Both the position numbers and the translations under genes were made by a program. The notes beneath the pieces were generated by a model. It was not told where the DNA came from. It searched no databases and saw nothing but the letters and a program-made list of their open reading frames with translations. A stretch of 64,000 nt of DNA from Isoperla grammatica (lineage: Eukaryota; Arthropoda; Insecta; Plecoptera; Perlodidae): contig OX246747.1 in NCBI GenBank assembly GCA_945910005.1, positions 32,430,489-32,494,488 of the forward strand, written 5' to 3'. Position 1 is the first letter of the stretch; each line of letters opens with the position of its first letter. Of this stretch, positions 1-64,000 are shown in pieces.

Positions 1-38
1 GATAGCAGTGAGTTATATATCTTGGTAACAATATTTAT

Positions 39-456
39 TAGGGCTGCCCAACGATATCGATAATAGAAAAATAATTCGATATCGCTAAAGAATTAATATA
101 TCGTACGTTTCGCGATATCGATGAAGTGTCAACTATCGTAAAAAAAAAAGTTTGGCGGTGTTGTGCTACTGCATCTTTGTGATACATACACTGCAACATT
201 CGCGTTGGTACCTACTCGCCCTCATCGCCCGCCGGCCGGGAGTCTGTTGCGCCCGCGCTCGTTCTGCCAGTCTGTCACACTCACGTCACGTCACGCCAAT
301 CACAACATCGCTGTTTTGCGGATACATTTTAAATAGTACAACACACAAATTGACGCACAAAGTAAAACATTTCGGCGTTAAATTATTCATATTAAATTGT
401 TTTTAATGAATGGTCTCTTGCTGGGATATGAATTTTTTAATCGCTAGGCAGCCCTA
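39..456. mobile_element. hAT-type MITE in an intron
   Basis: The element starts TAGGGCTGCC and ends with the exact reverse complement GGCAGCCCTA. An 8-bp direct repeat ATATTTAT flanks it at 31-38 and 457-464. Short terminal inverted repeats with 8-bp target duplications are the hallmark of the hAT superfamily. The left subterminal part is rich in CGATATCG palindromes and the centre is GC-rich. No transposase is visible, so it is non-autonomous at 418 bp. It lies in the intron just upstream of the exon at 555. Confidence 0.88.
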
Positions 457-554
457 ATATTTATATCTATGGTTTACAATGGCATAAGATAATCGCGAAG
501 TGCTATGGGCGACTTTGGAAGTGTCTGACGTTTGTTGTTGTTGTCGTCGTTCAG

Positions 555-687
555 ATCCAGAAGCTCCGCCTGCTGATCACCGAGAAGATCGCCACCGACC
601 GCGGAGTCACCATCCACGTTGTGTCGCCCATGGACGGATTCAACATCCTCGGCAATAAGGACGCCAAGACGCTGAAGAGCGTCGTCG
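555..687 (+). CDS. VWA-like secreted protein gene, internal exon (4th from the end)
   Basis: The exon follows a pyrimidine-rich acceptor ending in cag at 554 and stops at a consensus gtgagt donor at 688. It encodes 44 codons plus one base, read in the only frame that joins the next three exons. The peptide contains LRLLITEKI and then VTIHVVSPMDGF, a buried beta-strand pattern like the later strands of a von Willebrand factor A fold. I do not recognise the gene with certainty. The N-terminal exons lie outside the window, so the MIDAS half of the domain cannot be checked. Splicing and frame are strong; the family name is an inference. A single-exon search against arthropod proteins would settle it. 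Confidence 0.75.
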
Positions 688-715
688 GTGAGTAAATCAG
701 TGATGTCCGCCTTTC

Positions 716-1182
716 TATAGTTCGTCCAGCAGCATTTGACGTGTTTGGTTTCCCTCAAAGGGACAATGGACCTTGTTTGTTCACACTTTTAACGCAGATA
801 ATCTTATTGTAGGCTACTCCCAATACCGCCTACCGCCTAAAAGCTGCCTGGCACAATAATTGGCTGCAAGGTTGTCAGTGCAAGTTCGAAGGGTTCTTTT
901 CACCGGGAACATCGTAAATTATTTTCATTCACAACGCATTATTCAAGCATTCAAGTATTTTTCACAAGTATTATTGCTTGCTATTGGGGGTGAAAGAGAT
1001 ATTGTACGGAGAGAGCGAGAGAGTGAGAAAGAGAGAGATACGCATTCTTTGCCAAATACATACACATCTTGGCAACGCAGGAAGCGGTCGCAAGTGGTTT
1101 ATTAGGGTGGCTTTTAAGTTTACAACCTACCACCCAGGCCGATGTCGGCAACAACCCGTCAAATGCTGCTGGACAAACTATA
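716..1182. mobile_element. Inverted-repeat MITE, TA-flanked
   Basis: Arms at 716-741 and 1157-1182 are reverse complements over 26 bp with one mismatch, beginning TATAGTTYGTCCAGCAGCAT. The outermost TA could be a Tc1/mariner-type TA target duplication, but the superfamily is not settled. The interior has no credible coding frame. It sits in an intron of the VWA-like gene. Confidence 0.65.
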
Positions 1183-1193
1183 AAACTATATTG

Positions 1194-1990
1194 TAGTCTT
1201 TTGTAAACAATTGTATCCTCCTTTGTAAATCAGTGGTGTCCTCCTTCGTAAAATTGTGTGATATTCCTTTGTAAACAAATGTATCCTCCTTTGTAAATCA
1301 GTGGTGTCCACCTTCGTAAAATTGTGTGATATTCCTTTGTAAACAAATGTATCCTCCTTTGTAAATCAGTGGTATCATCCGTTGTAAAATTGTGTGATAT
1401 TCCTTTGTAAACAAATGTATCCTCCTTTGTAAATCAGTGGTGTCCTCCATTGTAAAATTGTATGATAGTCCTTTGTAAACAAATGTATCCTTCTTTGTAA
1501 ATCAGTGGTGTCCTCCTTTGTAAAATTGTGTGATATTCCTTTGTAAACAAATGTATCCTCCTTTGTAAACAGTGGTGTCCTCCTTCGTAAAATTGTGTGA
1601 TAGTCCTTTGTAAACAAATGTATCCTCCTTTGTAAATCACGGGGTCCTCATTTGTAAAATTGTATTGTGTTCTATTGTAAATAAATTTGTCCCCAGTGTG
1701 AATGAGAGTGGTGTTCATTCCAACTCTGTATGGTTCTCCTTTGTAAATAAATTTCTCCTCCTTTGTGAATCAGTGGTGTCCTCTCCTTTGTTGATCAGTA
1801 TAGTTCTTATTTGTAAACTATAATTGTAAGCTCATCCACAAATCAGTATTGTGATCCTTGTGTAAATAATGTTGCCTCTTGTGTGAATCAGTGGTGTCCT
1901 CCTTTGTAAATCGGCTTTGTCGTAATTTGTAAATAACTAGTAGCGTGTTCCTTTGCAAAGCAGTATTGTCCTCCTTTGTAAATCAGTTTT
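1194..1990. repeat. Minisatellite, about 70-bp unit
   Basis: About six well-preserved tandem units of about 70 bp run from 1194 to roughly 1700. Each is built from 20-25-bp sub-repeats around TCCTCCTTTGTAAA. The pattern decays into degenerate copies up to about 1990. The minus-strand open frames here (lysine/threonine-rich) are products of the periodicity, not genes. Confidence 0.88.
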
Positions 1991-2610
1991 ATAACCAAAT
2001 AGCACCCACATTAAATAAATCTAAGAATGAATAGCACAATATAGTCGGCACTAACCCAGTGTTTCTCGAACTGAGAGCTGCAAAGGCAACACTCAAGTGT
2101 TGTGAATACCGTGTTTAAATTTATAACATTTAATTTTTAGTTTTATCTCGGACGGGTTTACTTGCAGTTGAGTTTCGTTTGACTTGTCTCCGTATTGTGT
2201 TTCACGTCATCGAGTAGTAAACCCTGGCCGGTCTTTTTTTTCCCCACACATTGTGAGAAGTATATTTTCCCACCTCTCGTTGCTTTCACTTTTCGTGCTT
2301 ACGATTATTGGTGTTGCTTTTCAAGATATTTATGTGATGAACACTGAAAAAAAAATGTTAATGCATACATGCTAATCTTGTATGTATGAATCTTGGTTCA
2401 GAATTTTTTTTTTTTAATATCTGCTCCCTGTGTCCAACAATGAAGTCGGGTAGGGGATAGGAAATTAATCCCATCATATTCTGGCCCCTAGGTACATCGA
2501 AGCCGGCTGGCCATGCCTGACCCTTCCCTCATGTTAACTTCCTCCGGCTCCTCCTCTTCACTTTCTTCTTCCTCTGCTCTTTCTACAAATTCTGTCCATA
2601 CTCTAATTAA

Positions 2611-3098
2611 AGGTCTGCACGGGCCCAAATATAAAAGCCCGGGCCCGGTATTTCAAGCCCGGGCCCGTACCGGCCCATACTGAGTTAGCTAATCAAAGCC
2701 AGGGCCCGGCCCAGGCCCGCCTGAAGTGTAAATTGGCCCGTAAAAGCCCGTTCAACTGTTAAAGCAGCAAGTTGATATCTATAGTATTTGGCAAAGGAAT
2801 ACGAACAACAGTGTTGGAAAAAAAGGAAATTAGATGAAACCAAATTCTAGTAAAGTTGCCAGTGACAGTATGTAACGTAAAGAATTACAACACAAATGCT
2901 GTGACCGGAAGTTTATACTATTTCGGATTTGATTTAAGTTTTGGAAATGTTGGTAAAATAACATTACTTTTCTTTCATTGCAATTAAAACAAAATTAGAA
3001 AAGCCCGAAAAATCCCTCCTCGTTCAGTGATATGTAGGCCCAGGCCCGGCCCGCGCCCGTCTTCATAAACATATCAAGGCCCGTACCCGTGCAGACCT
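2611..3098. mobile_element. GC-rich hAT-like MITE
   Basis: Terminal inverted repeats AGGTCTGCACGGG and CCCGTGCAGACCT bound a 488-bp element. Its ends are rich in palindromic CCCGGGCCCGG-type sequence while the interior is AT-rich. The flanks (ctaattaa / ctctctaa) give no clean target duplication, so the superfamily is inferred from the TIR style only. No coding frame. Confidence 0.7.
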
Positions 3099-3234
3099 CT
3101 CTCTAACTCTAATATCTAAAAAAAAAAAATTCAATTGTTTTACATTATATTTTTTCCCCCGAATTAGTGGAGTCTCCTATCGAGTCGGTATTAGAGCGTT
3201 CTAACTAATCGCCGCCGCTCGCTTCTCGTTACAG

Positions 3235-3356
3235 GTTTCGACGCTAACACCGTCTACACGTTCGCCGACGGAAAGAAGAAGAGCCTGGACGGAAACGAAG
3301 ATCTCCGAAAAGACATCGAGTACAACCGGGACATTTGCATCGAAGTCGCGCAGAAA
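3235..3356 (+). CDS. VWA-like secreted protein gene, internal exon (3rd from the end)
   Basis: The acceptor is ttacag at 3229-3234 and the donor gtaagt follows position 3356. Two bases complete the glycine codon split by the preceding intron; 40 codons follow. The peptide continues the fold with GFDANTVYTF, a lysine cluster (GKKKSL) and DLRKDIEYNRDICIEVAQ, which includes one cysteine. The phase matches the preceding exon (1) and the next one (0). The family assignment has the same limits as for the exon at 555. Confidence 0.75.
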
Positions 3357-4024
3357 GTAAGTCGCCACCAAATTTTGCGATTTCCCACGGCGATTATTAC
3401 AAAATTATTTTATTTATTTAAACTTTAATGTCCAAAATATGATAATCAGAGAAATAGCCAGATAACCAACAGTTTCCATGCGAATAATTATTGTCACGTC
3501 TCATTGCCGAGTACACACATAATCAGTGGCAGTTGTTTGTAGTGAAAACTGTTTCGAGTTATTTTTAGCCGCAAAGTCACCGATTTGGGGCGGCAAAAAA
3601 CGGAAAAAAAATTTACTTTTTTTTCCATCATAATGCTTAGACTACATTTATACAAAATCCTTGCATTCTCCAAAATATCAAAAAGGAAAGAAATAAAATC
3701 TACCACTAAAAATCGAATTTTTCATTGGTTTCACCAGTGACAAGAAAGTCTACGAAGCAACCGAAATGCAAACACCATCGTCTTATTTACGCATTCACCC
3801 TTTGCGGTAAAATCCTTTTGCTTAATATGTGAAGCAGTGCCGTTGTTGTCTCGTAAGAATGAGATTTCGTAGTAAATTCGGTGGGCAGCACAAAAAGAAG
3901 TTTTAAAGATTTAAAAAAAATCGATTTTTTCCTGAAAAACTTTTATTTTTTTCCCCCGTAAAAGATTTTTTTATTTTTTTTTTATTTAAATTTATTTAAT
4001 TAACCGCATCGACGAACGTTTCAG
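3357..4024 (+). other. Intron, no feature seen
   Basis: AT-rich intron with several poly(T)/poly(A) runs. I see no repeat with clear boundaries, no RNA gene and no coding frame. Confidence 0.6.
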
Positions 4025-4237
4025 ACCGAAGGCGGCACCGCGTACAACGCTCACAACTTCATCGACGCCAAGGCCACCCAGCGTAAACAGTTCCTGCAGG
4101 TCCTTACTAGCAAGCTCTCCGAGGCACTGACCAGGGACTACACCGAACAGTGCCGATGCGTCCTACGACACGGCTTGTACGCAGAGACGCGTTGCAAGGT
4201 CACTGACAGGAGGCTGAGCGAGCCAATCAAAGTACAG
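4025..4237 (+). CDS. VWA-like secreted protein gene, penultimate exon
   Basis: Acceptor gtttcag, donor gtacgt, 71 codons in phase 0. The peptide begins TEGGTAYNAHNFID, which resembles the last strand and helix of a VWA-like domain. It continues as an amphipathic helix (QRKQFLQVLTSKLSEAL) and ends in a short cysteine-containing tail (EQCRCV ... TRCKVTDRR). The CxC pair suggests a disulfide-bonded, extracellular C-terminus. The annotation rests on frame continuity across four exons and codon use that is much richer in GC than the introns. Confidence 0.75.
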
Positions 4238-4339
4238 GTACGTTTGTTTCGTTTTTATTTTATTTATTTTTTTTATTTTTTTTTTTTTTTTCTTTTATGT
4301 TTGTTATTATTATTAATCAGCATTAGTCTTATCTTATGC

Positions 4340-4708
4340 CAAGGTCCACTAGATCGCTTGTAGCGCAGCGCGCGCGAAGTAAGGTCATCTAACCTATTTC
4401 CATAATGTTAAAAATCACATGTTATTTAAATGGGAGAATCATTCAGAAAAACAAATTAATTGATCTGTCAAAACAAATCATGGGCCAAAAAGGCAAAATA
4501 AAAATATGTAATGAGATTTTATCTTTACATTCTATATATATTTTCAAAGGAAATACTTCACGCGTAAGCTCACATTATTGGTGAGGATTATTTAAATAAT
4601 AATGCGATTTTTGTAGTTGGATCCAAAATGGCGATTTTAGATCTCATTCAATGACCGTACTTTGCGCTTCGCAATTACTCCGCTAGGAGTAAATCCAGTA
4701 GACCTTGG
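4340..4708. mobile_element. hAT MITE, family copy 1
   Basis: The element runs from CAAGGTCCACTAGATC to AGTAGACCTTGG. A perfect 8-bp target duplication TCTTATGC sits at 4332-4339 and 4709-4716, which identifies a hAT insertion. GC-rich palindromic subterminal sequence (GCGCGCG) lies near the left end. A second family member is at 9915-11545, interrupted by nested insertions. This copy lies in the last intron of the VWA-like gene. Confidence 0.88.
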
Positions 4709-4961
4709 TCTTATGCTATAGGCCTTCCTCGTGATCATACCCTTTTCTCCCTCTTCGAATGAATCACAACCTTTGAAGGTGCTTATGTGCAATTTAAATT
4801 GTATTACGAAAATAATGAAATGTTGAAAAGTGAAATTCAACCGAATCCAATGTTGTATATATATACACTAGTATCTTTATTCATTCTTGGCTTTTTGGAT
4901 GTATCTTTATATTACTTATTATATATTATATTATTATATTATTTTTTTTTTTTTGTTACAG

Positions 4962-5003
4962 ACTGAGACCAAGAGGAAAGGATCAAAGAAGCCAAAAAAT
5001 TAA
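4962..5003 (+). CDS. VWA-like secreted protein gene, last coding exon
   Basis: Acceptor tttgttacag ends at 4961. The exon encodes 13 residues, TETKRKGSKKPKN, and a TAA stop at 5001-5003. The basic tail directly continues the frame of the 4025-4237 exon. A short 3' UTR follows to a poly(A) signal near 5170. Confidence 0.7.
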   Translation, partial: TETKRKGSKKPKN

Positions 5004-5167
5004 TTTAATAATTTGAACAGTGTTGAGATTTGTACCATACATAATACATTAAAATGAGTTCACTTATTGAATTTATTTACTTTTTAATTTCACTATTTTT
5101 GCAGTATGTTATTATAAGTAAGTAACTCTTTTGGTGTGATTGATTAATGATTACCTGTTAAAGATTG

Positions 5168-5173
5168 AATAAA
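5168..5173 (+). promoter_or_regulatory. Candidate poly(A) signal AATAAA
   Basis: A canonical AATAAA lies 165 bases after the stop codon, and a T/GT-rich stretch (gtgttttttcc) follows about 18 bases later, as expected of a cleavage site. Confidence 0.7.
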
Positions 5174-5225
5174 ATTATTTCTTGAACGAGTGTTTTTTCC
5201 ATTCTGCAGAAGGCAGTCATATAAC

Positions 5226-5780
5226 CAGTGTTGTAAGTAACATGCTACAAGTAGTGCGCTACTTGTAGCATGTTAATTTTTGGTAGCGAGACTGGTAGCG
5301 CGCTACATTTTAAAACGCAGTAAAGTAGCGTGTAGCAAGCTACTATAAACGAGTATTTGTAGCAAAAAGTTGCCGCTACTCTATTTTTGAAATAAACAAA
5401 CACACGTTTTGTTTCGCCCGCCACAATTCCCACCGTCACAGGTTCGGAATGACGACTGACATTGGCTTTCTTGCTCTATAGTCCTAAAACCGCCTGCCCA
5501 GCACTGAGTTTCCTGTTTCACCCTGTGAGCCGTGATATGAGTATGACTCATTTCCGGTCCGTACCGCCGTTTCAATAAATACTACGTACTCTTGGTCCTT
5601 TATAAAAAAATGAAAGTAGCTGTAAAGTAGCGTCACTTCATTTTTTGAGTAGGCCTAGCTGTACAAGTAGCTAGCTACTTGACAAAATACAGTAGCTGAA
5701 AAGTAGCTTAGTTTCTTTCAAAGATCAAGTAGCTGTAGCTGTAACAGTGCTACTTTTAAAAAGTAGCTTTAACAACACTG
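5226..5780. mobile_element. hAT-like MITE with GTAGC/GCTAC motifs
   Basis: Ends CAGTGTTGTAA and TTAACAACACTG are inverted repeats of a style common in hAT elements. Both subterminal regions carry many scattered GTAGC/GCTAC pentamers in both orientations, typical of transposase-binding clusters. The flanking 8-mers (catataac / catcttgc) match poorly, so the insertion is old or the ends are slightly off. It lies just downstream of the VWA-like gene. Confidence 0.75.
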
Positions 5781-6152
5781 CATCTTGCATTAAACTGCAT
5801 TCCAAAATTCACCTAAAAAGTAAGTTAAAAAAAAGTAAGTAAAGTAAAAGTAACACAAAAAAAGTAAAAAGTATATAAGTAAAGTAAGTAAAAAGTAATT
5901 AAGGATCTGTGATATCAGGATGGATTGGATGATACGACATAAAAGGGAAACTTTTGGGATTTGTTTTGTTTAGTAAATGAAGGGAAACTTTCATTTCTAT
6001 ATGTATTGTACATAAGAAAGTATATTCCTTTGTCAGAACAGTCAACAGGTGATATTCAACTATTATCAGTTAAAAGTTAATCAATTCAAACTCGTGCCAC
6101 AATGAATCCAAGTTATTTCCTAGATATCTCGGCTTGTAAAAAAGGTAAAGTT
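5781..6152. other. Intergenic, low-complexity AAGTAAGT stretch
   Basis: About 5815-5905 is a degenerate tandem of AAGTAAGT-like words. The remainder is AT-rich and holds no recognisable feature. Confidence 0.6.
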
Positions 6153-6780
6153 CATAGGCGTGCGCAGAGGGATGCAAGGGGGGGCAGCAGCCCCCCCATT
6201 AGTATAGGTGAGCTTTTTTTTTAAATAGAACTTGACCCAGGGTATACCGTATACGCCTGCCGATCGTAAAAGACGAGAAAAGGACCTATAGCACCTTCCT
6301 CATATTAAATATATTCCTCAAACTGTCACTGTTGCTCCAACTGCCTTGCCCCTTTGCCCTGGGAAAGAATAGGTCCAGAATAGTGCCTGTCGTAATGGGC
6401 GACAAAAATGCTGACGCCTGACATAAATCTTACCTGAAGTCCTAGATTGGAATGACGTTGGAATCAGCTGACCGGTCTCAACATCAACTGTTGCCTTACC
6501 GCCAAGATTTTGGCTGTGGGACTGACCACTTCCTTCACTTTGTAACAATGATATCACTGATATCCACAAATAATTGTGTGAAATTAACTCATTGAACAGA
6601 CAACCTGTACTCCTCCTAATACGCTTAAAAACACATTTACAAAATGCGTCTTTAAAAAATCTCCTGCGGAGCTTTTGGTGGGGGGGCATCCCTCCACACC
6701 CCCCATTGGCGCCGCGGTGAAGTACTTTCATTGGGAATTTATTATGCCCCCCCATTGATCAACCTCTGCGCACACCTATG
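6153..6780. mobile_element. Inverted-repeat element, probable hAT derivative
   Basis: Ends CATAGGCGTGCGCAGAGG and CCTCTGCGCACACCTATG are inverted with one mismatch. G- and C-runs lie just inside each end. No clean target duplication is seen. A 145-codon minus-strand frame inside resembles no transposase that I recognise and is treated as chance. A patch near 6250-6290 resembles retroelement remnants seen elsewhere in arthropods, so an older fragment may be embedded. Confidence 0.7.
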
Positions 6781-7026
6781 GTTGAGTCAGATGAGAGTAG
6801 AATCAGTTTGATTCTGTAACATGTACAAAGCCATACAGTATTCTAGTTGGAATGAATTCTGGAATGCAGCTATGCCGTACTAAACCCGAGTGCAAAACCA
6901 GTGACATGAACAAGTGAACTGCCGTGTCACTAACACTAACCACTTCACATTTCCTTTAATTAAGCATCATCATTCCAGTTACCTACCGACATAATACATA
7001 GGTGGGTGAAATTACGTAGGTAATTT

Positions 7027-7095
7027 CTGGGTCTCGAACCCTAGACCTAAATGATGCAAAGCGATGAGTTACAGTAAACTCCACGCCACCCGATG
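7027..7095 (-). repeat. tRNA-derived SINE-like head
   Basis: On the minus strand this segment carries a B-box-like GGGTTCGAGACCC and an upstream A-box-like region, as in tRNA-derived SINEs. It is a diverged relative of the tRNA-like segments in the satellite at 11.8-40.6 kb. It cannot fold as an intact tRNA because the acceptor stem is absent. Downstream sequence to about 7290 also matches the satellite unit. Confidence 0.6.
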
Positions 7096-7723
7096 GAAAT
7101 TGCATTGCTTACACCGGTACATAACGCACTGCTCTCAATGTATGCATGTATAAATCTCATTGGAACTCAACTCATTCTTATTGTAATTGTAACTCCAAAG
7201 TAGATGGATTAACGAACAGAGGGTATCTTTGCATTCCAAAAATATCCAAGAATACGATCTGACGATAAAAACTCTGAAAATTGAAAAAAATCTGAAGTCA
7301 GTTTTTTTCCAGTCCAAAAAATGAGTTTTAACACATGGTCTTTTTAAAATCGCATTTGATAGATCATGACCCCATGATTGCGAAACTGCAAACGTTTTTT
7401 TGCGGAAACAAACCGTTCGCCTGTAAAAAAAAAATAATTAATATTCTATTCGATTTATTCTTTTTGTAATTGTAACTCCAAATAGGGATGGATTTACGAA
7501 CTGATGGTCTCTATGATTCACAAAGTCGCGAAGAATACGAACTGATGATAAAAACTCCGAAAACAGCAAAAATATTCTGAGGCCGTTTTGCAACAACTTG
7601 CTCGATTGGCCAGTAAGAGCGCAGGATTAACTCCATTGGTTCGCGCGAACACCGCGAGATCGCGCAGCAGTCGAGCGAGTCGAGTCTCGGGAGTCGGGAG
7701 CGCCGCCGACAGCGGACCGCTCC

Positions 7724-8787
7724 CAGGGTTGCCAGATTGGGCGATTTACCGCCGATTGGGCTACTCGACTCAAACTATTGGCGGGTAAAATTATCATTTC
7801 GCTCTTGGCGCCAATTGGGCTCTATTCCTACTTGTACTGGCGGTTTTTGGGCTGGTAAAACTGTCAACCGCCAAATAATAAAATTAAAAATACGCCAAAA
7901 TAATTAAATATAGTATAAATGCATGTAAGTCTATCATGAGGTGCTTAAAAATATAAAATGTGGGTATACGGCCCCTGCACACTATTCGCACCCTGCGCAA
8001 GCCAACAACAAATGAATGAATGAACAACAACAATAAATGAAAGAAAAACTGACCGAAGAAGAAGCGATTGGGGAACGTGTCAACTTGACTTGACAATGGG
8101 AAAATTCGGAAAATACGCCAAAAAGTACAAAAGAGATTGGGAGGATTTACCGGAATTCAAAGGTAGGCTTAGTTCACATTTGCCCATCTCAAGTATTTTT
8201 TTTTTTTTTTTTTACTATGGTTTAAAGGTATGCTTAGCATAGAGCATATTATTATAGGTTATAGCTATTTATTTTGTGTTGATGTTTGTTAGGATGGCTA
8301 AAACCAGTAACGACAAGTCCATTTACGTGATAAATGGTTTCAAATTTAATTTATTTACTATTATTTTTTAATAATAATTTGTCAATATTCTTGTATTAAT
8401 AGCCGTATGCATGCAATATGTTCAATAAATACCTATGATTAAACGTGTGTATTACATAATCTTTTTCTTTAAATCTGCTACAACTCACATTCCATTTGTC
8501 TTTTTTTAATTATAAGTAAGTATAATAATTGGACATTTTTTGTGCTATAATGATACGTCTTTACAACTTTATTTTTTCATGTTATGTGTGTACGATTACA
8601 ATGTAATGTAAATAGCTTCCAAATGCTAAATTAATGCTTAAATACGCGCATCCAAAACCAAATTGTGTAAATCAACTGCGCACACAAGCTGGTGAGCGAC
8701 GTTCACGACAGAGTGCGTATTGGCGCTTTTGGGCGATTTTGAAACGAGCCACTGGCGCGCTCTTCTACTGAACATCTGGCAACCCTG
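7724..8787. mobile_element. hAT transposon relic, internally deleted
   Basis: Ends CAGGGTTGCCAGAT and ATCTGGCAACCCTG are exact inverted repeats. The 8-bp target duplication ACCGCTCC at 7716-7723 and 8788-8795 is perfect. At 1064 bp it is too short to be autonomous, yet it keeps a first coding exon (8096-8162) with a splice donor. It is therefore an internally deleted copy of a coding hAT element, not a fully stripped MITE. The perfect ends and duplication suggest a fairly young insertion. Confidence 0.9.
8096..8162 (+). pseudogene. First exon of a hAT-associated transposase, rest missing
   Basis: An ATG opens 22 codons plus one base before a GT donor at 8163 (gtaggc). The peptide MGKFGKYAKKYKRDWEDL followed by PEFK has the basic K-x-Y-x-x-x-W-x-x-x-PEFKGW pattern. 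That pattern starts many hAT-like transposases just before the BED-type zinc finger. The zinc finger and catalytic exons are absent from the element, so this is a remnant. The family call rests on the short N-terminal motif and its position inside hAT ends. Confidence 0.6.
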
Positions 8788-8842
8788 ACCGCTCCAATTC
8801 AGTCGGTCTCTGGCCGTCCTCGGAGTAGGATGTATGTCGCTC

Positions 8843-8868
8843 GTTTACGTGTTTTTACACACGTAAAC
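8843..8868. other. Perfect 10-bp hairpin
   Basis: GTTTACGTGT (8843-8852) pairs with ACACGTAAAC (8859-8868) across a 6-base loop. It lies in the GC-rich patch next to the hAT relic. No function is inferred. Confidence 0.6.
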
Positions 8869-9837
8869 TGCCGTCAGCGCTGCGATGGCTAATATCAGAA
8901 CTAACCGCGGCGCTCATGTCACGCGAGCGCCTGCACACTCACGCTACCTAAAAATCCAAACTTTGTCTTTTTAAAATCTAATTCGATAGATCATGACCCC
9001 GTGAATGCAAAACTGTAAACGGTTTTTTGCGAAAACAAACCGATCGAATGTAAAAAAATAATTAATTTTCTTCTCGATTTATTCTTTTTGTAATTGTAAC
9101 ACCAAATATGGATGGATTGACGAAGTAATGGTCACTATGGATTCACAAAGTAGCCTAGAATACAAACTGATGCTATACACTCCGAAAATTGGAAACAATT
9201 TTAAGTCGTTTTTTTTCTAAGTCCAAAAAAATGAGTTTCAACACACACATGGTCTTTTTAAAATCGCATTTTATAGATCTTGTCAGTGATCGCGAAAATG
9301 TTAACAGTTTTTGCCGGAAACCAACCGTTTGTCTGTAAAAAAATGATGAATATTCTGCTCGATTCTTCTTATTGTAATTTAACTCCAAATATAGATCGAT
9401 TTACGAACTGATGGTCTCACAGGATGCAAAAACCAAAAAGTATCGAAGAATGCGATCTGATCATAAAAAGTGCAAAAATGGCAAAAAAAGATTTTAAGCC
9501 GTTTTTCAACCAAGGCTATAGGCCTACACTGCACAAAAATCCAAAATCCACACTTTGTCTTTTTAAAATCTATTTCGGTTGATCTTGACCCCGTGAATGC
9601 AAAACTGTAAACGGTTTTTTGCGGAAACAAACCATTCGCCTGTAAAAAAATAATTAATATTCTACTCGATTTATTCTTTTTGTAATTGTAACTCCAAAAA
9701 GGGATGGATTTACGAACTGATGGTCTCTCTGAATTCACAAAGTCGCCAAAAATACGATTTGATGATAAAAACTCCGAAAAACGAGCAAAAAATCATATAA
9801 ATGTGTGACTATGGTGGAAAAAAAAATTGTGGGTAAT

Positions 9838-9904
9838 GGGTTTCGAACCCCAGACCTCTAGTATTCGAAGCAACCGCGTAACAACGTACGCTGTGCCACA
9901 CGAT
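9838..9904 (-). repeat. tRNA-like head of the truncated first satellite unit
   Basis: Bases 9788-9914 match the satellite-unit segment that ends in the second tRNA-like domain (B-box-like GGGGTTCGAAACCC on the minus strand). The matching unit continues at 11546 beyond a nested transposon. This is therefore the true left edge of satellite sequence. Confidence 0.7.
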
Positions 9905-10055
9905 GGAAACAACGCAAGGTCCACTAGATCGCTTGTAGCGCGCGCGCAGCGCGCGCGAAGTAATGCTGGGTTCTCATGGTCCAACGCAGCGTATCGCGTA
10001 ACGACGTTTACCAATCAGACATCGTAACGACTTACGCGACTCCTCCCCTTTTGAC

Positions 10056-10492
10056 CAGTGGCGTATCCAGGATTTTGAAAAGGGGGGGGGGTTTTAACTC
10101 ATATTATAGAGAGTGGAACCAAAAATAAACGGGGGATCCGGGGGATTTTCCCCCGGAAAAATTTTCTCGTCAAGGTCATTTTGGTGCAAATCTGTGCGTT
10201 TTACAGCGGCCAACTGAACTAAAATTACTAAATTTCTGGCAACGATTTTCTCAATCAGAAACGAAAAAAAGCTTCAAAGAACAACAATTGAACTGAAAAG
10301 TTAATACACAGAAATAGAATTATAGAGCGATGTGTGTATTTTTAACAAAAACTTATGTCTTTGGTTTTTAATACAAAAATACTGTATATTTATATCTCCA
10401 TTTTTTTTAAATTCAATGCAATTTCCACTTTTCCTTTGCGAAAGGGGGGGGGGTTTTGTCCCCCCCCCTCCCCCCCCTTGGATACGCCACTG
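10056..10492. mobile_element. hAT MITE nested in the Harbinger element
   Basis: Ends CAGTGGCGTATCCAGG and CTTGGATACGCCACTG bound a 437-bp element with poly(G)/poly(C) tracts just inside each end. A perfect 8-bp duplication CTTTTGAC lies at 10048-10055 and 10493-10500. No coding capacity. Confidence 0.9.
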
Positions 10493-10638
10493 CTTTTGAC
10501 GACGTCAAATTTTAGATTCCATTTCTATTGTTAACGCCGACGTAAAGCTTCACCGCCTTGCAAATACATCGAATTTGCTGAATTTCCATTCGAGAAGGCT
10601 ACGATCCAGCAATCAACATAAACATTCACTATAAAAAA

Positions 10639-10770
10639 ATGTCGGACGCCGTGTTGGCTCTTCTTTGTGCCGCCGTTCAAAGATTTCCCTGCCTCTACAA
10701 TACGCGTAGCAAAGATTATAAGATGAATCGTATTAAAGAGAGTGCATGGTTTGCAATATCGCAGGAGTAG
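10639..10770 (+). pseudogene. MADF/Myb-like exon of a Harbinger element, with stop
   Basis: An ATG opens a 43-codon frame containing LLCAAVQRFPCLYNTRSKDY and then a KMNRIKESAW segment. This is the core of a MADF (Myb/SANT-like) DNA-binding domain: L-x-x-x-V-x-x-x-P-x-L-Y, S-K-x-Y-x-x-x, W. The frame meets TAG at 10768-10770, just where the next conserved helix should start. It resumes as QISGN in the same frame, followed by a possible GTAATA donor. It looks like a once-functional exon with one nonsense change. Harbinger elements characteristically encode such a protein beside the transposase, and this element has Harbinger ends. Confidence 0.65.
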
Positions 10771-11579
10771 CAAATTAGTGGTAATACTGATGTTTTTTAA
10801 CTAGGCCTATTTCTCAATAACCTACGCACACCATAACCTACCTAATTTCAACATGCCCTTGGCCTACATCTGGATAGCCTAGGCCTACACACGGCCAACG
10901 TAGAAATAGTGACCTAAGCTAGTAGGCGCATACTAATAACCAGTAGGACTATTATCAAATAATTTAATCTTCCTACAATGCTACCTACACGTGCCTTCAG
11001 CTTTCCTAATTAGGTACGTAGCTCGTCTCGGTCTTGTCAACACCATGATTTCTCGGATAGCATAAATCGCGCCAAATCATCTGTCATATGACGGTGCGCA
11101 GCAAGAACACAAAACGCGTTTACGCCGCGCAGGAGCCATGGCATGTGAACACCTCAAATTCAACACGACGTAAAAACGTCGTACGCAGCGTACAGCGTCA
11201 AGGCATGAGAACCCAGCATAAGGTCATCTAACCTATTTCCATAATGTTAAAAATCCCATGTTATTCAAATGGGAGAATCATTCAGAAAAACAAATGAATT
11301 GATCTGTCAAAACAAATTATGGGCCAAAAAGACAAAATAACAATCGGTAATGAGATTTGATCTTCACATTCTATATATATATTTTTTTTAATACTTTACG
11401 TGTAAGTTCACATTATTGGTGAGGATTATTTAAATAATAATGCGATTTTTGTAGTTGGATCAAAATGGCGATTTTGGATCTCATTCAATGACCTTACTTT
11501 GCGCTTCGCAATTACTCCGCTAGGAGTAAATCCAGTAGACCTTGGAAACAACGTTGCTTACTTTGGTAGATAACAGACT

Positions 11580-11770
11580 GGACCCTTATTCTATAACTCC
11601 ACCGAAACGGATTCGGTCGGAAATTACAACAATTTTGGCCGAAATGGAAACAATTGCAGTTCCACAACAATATAACTGACACAATAATTTCCAATTAGTA
11701 TTGTTATTATTTCTCAATTGTTTCCATTTCGGCCCGAATCCATTTCGGGAGTTTTATAGAATAGGGGTCC
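11580..11770. mobile_element. Foldback MITE, 191 bp
   Basis: GGACCCTTATTCTATAACTCC at the left pairs with the right end GGAGTTTTATAGAATAGGGG plus TCC, apart from two single-base indels. The interior holds further inverted repeats (tttccatttcggcc), so most of it can fold into a long hairpin. It interrupts a satellite unit between acagact and gggtctcaatg. Confidence 0.8.
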
Positions 11771-12695
11771 GGGTCTCAATGTATGGCATAGCTTGTTGTA
11801 CTCAGATAGCTCGTCATCACGCCAACATTAAAACATGTTTCCTCGACTAACCGTTTATGCTAGACAAGCATAAGCATGTTTAATAAATTAAGTAAAAATA
11901 ATTTATGGAGACACTCCAATGATTATTACCCTAGTCCTTTAACAAGAGACGCTAGGAGTCGTCAAACACGTGTTTAAATACATTCTGTTTTTTAGAATAA
12001 TATTCTTTACGGCTTTATTGTTTATTTAGGCAATCTTTAAGTTAATTCCCGAGGTAGATCTAAACATTGTCTACTTTGAAAAAAATAATCGCCTCGCTAC
12101 GTTTGTTGTGAACGACGTTAGGCGTCGCCGAAATTTCTAAGATTTTCTTGTCAAGTTCCACTTTCGGTACCGATTGTGGATGAACGGTGGTACCTATTTA
12201 GTCGTAGCGTCGAACTTAAGGTCGGTAAGAATCAATGGTGACGTAGTATGAGCGTCGGTAGCGTCGGTTTGTACAGGTCGTGGTGAAACGACGCCAACTT
12301 CAGGTAACCAAAATAGTTGATTTTTTGAGGTTTTTATTTTTTTACTGGTAAACGGTTTGAGATAGAATTTTTTGGTTGCCAATTCCTTCCTATTCATTGC
12401 TCTCTTGATATGTTTCGTATTTTTAAAAAAATAAACAAAATAAAACATTTCAATATTCTCCGATTGTGGTCTTCTGAGACAAAATTTGAAATTTTGGGCG
12501 CCTGTGTCTCTGTAAGTATGACCCCCAGCATAGTTTTTGTTTTCAGAATGTCTAGATAATTAACGCAAAAAAAATAAAAAAAATACAGAAACAAATTTGG
12601 ACCCCTCGTATGGTAGCTACGAGCGCTAGAAAACAAAATTTCCCCTTAGTAAACCCTTCTCAACTTTGCTCGTCTGAATATGGAAGAAAAAAAGT

Positions 12696-12768
12696 CTGCC
12701 AGTTACGGGGATCGAACCCCGGACCGCGAAAACACTAGTCGACGCCGCTACCGCGTACGCCACACCAC
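12696..12768 (-). repeat. tRNA-like segment 1 of the satellite unit (first copy)
   Basis: The minus strand reads an A-box-like TGGCGTACGCGGTAGC, then a B box GGTTCGATCC within a perfect GGGG-loop-CCCC T-arm, and ends in a run of Ts (TTTTTTTC). This is the layout of a tRNA-derived Pol III unit or SINE head. The acceptor stem does not pair, so it is not a working tRNA. The segment recurs in every unit. Confidence 0.65.
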
Positions 12769-12977
12769 TCGATGGAAGTTGGGTCGCTTAGACTGGTATA
12801 GATAACACACGGCTCTCAATGTATGCATGTTACCAAATATATATGATATTACGAACAGAGGGTCTCATTGGATTTAAAAAATATCCAAGAATACGATCCG
12901 ATGACAAAAACTCACGCGAATTGAGTTATAAACGACATAAATGTGTGATTATGGTGGAAAAAAAAGAATTGGAGCCA

Positions 12978-13045
12978 ATGGGTTCCAAACCCCAGACCTC
13001 AAGTATTCGAAGCGACGGCGTTACTGACTACGCTATGCCTCACGA
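12978..13045 (-). repeat. tRNA-like segment 2 of the satellite unit (first copy)
   Basis: About 270 bp from segment 1 is a second, diverged tRNA-like stretch. Its minus-strand B-box-like motif is GGGTT-CAGA/CGGA-ACCC, again with a T-run downstream. The sequences next to both segments (gcttagactgg, tctcaatgtatg) are related. The 1310-bp unit therefore looks like a fusion of two copies of one SINE-like element. Confidence 0.6.
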
Positions 13046-16000
13046 TGAAAATTCGTTGCTTAGACTGGAATATAACACACTGGTCTCAATGTATGTATGG
13101 CATAGCTTGTTGTATTCAGATAGTTTTTCATCACGCCAACATTGAAACATGTTTCCCCGGCTAACTGTTGATGCAAGGCAAGCATAAGCATGTTTCATGT
13201 ATAGAGTAAGAATGTCCAATGGAGAAACTCTAGTTTTTATTTCCTTAACTCTTTAACAGGAGACGCTACGAGTCGTTAAAGACGTGCTCAAATACACTCT
13301 GTTTTTTAGAATTATATTCTTTACGGCTATATTGTTTACTTAGGCGATCTTAAAGTTAGTTCATGTGGTAGATCTGTACATTGTCTACTTTGAAAAAAAT
13401 CATCGCTTTGCTACGTTTGTTGTGAACGACGTTAGGCGTCGCCGAAATTTCAAAGATTTTCTTGTCAAGTACCACTTTCGGTACCGATTGTGGGTGAACG
13501 GTGGTACCTAGTAAGTCGTAGTGTCGAACTTAAGGTCAGTAAGAATCCCTGGTGACGTGGTATGAGCGTCGGTAGCGTCGGTTTGTACAGGTCGTGGTGA
13601 GGCGACGCCAACTTCAGGTAACCAAAATAGTTGATTTTTTTAGGTTTTTATTTTTTTACTGGAAAACGGTTTGAGATAGAATTTTTTGGTTGCCAATTCC
13701 TTCCTATTCATTGCTCTCTTGATATGTTTCGTATTTTTAAAAAAATAAAAAAAATAAAAAATTTCAATATTCTCCGATTGTGGTCTTCTGAGACAAAATT
13801 TGAAATTTTGGGCGCCTGTATCTCTGTAAGTATGACCCCCAGCATAGTTTTCGTTTTCAGAATGTCTAGATAATTAACGCAAAAAAAATAAAAAAAAATC
13901 AGAAACAAATTTGGACCCCCCGTATGGTAGCTACGAGCGCTAGAAAAAAAATTTTCCCCTTAGTAAACCCTTCTCAACTTTGCTCGTCTGAATATGGAAG
14001 AAAAAAAGTCTGCCAGTTACGGGGATCGAACCCCGGACCACGAAAACACTAGTCGACGCCGCTACCGCGTACGCCACACCACTCGATGGAAGTTGGGTCG
14101 CTTGGACTGGTATAGATAACACACGGCTCTCAATGTATGCATGTTACCAAATATATATGGATTTACGAACAGAGGGTCTCATTGGATTTAAAAAATATCC
14201 AAGAATACGATCCGATGACAAAAATCACGCGAATTGAGTTATAAACGAAATAAATGTGTGATTATAGTGGAAAAAAAAAATTGGAGCTAATGGGTTCTGA
14301 ACCCCAGACCTCAAGTATTCGAAGCGACGGCGTTACTGACTACGCTATGCCTCACGATGAAAATTCTTTGCTTAGACTGGAATATAACACACTGGTCTCA
14401 ATGTATGGCATAGCTTGTTGTATTCAGATAGTTTTTCATCACGCCAACATTAAAACATGTTTCCCCGGCTAACTGTTGATGCAAGGCAAGCATAAGCATG
14501 TTTCATGTATAGAGTAAGAATGTCCAATGGAGAAACTCTAGTCTTTATTTCCTTAACTCTTTAACAGGAGACGCTACGAGTTGTTAAAGACGTGCTCAAA
14601 TACACTCTGTTTTTTAGAATTATATTCTTTACGGCTATTTTGTTTATTTAGGCGATCTTACAGTTAGTTCATGAGGTAGATCTGTACATTGTCTACTTTG
14701 AAAAAAATCATCGCTTTGCTACGTTTGTTGTGAACGACGTTAGGCGTCGCCGAAATTTCAAAGATTTTCTTGTCAAGTACCACTTTCGGTACCGATTGTG
14801 GGTGAACGGTGGTACCTAGTAAGTCGTCGTGTCGAACTTAAGGTCAGTAAGAATCCCTGGTGACGTGGTATGAGCGTCGGTAGCGTCAGTTTGTACAGGT
14901 CGTGGTGAGGCGACGCCAACTTCAGGTAACCAAAATAGTTGATTTTTTTAGGTTTTTATTTTTTTACTGGTAAACGGTTTGAGATAGAATTTTTTCGTAG
15001 CCAATTCCTTCCTATTCATTGCTCTCTTGATATGTTTCGTATTTTTAAAAAAATAAAAAAAATCAAAAATTTCAATATTCTCCGATTGTGGTCTTCTGAG
15101 ACAAAATTTGAAATTTTGGGCGCCTGTATCTCTGTAAGTATGACCCTCAGCATAGTTTTCGTTTTCAGAATGTCTAGATAATTAACGCAAAAAAAATAAA
15201 AAAAATACAGAAACAAATTTGGACCCCCCGTATGGTAGCTACGAGTGCTAGAAAAAAAAATTCCCCTTAGTAAACCCTTCTCAACTTTGCTCGTCTGAAT
15301 ATGGAAGAAAAAAAGTCTGCCAGTTACGGGGATCGAACCCCGGACTGCGAAAACACTAGTCGACGCCGCTACCGCGTACGCCACACCACTCGATGGAAGT
15401 TGGGTCGCTTAGACTGGTATAGATAACACACGGCTCTCAATGTATGCATGTTACCAAATATATATGGTTTTACGAACAGAGGGTCTCATTGGATTTAAAA
15501 AATATCCAAGAATACGATCCGATGACAAAAACTCACGCGAATTGAGTTATAAACAACATAAATGTGTGATTATGGTGGAAAAAAAAATTGGAGCCTATGG
15601 GTTCCGAACCCCAGAACTCAAGTATTCGAAGCGACGGCGTTACTGACTACGCTATGCCTCACGATGAAAATTATTTGCTTAGACTGGAATATAACACACT
15701 GGTCTCAATGTATGGCATAGCTTGTTGTATTCAGATAGTTTTTCATCACGCCAACATTAAAACATGTTTCCCCGGCTAACTGTTGATGCAAGGCAAGCAT
15801 AAGCATGTTTCATGTATAGAGTAACAATGTCCAATGGAGAAACTCTAGTCTTTATTTCCTTAACTCTTTAACAGGAGACGCTACGAGTCGTTAAAGACGT
15901 GCTCAAATACACTCTGTTTTTTAGAATTATATTCTTTACGGCTATATTGTTTACTTAGGCGATCTTAAAGTTAGTTCATGAGGTAGATCTGTACATTGTC

Positions 16001-19000
16001 TACTTTGAAAAAAATCATCGCTTTGCTACGTTTGTTGTGAACGACGTTAGGCGTCGCCGAAATTTTAAAGATTTTCTTGTCAAGTACCACTTTCGGTACC
16101 GATTGTGGGTGAACGGTGGTACCTAGTAAGTCGTAGTGTCGAACTTAAGGTCAGTAAGAATCCCTGGTGACGTGGTATGAGCGTCGGTAGCGTCGGTTTG
16201 TACAGGTCGTGGTGAGGCGACGCCAACTTCAGGTAACCAAAATAGTTGATTTTTTTAGGTTTTTATTTTTTTACTGGTAAACGATGTGAGATAGAATTTT
16301 TTGGTTGCCAAATTCTTCCTATTCATTGCTCTCTTGATATGTTTCGTATTTTTAAAAAAATAAAAAAAATCAAAAATTTCAATATTCTCCGATTGTGGTC
16401 TTCTGAGACAAAATTTGAAATTTTGGGCGCCTGTATCTCTGTAAGTATGACCCCCAGCATAGTTTTCGTTTTCAGAATGTCTAGATAATTAACGCAAAAA
16501 AAATAAAAAAAAATACAGAAACAAATTTGGACCCCCTGTATGGTAGCTACGAGCGCTAGAAAAAAAAATGTCCCCTTAGTAAACCCTTCTCAACTTTGCT
16601 CGTCTGAATATGGAAGAAAAAAAGTCTGCCAGTTACGGGGATCGAACCCCGGACCGCGAAAACACTAGTCGACGCCGCTACCGCGTACGCCACACCACTC
16701 GATGGAAGTTGGGTCGCTTAGACTGGTATAGATAACACACGGCTCTCAATGTATGCATGTTACCAAATATATATGGATTTACGAACAGAGGGTCTCATTG
16801 GATTTAAAAAATATCCAAGAATACGATCCGATGACAAAAACTCACGCGAATTGAGTTATAAACGACATAAATGTGTGATTATGGTGGAAAAAAAAGAATT
16901 GGAGCTAATGGGTTCTGAACCCCAGACCTCAAGTATTCGAAGCGACGGCGTTACTGACAACGCTATGCCTCACGATGAAAATTCGTTGCTTAGACTGGAA
17001 TATAACACACTGGTCTCAATGTATGGCATAGCTTGTTGTATTCAGATAGTTTTTCATCACGCCAACATTAAAACATGTTTCCCCGGCTAACTGTTGATGC
17101 AAGGCAAGCATAAGCATGTTTCATGTATAGAGTAAGAATGTCCAATGGAGAAACTCTAGTTTTTATATCCTTAACTCTTTAACAGGAGACGCTACGAGTC
17201 GTTAAAGACGTGCTCAAATACACTCTGTTTTTTAGAATTATATTCTTTACGGCTATATTGTTTACTTAGGCGATCTTAAAGTTAGTTCATGAGGTAGATC
17301 TGTACATTGTCTACTTTGAAAAAAATTATCGCTTTGCTACGTTTGTTGTGAACGACGTTAGGCGTCGCCGAAATTTCAAAGATTTTCTTGTCCAAGTACC
17401 ACTTTCGGTACCGATTGTGGGTGAACGGTGGTACCTAGTAAGTCTTAGTGTCGAACTTAAGGTCAGTAAGAATCCCTGGGGACGTGGTATGAGCGTCGGT
17501 AGCGTCGGTTTGTACAGGTCGTGGTGAGGCGACGCCAACTTCAGGTAACCAAAATAGTTGATTTTTTTAGGTTTTTATTTTTTTACTGGTAAACGGTTTG
17601 AGATAGAATTTTTTGGTTGCCAATCCCATCCTATTCATTGCTCTCTTGATATGTTTCGTATTTTTAAAAAAATAAAAAAAATCAAAAATTTCAATATTCT
17701 CCGATTGTGGTCTTCTGAGACAAAATTTGAAATTTTGGGCGCCTGTATCTCTGTAAGTATGACCCCCAGCATAGTTTTCGTTTTCAGAATGTCTAGATAA
17801 TTAACGCAAAAAAAATTTAAAAAAAATACAGAAACAAAATTGGACCCCCCGTATGGTAGCTACGAGCGCTAGAAAAAAAAATTTCCCCTTAGTAAACCCT
17901 TCTCAACTTTGCTCGTCTGAATATGGAAGAAAAAAAGTCTGCCAGTTACGGGGATCGAACCCCGGACCGCGAAAACACTAGTCGACGCCGCTACCGCGTA
18001 CGCCACACCACTCGATGGAAGTTGGGTCGCTTAGACTGGTATAGATAACACACGGCTCTCAATGTATGCATGTTACCAAATATATATGGATTTACGAACA
18101 GAGGGTCTCATTGGATTTAAAAAATATCCAAGAATACGATCCGATGACAAAAACTCACGCGAATTGAGTTATAAACGACATAAATGTGTGATTATGGTGA
18201 AAAAAAAAAAATTGGAGCTTATGGGTTCCGAACCCCAGATCCTAGTATTCGAAGCCACGGCGTTACTGACTACGCTATGTTTCACGATGAAAATTCGTTG
18301 CTTAGACTGGAATATAACACACTGGTCTCAATGTATGGCATAGCTTGTTGTATTCAGATAGTTTTTCATCACGCCAACATTAAAACATGTTTCCTCGGCT
18401 AACTGTTGATGCAAGGCAAGCATAAGCATGTTTCATGTATAGAGTAAGAATGTCCAATGGAGAAACTCTACTCTTTATTTCCTTAACTCTTTAACAGGAG
18501 ACGCTACGAGTTGTTAAAGACGTGCTCAAATACACTCTGTTTTTTAGAATTATATTCTTTACGGCTATTTTGTTTATTTAGGCGATCTTACAGTTAGTTC
18601 ATGAGGTAGATCTGTACATTGTCTACTTTGAAAAAAATCATCGCTTTGCTACGTTTGTTGTGAACGACGTTAGGCGTCGCCGAAATTTCAAAGATTTTCT
18701 TGTCAAGTACCACTTTCGGTACCGATTGTGGGTGAACGGTGGTACCTAGTAAGTCGTAGTGTCGAACTTAAGGTCAGTAAGAATCCCTGGTGACGTGGTA
18801 TGAGCGTCGGTAGCGTCGGTTTGTACAGGTCGTGGTGAGGCGACGCCAACTTCAGGTAACCAAAATAGTTGATTTTTTTAGGTTTTTATTTTTTTACTGG
18901 TAAACGGTTTGAAATAGAATTTTTTGGTTGCCAAATTCTTCCTATTCATTGCTCTCTTGATATGTTTCGTATTTTTAAAAAAATAAAAAAAATCAAAAAT

Positions 19001-22000
19001 TTCAATATTCTCCGATTGTGGTCTTCTGAGACAAAATTTGAAATTTTGGGCGCCTGTATCTCTGTAAGTATGACCCCCAGCATAGTTTTCGTTTTCAGAA
19101 TGTCTAGATAATTAACGCAAAAAAAATAAAAAAAATACAGAAACAAATTTGGACCCCCCGTATGGTAGCTACGAGCGCTAGAAAAAAAAATTTCCCCTTA
19201 GTAAACCCTTCTCAACTTTGCTCGTCTGAATATGGAAGAAAAAAAGTCTGCCAGTTACGGGGATCGAACCCCGGACCGCGAAAACACTAGTCGACGCCGC
19301 TACCGCGTACGCCACACCACTCGATGGAAGTTGGGTCGCTTAGACTGGTATAGATAACACACGGCTCTCAATGTATGCATGTTACCAAATATATATGGAT
19401 TTACGAACAGAGGGTCTCATTGGATTTAAAAAATATCCAAGAATACGATCCGATGACAAAAACTCACGCGAATTGAGTTATAAACGACATAAATGTGTGA
19501 TTATGGTGGAAAAAAAAGAATTGGAGCTAATGGGTTCTGAACCCCAGACCTCAAGTATTCGAAGCGACGGCGTTACTGACTACGCTATGCCTCACGATGA
19601 AAATTCGTTGCTTAGACTGGAATATAACACACTGGTCTCAATGTATGGCATAGCTTGTTGTATTCAGATAGTTTTTCATCACGCCAACATTAAAACATGT
19701 TTCCCCGGCTAACTGTTGATGCAAGGCAAGCATAAGCATGTTTCGTGTATAGAGTAAGAATGTCCAATGGAGAAACTCTAGTTTTTATATCCTTAACTCT
19801 TTAACAGGAGACGCTACGAGTCGTTAAAGACGTGCTCAAATACACTCTGTTTTTTAGAATTATATTCTTTACGGCTATATTGTTTACTTAGGCGATCTTA
19901 AAGTTAGTTCATGAGGTAGACCTGTACATTGTCTACTTTGAAAAAAATCATCGCTTTGCTACGTTTGTTGTGAACGACGTTAGGCGTCGCCAAAATTTCA
20001 AAGATTTTCTTGTCCAAGTACCACTTTCGGTACCGATTGTGGGTGAACGGTGGTACCTAGTAAGTCTTAGTGTCGAACTTAAGGTCAGTAAGAATCCCTG
20101 GGGACGTGGTATGAGCGTCGGTAGCGTCGGTTTGTACAGGTCGTGGTGAGGCGACGCCAACTTCAGGTAACCAAAATAGTTGATTTTTTTAGGTTTTTAT
20201 TTTTTTACTGGTAAACGGTTTGAGATAGAATTTTTTGGTTGCCAATTCCTTCCTATTCATTGCTCTCTTGATATGTTTCGTATTTTTAAAAAAATAAAAA
20301 AAATCAAAAATTTCAATATTCTCCGATTGTGGTCTTCTGAGACAAAATTTGAAATTTTGGGCGCTTGTATCTCTGTAAGTATGACCCCCAGCATAGTTTT
20401 CGTTTTCAGAATGTCTAGATAATTAACGCAAAAAAAATAAAAAAAATACAGAAACAAATTTGGACCCCCCGTATGGTAGCTACGAGCGCTAGAAAAAAAA
20501 ATTTCCCCTTAGTAAACCCTTCTCAACTTTGCTCGTCTGAATATGGAAGAAAAAAAGTCTGCCAGTTACGGGGATCGAACCCCGGACCGCGAAAACACTA
20601 GTCGACGCCGCTACCGCGTACGCCACACCACTCGATGGAAGTTGGGTCGCTTAGACTGGTATAGATAACACACGGCTCTCAATGTATGCATGTTACCAAA
20701 TATATATGGATTTACGAACAGAGGGTCTCATTGGATTTAAAAAATATCCAAGAATACGATCCGATGACATAAACTCACGCGAATTGAGTTATAAACGAAA
20801 TAAATGTGTGATTATGGTGGGAAAAAAAAATTGGAGCTAATGGGTTCTGAACCCCAGACCTCAAGTATTCGAAGAGACGGCGTTACTGACTACGCTATGC
20901 CTCACGATGAAAATTTTTGCTTAGACTGGAATATAACACACTGGTCTCAATGTATGGCATAGTTATATTCAGATAGTTTTTCATCACGCCAACATTAAAA
21001 CATGTTTCCTCGGCTAACTGTTGATGCAAGGCAAGCATAAGCATGTTTCATGTATAGAGTAAGAATGTCCAATGGAGAAACTCTAGTCTTTATTTCCTTA
21101 ACTCTTTAACAGGAGACGCTACGAGTCGTTAAAGACGTGCTCAAATACACTCTGTTTTTTAGAATAATATTCTTTACGGCTATTTTGTTTATTTAGGCGA
21201 TCTTACAGTTAGTTCATGAGGTAGGTCTGTTCATTGTCTACTTTGAAAAATATCATCGCTTTGTTACGTTTGTTGTTAACGACGATAGGCGTCGCCGAAA
21301 TTTCAAAGATTTTCTTGTCAAGTACCACTTTCGGTACCGATTGTGGGTGAACGGTGGTACCTAGTAAGTCGTAATGTCAAACTTAAGGTCAGTAAGAATC
21401 CCTGGTGACGTGGTATGAGCGTCGGTAGCGTCGGTTTGTACAGGTCGTGGTGAGGCGACGCCCACTTCAGGTAACCAAAATAGTTGATTTTTTTAGGTTT
21501 TTATTTTTTTACTGGTAAACGGTTTGAGATAGAATTTTTTGGTTGCCAATTCCTTCCTATTCATTGCTCTCTTGATATGTTTCGTATTTTAAAAAAAATA
21601 AAAAAAATAAAAAATTTCAATATTCTCCGATTGTGGTCTTCTGAGACAAAATTTGAAATTTTGGGCGCCTGTATCTCTGTAAGTATGACCCCCAGCATAG
21701 TTTTCGTTTTCAGAATGTCTAGATAATTAACGCAAAAAAAATAAAAAAAATACAGAAACAAATTTGGACCCCCCGTATGGTAGCTACGAGCGCTAGAAAA
21801 AAAAATTTCCCCTTAGTAAACCCTTCTCAACTTTGCTCGTCTGAATATGGAAGAAAAAAAGTCTGCCAGTTACGGGGATCGAACCCCGGACCGCGAAAAG
21901 ACTAGTCGACGCCGCTACCGCGTACGCCACACCACTCGATGGAAGTTGGGTCGCTTAGACTGGTATAGATAACAAACGGCTCTCAATGTATGCATGTTAC

Positions 22001-24595
22001 CAAATATATATGGATTTACGAACAGAGGGTCTCATTGGATTTAAAAATATCCAAGAATACGATCCGATGACAAAAACTCACGCGAATTAGTATAAACGAC
22101 ATATATGTGTGATTAAGGTGGAAAAAAAAATTGGAGGTAATGGGTTCCGAACCCAAGACCTCAAGTAATCGAAGCGTCGGCGTTACTGACCTCGCTATGC
22201 CTCACATAGAAATTCTTTGCTTAGACTGGAATATAACACACTGGTCTCAATGTATGGCATAGCTTGTTTTTTCAGATAGTTTTTCATCACGCCAACATTA
22301 AAACATGTTTCCTCGGCTAACTGTTGATGCAAGGCAAGCATAAGCATGTTTCTTGTATAGAGTAAGAATGTCCAATGGAGAAACTCTAGTCTTTATTTCC
22401 CTAACTCTTTAACAGGAGACGCTACGAGTCGTTAAAGACGTGCTCAAATACCCTCTGTTTTTTAGAATTATATTCTCTACGGCTATATTGTTTATTTAGG
22501 CGATCTTACAGTAAGTTCATGAGGTAGATCTGTACATTGTCTACTTTGAAAAAAATCATCGCTTTGCTACGTTTGTTTTGAACGACGTTAGGCGTCGCCG
22601 AAATTTCAAAGATTTTCTTGTCAAGTACCACTTTCGGTACCGATTGTGGGTGAACGGTGGTACCTAGTAAGTCGTAGTGTCGAACTTAAGGTCAGTAAGA
22701 ATCCCTGGTGACGTGGTATGAGCGTCGGTAGCGTCGGTTTGTACAGGTCGTGGTGAGGCGACGCCAACTTCAGGTAACCAAAATAGTTGATTTTTTTAGG
22801 TTTTTATTTTTTTACTGGTAAACGGTTTGAGATAGAATTCTTTGGTTGCCAATTCCTTCCTATTCATTGCTCTCTTGATATGTTTCGTATTTTAAAAAAA
22901 ATAAAAAAAATCAAAAATTTCAATATTCTCCGATTGTGGTCTTCTGAGACAAAATTTGAAATTTTGGGCGCCTGTATCTCTGTAAGTATGACCCCCAGCA
23001 TAGTTTTCGTTTTCAGAATGTCTAGATAATTAACGCAAAAAAAATAAAAAAAATTCAGAAACAAATTTGGACCCCCCGTATGGTAGCTACGAGCGCTAGA
23101 AAAAAAAATTTCCCCTTAGTAAACCCTTCTCAACTTTGCTCGTCTGAATATGGAAGTAAAAAAGTCTGCCAGTTACGGGGATCGAACCCCGGACCACGAA
23201 AACACTAGTCGACGCCGCTACCGCGTACGCCACACCACTCGATGGAAGTTGGGTCGCTTAGACTGGTATAGATAACACACGGCTCTCAATGTATGCATGT
23301 TACCAAATATATATGGATTTACGAACAGAGGGTCTCATTGGATTTAAAAAATATCCAAGAATACGATCCGATGACAAAAACTCACGCGAATTGAGTTATA
23401 AACGAAATAAATGTGTGATTATGGTGGAAAAAAAAATTGGAGCTAATGGGTTCCGAACCCCAGACCTCAAGTATTCGAAAAAACGGCGTTACTGACTACG
23501 CTATGCCTCACGGTGAAAATTTTTGCTTAGACTGGAATATAACACACTGGTCTCAATGTATGGCATAGCTTGTTGTATTCAGATAGTTTTTCATCACGCC
23601 AACATTAAAACATGTTTCCTCGGCTAACTGTTGATGCAAGGCAAGCATAAGCATGTTTCATGTATAGAGTAAGAATGTCCAATGGAGAAACTCTAGTCTT
23701 TATTTCCTTAACTCTTTAACAGGAGACGCTACGAGTTGTTAAAGACGTGCTCAAATACACTCTGTTTTTTAGAATTATATTCTTTACGGCTATTTTGTTT
23801 ATTTAGGCGATCTTACAGTTAGTTCATGAGGTAGGTCTGTACATTGTCTACTTTGAAAAAAATCATCGCTTTGCTACGTTTGTTGTTAACGACGATAGGC
23901 GTCGCCGAAATTTCAAAGATTTTCTTGTCAAGTACCACTTTCGGTACCGATTGTGGGTGAACGGTGGTACCTAGTAAGTCGTAGTGTCGAAATTAAGGTC
24001 AGTAAGAATCCCTGGGGACGTGGTATGAGCGTCGGTAGCGTCGGTTTGTACAGGTCGTGGTGAGGCGACGCCAACTTCAGGTAACCAAAATAGTTGATTT
24101 TTTTAGGTTTTTATTTTTTTACTGGTAAACGGTTTGAGATAGAATTTTTTAGTTGCCAATTCCTTCCTATTCATTGCTCTCTTGATATGTTTCGTATTTT
24201 TAAAAAAATAAAAAAAATAAAAAATTTCAATATTCTCCGATTGTGGTCTTCTGAGACAAAATTTGAAATTTTGGGCGCCTGTATCTCTGTAAGTATGACC
24301 CCCAGCATAGTTTTCGTTTTCAGAATGTCTAGATAATTAACGCAAAAAAAATAAAAAAAATACAGAAACAAATTTGGACCCCCCGTATGGTAGCTACGAG
24401 CGCTAGAAAAAAAAATTTCCCCTTAGTAAACCCTTCTCAACTTTGCTCGTCTGAATATGGAAGAAAAAAAGTCTGCCAGTTACGGGGATCGAACCCCGGA
24501 CCGCGAAAACACTAGTCGACGCCGCTACCGCGTACGCCACACCACTCGATGGAAGTTGGGTCGCTTAGACTGGTATAGATAACACACGGCTCTCA

Positions 24596-27500
24596 ATGTA
24601 TGCATGTTACCAAATATATATAGTTTTACGAACAGAGGGTCTCATTGGATTTAAAAAATATCCAAGAATACGATCCGATGACAAAAACTCACGCGAATTG
24701 AGTTATAAACGAAATAAATGTGTGATTATGGTGGAAAAAAAAGAATTGGAGCTAATGGGTTCTGAACCCCAGACCTCAAGTCTTCGAAGCGACGGCGTTA
24801 CTGACTACGCTATGCCTCACGATGAAAATTCGTTGCTTAGACTGGAATATAACACACTGGTCTCAATGTATGGCATAGCTTGTTGTATTCAGATAGTTTT
24901 TCATCACGCCAACATTAAAACATGTTTCCCCGGCTAACTGTTGATGCAAGGCAAGCATAAGCATGTTTCATGTATAGAGTAAGAATGTCCAATGGAGAAA
25001 GTCTAGTTTTTATTTCCTTAACTCTTTAACAGGAGACGCTACGAGTCGTTAAAGACGTGCTCAAATACACTCTGTTTTTTAGAATTATATTCTTTACGGC
25101 TATATTGTTTACTTAGGCGATCTTACAGTTAGTTCATGAGGTAGATCTGTACATTGTCTACTTTGAAAAAAATCATCGCTTTGCTACGTTTGTTAAGAAC
25201 GACGTTAGGCGTCGCCGAAATTTAAAAGATTTTCTTGTCAAGTACCACTTTCGGTACCGATTGTGGGTGAACGGTGGTACCTAGTAAGTCGTAGTGTCGA
25301 ACTTAAGGTCAGTAACAATCCCTGGTGACGTGGTATGAACGTCGGTAGCGTCGGTTTGTACAGGTCGTGGTGAGGCGACGCCAACTTCAGGTAACCAAAA
25401 TAGTTGATTTTTTGAGGTTTTTATTTTTTTACTGGTAAACGGTTTGAGATAGAATTTTTTGGTTGCCAATTTCTTCCTATTCATTGCTCTCTTGATATGT
25501 TTCGTATTTTAAAAAAAATCAAAAAAATCAAAAATTTCAATATTCTCCGATTGTGGTCTTCTGAGACAAAATTTGAAATTTTGGGCGCCTGTATCTCTGT
25601 AAATATGACCCCCAGCATAGTTTTCGTTTTCAGAATGTCTAGATTATTAACGCAAAAAAAATAAAAAAAATACAGAAACAAATTTGGACCTCCCGTATGG
25701 TAGCTACGAGCGCTAGAAAAAAAAATTTCCCCTTAGAACACCCTTCTCAACTTTGCTCGTCTGAATATGGAAGAAAAAAAGTCTGCCAGTTACGGGGATC
25801 GATCCCCGGACCGCGAAAACACTAGTCGACGCCGCTACCGCGTACGCCACACCACTCGATGGAAGATGGGTCGCTTAGACTGGTATAGATAACACACGGC
25901 TCTCAATGTATGCATGTTACCAAATATATATGGATTTAGGAACAGAGGGTCTCATTGGATTTAAAAAATATCCAAGAATACGATCCGATGACAAAAACTC
26001 ACGCGAATTGAGTTATAAACGACATAAATGTGTGATTATGGTGGAAAAAAAAGAATTGGAGCTAATGGGTTCTGAACCCCAGACCTCAAGAATTCGAAGC
26101 GACGGCGTTACTGACTACGCTATGCCTCACGATGAAAATTCGTTGCTTAGACTGGAATATAACACACTGGTCTCAATGTATGGCATAGCTTGTTGTATTC
26201 AGATAGTTTTTCATCACGCCAACATTAAAACATGTTTCCCCGGCTAACTGTTGATGCAAGGCCAGCATAAGCATGTTTCATGTATAGAGTAAGAATGTCC
26301 AATGGAGAAACTATAGTTTTTATTTCCTTAACTCTTTAACAGGAGACGCTACGAGTCGTTAAAGACGTGCTCAAATACACTCTGTTTTTTAGAATTATAT
26401 TCTTTACGGCTATATTGTTTACTCAGGCGATCTTAAAATTAGTTCATAAGGTAGATCTGTACATTGTCTACTTTGAAAAAAATCATCGCTTTGCTACGTT
26501 TGTTGTGAACGACGTTAGGCGTCGCCGAAATTTCAAAGATTTTCTTGTCAAGTACCACTTTCGGTACCGATTGTGGGTGAACGGTGGTACCTAGTAAGTC
26601 GTAGTGTCGAACTTAAGGTCAGTAAGAATCCCTGGTGACGTAGTATGAGCGTCGGTAGCGTCGGTTTGTACAGGTCGTGGTGAGGCGACACCAACTTCAG
26701 GTAACCAAAATAGTTGATTTTATGAGGTTTTTATTTTTTTACTGGTAAACGGTTTGAGATAGAATTTTTTGGTTGCCAATTTCTTCCTATTCATTGCTCT
26801 CTTGATATGTTTCGTATTTTTAAAAAAATCAAAAAAATCAAAAATTTCAATATTCTCCGATTGTGGTCTTCTGAGACAAAATTTGAAATTTTGGGCGCCT
26901 GTATCTCTGTAAGTATGACCCCCAGCATAGTTTTCGTTTTCAGAATGTCTAGATAATTAACGCAAAAAAAATAAAAAAAATACAGAAACAAATTTGGACC
27001 CCCCGTATGGTAGCTACGAGCGCTAGAAAAAAAAATTTCCCCTTAGTAAACCCTTCTCAACTTTGCTCGTCTGAATATGGAAGAAAAAAAGTCTGCCAGT
27101 TACGGGGATCGAACCCCGGACCGCGAAAACACTAGTCGACGCCGCTACCGAGTACGCCACACCACTCGATGGAAGTTGGGTCGCTTAGACTGGTATAGAT
27201 AACACACGGCTCTCAATGTATGCATGTTACCAAATATATATGGATTTACGAACAGAGGGTCTCATTGGATTTAAAAAATATCCAAGAATACGATCCGATG
27301 ACAAAAACTCACGCGAATTGAGTTATAAACGACATAAATGTGTGATTATGGTGGAAAAAAAAGAATTGGAGCTAATGGGTTCTGAACCCCAGAACTCAAG
27401 AATTCGAAGCGACGGCGTTACTGACTACGCTATGCCTCACGATGAAAATTCGTTGCTTAGACTGGAATATAACACACTGGTCTCAATGTATGGCATAGCT

Positions 27501-30500
27501 TGTTGTATTCAGATAGTTTTTCATCACGCCAACATTAAAACATGTTTCCCCGGCTAACTGTTGATGCAAGGCCAGCATAAGCATGTTTCATGTATAGAGT
27601 AAGAATGTCCAATGGAGAAACTATAGTTTTTATTTCCTTAACTCTTTAACAGGAGACGCTACGAGTCGTTAAAGACGTGCTCAAATACACTCTGTTTTTT
27701 AGAATTATATTCTTTACGGCTATATTGTTTACTCAGGCGATCTTAAAATTAGTTCATAAGGTAGATCTGTACATTGTCTACTTTGAAAAAAATCATCGCT
27801 TTGCTACGTTTGTTGTGAACGACGTTAGGCGTCGCCGAAATTTCAAAGATTTTCTTGTCAAGTACCACTTTCGGTACCGATTGTGGGTGAACGGTGGTAC
27901 CTAGTAAGTCGTAGTGTCGAACTTAAGGTCAGTAAGAATCCCTGGTGACGTAGTATGAGCGTCGGTAGCGTCGGTTTGTACAGGTCGTGGTGAGGCGACA
28001 CCAACTTCAGGTAACCAAAATAGTTGATTTTATGAGGTTTTTATTTTTTTACTGGTAAACGGTTTGAGATAGAATTTTTTGGTTGCCAATTTCTTCCTAT
28101 TCATTGCTCTCTTGATATGTTTCGTATTTTTAAAAAAATCAAAAAAATCAAAAATTTCAATATTCTCCGATTGTGGTCTTCTGAGACAAAATTTGAAATT
28201 TTGGGCGCCTGTATCTCTGTAAGTATGACCCCCAGCATAGTTTTCGTTTTCAGAATGTCTAGATAATTAACGCAAAAAAAATAAAAAAAATACAGAAACA
28301 AATTTGGACCCCCCGTATGGTAGCTACGAGCGCTAGAAAAAAAAATTTCCCCTTAGTAAACCCTTCTCAACTTTGCTCGTCTGAATATGGAAGAAAAAAA
28401 GTCTGCCAGTTACGGGGATCGAACCCCGGACCGCGAAAACACTAGTCGACGCCGCTACCGAGTACGCCACACCACTCGATGGAAGTTGGGTCGCTTAGAC
28501 TGGTATAGATAACACACGGCTCTCAATGTATGCATGTTACCAAATATATATGGATTTACGAACAGAGGGTCTCATTGGATTTAAAAAATATCCAAGAATA
28601 CGATCCGATGACAAAAACTCACGCGAATTGAGTTATAAACGACATAAATGTGTGATTATGGTGGAAAAAAAAGAATTGGAGCTAATGGGTTCTGAACCCC
28701 AGAACTCAAGAATTCGAAGCGACGGCGTTACTGACTACGCTATGCCTCACGATGAAAATTCGTTGCTTAGACTGGAATATAACACACTGGTCTCAATGTA
28801 TGGCATAGCTTGTTGTATTCAGATAGTTTTTCATCACGCCAACATTAAAACATGTTTCCCCGGCTAACTGTTGATGCAAGGCAAGCATAAGCATGTTTCA
28901 TGTATAGAGTAAGAATGTCCAATGGAGAAAGTCTAGTTTTTATTTCCTTAACTCTTTAACAGGAGACGCTACGAGTCGTTAAAGACGTGCTCAAATACAC
29001 TCTGTTTTTTAGAATTATATTCTTTACGGCTATATTGTTTACTTAGGCGATCTTAAAGTTAGTTCATGAGGTAGATCTGTACATTGTCTACTTTGAAAAA
29101 AATCATCGCTTTGCTACGTTTGTTGTGAACGACGTTAGGCGTCGCCGAAATTTAAAAGATTTTCTTGTCAAGTACCACTTTCGGTACCGATTGTAGGTGA
29201 ACGGTGGTACCTAGTAAGTCGTAGTGTCGAACTGAAGGTCAATAAGAATCCCTGGTGACGTGGTATGAGCGTCGGTAGCGTCGGTTTGTACAGGTCGTGG
29301 TGAGGCGACGCCAACTTCAGGTAACCAAAATAGTTGATTTTTTTAGGTTTTTATTTTTTTACTGGTAAACAGTTTGAGATAGAATTTTTTAGTTGCCAAT
29401 TCCTTCCTATTCATTGCTCTCTTGATATGTTTCGTATTTTTAAAAAAATCAAAAAAATCAAAAATTTCAATACTCTCCGATTGTGGTCTTCTGAGACAAA
29501 ATTTGAAATTTTGGGCGCCTGTATCTCTGTAAGTATGACCCCCAGCATAGTTTTCGTTTTCAGAATGTCTAGATAATTAACGCAAAAAAAATAAAAAAAA
29601 TACAGAAACAAATTTGGACCCCCCGTATGGTAGCTACGAGCGCTAGAAAAAAAAATTTCCCATTAGTTAACCCTTCTCAACTTTGCTCGTCTGAATATGG
29701 AAGAAAAAAAGTCTGCCAGTTACGGGGATCGAACCCCGGACCGCGAAAACACTAGTCGACGCCGCTACCGCGTACGCCACACCACTCGATGAGAGTTGGG
29801 TCGCTTAGACTGGTATAGATACCACACGGCTCTCAATGTATGCATGTTACCAAATATATATGGATTTACGAACAGAGGGTCTCATTGGTTTTAAAAAATA
29901 TCCAAGAATACGATCCGATGACAAAAACTCACGCGAATTGAGTTATAAACGACATAAATGTGTGATTATGGTAGAAAAAAAAGAATTGGAGCTAATGGGT
30001 TCTGAACCCCAGACCTCAAGTCTTCGAAGCGACGGCGTTACTGACTACGCTATGCCTCACGATGAAAATTCGTTGCTTAGACTGGAATATAACACACTGG
30101 TCTCAATGTATGGCATAGCTTGTTGTATTCAGATAGTTTTTCATCACGCCAACATTAAAACATGTTTCCCCGGCTAACTGTTGATGCAAGGCAAGCATAA
30201 GCATGTTTCATGTATAGAGTAAGAATGTCCAATGGAGAAAGTCTAGTTTTTATTTCCTTAACTCTTTAACAGGAGACGCTACGAGTCGTTAAAGACGTGC
30301 TCAAATACACTCTGTTTTTTAGAATTATATTCTTTACGGCTATATTGTTTACTTAGGCGATCTTACAGTTAGTTCATGAGGTAGATCTGTACATTGTCTA
30401 CTTTGAAAAAAATCATCGCTTTGCTACGTTTGTTAAGAACGACGTTAGGCGTCGCCGAAATTTAAAAGATTTTCTTGTCAAGTACCACTTTCGGTACCGA

Positions 30501-33500
30501 TTGTGGGTGAACGGTGGTACCTAGTAAGTCGTAGTGTCGAACTTAAGGTCAGTAACAATCCCTGGTGACGTGGTATGAACGTCGGTAGCGTCGGTTTGTA
30601 CAGGTCGTGGTGAGGCGACGCCAACTTCAGGTAACCAAAATAGTTGATTTTTTGAGGTTTTTATTTTTTTACTGGTAAACGGTTTGAGATAGAATTTTTT
30701 GGTTGCCAATTTCTTCCTATTCATTGCTCTCTTGATATGTTTCGTATTTTAAAAAAAATCAAAAAAATCAAAAATTTCAATATTCTCCGATTGTGGTCTT
30801 CTGAGACAAAATTTGAAATTTTGGGCGCCTGTATCTCTGTAAATATGACCCCCAGCATAGTTTTCGTTTTCAGAATGTCTAGATTATTAACGCAAAAAAA
30901 ATAAAAAAAATACAGAAACAAATTTGGACCTCCCGTATGGTAGCTACGAGCGCTAGAAAAAAAAATTTCCCCTTAGAACACCCTTCTCAACTTTGCTCGT
31001 CTGAATATGGAAGAAAAAAAGTCTGCCATTTACGGGGATCGATCCCCGGACCGCGAAAACACTAGTCGACGCCGCTACCGCGTACGCCACACCACTCGAT
31101 GGAAGATGGGTCGCTTAGACTGGTATAGATAACACACGGCTCTCAATGTATGCATGTTACCAAATATATATGGATTTAGGAACAGAGGGTCTCATTGGAT
31201 TTAAAAAATATCCAAGAATACGATCCGATGACAAAAACTCACGCGAATTGAGTTATAAACGACATAAATGTGTGATTATGGTGGAAAAAAAAGAATTGGA
31301 GCTAATGGGTTCTGAACCCCAGACCTCAAGAATTCGAAGCGACGGCGTTACTGACTACGCTATGCCTCACGATGAAAATTCGTTGCTTAGACTGGAATAT
31401 AACACACTGGTCTCAATGTATGGCATAGCTTGTTGTATTCAGATAGTTTTTCATCACGCCAACATTAAAACATGTTTCCCCGGCTAACTGTTGATGCAAG
31501 GCCAGCATAAGCATGTTTCATGTATAGAGTAAGAATGTCCAATGGAGAAACTATAGTTTTTATTTCCTTAACTCTTTAACAGGAGACGCTACGAGTCGTT
31601 AAAGACGTGCTCAAATACACTCTGTTTTTTAGAATTATATTCTTTACGGCTATATTGTTTACTCAGGCGATCTTAAAATTAGTTCATAAGGTAGATCTGT
31701 ACATTGTCTACTTTGAAAAAAATCATCGCTTTGCTACGTTTGTTGTGAACGACGTTAGGCGTCGCCGAAATTTCAAAGATTTTCTTGTCAAGTACCACTT
31801 TCGGTACCGATTGTGGGTGAACGGTGGTACCTAGTAAGTCGTAGTGTCGAACTTAAGGTCAGTAAGAATCCCTGGTGACGTAGTATGAGCGTCGGTAGCG
31901 TCGGTTTGTACAGGTCGTGGTGAGGCGACACCAACTTCAGGTAACCAAAATAGTTGATTTTATGAGGTTTTTATTTTTTTACTGGTAAACGGTTTGAGAT
32001 AGAATTTTTTGGTTGCCAATTTCTTCCTATTCATTGCTCTCTTGATATGTTTCGTATTTTTAAAAAAATCAAAAAAATCAAAAATTTCAATATTCTCCGA
32101 TTGTGGTCTTCTGAGACAAAATTTGAAATTTTGGGCGCCTGTATCTCTGTAAGTATGACCCCCAGCATAGTTTTCGTTTTCAGAATGTCTAGATAATTAA
32201 CGCAAAAAAAATAAAAAAAATACAGAAACAAATTTGGACCCCCCGTATGGTAGCTACGAGCGCTAGAAAAAAAAATTTCCCCTTAGTAAACCCTTCTCAA
32301 CTTTGCTCGTCTGAATATGGAAGAAAAAAAGTCTGCCAGTTACGGGGATCGAACCCCGGACCGCGAAAACACTAGTCGACGCCGCTACCGAGTACGCCAC
32401 ACCACTCGATGGAAGTTGGGTCGCTTAGACTGGTATAGATAACACACGGCTCTCAATGTATGCATGTTACCAAATATATATGGATTTACGAACAGAGGGT
32501 CTCATTGGATTTAAAAAATATCCAAGAATACGATCCGATGACAAAAACTCACGCGAATTGAGTTATAAACGACATAAATGTGTGATTATGGTGGAAAAAA
32601 AAGAATTGGAGCTAATGGGTTCTGAACCCCAGAACTCAAGAATTCGAAGCGACGGCGTTACTGACTACGCTATGCCTCACGATGAAAATTCGTTGCTTAG
32701 ACTGGAATATAACACACTGGTCTCAATGTATGGCATAGCTTGTTGTATTCAGATAGTTTTTCATCACGCCAACATTAAAACATGTTTCCCCGGCTAACTG
32801 TTGATGCAAGGCCAGCATAAGCATGTTTCATGTATAGAGTAAGAATGTCCAATGGAGAAACTATAGTTTTTATTTCCTTAACTCTTTAACAGGAGACGCT
32901 ACGAGTCGTTAAAGACGTGCTCAAATACACTCTGTTTTTTAGAATTATATTCTTTACGGCTATATTGTTTACTCAGGCGATCTTAAAATTAGTTCATAAG
33001 GTAGATCTGTACATTGTCTACTTTGAAAAAAATCATCGCTTTGCTACGTTTGTTGTGAACGACGTTAGGCGTCGCCGAAATTTCAAAGATTTTCTTGTCA
33101 AGTACCACTTTCGGTACCGATTGTGGGTGAACGGTGGTACCTAGTAAGTCGTAGTGTCGAACTTAAGGTCAGTAAGAATCCCTGGTGACGTAGTATGAGC
33201 GTCGGTAGCGTCGGTTTGTACAGGTCGTGGTGAGGCGACACCAACTTCAGGTAACCAAAATAGTTGATTTTATGAGGTTTTTATTTTTTTACTGGTAAAC
33301 GGTTTGAGATAGAATTTTTTGGTTGCCAATTTCTTCCTATTCATTGCTCTCTTGATATGTTTCGTATTTTTAAAAAAATCAAAAAAATCAAAAATTTCAA
33401 TATTCTCCGATTGTGGTCTTCTGAGACAAAATTTGAAATTTTGGGCGCCTGTATCTCTGTAAGTATGACCCCCAGCATAGTTTTCGTTTTCAGAATGTCT

Positions 33501-36500
33501 AGATAATTAACGCAAAAAAAATAAAAAAAATACAGAAACAAATTTGGACCCCCCGTATGGTAGCTACGAGCGCTAGAAAAAAAAATTTCCCCTTAGTAAA
33601 CCCTTCTCAACTTTGCTCGTCTGAATATGGAAGAAAAAAAGTCTGCCAGTTACGGGGATCGAACCCCGGACCGCGAAAACACTAGTCGACGCCGCTACCG
33701 CGTACGCCACACCACTCGATGAGAGTTGGGTCGCTTAGACTGGTATAGATACCACACGGCTCTCAATGTATGCATGTTACCAAATATATATGGATTTACG
33801 AACAGAGGGTCTCATTGGTTTTAAAAAATATCCAAGAATACGATCCGATGACAAAAACTCACGCGAATTGAGTTATAAACGACATAAATGTGTGATTATG
33901 GTAGAAAAAAAAGAATTGGAGCTAATGGGTTCTGAACCCCAGACCTCAAGTCTTCGAAGCGACGGCGTTACTGACTACGCTATGCCTCACGATGAAAATT
34001 CGTTGCTTAGACTGGAATATAACACACTGGTCTCAATGTATGGCATAGCTTGTTGTATTCAGATAGTTTTTCATCACGCCAACATTAAAACATGTTTCCC
34101 CGGCTAACTGTTGATGCAAGGCAAGCATAAGCATGTTTCATGTATAGAGTAAGAATGTCCAATGGAGAAAGTCTAGTTTTTATTTCCTTAACTCTTTAAC
34201 AGGAGACGCTACGAGTCGTTAAAGACGTGCTCAAATACACTCTGTTTTTTAGAATTATATTCTTTACGGCTATATTGTTTACTTAGGCGATCTTACAGTT
34301 AGTTCATGAGGTAGATCTGTACATTGTCTACTTTGAAAAAAATCATCGCTTTGCTGCGTTTGTTAAGAACGACGTTAGGCGTCGCCGAAATTTAAAAGAT
34401 TTTCTTGTCAAGTACCACTTTCGGTACCGATTGTGGGTGAACGGTGGTACCTAGTAAGTCGTAGTGTCGAACTTAAGGTCAGTAACAATCCCTGGTGACG
34501 TGGTATGAACGTCGGTAGCGTCGGTTTGTACAGGTCGTGGTGAGGCGACGCCAACTTCAGGTAACCAAAATAGTTGATTTTTTGAGGTTTTTATTTTTTT
34601 ACTGGTAAACGGTTTGAGATAGAATTTTTTGGTTGCCAATTTCTTCCTATTCATTGCTCTCTTGATATGTTTCGTATTTTAAAAAAAATCAAAAAAATCA
34701 AAAATTTCAATATTCTCCGATTGTGGTCTTCTGAGACAAAATTTGAAATTTTGGGCGCCTGTATCTCTGTAAATATGACCCCCAGCATAGTTTTCGTTTT
34801 CAGAATGTCTAGATTATTAACGCAAAAAAAATAAAAAAAATACAGAAACAAATTTGGACCTCCCGTATGGTAGCTACGAGCGCTAGAAAAAAAAATTTCC
34901 CCTTAGAACACCCTTCTCAACTTTGCTCGTCTGAATATGGAAGAAAAAAAGTCTGCCATTTACGGGGATCGATCCCCGGACCGCGAAAACACTAGTCGAC
35001 GCCGCTACCGCGTACGCCACACCACTCGATGGAAGATGGGTCGCTTAGACTGGTATAGATAACACACGGCTCTCAATGTATGCATGTTACCAAATATATA
35101 TGGATTTAGGAACAGAGGGTCTCATTGGATTTAAAAAATATCCAAGAATACGATCCGATGACAAAAACTCACGCGAATTGAGTTATAAACGACATAAATG
35201 TGTGATTATGGTGGAAAAAAAAGAATTGGAGCTAATGGGTTCTGAACCCCAGACCTCAAGAATTCGAAGCGACGGCGTTACTGACTACGCTATGCCTCAC
35301 GATGAAAATTCGTTGCTTAGACTGGAATATAACACACTGGTCTCAATGTATGGCATAGCTTGTTGTATTCAGATAGTTTTTCATCACGCCAACATTAAAA
35401 CATGTTTCCCCGGCTAACTGTTGATGCAAGGCCAGCATAAGCATGTTTCATGTATAGAGTAAGAATGTCCAATGGAGAAACTATAGTTTTTATTTCCTTA
35501 ACTCTTTAACAGGAGACGCTACGAGTCGTTAAAGACGTGCTCAAATACACTCTGTTTTTTAGAATTATATTCTTTACGGCTATATTGTTTACTCAGGCGA
35601 TCTTAAAATTAGTTCATAAGGTAGATCTGTACATTGTCTACTTTGAAAAAAATCATCGCTTTGCTACGTTTGTTGTGAACGACGTTAGGCGTCGCCGAAA
35701 TTTCAAAGATTTTCTTGTCAAGTACCACTTTCGGTACCGATTGTGGGTGAACGGTGGTACCTAGTAAGTCGTAGTGTCGAACTTAAGGTCAGTAAGAATC
35801 CCTGGTGACGTAGTATGAGCGTCGGTAGCGTCGGTTTGTACAGGTCGTGGTGAGGCGACACCAACTTCAGGTAACCAAAATAGTTGATTTTATGAGGTTT
35901 TTATTTTTTTACTGGTAAACGGTTTGAGATAGAATTTTTTGGTTGCCAATTTCTTCCTATTCATTGCTCTCTTGATATGTTTCGTATTTTTAAAAAAATC
36001 AAAAAAATCAAAAATTTCAATATTCTCCGATTGTGGTCTTCTGAGACAAAATTTGAAATTTTGGGCGCCTGTATCTCTGTAAGTATGACCCCCAGCATAG
36101 TTTTCGTTTTCAGAATGTCTAGATAATTAACGCAAAAAAAATAAAAAAAATACAGAAACAAATTTGGACCCCCCGTATGGTAGCTACGAGCGCTAGAAAA
36201 AAAAATTTCCCCTTAGTAAACCCTTCTCAACTTTGCTCGTCTGAATATGGAAGAAAAAAAGTCTGCCAGTTACGGGGATCGAACCCCGGACCGCGAAAAC
36301 ACTAGTCGACGCCGCTACCGAGTACGCCACACCACTCGATGGAAGTTGGGTCGCTTAGACTGGTATAGATAACACACGGCTCTCAATGTATGCATGTTAC
36401 CAAATATATATGGATTTACGAACAGAGGGTCTCATTGGATTTAAAAAATATCCAAGAATACGATCCGATGACAAAAACTCACGCGAATTGAGTTATAAAC

Positions 36501-39347
36501 GACATAAATGTGTGATTATGGTGGAAAAAAAAGAATTGGAGCTAATGGGTTCTGAACCCCAGAACTCAAGAATTCGAAGCGACGGCGTTACTGACTACGC
36601 TATGCCTCACGATGAAAATTCGTTGCTTAGACTGGAATATAACACACTGGTCTCAATGTATGGCATAGCTTGTTGTATTCAGATAGTTTTTCATCACGCC
36701 AACATTAAAACATGTTTCCCCGGCTAACTGTTGATGCAAGGCCAGCATAAGCATGTTTCATGTATAGAGTAAGAATGTCCAATGGAGAAACTATAGTTTT
36801 TATTTCCTTAACTCTTTAACAGGAGACGCTACGAGTCGTTAAAGACGTGCTCAAATACACTCTGTTTTTTAGAATTATATTCTTTACGGCTATATTGTTT
36901 ACTCAGGCGATCTTAAAATTAGTTCATAAGGTAGATCTGTACATTGTCTACTTTGAAAAAAATCATCGCTTTGCTACGTTTGTTGTGAACGACGTTAGGC
37001 GTCGCCGAAATTTCAAAGATTTTCTTGTCAAGTACCACTTTCGGTACCGATTGTGGGTGAACGGTGGTACCTAGTAAGTCGTAGTGTCGAACTTAAGGTC
37101 AGTAAGAATCCCTGGTGACGTAGTATGAGCGTCGGTAGCGTCGGTTTGTACAGGTCGTGGTGAGGCGACACCAACTTCAGGTAACCAAAATAGTTGATTT
37201 TATGAGGTTTTTATTTTTTTACTGGTAAACGGTTTGAGATAGAATTTTTTGGTTGCCAATTTCTTCCTATTCATTGCTCTCTTGATATGTTTCGTATTTT
37301 TAAAAAAATCAAAAAAATCAAAAATTTCAATATTCTCCGATTGTGGTCTTCTGAGACAAAATTTGAAATTTTGGGCGCCTGTATCTCTGTAAGTATGACC
37401 CCCAGCATAGTTTTCGTTTTCAGAATGTCTAGATAATTAACGCAAAAAAAATAAAAAAAATACAGAAACAAATTTGGACCCCCCGTATGGTAGCTACGAG
37501 CGCTAGAAAAAAAAATTTCCCCTTAGTAAACCCTTCTCAACTTTGCTCGTCTGAATATGGAAGAAAAAAAGTCTGCCAGTTACGGGGATCGAACCCCGGA
37601 CCGCGAAAACACTAGTCGACGCCGCTACCGAGTACGCCACACCACTCGATGGAAGTTGGGTCGCTTAGACTGGTATAGATAACACACGGCTCTCAATGTA
37701 TGCATGTTACCAAATATATATGGATTTACGAACAGAGGGTCTCATTGGATTTAAAAAATATCCAAGAATACGATCCGATGACAAAAACTCACGCGAATTG
37801 AGTTATAAACGACATAAATGTGTGATTATGGTGGAAAAAAAAGAATTGGAGCTAATGGGTTCTGAACCCCAGAACTCAAGAATTCGAAGCGACGGCGTTA
37901 CTGACTACGCTATGCCTCACGATGAAAATTCGTTGCTTAGACTGGAATATAACACACTGGTCTCAATGTATGGCATAGCTTGTTGTATTCAGATAGTTTT
38001 TCATCACGCCAACATTAAAACATGTTTCCCCGGCTAACTGTTGATGCAAGGCAAGCATAAGCATGTTTCATGTATAGAGTAAGAATGTCCAATGGAGAAA
38101 GTCTAGTTTTTATTTCCTTAACTCTTTAACAGGAGACGCTACGAGTCGTTAAAGACGTGCTCAAATACACTCTGTTTTTTAGAATTATATTCTTTACGGC
38201 TATATTGTTTACTTAGGCGATCTTAAAGTTAGTTCATGAGGTAGATCTGTACATTGTCTACTTTGAAAAAAATCATCGCTTTGCTACGTTTGTTGTGAAC
38301 GACGTTAGGCGTCGCCGAAATTTAAAAGATTTTCTTGTCAAGTACCACTTTCGGTACCGATTGTAGGTGAACGGTGGTACCTAGTAAGTCGTAGTGTCGA
38401 ACTGAAGGTCAATAAGAATCCCTGGTGACGTGGTATGAGCGTCGGTAGCGTCGGTTTGTACAGGTCGTGGTGAGGCGACGCCAACTTCAGGTAACCAAAA
38501 TAGTTGATTTTTTTAGGTTTTTATTTTTTTACTGGTAAACAGTTTGAGATAGAATTTTTTAGTTGCCAATTCCTTCCTATTCATTGCTCTCTTGATATGT
38601 TTCGTATTTTTAAAAAAATCAAAAAAATCAAAAATTTCAATACTCTCCGATTGTGGTCTTCTGAGACAAAATTTGAAATTTTGGGCGCCTGTATCTCTGT
38701 AAGTATGACCCCCAGCATAGTTTTCGTTTTCAGAATGTCTAGATAATTAACGCAAAAAAAATAAAAAAAATACAGAAACAAATTTGGACCCCCCGTATGG
38801 TAGCTACGAGCGCTAGAAAAAAAAATTTCCCATTAGTTAACCCTTCTCAACTTTGCTCGTCTGAATATGGAAGAAAAAAAGTCTGCCAGTTACGGGGATC
38901 GAACCCCGGACCGCGAAAACACTAGTCGACGCCGCTACCGCGTACGCCACACCACTCGATGAGAGTTGGGTCGCTTAGACTGGTATAGATACCACACGGC
39001 TCTCAATGTATGCATGTTACCAAATATATATGGATTTACGAACAGAGGGTCTCATTGGTTTTAAAAAATATCCAAGAATACGATCCGATGACAAAAACTC
39101 ACGCGAATTGAGTTATAAACGACATAAATGTGTGATTATGGTAGAAAAAAAAGAATTGGAGCTAATGGGTTCTGAACCCCAGACCTCAAGTCTTCGAAGC
39201 GACGGCGTTACTGACTACGCTATGCCTCACGATGAAAATTCGTTGCTTAGACTGGAATATAACACACTGGTCTCAATGTATGGCATAGCTTGTTGTATTC
39301 AGATAGTTTTTCATCACGCCAACATTAAAACATGTTTCCCCGGCTAA
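24596..39347. repeat. Higher-order repeat block within the satellite
   Basis: Shared diagnostic variants sort the 1310-bp units into types. A has TCTTCG in tRNA-like segment 2; B has ATTTAGGAAC after the marker; C has AGAACTCAAGAATTCG. C splits into C1 and C2 by downstream variants. By marker position the order is A 24596, B 25906, C1 27216, C2 28526, A 29836, B 31146, C1 32456, A 33766, B 35076, C1 36386, C2 37696, A 39006. This is a 4-mer (5240 bp) with one 3-mer derivative (3930 bp). Confidence 0.88.
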
Positions 39348-40600
39348 CTGTTGATGCAAGGCAAGCATAAGCATGTTTCATGTATAGAGTAAGAATGTCC
39401 AATGGAGAAAGTCTAGTTTTTATTTCCTTAACTCTTTAACAGGAGACGCTACGAGTCGTTAAAGACGTGCTCAAATACACTCTGTTTTTTAGAATTATAT
39501 TCTTTACGGCTATATTGTTTACTTAGGCGATCTTACAGTTAGTTCATGAGGTAGATCTGTACATTGTCTACTTTGAAAAAAATCATCGCTTTGCTACGTT
39601 TGTTAAGAACGACGTTAGGCGTCGCCGAAATTTCAAAGATTTTCTTGTCAAGTACCACTTTCGGTACCGATTGTGGGTGAACAGTGGTACCTAGTAAGTC
39701 GTTGTGTCGAACTTAAGGTCAGTAAGAATCCCTGGTGACGTGGTATGAGCGTCGGTAGCGTCGGTTTGTACAGGTCGTGGTGAGGCGACGCCAACTTCAG
39801 GTAACCAAAATAGTTGATTTTTTTAGGTTTTTATTTTTTTACTGGTAAACGGTTTGAGATAGAATTTTTTGGTTGCCAATTCCTTTCTATTCATTGCTCT
39901 CTTGATATGTTTCGTATTTTTAAAAAAATCAAAAAAATCAAAAATTTCAATATTCTCCGATTGTGGTCTTCTGAGACAAAATTTGAAATTTTGGGCGCCT
40001 GTATCTCTGTAAGTATGACCTCCAGCATAGTTTTCGTTTTCAGAATGTCTAGATAATTAACGCAAAAAAAATAAAAAAAATACAGAAACAAATTTGGACC
40101 CCCCGTATGGTAGCTACGAGCGCTAGAAAAAAAAATTTCCCATTAGTAAACCCTTCTCAACTTTGCTCGTCTGAATATGGAAGAAAAAAAGTCTGCCAGT
40201 TACGGGGATCGAACCCCGGACCGCGAAAACACTAGTCGACGCCGCTACCGCGTACGCCACACCACTCGATAAGAGTTGGGTCGCTTAGACTGGTATAGAT
40301 AACACACGGCCTCAATGTATGCATGTTACCAAATATATATGGATTTACGAACAGAGGGTCTCATTGGATTTAAAAAATATCCAAGAATACGATCCGATGA
40401 CAAAAACTCACGCGAATTGAGTTATAAACGACATAAATGTGTGATTATGGTGAAAAAAAAAAATTGGAGCTAATGGGTTCCGAACCCCAGACCTCAAGTA
40501 TTTGTAGCGACGGCGTTACTGACTACGCTAAGCCTCACTATCAAAATATGGTCGCTTACACTGGTACTTAACACACTGGTCTCAATTGTATGCATTTATG

Positions 40601-41480
40601 AATCTCATTGGATCTCGATTCATTCTTATTGTTATTGTAACACCAAACATAGATGGATGTACTAACTGAGGATCTCGTTGGATTCCTTAAATATCCAAGA
40701 ATACGATCTAATGTAAAAAAAACTCTGAAAATTGAAAACAAATTTGAAGTCTATTTTTTTCTAAGTCCAAAAAATGAGTTACAACACATGTTCTTTTTAA
40801 AATCGCATTTGATAGATCTTGTCTCCGTGATCGCGAAACTGTTAACAGTTTTTGGCGGAAACGAACCGTTTGTCTGTAAAAAAAATAATGAATATTCTGC
40901 TCGATTCTTTTTATTGTAATTGTAACTCCAAATATGGATCGATTTACGAACTGATGGTCACACAGGATGCAAAAAGTATCAAAGAATGCGATCTGATCAT
41001 AAAAACTGCAAAAATGTAAAAAAAAGTTTTTAAGCTGTTTTTCAACCAAGGCTCTACCCTTCTCAAAAATCCAAAAGCCACACTTTGTCTTTTTAAAATT
41101 TATTTCAATAGATCTTGACTCCGTGAATGCAAAACTGTAAACGGTTTTTTGCGGAAACAAACCGTTCGCCTGTAAAAAAATAATTAGTATTCTACTCGAT
41201 TTATTCTTTTTGTAATTGTAACTCCAAATAGGGATGGATTTACGAACTGATGGTCTCTCTGAATTCACAAAGTCGCCAAAAATACGATTTGATGATAAAA
41301 ACTCTGAAAAACAAAAATTGAAGCCGTTTTTTCCTTAAATCCAGTTTCCACACATTGTCCTTATAAAATCGCATTTGATAGATCTTGATCACGTGATCAC
41401 GAAACCGTAAACCTTTTTTGGCACAAATGCACAGTTTGTCTTTAAAAAATCAATGAATATTCAACTCGATTCTTACTTGT
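40601..41480. repeat. 280-300-bp repeat modules, right flank of the satellite
   Basis: Three modules match those at 7.1-9.8 kb: the tttacgaactgatggt block, gataaaaact(c/g)..., an atagatcttgac(t/c)c block and the aactgtaaacggtttttt block. The change from satellite unit to module is near 40590-40640. The modules keep the same orientation on both sides of the satellite. Confidence 0.75.
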
Positions 41481-41486
41481 ATTAAT

Positions 41487-41488
41487 TA

Positions 41489-41520
<32 letters not shown>

Positions 41521-41524
41521 AATA
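41487..41524. repeat. (TA)n(TAA)n microsatellite
   Basis: A short TA run passes directly into TAA repeats beside a tRNA-like segment. Confidence 0.85.
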
Positions 41525-41544
41525 GTTGAAAAAAAGATTGGTCC

Positions 41545-41625
41545 TGGTGGGTCACGAACCCTAGACCTGTAGCATGGAAAGCGACGAGTTACTGTATATG
41601 CCACACCACCCGATGGTACTTGCAT
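41545..41625 (-). repeat. tRNA-derived SINE-like head
   Basis: The minus strand shows a B-box-like GGGTTCGTGACCC and an upstream A-box-like stretch, as in the satellite segments and at 7027-7095. It probably marks the right end of the SINE-related repeat domain. Confidence 0.55.
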
Positions 41626-41639
41626 CGTTAACATTGGTA

Positions 41640-43300
41640 CAATTCTCACTGGTCTCAAAGTATGGCATGGCATAGCTTGTATTCGCAGTATTGTACTCAT
41701 AATTCGCAAACCCGTTTTTGGCATCTATCGTTTGACCGTTGAAATATAACCGTGTCTAAACCATCTCCGTGCACATTGTTGCTATGGGCCAGTGATGTCT
41801 TTGAATGCGGTAGGCCTACACAAAGTACAAACCTATACCAAGTTCAAAATTATGTTAGATACGCAATGTCGTGTCTATGTAAGATTTTTATAAATATAAC
41901 TTTAGAATAATATGAAAAGCATAAACTATATTATGGTAAACGTTTTAATTAGGTAAAAAAATAGGCAGGGACTAGTCTCGAACTCCAAACCACCTGCGTG
42001 CTAAGCGAGGTGTTTACTGCATGGGCTATACTTCTCTTTGAGTGCTGCAGCGCACACAGGTACAAAACACACCGCTGCCGAATTGTTTTGAATTCGTTGT
42101 TTGATTTAATAAGAGAATGCGCCACCATGAGCAATCAAGCTATTCTCGACTACCTAGTTCTCGTTTCTGCCGCATGAGTATGAACGAGGAGGCGCCACCG
42201 TCAGTGTTAGTTCCCGTTTCTACCGTATGAGTGCGTTTTGTAACTTTTAATTTCAAATTGTGGACATTGCTTTGTGCATTTCGTTCCGTGGAACTGTTGA
42301 AGTCAACGTCGTAAAGAAGTGTTGCCATCTCGATTGTAAGTCGGAGGTCGTTGAATCGAATCCCGGTGAATTGTAGGGTTGATATCTGCATTACCTTCTA
42401 TAGCCGCATGAACTCCTGATACAAACCTGTGCTGAAGGAACGTCGTTTTGTGCCTGGGGAAATGGGACTTGCTTGTAAGATTTCGATCTGATCTTCTGAT
42501 CTGTCTGATGATAAAACTCTCGAAATCCATAATAATAGATATGATATTCTGGTTTGTATTGATTTATGTATATTACTGATGATAATAATAATACTCTAGG
42601 ATAAGAATATTTTTTGTAGATCGAGTTCTGGTATTCTCCTTTTGGGCGCCAGGATCCTTGAAGTCGTGGACACGGGATCAGTGACTTTGTACAAGTTCAT
42701 TTTCTGTATCTTGAATGTAGCAGTAATTTTAAAACATACTAATAAAATAAATAACACAGATATAAAGATTTACTTCAAAAATTATCAAAATATGGAATGA
42801 ATATTACATGTATAATTCGACCCACATATGATAGGGGATGATGTTGGTTTATTATAAAGAATAATGATATTTTCTCCATTTTTTGTAGTAATAGTAAAAG
42901 TAATAGTAATAGTAAAGTAATAGTAAATAGATTGTTTTTTTTTTTTTTTTTAATTTTATGGACTGTTACCTAGATATGTATTCTCAGATTGTGTTATACT
43001 ATACTGTCTGTATGCACTGTGATTCACACAGATCTGACGCATAACGGGTAGGCTTAGTCATAATGACGGATCATAGGAAGTAAATAGGAACTGGCAGTCG
43101 CTATAAGTCCATACTATTTCCAACTTACGTCTACAACCCTAAACAAAATTGTTTGGTTACTACAGTACAGTCTCTTTTTATAATAAATACATTTGAAGGG
43201 AATGAAGACCATCCTTTTTGCATGTAATTTTATTTAAGAAGGAAAACACGAAGGGAAATATTAGAATGGATTATACAAGGGGTTTTAAATGACAAAACCA
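41640..43300. other. Intergenic, no gene recognised
   Basis: AT-rich sequence. A weak tRNA-like motif on the minus strand at about 41966-42035 (TTCGAGACTAGT) is too diverged to call. There is a short near-duplicate (gttctcgtttctgccgcatg, about 42158-42230) and an (AGTAAT)n patch at about 42890-42935. No coding frame is supported. Confidence 0.5.
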
Positions 43301-46300
43301 AAATTATTCTGTACACAATTTTTTTATACTTAACGTACATGTTTTCGGATTTTGTCGACATATTTTTCGCATTTTGACAAGTCGATCATTTTCCGTTTTG
43401 ATTCTCCAACAACATTAAAATGTGTATTAAATAAATAACACTGGTCTACAGTACATGGCTCACAATGTTGGGTTTGTTTTGTTAAAAAAAAAATAATATT
43501 CGAACATACGAAACAATAAATATTATACACATCCGGAAAATTCCGAACTATGAACAAAGAATTTGTTTTTTTTTTGAGTAATTGCCATTGAACAAAGAAA
43601 AATGCACAAGGAAAACAATTTCAAGTCGGCCCAGAATGCAAATTAATCAAAACATAATATCGATTAAGGAAAACCAATATATATTTCATGTTGAATTCCT
43701 ATTTAAATAAAAGTTCATTTACACATTTTAAGAATATCATGATGGTAAGAATAAATTTAAATTACGAATTAATTGTAATTCATAGTCTATGATTGAGGTA
43801 CAGTATACACAATAACAGTTAGCAGAGGATAAAAAACTAAGTTATTAAATATTAATTTATGTTATAGATAAAACAAAAAACAAAAAACTTACTAACGTTA
43901 TAAAAGCTGTATAACAGGGTGTGTATCCGCAACAAAAACATTCTAGATTTTAACAGATAATTTTCCATTATTTCAATGAAGTCCACATGACAACTCCAAC
44001 ATTTATCTAATTTCCAAATAATACTACTATTTAAAGCGAGAGAGAGCTTACTTTGTGTTTTTAACATTAACCTTGTGAGCTTTTTTGTTTAGGTTGGTTG
44101 GTTCACGATGCAACTTTATTTAAACAACAGAAACATTTAATTGATAAAAACCAAACATTTACAACAAGGTTTTAAACCCCAATGTTCACATCAAACATTC
44201 TGTTTCTTGTCATCCCACGGTCTTAAAATTTGCCTCGAATTCTCTCGTATCCATCCAAGCAACGAGGATAATCGAGACACATCGGGCAAACTAACAACAG
44301 ATTAAATTGTTAAAAATGAAATCAGTCGTTTCGTATTTTATACATCCTATTATATTTATATAAATTTTACAATTTCAGGTTTTTACTTCTATTACTATTA
44401 CAATCAACAAGGACTGGTGGCAATCGTTAAACATAAACGAAAACAATATATTTCACATCAACAAGTTTTTAATGTACACACAATGCTGGTATCACATATC
44501 ACACAACACACTTTTTCTACAATTGATATTTAAAGGTTTTTTAAACTATCATGTTGGTACCTAGGTTTTTCCCTGACGGTCAGGCAAGGTTCCGATACAT
44601 CTAATATTACCGAGTAAGTTTTGAAATGAGAGAAACGAAAAAGAAATCTGTTGTGAAATTATAACAATATATTAACCTTTCAATACCAAAACACATATGT
44701 TGTGCAGTTCTTTGTCGTTCTCTATTCATTAATGAGAAACTACAAATTAAATTTAAATTTTCTTTTTTTTTGTTGCTCGGAAAAAGAAAACTTAAAAAAT
44801 CTATCTTTCTTACATTTAACTTTACTGTTGTATTGATTTATATATATATATAACCAATCAATATTTATATATATATAACCGCCAGGGTTCTATATTTGCC
44901 TTCACAATCATTATCTACAATTTTACACAATATTTTTTTTACAGTAATATTTTCAAATATATAATAATGAATTAAAATTATAAATCTTTTTTAAAGTGTA
45001 GTAACATAGTGGCGGTACACATCTTTGCATCACTACAATATATACGTATAGTAAAACACCACTAGAACATTTTTATCTCGCAATCCATTGGAAAATTTTT
45101 ATTAAACGGAACACGGTACTATAGACAAAATTGAATTAAAAACTGTTTTAATGACATTTTACTACAATTTTTTTTTTCAAAACCCTGCATTACCAATACA
45201 TCTTAAATATTTACTAAGCATATTTATCTTGTTTTTTTTTGTTTATACACACAATTAATTTAATTTCCCCAGCAACGTCCAGCGCCACTGATCTTTCCTA
45301 TTAAGAGAGTACATTCAATTTATTTTATATGATTTCCAACCCGACGTACGCCCATTTTTCCCCCGGTCGATAGTAACTGTTTACGCGCTCGCGTCAATCA
45401 AAACCTTCGAAAAGAAAGTCACACGACAAAATTATTTAATCGGATGAAAATACCAACTCCGTAAAATAACTCGGAACCAAACGATCGATCGACGTTTTTC
45501 CTCTAGAAAAAATATCAACATGGCTCCTTCTTTTTTCCCCCAACTCGACGCGCTTCGATAATGGCAAAGATATAATCGAACGGGTTCTGTCGTTAATTAA
45601 ACATTAAAGACTAGCAATTCATTATCTTAACTTAAAACATTTTAATAATAATAATTAATAATTATATAATAAACTATTAATCTAGGCAAAACGGACATTA
45701 ATTGTCACGCAAAGGACTATAATTAAAATGGTGGCCAGCACCATATAACATAGTTGGGTTAAACTCTATTTCTAATAAGTCTCACAAAATAATAGTGTAT
45801 AGGTGTTATTATATCTAATAATATTGCCAACGCCTCCCTTCGTAACGTTTCAATGAGTAATATTTCTGATGCCCGCAGATATTTCCTCTTCGATTACCAT
45901 TCCAAAGTAGAAATTATTTCTAAATTTTATCGTTCTCAAGCCGAAAAATCACACAAAACTATTGACTATTGAAGCCATTGTCAAAATTTTGTTTCGTCTC
46001 TTCAAAATGATACTATCATTGTACTGTACCATAACAATTAAAGCGTTTTCATGTCTATGCCGATGATTAAGGAAAAATTGTTACTTTGAAATTTTTGCTT
46101 ATATAGCAACCGTCCAGCAGTTATATCAGTACTATATGTATTTACTTTAATCACCCATTCAAAACAGTCTTTCAGCAAAGGTAATTTTTTTTTTATTTAT
46201 TTAAAAAAAATCCCCTCAAAACAAAAATATCAACAATAAACAAATATAGTAGTATCTCTTTTCTAAAAATAAAACAAACAGTACGTTACTTTGATGATTG

Positions 46301-47091
46301 TTTTGTTTTTAAATACCCACACTGCGAAATCATATTTCTTTGGCAATCACTGTGGTACGCAGACAGCTTATTTCCTACTTCGTTTGTAGACCCCAATCAC
46401 AGTTCTTGTACGCAAAAAACACATTACCGTATAAATAAAAATAACTTAACCTCGCACACAGATATATAGTATATAATCATCTTTCTAGATATGTATAAGA
46501 ATTATTCTCATCGGCTCACTTTATTTCATTTTTTATTTTAAATCTCCACCTTGCAAGCTCACCCTTCAAAATAGCGCATTTCTCCGGGCAAGATATTGGC
46601 ATTTTCATTTAATACTTTCTTGATTTACCTGAATTTCATTTATTTATATATATATTTTTTCATTTATTATTATTCAACAAAAAAAAAATACTTCCACGCC
46701 ATACAGGCCTCGCACATTGAATATCACTTCAAACCAAAAAAAAAAACAAAAAAAAAATCTCGATTATATTAATTTGTTTTGTTTGCGAATTTTTTTTGTG
46801 CATTGCAATATATAATATTTTGCTGCTACACTGTGTGAAAAAATACTCTGAATTTTCTCTTTTACGTTCTCCGCTCTGTTTTTTTTTTTTCACCCTCTCT
46901 TTCTTTCTCTCTCTCACCCTCCCCCTCTCTCTCTCTCGTCGCGTGGGCGCTGGTGGCGCTCTGCAACGGACGATGACGAGAACAAAGGCGACGACGACGG
47001 CGACGACAAACGACCCCCGCTCTCAAGGTCGTATCCGCCACCATTGCTGCACCTTCTCGTGTAGCTTGCGACAAAGACCCATGAACCTCCG
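43301..47091 (-). other. Probable long 3' UTR and downstream region of the dunce-like gene
   Basis: Downstream of the PDE4 stop, on the minus strand, nearly 4 kb is AT-rich, free of coding frames and free of the transposons that crowd the rest of the window. It contains several reverse-strand AATAAA hexamers. A CT/GA microsatellite lies at about 46889-46938, and TA-rich patches near 44840-44880. The 3' end cannot be fixed from sequence. The absence of insertions suggests constraint, as in a long UTR, but this is inference. Confidence 0.45.
46889..46938. repeat. CT-rich microsatellite
   Basis: Plus-strand (CT)n/(TTTC)n tract, which is GA-rich on the transcribed sense strand of the PDE4 gene. 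It would lie in the 3' UTR about 150 bases after the stop. Confidence 0.8.
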
Positions 47092-47139
47092 TCACATTCC
47101 TGCCGCGCCCGCATCCTCGTCACCCTCCTCTAGCGTCAC
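47092..47139 (-). CDS. dnc: cAMP phosphodiesterase PDE4 (dunce), last coding exon
   Basis: After the acceptor ggttccag (minus strand, 47140-47147), 15 codons VTLEEGDEDAGAAGM are followed by TGA at 47094-47092. The exon continues RIRFQ from the upstream exon to make RIRFQVTLEE, the conserved end of insect dunce proteins, followed by the usual short acidic tail. At 48 nt it is easily missed by ORF calling. Frame (phase 0), splice site and family sequence all agree. The tail is shorter than in Drosophila dunce. Confidence 0.9.
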   Translation of the reverse strand: MTLEEGDEDAGAAGM

Positions 47140-47619
47140 CTGGAACCGACATCGGACAAGCGTTAAACGGGCGGGGGGTGGGGTTTATCTACACATACGG
47201 GTTCGACAGTGTAGCGGTGCAAATTGTGGTGAAATATGTGTTTTTGTGTATGTGTTGTTAACTCTTCAGTGGGTTGAAATTTTATAATTGTTAATTTTGG
47301 TAGTTAATAGCTATATTGCATTGTAATGTAACTCAAAGTAGTGCAATGACAATGAGAAAAATAAATACACTTTTCCCTCGTTAATTCGAACTCAGTTAGT
47401 TCAAATTCTGATGTGTATAATTCAAACTATTGATGGTGAATTGTATATCATCATATTATCATACTATATATACCTAAGTGTAATTTATGTATGTGATGTT
47501 ATTTTTTTATCAAGGTATATTATATTATTATCATTATTATTATCATAACTATTATGTTATTAACAGTTCTCAGAAAATTGTTTAACTCAAATATGTTTGT
47601 TAATGAAAATGTAAAGAGC

Positions 47620-48425
47620 GAAAGCTCAATCCACCCACTAAAGAAACATACAACACACCTGCACAACTCCAATGAAAATAAATTAGAGAAGAAAACTGAC
47701 GGCTCTTGTATGCATCCCTGCACAACTCCCACAAAAATAAAACACAGAAGAAAACCGACGGACCTAGAACGTCTCCCTGAACAACTCCCATGAAAATAAA
47801 TTAGAGAAGAAAACTGACGGACCTAGAACGCATCCCTGCACAACTCCCATGAAAATAAATTAGAGAAGAAAACTGACGGACCTAGAACGTCTCCCTGCAC
47901 AACTCCCATGAAAATAAATCAGAGAAGAAAACTGACGGACCTAGAACGTCTCCCTGAACAACTCCCATGAAAATAAATTATAGAGAAGAAAACTGACGGA
48001 CCTAGAATGCATCCCTGCACAACTCCCATGAAAAAATAAATCAGAGAAGAAAACCGACGGACCTAGAACGTATCCCTGAACAACTCCCATAAAAAATAGA
48101 TTTGAGAAGAAAACCGACGGACCTAGAACGTCTCCCTGAACAACTCCCATGAAAATAAATCAGAGAAGAAAACTGACGGACCTAGAACGTATCCCTGCAC
48201 AACTCCCATGAAAATAGAGAAGAAAACTGACGGACCTAAAACGCATCCCTGGACCACTCCCATTAAAATAAATCAGAGAAGAAAACTGACGGACCTAGAA
48301 CGCATCCCTGAACAACTCCCATGACAAAATGACGAACCTAGAACGTCTCCATGCACAACACCTATGAAAATAACAGAGAAGAAAAGTGACGGTCCCAGAA
48401 CATATCCCTGAACAACACCCCACTC
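47620..48425. repeat. Minisatellite, about 59-bp unit, in a PDE4 intron
   Basis: About 13 tandem units centred on GACGGACCTAGAACG, CTCCCTGAACAACTCCCATG and an AAATAAATYAGAGAAGAAAA tract fill most of the last intron. They run right up to the splice donor at 48431. Unit length varies from about 50 to 62 bp, with single substitutions. The minus-strand open frames here are repeat artefacts. Confidence 0.92.
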
Positions 48426-48431
48426 GCTCAC

Positions 48432-48680
48432 CTGGAAGCGTATCCTGTCCTGTCCCCCTCCGCCCGGCTCCTCCTCTTCTTCCTCCTCCTCTTCCTCCTC
48501 TTCGTCCTCTTCAGTCTCCTGTTCCCTCAGTTCGCTGCCCGCGGGCGGACTGGGCGGTATCATCGACGAGTAATAGTCACGGTTCTCTTCGAGCGTGTCG
48601 AGTATGTCCTGGGCGTCGGGGTGGACGAGGTCCGCCCACGTCTCCCACAGGGGGTGGACGATGTAGTCGATGAAGCCGAC
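48432..48680 (-). CDS. dnc: cAMP phosphodiesterase PDE4 (dunce), penultimate coding exon
   Basis: Acceptor cccgcag lies before 48680 and donor gtgagc after 48432; 83 codons in phase 0. The sequence [20 protein letters not shown] and then [20 protein letters not shown] is the last helices of the PDE4 catalytic domain, including the hydrophobic residues that close the pocket. An IPPSPP linker and a glutamate-rich tract encoded by GAG/GAA repeats (about 48468-48517) follow, then a glycine run and RIRFQ. The poly-Glu tract is where family members vary most. A partial duplicate of the 5' end of this exon lies upstream at 48918-48938. Confidence 0.96.
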
Positions 48681-49185
48681 CTGCGGGGCAAACACACACG
48701 TTCAAGGTCATTACGCGTCCTCAATGCACCTAGGCGATATAACGTCGGGGAGGAAAGGCGCAAATAGGAATAGGGTTTAATGGGAGGAAAAGACCATGGG
48801 AGGGGGGCTTGTATTGTCGCCTCTTACGAGAGGCAGAGTTAATCTAGGCCACTTTTACCCCGAGCCTACGTTCAATTGTAACAAGGTGGTGTTAAGGAAA
48901 AATGGGATGGGGTGCATGATGTAGTCGATGAAGCCGACCTGCGGGGCAAACACACACACGTTCAAGGTCGTTTACTTAACGACGCGTCCTCAATACAGCT
49001 GGAGGCGATATAACGTCGGAAAGGGACAAACTGGAAGACATTTAAAAGGGTTTAATGGGAGGAAAAGACCAAAAGGATTGGGGAGGGGGGGGGGGGGGGG
49101 GGGGGCAAATTTCGTCGCCTCTTACGACAGGCAGAGTTAATTTGGGCCACTTCTACCCCGATCGAGCCTACGTTCAGTTGTGGTG
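48661..49185. repeat. Tandem duplication of about 255 bp spanning an exon's acceptor
   Basis: Sequence 48661-48905, holding the first seven codons of the PDE4 exon, its acceptor and upstream intron, is repeated at about 48910-49185. The copies share the cacacacgttcaaggtc block, GGCGATATAACGTCGG, GGGTTTAATGGGAGGAAAAG, and a CGCCTCTTACGA-SAGGCAGAG block that resembles LINE 3'-end remnants. The second copy is diverged and carries a 21-base G run (49085-49105). Confidence 0.9.
48918..48938 (-). pseudogene. dnc: Decoy partial PDE4 exon with intact acceptor
   Basis: The duplicated segment keeps the acceptor tttgccccgcag and the codons VGFIDYI, then diverges (MHP instead of VHP) into non-coding sequence. 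In the transcript this acceptor comes before the authentic one at 48680. Splicing to it would lose the catalytic C-terminus unless skipped. It is a fossil or a cryptic site; nothing here shows that it is used. Confidence 0.8.
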
Positions 49186-49245
49186 ATGTGAGGAAAAATG
49201 GCATTATATTTGTAAGATTCAATATGATTAAAGAGCTTTAAAATA

Positions 49246-49282
<37 letters not shown>

Positions 49283-49564
49283 AAATGTGAATTTTTTTTT
49301 TTACAATTAAGATGTTTTCAACTATGTTCTTGTGTGAAATAGCCTAGTTATTTGATTTATTAGAGGTAAATAAATAAACAATTGTGCCATCATTATCTAC
49401 CCCCTGAGGCAAGAACCGTTTACCTATACGCCTCTACTACAGATGACTTTTATATGATTTCTTGTCAATACAAAATGAGGATCAAGTGCATTGAAACTTG
49501 AAAGACCAACGCACACGTACAAAGAACTCGAGGCCGAGTCTGTTGTTGTCGCTCGCTAGCTCAC
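49186..49564 (-). other. PDE4 intron remainder with (AT)n
   Basis: AT-rich, with a (AT)n run at about 49247-49279. No other feature is seen before the donor of the next exon. Confidence 0.6.
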
Positions 49565-49747
49565 CTGTGTTTTCTCGATGGTCGCGTTCTGTCGGTCGCA
49601 CATCGGACTAATGTCTAGATTCTGTTCCTTCTCCTTATCGCCCTGTTGGAAGAACTCCTCCATGAGTAGTTCCACCCACTGCCGATAGAGCGCCAGCGGT
49701 TTGGTCGGATTACTCAGGTCGGCGCAGTGTACGAGATTCTCCAAGAC
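49565..49747 (-). CDS. dnc: cAMP phosphodiesterase PDE4 (dunce), catalytic exon with metal Asp and glutamine switch
   Basis: Acceptor ttctag, donor gtgagc, 61 codons in phase 0. [20 protein letters not shown] contains the metal-coordinating aspartate of HCADLSNP. The following segment has [20 protein letters not shown], where the second Q of FFQQGD matches the invariant glutamine that orients the purine ring of c[18 protein letters not shown] ends the exon. All key residues for a working class I phosphodiesterase are present. The acceptor abuts a 300-bp (ATT)n microsatellite. Confidence 0.97.
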
Positions 49748-49756
49748 CTAGAATAA

Positions 49757-50066
<310 letters not shown>

Positions 50067-50067
<1 letters not shown>

Positions 50068-50390
50068 AACAACAGAACGCACATATAGATACAGATTCGT
50101 CTTTTTAGCATTAATTTTCTCTAAATTTAGCATTTTTAAGCGTCTATTAATTTTATCAAAACCTTGAATATGAGGCCACTTCTAATGGAGAATCGTCCGC
50201 AGATATTTTAAACGTATGAATGCAGTTCTAAACTTAATCTATTGATTGATATTTGGGCTTAACGTTCTATATTTTTTTAAATTAGCTTGACATGGCTCAA
50301 CAGGAATAAGTATACATTTTTGTTTGTAAACAAAGCATTTTGTTGCGTTTTCAAAAATACCAACACCTGCCGCATTACAACGCTTCACAC
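50067..50390 (-). other. PDE4 intron, no feature seen
   Basis: AT-rich sequence between the (ATT)n tract and the exon-derived array. No repeat or gene is recognised. Confidence 0.5.
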
Positions 50391-50394
50391 AACC

Positions 50395-50530
50395 TCGCCG
50401 CCCCGCACCATCTACCTGCAGTATTGTACAACGCCTCCCGCCCATCTCACACTACCTCGCCGCCCCGCACCATCTACCTGCAGTATTGTACAACGCCTCC
50501 CGCCTATCTCAAACTACCTCGCCGCCCCGC
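50395..50530. repeat. 62-bp direct repeat at the edge of the exon array
   Basis: Two 62-bp units (CGCCGCCCCGCACCATC, CTGCAGTATTGTACAACGCC) share the CGCCGCCCCGCAC block of the exon array but lack the exon portion. They look like decayed or rearranged array units at its 3' margin. Confidence 0.8.
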
Positions 50531-50532
50531 AC

Positions 50533-53500
50533 TACCCACCTGTATCCGGTCGGTGTAGTTGTCTAGCAGTAACACGCCCGAGCCGGCCACCTTCTTAGTC
50601 TCGACCATTGTCTTGAGGTCGGCGAGCAGGCTCATGTCCGTCACCCTCCCCTCCCCCTCGTACACTACCTCGCCGCCCCACACTACCCACCTGTATCCGG
50701 TCGGTGTAGTTGTCTAGCAGTAACACGCCCGAGCCGGCCACCTTCTTAGTCTCGACCATTGTCTTGAGGTCGGCGAGCAGGCTCATGTCCGTCACCCTCC
50801 CCTCCCCCTCGTACACTACCTCGCCGCCCCACACTACCCACCTGTATCCGGTCGGTGTAGTTGTCTAGCAGTAACACGCCCGAGCCGGCCACCTTCTTCG
50901 TCTCGACCATTGTCTTGAGGTCGGCGAGCAGGCTCATGTCCGTCACCCTCCCCCTCCCCTCGTACACTACCTCGCCGCCCCACACTACCCACCTGTATCC
51001 GGTCCGTGTAGTTGTCTAGCAGTAACACGCCCGAGCCGGCCACCTTCTTCGTCTCGACCATTGTCTTGAGGTCGGCGAGCAGGCTCATGTCCGTCACCCT
51101 CCCCCTCCCCTCGTACACTACCTCGCCGCCCCACACTACCCACCTGTATCCGGTCGGTGTAGTTGTCTAGCAGTAACACGCCCGAGCCGGCCACCTTCTT
51201 AGTCTCGACCATTGTCTTGAGGTCGGTGAGCAGGCTCATGTGTCCGTCACCCTCCCCCCCTCGTACACTACCTCGCCGCCCCGCACTACCCACCTGTATC
51301 CGGTCCGTGTAGTTGTCTAGCAGCAACACGCCCGAGCCGGCCACCTTCTTAGTCTCGACCATTGTCTTGAGGTCGGCTAGCAGGCTCATGTGTCCGTCAC
51401 CCTCCCCTCCCTCCCCTCGTACACTACCTCGCCGCCCCGCACTACCCACCTGTATCCGGTCGGTGTAGTTGTCTAGCAGTAACACGCCCGAGCCGGCCAC
51501 CTTCTTAGTCTCGACCATTGTCTTGAGGTCGGCGAGCAGGCTCATGTCCGTCACCCTCCCCTCCCCTCGTACACTACCTCGCCGTCCCGCAACTCCCACC
51601 TGCTTTATCCCTCTTACCACGCCGTCCCGCACCTCCCACCTGCTTTATCCCTCTTACCTCGCCGTCCCGCACCTCCCACCTGCTCTATCCCTCTTACCTC
51701 ACCCCCCCGCACTACCCACCTGTATCCGGTCGGTATAGTTGTCTAGCAGTAACACGCCCGAGCCGGCCACCTTCTTAGTCTCGACCATTGTCTTGAGGTC
51801 GGCGAGCAGGCTCATGTCCGTCACCCTCCCCTCCCTCCCCTCGTACACTACCTCGCCGCCCCGCACTACCCACCTGTATCCGGTCCGTGTAGTTGTCTAG
51901 CAGTAACACGCCCGAGCCGGCCACCTTCTTAGTCTCGACCATTGTCTTGAGGTCGGCGAGCAGGCTCGTGTGTCCGTCACCCTCCCCTCCCCTCCCCTCG
52001 TACACTACCTCGCCGCCCCACACTACCCACCTGTATCCGGTCGGTGTAGTTGTCTAGCAGTAACACGCCCGAGCCGGCCACCTTCTTAGTCTCGACCATT
52101 GTCTTGAGGTCGGCGAGCAGGCTCATGTCCGTCACCCTCCCCTCCCCTCCCCTCGTACACTACCTCGCCCCCCCCCGCACTACCCACCTGTATCCGGTCG
52201 GTGTAGTTGTCTAGCAGTAACACGCCCGAGCCGGCCACCTTCTTAGTCTCGACCATTGTCTTGAGGTCGGCGAGCAGGCTCATGTGTCCGTCACCCTCCC
52301 CCCCCTCCCCTCGTACACTACCTCGCCGCCCCGCACTACCCACCTGTATCCGGTCGGTGTAGTTGTCTAGCAGTAGCACGCCCGAGCTGGCCACCTTCTT
52401 AGTCTCGACCATTGTCTTGAGGTCGGCGAGCAGGCTCGTGTCCGTCACCCTCCCCTCCCCTCGTATACTACCTCGCCGCCCCGCACTACCCACCTGTATC
52501 CGGTCGGTGTAGTTGTCTAGCAGTAACACGCCCGAGCCGGCCACCTTCTTAGTCTCGACCATTGTCTTGAGGTCGGCGAGCAGGCTCATGTCCGTCACCC
52601 TCCCCTCCCCTCCCCTCGTACTCTACCACGCCGCCCCGCACTACCCACCTGTATCCGGTCGGTGTAGTTGTCTAGCAGTAACACGCCCGAGCCGGCCACC
52701 TTCTTAGTCTCGACCATTGTCTTGAGGTCGGCGAGCAGGCTCATGTCCGTCACCCTCCCCTCCCTCCCCTCGTACTCTACCACGCCGCCCCGCACTACCC
52801 ACCTGTATCCGGTCGGTGTAGTTGTCTAGCAGTAACACGCCCGAGCCGGCCACCTTCTTAGTCTCGACCATTGTCTTGAGGTCGGCGAGCAGGCTCATGT
52901 CCGTCACCCTCCCCTCCCCTCGTACACTACCTCGCCGCCCCCCCCGCACTACCCACCTGTATCCGGTCCGTGTAGTTGTCTAGCAGTAACACGCCCGAGC
53001 CGGCCACCTTCTTAGTCTCGACCATTGTCTTGAGGTCGGCGAGCAGGCTCATGTCCGTCACCCTCCCCTCCCTCCCCTCGTACTCTACCACGCCGCCCCG
53101 CACTACCCACCTGTATCCGGTCGGTGTAGTTGTCTAGCAGTAACACGCCCGAGCCGGCCACCTTCTTAGTCTCGACCATTGTCTTGAGGTCGGCGAGCAG
53201 GCTCATGTCCGTCACCCTCCCCTCCCCTCGTACACTACCTCGCCGCCCCACACTACCCACCTGTATCCGGTCGGTGTAGTTGTCTAGCAGTAACACGCCC
53301 GAGCCGGCCACCTTCTTAGTCTCGACCATTGTCTTGAGGTCGGCGAGCAGGCTCATGTCCGTCACCCTCCCCTCCCCTAGTACACTACCTCGCCGCCCCG
53401 CACTACCCACCTGTATCCGGTCGGTGTAGTTGTCTAGCAGTAACACGCCCGAGCCGGCCACCTTCTTAGTCTCGACCATTGTCTTGAGGTCGGCGAGCAG

Positions 53501-54938
53501 GCTCATGTCCGTCACCCTCCCCTCCCCTCGTACACTACCTCGCCCCCCCCCCCGCACTACCCACCTGTATCCGGTCGGTGTAGTTGTCTAGCAGTAACAC
53601 GCCCGAGCCGGCCACCTTCTTAGTCTCGACCATTGTCTTGAGGTCGGTGAGCAGGCTCATGTGTCCGTCACCCTCCCCCCCTCGTACACTACCTCGCCGC
53701 CCCGCACTACCCACCTGTATCCGGTCGGTGTAGTTGTCTAGCAGTAACACGCCCGAGCCGGCCACCTTCTTAGTCTCGACCATTGTCTTGAGGTCGGCGA
53801 GCAGGCTCATGTGTCCGTCACCCTCCCCTCCCTCCCCTCGTACACTACCTCGCCGCCCCGCACTACCCACCTGTATCCGGTCGGTGTAGTTGTCTAGCAG
53901 TAACACGCCCGAGCCGGCCACCTTCTTAGTCTCGACCATTGTCTTGAGGTCGGCGAGCAGGCTCATGTCCGTCACCCTCCCCTCCCCTCGTACACTACCT
54001 CACCGCCCCGCACTACCCACCTGTATCCGGTCGGTGTAGTTGTCTAGCAGTAACACGCCCGAGCCGGCCACCTTCTTAGTCTCGACCATTGTCTTGAGGT
54101 CGGCGAGCAGGCTCATGTCCGTCACCCTCCCCTCCCCTCGTACACTACCTCGCCGCCCCGCACTACCCACCTGTATCCGGTCGGTGTAGTTGTCTAGCAG
54201 TAACACGCCCGAGCCGGCCACCTTCTTAGTCTCGACCATTGTCTTGAGGTCGGCTAGCAGGCTCATGTCACTCACCCTCCCCTCCCCTCCCCTCTACCTC
54301 GCCGCCCCGCACTACCCACCTGTATCCGGTCCGTGTAGTTGTCTAGCAGTAACACGCCCGAGCCGGCCACCTTCTTAGTCTCGACCATTGTCTTGAGGTC
54401 GGCGAGCAGGCTCATGTCCGTCACCCTCCCCTCCCTCCCCTCGTACACTACCTCGCCCCCCCCCCGCACTACCCACCTGTATCCGGTCGGTGTAGTTGTC
54501 TAGCAGTAACACGCCCGAGCCGGCCACCTTCTTAGTCTCGACCATTGTCTTGAGGTCGGCGAGCAGGCTCATGTCCCTCCCCTCCCCTCCCCTCCCCTCG
54601 TACACTACCTCGCCGCCCCGCACTACCCACCTGTATCCGGTCGGTGAAGTTGTCTAGCAGTAACACGCCCGAGCCGGCCACCTTCTTAGTCTCGACCATT
54701 GTCTTGAGGTCGGCGAGCAGGCTCATGTCCGTCACCCTCCCCTCCCCTCGTACACTACCTCGCCGCCCCCCGCACTACCCACCTGTATCCGGTCGGTGTA
54801 GTTGTCTAGCAGTAACACGCCCGAGCCGGCCACCTTCTTAGTCTCGACCATTGTCTTGAGGTCGGCGAGCAGGCTCATGTGTCCGTCACCCTCCCCTCCC
54901 CCGCCCTCCCCACTACCTCGCCGCCCCGCACTACCCAC
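50533..54938 (-). repeat. dnc: Tandem array of 28 partial PDE4 exon copies with splice donors
   Basis: Twenty-eight units of about 150-157 bp each contain the exon segment [20 protein letters not shown] plus [12 protein letters not shown], then the donor CAG/GTGGGTAG and about 45 bases of G-rich intron. The first plus-strand base after each donor (TGTATCC) lies at 50541, 50692, 50843, 50994, 51145, 51295, 51451, 51721, 51875, 52032, 52189, 52345, 52495, 52650, 52804, 52959, 53112, 53262, 53412, 53566, 53716, 53872, 54022, 54172, 54321, 54479, 54632 and 54784. The authentic exon's is at 54940. Each copy starts at GACGGACATG and lacks the exon's 5' part. The sequence before it is purine-rich, so no splice acceptor is visible. 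Between 51580 and 51710 three 39-bp mini-units lacking exon sequence lengthen one interval to 270 bp. Confidence 0.95.
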
Positions 54939-55216
54939 CTGTATCCGGTCGGTGTAGTTGTCTAGCAGTAACACGCCCGAGCCGGCCACCTTCTTAGTCT
55001 CGACCATTGTCTTGAGGTCGGCGAGCAGGCTCATGTGTTTGGACATGTCCGTCGAGAGGACCATGTCGATCACCATCTTGCGCAACGTCTGACGCTGTTT
55101 CCGGCCTAGGTTCGAGAAGATGTCGCAGCCGTCGTTCTGCAATAGTTTGAAGGCCACGGCCAGGTGGTGGTTTTCGAGCACGGACTCGTCGTTGTACATC
55201 AACGCCAGCTCCGAGC
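54939..55216 (-). CDS. dnc: cAMP phosphodiesterase PDE4 (dunce), catalytic exon and source of the array
   Basis: Acceptor tttccag lies before 55216; two bases complete a serine codon split by the intron (phase 1), and 92 codons run to the donor GTGGGT at 54938. The sequence [20 protein letters not shown] leads through [20 protein letters not shown] to [17 protein letters not shown] and DNYTDRIQ, the middle helices of the PDE4 catalytic core that line the substrate pocket. It matches insect dunce almost exactly. The final third is the segment amplified downstream. Relative to this exon, the shorter array copies have lost the four codons SKHM in frame, and a few carry a related junction reading GHMSLL. 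Confidence 0.97.
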
Positions 55217-56030
55217 CTGGAAACAGTGACGCGTCATTTAGTTGAGAGCAAACACAAAAAAAAAAAAAAAATTATATTTATAGAGTCCACCCACTCGGTA
55301 ACAAGACTGATTTTCAGTGAGGACCATAAATTAAAGCGATTAACCAACCCTGTAGGTCGTTGTTCGAAAAACTAACCTCTCCTGGTATAGCTCAATATAG
55401 CTCGATTAGTGACAAGTAAAATTCACCACGATTTTAATTTTGGTTGTAGAATTTTTTGTGGACATATTATAAGAACGTGAAATTTTATTTTTCTGCTTTT
55501 ACTGGAGTCTGTGTGTATAACTGGAAAGTATTAATCAACTAGTACAAAATTTCTAAGAAATTCCTGTTTTTATTTTAAATTTTAAAAATATTTAATTTAT
55601 CTCTTTAAAAAGAAGAATTTTGGCAAAAATTGGAAGTTTTCAGAAAAAAATTGGCAACATTATTATAGATAACAATACACACGAAACCTATAAAAGAAGT
55701 TCGAAACTGTATACCAGTAAATCGTAATGATAAGCAGGTATTACAGCATCGTATTAAATGTCTTTGTACAAGGTTATGTATTATATAGACAAACATATAC
55801 GTGAATGAGGCCCGGTTTTCCAATCGATTAACGGGTCGTTAACGGGGCCGTTAGCTGACGGTCCACAACCTGTAACCCAACAAGCCCTATGCAGATAACG
55901 AACCGTAAGTTAACGGCCCCGTTAATGGCGATTGAAAAACCGGGCATTAAATGAAACAAAACGAAATAAAATAATTTAATTTTTTTTTTTTTTATGAAAA
56001 TTTATCAAAAAGGAATTAAAGTATACTCAC
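55217..56030 (-). other. PDE4 intron with one MITE
   Basis: AT-rich intron of 814 bases. Besides the hairpin MITE at 55810-55945 and short poly(A)/poly(T) runs, I see nothing in it. Confidence 0.6.
55810..55945. mobile_element. Hairpin MITE, 136 bp
   Basis: GCCCGGTTTTCCAATCG pairs with CGATTGAAAAACCGGGC with one internal difference. The inner arms (TTAACGGG, GTTAACGGGGCCGTTA) extend the hairpin. No target duplication is resolved. Confidence 0.75.
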
Positions 56031-56295
56031 TGGAGTTGATGAGGAACTGGTTGGTGAGTCCCGGATGGTCGACGTCGTGAATGGTCGCCGCAAACAGCGC
56101 GGCCATGATCTCGAGGGGCGTGAACACAGACTCTAGTGCGGGCGTGTTCAACAGCACGTGCGTGCTCTGGGTCACGTCGGCCGCGTGCATGCTGTTGTGG
56201 AACGGGTTGTCCTTGACGTAGTGGTCCTCCAACGTCATCATGAACGTGATGAACGTCTTCGGCGGTATCATGAACGTCTTCAACAGGTCTCGACT
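56031..56295 (-). CDS. dnc: cAMP phosphodiesterase PDE4 (dunce), metal-binding HD exon
   Basis: Acceptor tttccag, donor gtgagt, 265 nt from phase 0 to phase 1. The sequence [15 protein letters not shown] leads to [20 protein letters not shown] and [19 protein letters not shown], then [28 protein letters not shown] supplies the general-acid and first metal histidines, and [10 protein letters not shown] is the class I PDE signature. All catalytic residues are intact. The text is closer to insect dunce ([18 protein letters not shown]) than to vertebrate PDE4. Confidence 0.97.
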
Positions 56296-56689
56296 CTGGA
56301 AATAATTAAATAAATAACATTTTTTTTATTTTTTTTTATTTTTTTTTATTACATTTTTATAAAAAAAATACACTTTACATGTAAGTGCACAGCAGGTCAC
56401 GACTCTTAAAACAATGAAATAAATAACATACATGATTTTAAATTAATTACATTTTTATAAAAAAAAAAACATTTAACATGTTAGCCCAAGAAATGGAGTA
56501 CCTAGCATGCTGCTCCCCTCAACCCCCCGACTGTAAAGTTGGATAGGAGGCCAATATACAGATTGACAAAATACACGTTTTTATATCCTCCAATAATACA
56601 GCTGTTACAAAAAATTCAGAGGCGCGGTTAACATCTAATTTTATTAATATTTGATATAACAACGCACTCGACAATTCTGATCATATGAC

Positions 56690-56930
56690 GTCGGAGGGTG
56701 TTTGGTGGAAAGGGACAAGTAGGCCGTAAAGGGGAGGAAACAGGAAAGGGGAGGATGTGGACTGCATTTCGTCTGGCTTCTCCCCCTCGATCTGTCCGGC
56801 TAGGGTAGCCTTATCTATACCAGAAGCATACGCTTCCGTTGGCATAGCTCTCGGGATCAACAAAGCACGCAAACCTGCCCCCACCACGATAATAAGGTAG
56901 CAGTCCCAAGGCAGAGCGTTCAGTTCGCAA
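56690..56930 (-). other. Possible LINE remnant
   Basis: A GC-richer patch reads on the minus strand as GLRALLIPRAMPTEAYASGI and then KATLAGQIEGEKPDE. Its composition differs from the intron around it and recalls decayed non-LTR retroelement sequence. I cannot name a family, and no reverse transcriptase motif is visible. Confidence 0.3.
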
Positions 56931-58114
56931 AGAGGGTATAGGCACATATAAAGAAGACATTTATGAAAGGAAGAAAGAGAAACAGATACAGATACAAGAA
57001 AGATTGAGAAATTACGTGAACGAGAGCGCTTTTTTGACGGGCATCGGTCACCACATGTAGAAACCCACCTCGACCGGCCGCATTCACTAAAAGTTTCAAC
57101 TCGGAGCATTTTAAACCAGTATGAGTACGAGCAAAGGTATAAAACTGAAATCCAATACCTGCGCACTTTATCATTTAGAAATCATTTTGAATTTGAAAAA
57201 TCGTACGATTGACAGAAACGAACAAAACCTGAATAACTCATTCCATTGAAATATTTTCGTTCCACACGAATAGTTATTAATCGAAAAAAAGTTATTTTCG
57301 ACCGCGAGCTTCATCAATAGAAAATCGCTCTCGTTATATCCAATATCGATAATACGTAATCCACGAACAACACATATAAAGCTCACCGACCGAACACGGT
57401 TTGAAATCATTTTCAATTTGAATTAATTGTTATCGATATAGGCCCCTATACACATACGAAACTGATTTAACAATATTGTTTGTGCACAGAAATTAATTAG
57501 GAAACGAAAAAAAGAGGAGCGCATATATATAAAATATATACACTGTTAATAGGATAATGAAACAAAGTTTTAGAGTTATATTATCACTGTCCGTTGTATA
57601 GTTAGCGTGGAGTTAAAATATAGGATTGTGATAAAAGCGAAATAACAACGATTCGTTTGGGTGGGTTTACCACAAACAAATTACACACAACTTTGTAATC
57701 GTGTATTGTCTAGACGAGACTAAATTTGCATGGATTTACATTTACATATAGGATAATGCTTTAAAGTAGATAAAATAAAGCTATAAAGAACAGGTTAACT
57801 TTACCTATACGGACAATGTGGTCGCATTTGAAAAAAAACGGGACATGATAAATGAAATAAAAATTGAGTATTCGCATCAAACCTACAATGTAAACTGTTT
57901 TCAATTGAAGTATTAAATAATTCAATATTTATTTACTTAATGCTTCGTCTCTCTTGTAGGCTATTCTGCTCTTAGGAAAAATTTGGCATTCCTAAACTTA
58001 AATTTAGCACTTGACACTTTGCATACGACCCTGGTAAATAGCATGTAATAAAACAATTCCATATAGCAACAAAACCTGTACTTAACTTGTCACTTTGCAC
58101 ACGGCCCTCAATCT

Positions 58115-58134
58115 CCCCCCCCCCCCCCCCCCCC
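58115..58134. repeat. C20 homopolymer
   Basis: Twenty consecutive Cs, which are Gs on the transcribed sense strand of PDE4. Confidence 0.95.
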
Positions 58135-58291
58135 TCCCTACCGAGGCATATCTATCGTTCACTAAAATGCAACAGTGTAAACGTTAGCGCCACGATATGC
58201 AAACAAACAGTGTTGCCAGCGTCACAGCCACCATTGTATTTGCACTTTTACCGTCGGTGTTTACACTAAAAAATTGCGATTAATAACAAAC

Positions 58292-58345
58292 AATCCATCC
58301 ATCCATCCATCCATCCATCCATCCATCCATCTATCCATCTATCCA
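58292..58345. repeat. (CCAT)n microsatellite
   Basis: About twelve CCAT units, ending with CTAT variants. Confidence 0.95.
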
Positions 58346-58439
58346 ACCGTGACGTCACTGACACCAAACGAAATCCGTCAAATAGGATTGAATGCGCATG
58401 CTTGCGTGAAATGCTACCTACAGTGTGTTTCAAATTAAC

Positions 58440-59660
58440 CTCGCAGTGGCGTTCTCGCGTGGCCCCAACGAAAGTATTCGCATACCGATCTCAGGTCATT
58501 GTCTACTGACTGGCCCCTTTCAACCGCGCCAATTGAAAGAAAATCAACAGATATACTAGTTCCAACGAAAGCATTCGGATACCGATCTCAGGTAATTGTC
58601 TACTGGCCCCTTTCAAAGTCACAACGAAGGTATTCGCCTACCGATCTCATTGTCTACTGGCCGCTTTCAACCGCGTCAATTGAAAGAACATCAACAGATA
58701 TACTAGTCCCAACGAATGTATTCGCCTACCGATCTCAGGTCATTGTCTACTGACTGGCCCCTTTCAACCGCGCCAATTGAAAGAAAATCAACAGATATAC
58801 TAGTCCCAACGAATGTATTCGCATACCGATCTCAGGTCATTGTCTACTGGCCCCTTTCAACCGCGCCAATTGAAAGAAAATCAACATATGTACTAGTCTC
58901 AACGAAAGTATTCGCATACCGATCTCAGGTCATTGTCTACTGCCCCTTTCAACCGCGCCAATTGAAAGAAAATCAACAGATATACTAGTCCCAACGAAAG
59001 TATTCGCATACCGATCTCAGGTCATTGTCTACTGGCCCCTTTCAACCGTGCCAATTGAAAGAAAATCAACAGATATACTAGTCACAACGAAAGTATTCGC
59101 ATACCGATCTCAGGTCATTGTCTACGGCCCTTTTCAACCGCGCCAATTGAAAGAAAATCAACAGATATACAAGTCCCAACGAAAGTATTCGCATACCGGT
59201 CTCAGGTCATTGTCTACTGGCCTCTTTCAACCGCGCCAATTGAAAGAAAATCAACATATGTACTAGTCTCAACGAAAGTATTCGCATACCGATCTCAGGT
59301 CGTTGTCTACTGGCCCCTTTCAACCGCGCCAATTGAAAGAATATCAACAAATATACAAGTCCCAACGAAAGTATTCGTATACCGATCTCAGGTCATTGTC
59401 TACTGGCCCCTTTCAACCGCGCCAATTGAAAGAAAATCAACATATGTACTAGTCTCAACGAAAGTATTTGCATACCGATCTCAGGTCATTGTCTACTGGC
59501 CCCTTTCAACCGCGCCAATTGAAAGAAAATTATCAGATATACTAGTCCCAACGAAAGTATTCGCATACCGGTCTCAGGTCATTGATACTGCCCCCTTTCA
59601 ACCGCGCCAATTGAAAGAAAATCATCAGATAAAAGTTATCCCAACGAAAGTATTCGGATG
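58440..59660. repeat. Minisatellite, about 93-bp unit, about 13 copies
   Basis: Units share CCCAACGAAAGTATTCGCAT, a CCGATCTCAGGTCATTGTCT block, CCCTTTCAACCGCGCCAATTG and AAAGAAAATCAACAGATATA. Two early units are shortened (near 58600-58690). Some units alternate CATATGTACTAGTCTC with CAGATATACTAGTCCC variants. The open frames here are artefacts of the period. Confidence 0.93.
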
Positions 59661-59857
59661 GTTACGACACAGCTGAGTCCAAGGTGACAACTTAATTTTC
59701 CACTTCGCTAATTCCTACTATCTAATCTAAACAGGTACTTAGGCGATAATTTAAGACCTTCCGTCGGTTACCTGTAACGGTGGGTGTAGCCAAACCGCCT
59801 GTGCACTCGACTAAGCCGAACCACATGCATTTACGAATGTGTGAAAGAACGCCAGGT

Positions 59858-59952
59858 ATCTGTTGATTTTCTTTCAATTGGCGCGGTTGAAAGGGGCAGT
59901 AGACAATGACCTGAGATCGGTATATGCGAATACTTTCCTTGGGACTAGTATA
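59858..59952. repeat. Inverted single copy of the 93-bp unit
   Basis: This segment is the reverse complement of one full minisatellite unit, about 200 bp beyond the array. The array and this copy can fold into a stem. It may mark the other end of an element whose subterminal repeat was amplified on one side. Confidence 0.85.
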
Positions 59953-60343
59953 CTAGCTGCGAGAGAAACAGAGATTGATGCGAAATGTAAAATGTATATT
60001 TGAGAACGTGAGGGATCTTAAAGCTCAAAGGTTGTCTGTTCGTTCGTTTCAAAAGCCAATCATTAACTGGACAAATAAAGAACGGACCAGTAACGGACGG
60101 ACGCTTTTCCAAGAACTATTCGGAGGTATTTCAGTTGAAAACATAAACTATCTTCTACTTTAATAGTTCGAGCTTGAAGCGATCTATTTTGAGGTGAATG
60201 ATTGAACGATTGATAGATTTTTGGCAAATTGGCGTAAACTGTTTAAACTAAAAAAAGAAACTGTTCTTTGACAAAAAAATGTTAATGTAAAAGTAATAAA
60301 CTACATTTCCTAAATCGACCAAAGTACCACGAATTGTGATGGC

Positions 60344-60540
60344 TAAAAGCTGGTCCACAAAGATTTTTAAGACATACGATCTAAGGTTTAACGCGTAGTC
60401 GTAAAGTTGGATCATTGGAAACACGTACTGGCGTTCACACAAAGTTTTAGTTTTAAGACGTTGTTTTCATTGTTGTTTTTAAAACAACGTCTTAAAACCT
60501 TATGCATTATGTCTTAAAAATCTGTGTGGATCAGCCTTTA
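60344..60540. mobile_element. MITE, 197 bp, family copy 1
   Basis: Ends TAAAAGCTGGTCCACA and TGTGGATCAGCCTTTA are imperfect inverted repeats that extend inward (AGATTTTTAAGAC / GTCTTAAAAATCT). An inner palindrome sits around GTTTTAAGACGTTGTTTT. The outermost TA dinucleotides are compatible with a Tc1/mariner target duplication. A second copy in opposite orientation lies at 61096-61291. Confidence 0.82.
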
Positions 60541-60662
60541 GATAGAGCTAATCACGGCCATCTAGATCTTCAATGACAACAATGCACAACAGTGAAAAAT
60601 GCACCTTAACATAACTATCAAGGAGCCTTAGATAGAGCAAATCACGGCTTTCTAGATCAATT
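60536..60662. repeat. Direct repeat, about 36 bp, spaced 90 bp
   Basis: TTAGATAGAGCTAATCACGG...TCTAGATC at about 60538-60569 recurs at about 60628-60659 with a few substitutions. The first copy overlaps the right edge of the MITE at 60540. Confidence 0.7.
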
Positions 60663-61095
60663 CAGAAAATTATCTATATGTAGCTTTCAATAGACGTCAC
60701 GTGGCGGCCATTATGAGGTACACATTGCTTGTTAACATTTGTTCTGTCAATAGAAGACACATAGGTTATCCAGGTAATATCACAGTTTCAAGCCGTATAG
60801 ATTGATGTGTGCAGGTAAAAGTTCAAGAAAATGATAACACATGCAAATGATTGTCTTCAAACCGAGTTTACGCGTTCTTATTTTGTTTTAAGTCATAATA
60901 CGGAACCTTTGTTTGAAAACAGTTGATGTGTCAGTCAAAGGACATCTACAATATTGTAACAATGCAGTGTCGGAAGAACGTAAACAAATGTTTACAGAGT
61001 ACCTCAGTATGGCTACCGTGCGATACCGGAAAGGACGTTATTGCAAACTCCCTATTGTGGTTTTGTACAAGAAATAAAAAATTTGTTTTTAACAT

Positions 61096-61291
61096 TAAGG
61101 CTGGTCCACACAGATTTTTTAAGCATAAGATTTAAGGTTTTAAGACGTTGTTTTAAGAACAACAATGAAAACAATGTCTTAAAACTAAAACTTTGTGTGA
61201 ACGCCAGTACGTGTTTTCTATGATCCAACTTTACGACTACGCGTTAAACCTTAAATCTTATGCTTAAAAAATCTGTGTGGACCATCCTTTA
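61096..61291. mobile_element. MITE, 196 bp, family copy 2
   Basis: Ends TAAGGCTGGTCCACACAG and CTGTGTGGACCATCCTTTA bound the element. Long subterminal arms (TTTTTTAAGCATAAGATTTA and its complement) make it a near-complete hairpin. The interior matches the 60344-60540 copy in reverse orientation. No coding capacity. Confidence 0.85.
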
Positions 61292-61299
61292 CTAATACT

Positions 61300-62092
61300 A
61301 ATAACGAGTTAATGTGCTAACGATAGATTCAAGCGAAATAACTACTCATCCGTACTCAAGAATACTCCCCAAAGAGTAATTAATTTAACACACGATCAAG
61401 TTCGAAACTTTCACATAAAAGAACTCCCAATTACTAAATTGCCATTAGGTTAGTTTAATGTGTTCTAATAATGGCCGCTCCGAGGCACCCGAGCGTATCT
61501 AGAAGGCTCAGGGCGGCGGTGTGAAATAAGCCACCCTACCCACAGCCTTCTACATGTAGAAATAAACCACCACACACACACCACAGCCTTCTATAGATAA
61601 CGTGGTGTGCGAAAACGTGATAAACTCGACGCACAAGTTAGTGAAGCACGTACAGAGATTGAGTAGAGCTTTCAAAGTCTTTACCCCCCTCCCAACCCCC
61701 CCAACAACCCTTAAGGACGTCTTAGGTCTGGCAAAACTTTACGCAATGTAGTTATTACTGCCAGTCTATCGTAGGAACGAAATGCAGCGTTAGTTTTCGC
61801 GAATTTCAATTTCAATTACGTACATGTAGTATAACGTATAGGCCTACTAAGGGTATTCATGCAAAAAAAGTAAAACATACATATGTATTGCAATTTATAA
61901 CAAATAATTATGTATACATGTTAAAAACAGTTCCTTCACCAAAGAAAATTAGCATGTAAGTGATGTTTAATCCCTGAACAACAAGGCTTCTAGTAAAAAT
62001 CAAAATGAAATAATTTCATCTGTGTTGTGAATTAGGAATTTAGTTGAAATATTGTCGTTGGTCGTTGAGGTGTAAATAAATGTCGTATTATC
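61300..62092. other. Intron stretch, no clear feature
   Basis: Mixed sequence with a short near-duplicate of CCACAGCCTTCTA about 40 bp apart (61530-61600). No gene, RNA or bounded mobile element is recognised. Confidence 0.5.
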
Positions 62093-62170
62093 AAACTCTC
62101 TGAACTCTCTGGACTCTTTGCACTCCCAAACTCTCTGAACTCCCCAAATTATTTGAACTCTCTAAACTGT
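62093..62170. repeat. Small cluster of the 9-bp CTCTGAACT repeat
   Basis: About eight degenerate CTCTGAACT-type nonamers, separated by 500 bp from the main array of the same word at 62678-62962. Confidence 0.8.
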
Positions 62171-62446
62171 TAAGCACGGAAACACAAAACTATCATTTCT
62201 CCGAGCGGTAGACGATAGGAAGAAGGGGGTTATGATGGAAAGCCGGGAAACATGTTTGGGAAGCCGCACTATTCTGTTAACATTACATGGAGACGTCCCA
62301 CGACAACCGGCTATGGTTCCACCACACTGAAATGACATATGTGCACTTCTCCACGGTCCGCAAGCAACTATAGTGAGCTGTTGTTATTCAACAACATGTT
62401 TGCTGATAACGCTCGTGACGTGTATTGTAGTGACTTACAATGCCGA

Positions 62447-62605
62447 CATTACATGACTCAATACTTTCGTCAAACTTATTGAACTCAAGAACGAAAGCGA
62501 ATCAAAGACAGTTTGTTAAAAACTGCAACAATATAGTTTCTACTAATTGATGCTTTTTTGTCCTTGAATTCAATAAGTTTGACGAAAGTGTTGAACCGTG
62601 TAATG
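62447..62605. mobile_element. Hairpin MITE, 159 bp
   Basis: Arms 62447-62489 and 62563-62605 pair over about 43 bp with few mismatches, including ACTTTCGTCAAACTTATTGA and its complement. The loop is AT-rich. The flanks give no target duplication. Confidence 0.75.
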
Positions 62606-62677
62606 CCGACATAAGAAGTGCGGCTGAGGGATGGGATGGAGGGAAAATTCAAACGACACTAATTCTAAACACTAAAC

Positions 62678-62962
62678 CCTTTGACTCTCTGAACTCTCTG
62701 AACTCTCTGAACTCTCTGAACTCTCTAAACTCTCTAAACTCTCTAAACTCTCTAAACTCTCCGAACTCTCCGAACTCTCCGAACTCTCTGAACTCTCTGA
62801 ACTCTCTGAACTTTCTGAACTCTCTGGACTCTCTGAACTCTCTGAACTCTCTGAACTCTCTGGTCTCTCCGAACCCTCTGACCTCTCTGGTCTCTCCGAA
62901 CCCTCTGAACTCTCTGGACTCTCTAAACTCTCTAAACTCTCTGGACTCTCTGAACTCTCTGC
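62678..62962. repeat. 9-bp minisatellite next to a PDE4 splice donor
   Basis: About 31 tandem CTCTGAACT nonamers with CTCTAAACT, CTCCGAACT, CTCTGGACT and CTCTGGTCT variants. The array ends eight bases before the donor at 62970. On the sense strand it is AGTTCAGAG, purine-rich. The SES/ESLE-rich minus-strand frame is an artefact. Confidence 0.95.
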
Positions 62963-62970
62963 CAACTCAC

Positions 62971-63069
62971 CTGGAAGGCCACGAAGGCTACGGCCGTCAA
63001 CGGTCGAACACTGGACAGGTCTCGTATTCTAAATATGTCGATCCCCCATTTGTCAACCTCGAGCAAGAC
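62971..63069 (-). CDS. dnc: cAMP phosphodiesterase PDE4 (dunce), first exon of the gene seen here
   Basis: Acceptor ccttcag, donor gtgagt, 33 codons in phase 0 at both ends. The sequence VLLEVDKWGIDIFRIRDLSS and then VRPLTAVAFVAFQ matches the start of the PDE4 catalytic domain (KWGIDIF, RPLT, FQ). FQ joins directly to SRDLLKTF of the next exon. It is too short for most ORF callers. The second half (RDLSS ... FVAFQ) is less conserved than the others. The UCR1/UCR2 and N-terminal exons lie beyond the window. Confidence 0.9.
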
Positions 63070-63274
63070 CTGAAGGCAAACACAAACAAAACTTGTAAGT
63101 ACAACGAAACCTCAACGTTTTCCACAGTAAATATTTACGAAACAATGTGAACCAAGCAACAATATACTACTACTGTATTATAATATTATAAATACTGAAC
63201 GTTTTCTCTAGTTCATAGTTTTACGGTTATCACATTTACTTGCAGTACAATTTACAACAAAACAAAGCTATAGA

Positions 63275-63418
63275 CAACCCAAGACTACTACTTTCGTCAC
63301 AGGCGAGGTATTCGTAGCCAATTAGCGATCGGTATTTGCGCACTATTGTCTCAAGCGGTTCGCTGGTTGGCTAGTGCCTCGCCTGTGACGAAAGCATATG
63401 AAAGGTAGTCTTGGGTTG
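63275..63418. mobile_element. Hairpin MITE, 144 bp
   Basis: CAACCCAAGACTAC pairs with GTAGTCTTGGGTTG, and inside it CTTTCGTCACAGGCGAGG pairs with CCTCGCCTGTGACGAAAG. The arms are offset by a few bases. No target duplication is obvious. Confidence 0.8.
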
Positions 63419-63863
63419 CTTATATAAATATCGGTTATACACAGATTATTATTTAAAATATTGACAATGGAAATAAGAAGGTATTATAGAGAATATAGAG
63501 ATAATAAAGAGAACGTAAATTCGTAGGAGGGCAACCAAATTGATAACACATTAAAATATAAATCAACGGTACGAAGATATCAAAACAACCAGAGACTTGG
63601 GAACAACCCGGAAGAGTTGTTGATAAAGCAGATATTATCTTTACTACCTATAGATTTACACGTGGCATCTAGTGTACCGGTACCTTGTTACTATGGCCAC
63701 TCCAAATCAGTAAAGTATAGCTACATGAATATTGGCCGTATGCACAATCAAGTATCAAATTAAGTACAGTATTTGTGTCTATGGACTAGTTTTATTACAT
63801 GCTATTTCCATACGAAGAACAAACTCCATAGCAACCATAAACAAATCGCAAACTTAAAGGCGC

Positions 63864-64000
63864 TTTCATAGCAACACGGCAACACGTTTTTTTCCGGACC
63901 GGCAAGTCAGGTGAACCAATCAGGGCAGGCACGGCAAGTTTCCGATTGGTTCACGTGATCTGCCGGTCCGGAAAAAACGTGTTGCCGTGTTGCTATGAAA
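63864..64000. mobile_element. Near-perfect inverted repeat at the window end
   Basis: TTTCATAGCAACACGGCAAC pairs with GTTGCCGTGTTGCTATGAAA, and the arms continue through CACGTTTTTTTCCGGACCGGCA with one indel. Inner CCAATC and GATTGG boxes lie on opposite arms. The near identity of the arms suggests a recent insertion. Its far end coincides with the window boundary, so the true limit may lie further on. Confidence 0.75.

Follow-up and report, generated by a model that had tools for sequence, protein, structure and literature searches.

The 64,000-nt stretch of Isoperla grammatica DNA analysed here (the window) contains an insect PDE4/dunce gene in which an authentic catalytic exon, E3, is followed by 28 tandem units that each repeat the end of that exon together with its splice donor and the head of the adjoining intron. 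At a probability of about 0.8, we consider this array to be an exon-born minisatellite, an instance of the recently described 'exon stuttering', that is ignored by splicing.

Results

The PDE4 exons and the array all lie on the minus strand (Table 1). Joined E2-E5 align without gaps to a PDE4B structure chain (519.6 bits; query positions 2-287), which agrees with the initial annotation in placing the source of the array in a PDE4 catalytic exon and indicates that the coding exon is intact, one of the features by which membership of the stuttering class is judged. The closest named protein match is from a stick insect, and E3 is 94.7% identical to residues 81-174 of Timema monikensis PDE4. The E3 acceptor reads ...CACTGTTTCCAG/GCTCGGAG and its donor CAG/GTGGGTAG, with the donor G at 54938. 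At the other end of the array intron, E4 has a normal acceptor at 49748, next to which lies a (TAT)n tract (49765-50066). E1 encodes what we take to be the UCR2-catalytic linker. The GC content of E1-E5 is 53-62%; outside the array, GC is 28-45% in 14 of the 15 1-kb blocks between 44 and 64 kb and 51% in the remaining one. Scans of the window for Rfam families (gathering threshold) and for tRNAs returned no match.

Table 1. Positions of PDE4 exons, array features and neighboring repeats in the window (slash, splice junction)
Feature	Positions	Strand	Remarks
E1, PDE4 exon	62971..63069	-	Diverged: 57-68% identity in matches of four insect-like proteins
E2, PDE4 exon upstream of E3	56032..56295	-	
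E3, authentic PDE4 catalytic exon, 278 nt	54939..55216	-	Array source; last 98-100 nt repeated
Array, 28 tandem units, donor to donor	50540..54938	-	Unit = intron head + about 33 exon codons
Unit 1 junction, intron head/exon part	54872..54887	-	GACGGACACATGAGCC; authentic exon reads GACGGACATGTCCAAACACATGAGCC
Unit 22, 270 bp	51450..51719	-	Nested repeats of about 40 bp, each starting CAG/GTGGGAG or similar
Array end	50385..50539	-	29th donor, followed by about two units of 62 bp, CTGCAG/GTAGATGGTGCGGGG...
E4, PDE4 exon	49565..49747	-	3′ of the 5.2-kb array intron; Pfam PDEase_I, 8.9e-22
Second stutter	48909..48938	-	First 30 nt of E5 + acceptor TTTGCCCCGCAG/GTCGGC + intron tail; lies within the E4-E5 intron
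E5, PDE4 exon	48432..48680	-	
59-bp minisatellite	47658..48420	-	Starts 11 nt past the E5 donor
E6, final short PDE4 exon	47092..47139	-	VTLEEGDEDAGAAGM, then stop

The array spans about 4.5 kb, and the 29th donor is located at 50539. A perfect 17-mer junction, CGGATACAG/GTGGGTAG, occurs at every one of the 29 donors (the authentic donor and the 28 that follow), compared with a chance expectation of 0.02; none of 100 shuffles reached 29, and the window holds no additional copies of the junction at up to two mismatches. The array of 28 units behind an authentic exon, as originally reported, is thus real. Unit length had been given as 150-157 bp; 27 of the units measure 149-157 bp, while unit 22 falls well outside this range. 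All 28 units contain 98-100 nt of exon sequence (BLAST, exon positions 179-181 to 278; 164-181 bits), as expected for the 33 or so codons proposed. Outside a fixed 96-nt exon block, the remainder of the unit is 53-61 nt long (27 units, unit 22 left out), and because 7-9 nt of it resemble exon sequence further upstream, the estimate of about 45 intron bases per unit was a fair one. The 62-bp units at the array end have the intron head in common with the array units, but not the exon part. Neither the 5′ part of E3 nor its acceptor was found in any of the 28 units. In tandem exon duplication and in mutually exclusive exons, exon sequence is copied in tandem inside one gene. The E3 copies, which are devoid of the first 178-180 nt and the acceptor, are therefore not whole cassette-exon copies, and the distinction drawn earlier between this array and those arrangements holds.

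Variation among the units carries traces of their origin. Where intron head and exon part meet, 19 units read GACGGAC and seven read GACGGACAC (26 of 28 together), and the other two differ. These junctions point to a single founder copy with a putative 10-nt deletion between ACA repeats, most units then having lost a further 2 nt. The 96-nt exon block shows no length change over 29 copies and carries 18 substitutions at 10 sites; length changes fall in the G-rich intron part (27 units). The 28 units comprise 26 distinct sequences, with units 9 and 24 identical to each other, as are units 27 and 28. With unit 22 left out, the mean pairwise edit distance is 7.5 per approximately 152 bp overall; it is smallest, 5.6, between units 15 places apart, a pattern that block duplication would produce. 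The coding strand, which is G-rich, contains 14 non-overlapping quadruplex-type motifs with loops of up to 7 and 15 with loops of up to 12; the opposite strand contains none with loops of up to 12.

We also considered selection keeping the copies, which was suggested by 12 synonymous differences among 18 and by a substitution rate that is four times lower in the exon part. The exon part is indeed less variable than the intron part (P = 7e-7), but with G-tracts excluded and counting by variable site, P rose to 0.05, and to 0.38 without units 1, 3, 5, and 22. The signal thus fell away, leaving only a marginal synonymous excess among the distinct changes (6 of 10 versus 24-29% expected; P = 0.017-0.043).

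We compared E1-E6 with the introns at a cut-off of 42.1 bits, a value taken from the report on exon stuttering (PMC12954441). Copies above the cut-off numbered 28 for E3, one for E5, and zero for E1, E2, E4, and E6, and all 29 are intronic and adjoin their source exon. At the exon borders, the E3 copies comprise positions 179/181-278 of 278 plus the donor, whereas the E5 copy comprises positions 1-30 plus the acceptor. The latter is 93.3% identical to its source (46.4 bits), and the flanking duplication is identical at 174 of 240 positions (E = 1e-39).

In the 59-bp minisatellite past E5, the unit may include a degraded copy of the E5 end (GGATACG-TTCTAGGT versus GGATACGCTTCCAGGT), but this is suggestive only: with 20 exon bases compared, 9 of 3000 background places scored as well, and with 12, 61 of 3000; in a differently built test of the same pair, the corresponding numbers were 2 of 2000 among shuffles and 7 of 1287 among window pieces. 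Four of seven arrays of at least 200 bp have a PDE4 splice site within 20 bp (matched by 5 of 20,000 circular shifts) and three within 15 bp (17 of 20,000), in a test made after the fact on a hand-made list that includes the E3 array itself. We did not uphold a common donor-born origin for the other arrays. The 9-bp array after E1 does not derive from the E1 donor, its likeness to that donor being equalled by 393 (12 exon bases) and 598 (20 exon bases) of 3000 background places.

Finally, the same PDE4 exon end and donor are tandemly repeated in four database proteins, with an inferred unit of 41-42 nt. A search for viral contigs encoding one of these proteins, P0122, gave nine pattern matches, none of them a relative.

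Discussion

Among the options offered by the initial annotation, a neutral exon-born minisatellite is best supported. One local duplication would have placed a copy of the 3′ part of the exon, with its donor and the head of the intron, further along the intron, as the junction shared by 26 of the 28 units suggests, and slippage, unequal exchange or conversion could then have expanded this founder to 28 units. The 278-nt exon would be bounded by its acceptor at 55217 and by donor 1, and the remainder would be removed as one 5.2-kb intron. Exon definition by donor 1 most likely keeps the array silent, and the array would persist because it is invisible to splicing. Since the authentic exon end itself counts as unit 0, exchange within the shared 96 nt would rebuild an intact exon and donor, so that changes in array length would be tolerated. 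Duplications entirely within the exon would change the enzyme and be lost, and those spanning the exon edge would survive, so that exon-derived repeats would be expected to start at splice sites. All 29 donors have the same sequence, a point against this reading, in which use of the first donor is what we infer.

Identical donors would also be seen if the downstream ones served to tune PDE4 output, through a donor-2 mRNA with extra catalytic-domain codons or through stop-carrying decoy mRNAs. Donor 2, at 54782, is open and in frame, its use would insert 52 codons, and downstream repeat donors are reported to be used in IFI6 (PMC4526556). We nevertheless regard a functional donor ladder as rather unlikely: read-through stays open up to donor 2 and takes in a stop for donors 3-29, leaving 1 of the 28 extra donors open, only 12 of the 28 unit lengths are divisible by 3, and perfection at 29 of 29 donors would equally be found in a young, homogenised array. 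Read-through as a tandem-repeat protein was ruled out by the stop in unit 2. Inflation of a short array during assembly of a repetitive region is very unlikely. Merged haplotypes could give the block similarity at offset 15, but only 1 of the 13 pairs at that offset is identical, the rest differing by 1-14 edits (120 with unit 22); moreover, the units include 26 distinct sequences and the same junction is repeated in proteins of other organisms.

More improbable still is that the units behave as introns of about 150 nt, or that their CAG/GT junctions and inner TAGs act as ratchet points or cryptic-exon makers, in line with the Rogers/Hellsten model. Every junction is CAG/GT, units start with GT and end with CAG, and tandem 24-nt repeats with proto-splice sites are reported to have become introns in fission yeast (PMC3629103, PMC4974935). 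We applied a crude count of pyrimidines in the 20 bases before the AG to the 396 AGs of the units. The count is 8-10 for the unit-final CAG, below the 11-15 of six real acceptors of the gene, and the normal E4 acceptor is present. At the inner TAG near position 127 of the unit the count is 11, equal to the real E3 and E5 acceptors, and at the inner AAG near position 78 it is 13. The earlier claim that no copy has a pyrimidine tract or acceptor consequently stands for the E3 acceptor (0 of 28) and the pyrimidine-poor unit-final CAG, but not for these inner sites. Because the inner AGs match the pyrimidine level of the gene's weaker acceptors, a cryptic acceptor within the units, and with it cryptic splicing into the array, is possible.

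A bolder reading, to which we give a low probability and which draws on a comparison of this exon alone, is that the PDE4 exon-donor junction is a recurrent stuttering seed in animals, with at least one other lineage represented by the 41-42-nt unit. If so, the predisposition to stuttering would lie in the exon end itself rather than in a chromosome type peculiar to birds, and stuttering would be a general, sequence-driven route of intron growth from exon edges. The insect case and the four proteins together suggest that stuttering requires neither a dot chromosome nor the genome history of vertebrates. A row of 29 identical donors also offers a simple, countable system for the spliceosome's choice of first among equals, and the array lets one ask whether selection spares only those coding-exon duplications that span an edge.

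Comparison with known systems

Exon stuttering was reported in 2026 for chicken dot-chromosome genes (115 genes, 236 introns) as the tandem copying of a coding-exon edge and its splice site through the adjacent intron (PMC12954441). According to that report, which presents it as a type of genome instability on bird dot chromosomes, more than 90% of sources lie at most 1 base from an exon border, and the ranges are 1-44 copies, exon parts of 20-187 bp and spans of 112-23,555 bp, the authors' criterion for one intron being copies within 20% of consensus (PMC12954441). The report places 190 of the 236 introns on GC-rich dot chromosomes, a strong though not absolute association, describes extensive length variation between individuals and, as its one exception outside birds, mentions GC-rich genes of gerbil as data not shown (PMC12954441). 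The E3 array falls within these ranges (28 copies, 98-100 nt, about 4.5 kb, and the mean edit distance given above), with unit 22 outside them by its nested repeats. An avian GC-rich dot-chromosome location is absent in this insect, and we treat it as an association, not as part of the definition; still, the tie of chicken stuttering to such chromosomes counts against our reading, the array flanks here being mostly 28-45% GC. As in the chicken cases described, the coding exon is intact, its splice-site edge is copied, more than one intron of the gene is affected, the repeats are G-rich and quadruplex-prone, and the exons are GC-rich. Unlike those cases, the host is an insect, the flanks are AT-rich, and the array is unusually regular with every donor perfect.

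The initial annotation knew of no equivalent in PDE4 genes. In the literature searched for PDE4/phosphodiesterase, we found no PDE4 case of exon stuttering, but the anatomy as such has been published under that name (PMC12954441), with human 6-16/IFI6 as an older precedent. The 1995 report on IFI6 describes a minisatellite providing multiple splice donors; likewise, minisatellite units within a gene supply the donors here (29 of 29). Alternative donors are reported as used in IFI6, whereas those of the PDE4 array are candidates. The IFI6 unit, at 12 bp, is also much shorter than that of the PDE4 array. Introns have also been described as arising from tandemly duplicated AGGT segments (Rogers; Hellsten, ATP2A1; fission yeast; potato RdRp; PMC3629103, PMC4974935). 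That process, as described, shares with our array a tandemly duplicated segment with AG/GT, but the PDE4 segment spans an existing exon-intron border and apparently only lengthens an existing intron. The kind of structure is thus already known, from exon stuttering and from the IFI6 donor minisatellite; what is new is an invertebrate case of stuttering in a highly conserved enzyme gene, accompanied by another stutter of that gene, on the acceptor side, and the finding of four database proteins that repeat the same PDE4 exon end and donor.

A PDE4 exon end and its splice donor form a tandem array

The minus strand of the window carries a PDE4 (dunce-type) gene of at least six exons, E1 to E6. 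Joined E2-E5 match PDE4B and PDE4D structure chains with about 509-520 bits and almost complete query coverage, and the top match among the best 120 of 289, a protein of the stick insect Timema monikensis, covers 95% of the query at 95% identity. The host is accordingly an insect, probably though not certainly a stick insect or a close relative of one. The product of E1, VLLEVDKWGIDIFRIRDLSSVRPLTAVAFVAFQ, shares just 57-68% identity with other insect proteins; this region is a linker that is usually well conserved.

Exons of the PDE4 gene and repeats in the window (window positions)
Feature	Position	Strand
E1	63069-62971	minus
E2	56295-56032	minus
E3	55216-54939	minus
E4	49747-49565	minus
E5	48680-48432	minus
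E6, last, short exon	47139-47092	minus
9-bp repeat	62684-62961	
93-bp minisatellite	58617-59656	
(TAT)n tract	49765-50066	
Duplication containing the E5 copy	48909-49148	
59-bp minisatellite	47658-48420	
Tandem satellite	12792-40358	

The tandem array of the E3 end and its donor reported in the initial annotation is confirmed. The junction CGGATACAG/GTGGGTAG occurs in 29 perfect copies from 54947 to 50532 (chance expectation 0.02), and 27 of the 28 units, which stand at the start of the 5.2-kb E3-E4 intron, are 149-157 bp long; unit 22 measures 270 bp and has 40-bp repeats nested inside. Every unit contains the last 98-100 nt of E3, and the 53-61 nt outside the fixed 96-nt exon block (27 units measured) are chiefly G-rich intron head. 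Across its 29 copies, the exon block keeps a constant length, and the substitutions, 18 in all, are confined to 10 sites. Two 62-bp units with intron head and without exon part follow 3' of the last donor.

Origin and variation of the copies

The unit junction reads GACGGAC in 19 units and GACGGACAC in seven (together 26 of 28) and precedes ATGAGCC, or ACGAGCC in two units; the corresponding place in the authentic E3 reads GACGGACATGTCCAAACACATGAGCC. The longer junction form may have arisen by a 10-nt deletion between ACA repeats, and the shorter by the loss of 2 nt more. Because these two successive events would account for both forms, the simplest reading of the junction is that the array stems from one founder copy. 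The 28 units comprise 26 distinct sequences, units 9/24 and 27/28 being identical pairs. With unit 22 left out, mean edit distance is 5.6 at a 15-unit offset versus 7.5 overall, a drop as expected from block copying. Non-overlapping quadruplex-type motifs with loops of up to 7 number 14 on the coding strand, and none was found on the other strand even with loops of up to 12.

Among copies that are not independent of one another, six of 10 distinct exon changes are synonymous versus 24-29% expected (P 0.017-0.043), and variation is 0.67% in the exon part versus 2.6% in the intron part (P 7e-7), but outside G-tracts the variable sites number 10/96 versus 9/37 (P 0.05), or 10/96 versus 6/37 (P 0.38) without units 1, 3, 5, and 22. 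Evidence that selection acts on the array copies is weak, and we do not claim that it maintains the donors.

Predicted consequences for splicing

The initial annotation had also stated that no copy has a pyrimidine tract or an acceptor, which held only in part. The E3 acceptor is absent from the array units, and the CAG ending each of the 28 units has 8-10 pyrimidines in the 20 bases 5' of it, versus 11-15 at six real acceptors of the gene, by a crude gauge that only counts pyrimidines before an AG triplet. By the same count, however, two inner sites are not clearly below the real acceptors: a TAG around unit position 127 (11 pyrimidines) and an AAG around position 78 (13). Read-through from E3 to donor 2 inserts a stop-free, in-frame stretch of 156 nt, and read-through to donors 3-29 includes a stop in every case. 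The first donor is therefore likely used by exon definition, and the array would be spliced out with the intron. The array is thus most likely silent.

Other exon edges and repeats

At a threshold of 42.1 bits, taken from a study of chicken genes (PMC12954441), E3 has 28 partial copies and E5 has one, and the other four exons (E1, E2, E4, E6) lack such copies; each of the 29 sits in the intron adjoining its source exon. The E5 copy is of the acceptor side, with 30 nt of exon and TTTGCCCCGCAG directly 5', and the duplication containing it aligns at 174 of 240 positions. Its decoy acceptor lies 258 bp upstream of the real acceptor, with which it shares TTTGCCCCGCAG.

The 59-bp minisatellite starts 11 nt past the E5 donor, and each unit may contain a degenerate copy of the end of E5, a match equaled at 9 of 3000 background places with 20 exon bases and at 61 of 3000 with 12. 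The 9-bp repeat, whose minus-strand unit is CAGAGAGTT, has about 31 copies and starts 9 nt past the E1 donor; its derivation from that donor is ruled out, as 393 and 598 of 3000 background places score equally. The (TAT)n tract comprises some 100 copies and stops 17 nt short of the E4 acceptor. Similarity of the 93-bp minisatellite (11 copies, within the E1-E2 intron) to the donors of the PDE4 gene does not exceed background. Splice sites are abutted by four of seven long arrays, the E3 array counted among the seven in this post hoc test.

Elsewhere in the window, the tandem satellite has a period of 1310 bp and a repeated 122-aa open frame. Self-identity at a 1310-bp shift exceeds 80% over 18185-20062 and 23476-40358, similar frames occur from 12792 onward, and one frame tested had no Pfam match.

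Tandem exon ends in other proteins

A search with the array peptide found 824 proteins at E ≤1e-5, and P0121, P0122, and P0123, which have tandem exon ends, rank at the top of the best 120; a composite query (best 120 of 951) added P0241. These are the four of 287 proteins examined with at least two exon-end motifs or at least two frame-shifted motifs, a frequency that comes from two queries both built from E3 and covers this exon only. Translated in three successive frames, a single putative 41-nt unit made up of GTGGGTTCCTACTT and the exon end yields 82 residues of P0122 with 2 mismatches and 84 of P0123 with 3. Since this unit was deduced from the protein sequence of P0122 and the preceding 36-residue exon was spelled to fit, it is properly tested only by the final 48 residues of P0123 and by P0241, the latter giving 10 mismatches over 77 residues. 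P0121, with four consecutive exon ends, would represent a 42-nt in-frame version. Because the P0123 exon starts at QVLATDMSKHM, where the PDE4 gene of the window has no intron, we infer that the four proteins come from other lineages.

Comparison with known systems

As far as our searches show, neither PDE4 genes nor insects had so far yielded such an exon-born minisatellite: among the matches listed, judged on titles and abstract openings, there was no counterpart from either, and the term exon stuttering was not found outside PMC12954441 in the literature searched. The initial annotation's interpretation is partly right: of the options it offered, the exon-born minisatellite stands, as does the lack of a precedent in PDE4, but the kind is already described in birds. 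An older case, described in PMC4526556, is human IFI6, where a minisatellite supplies several donors that are used. According to PMC12954441, exon stuttering copies a lateral exon part with its donor or acceptor through the adjoining intron; in chicken it affects 115 genes, and of the 236 introns concerned 190 lie on dot chromosomes. The exon parts there measure 20-187 bp, copy number is 1-44, and the spans range over 112-23,555 bp. The array of the window agrees with that description in each anatomical feature tested and is a real, striking exon-born minisatellite of the kind described in birds; the dot-chromosome location is inapplicable here.
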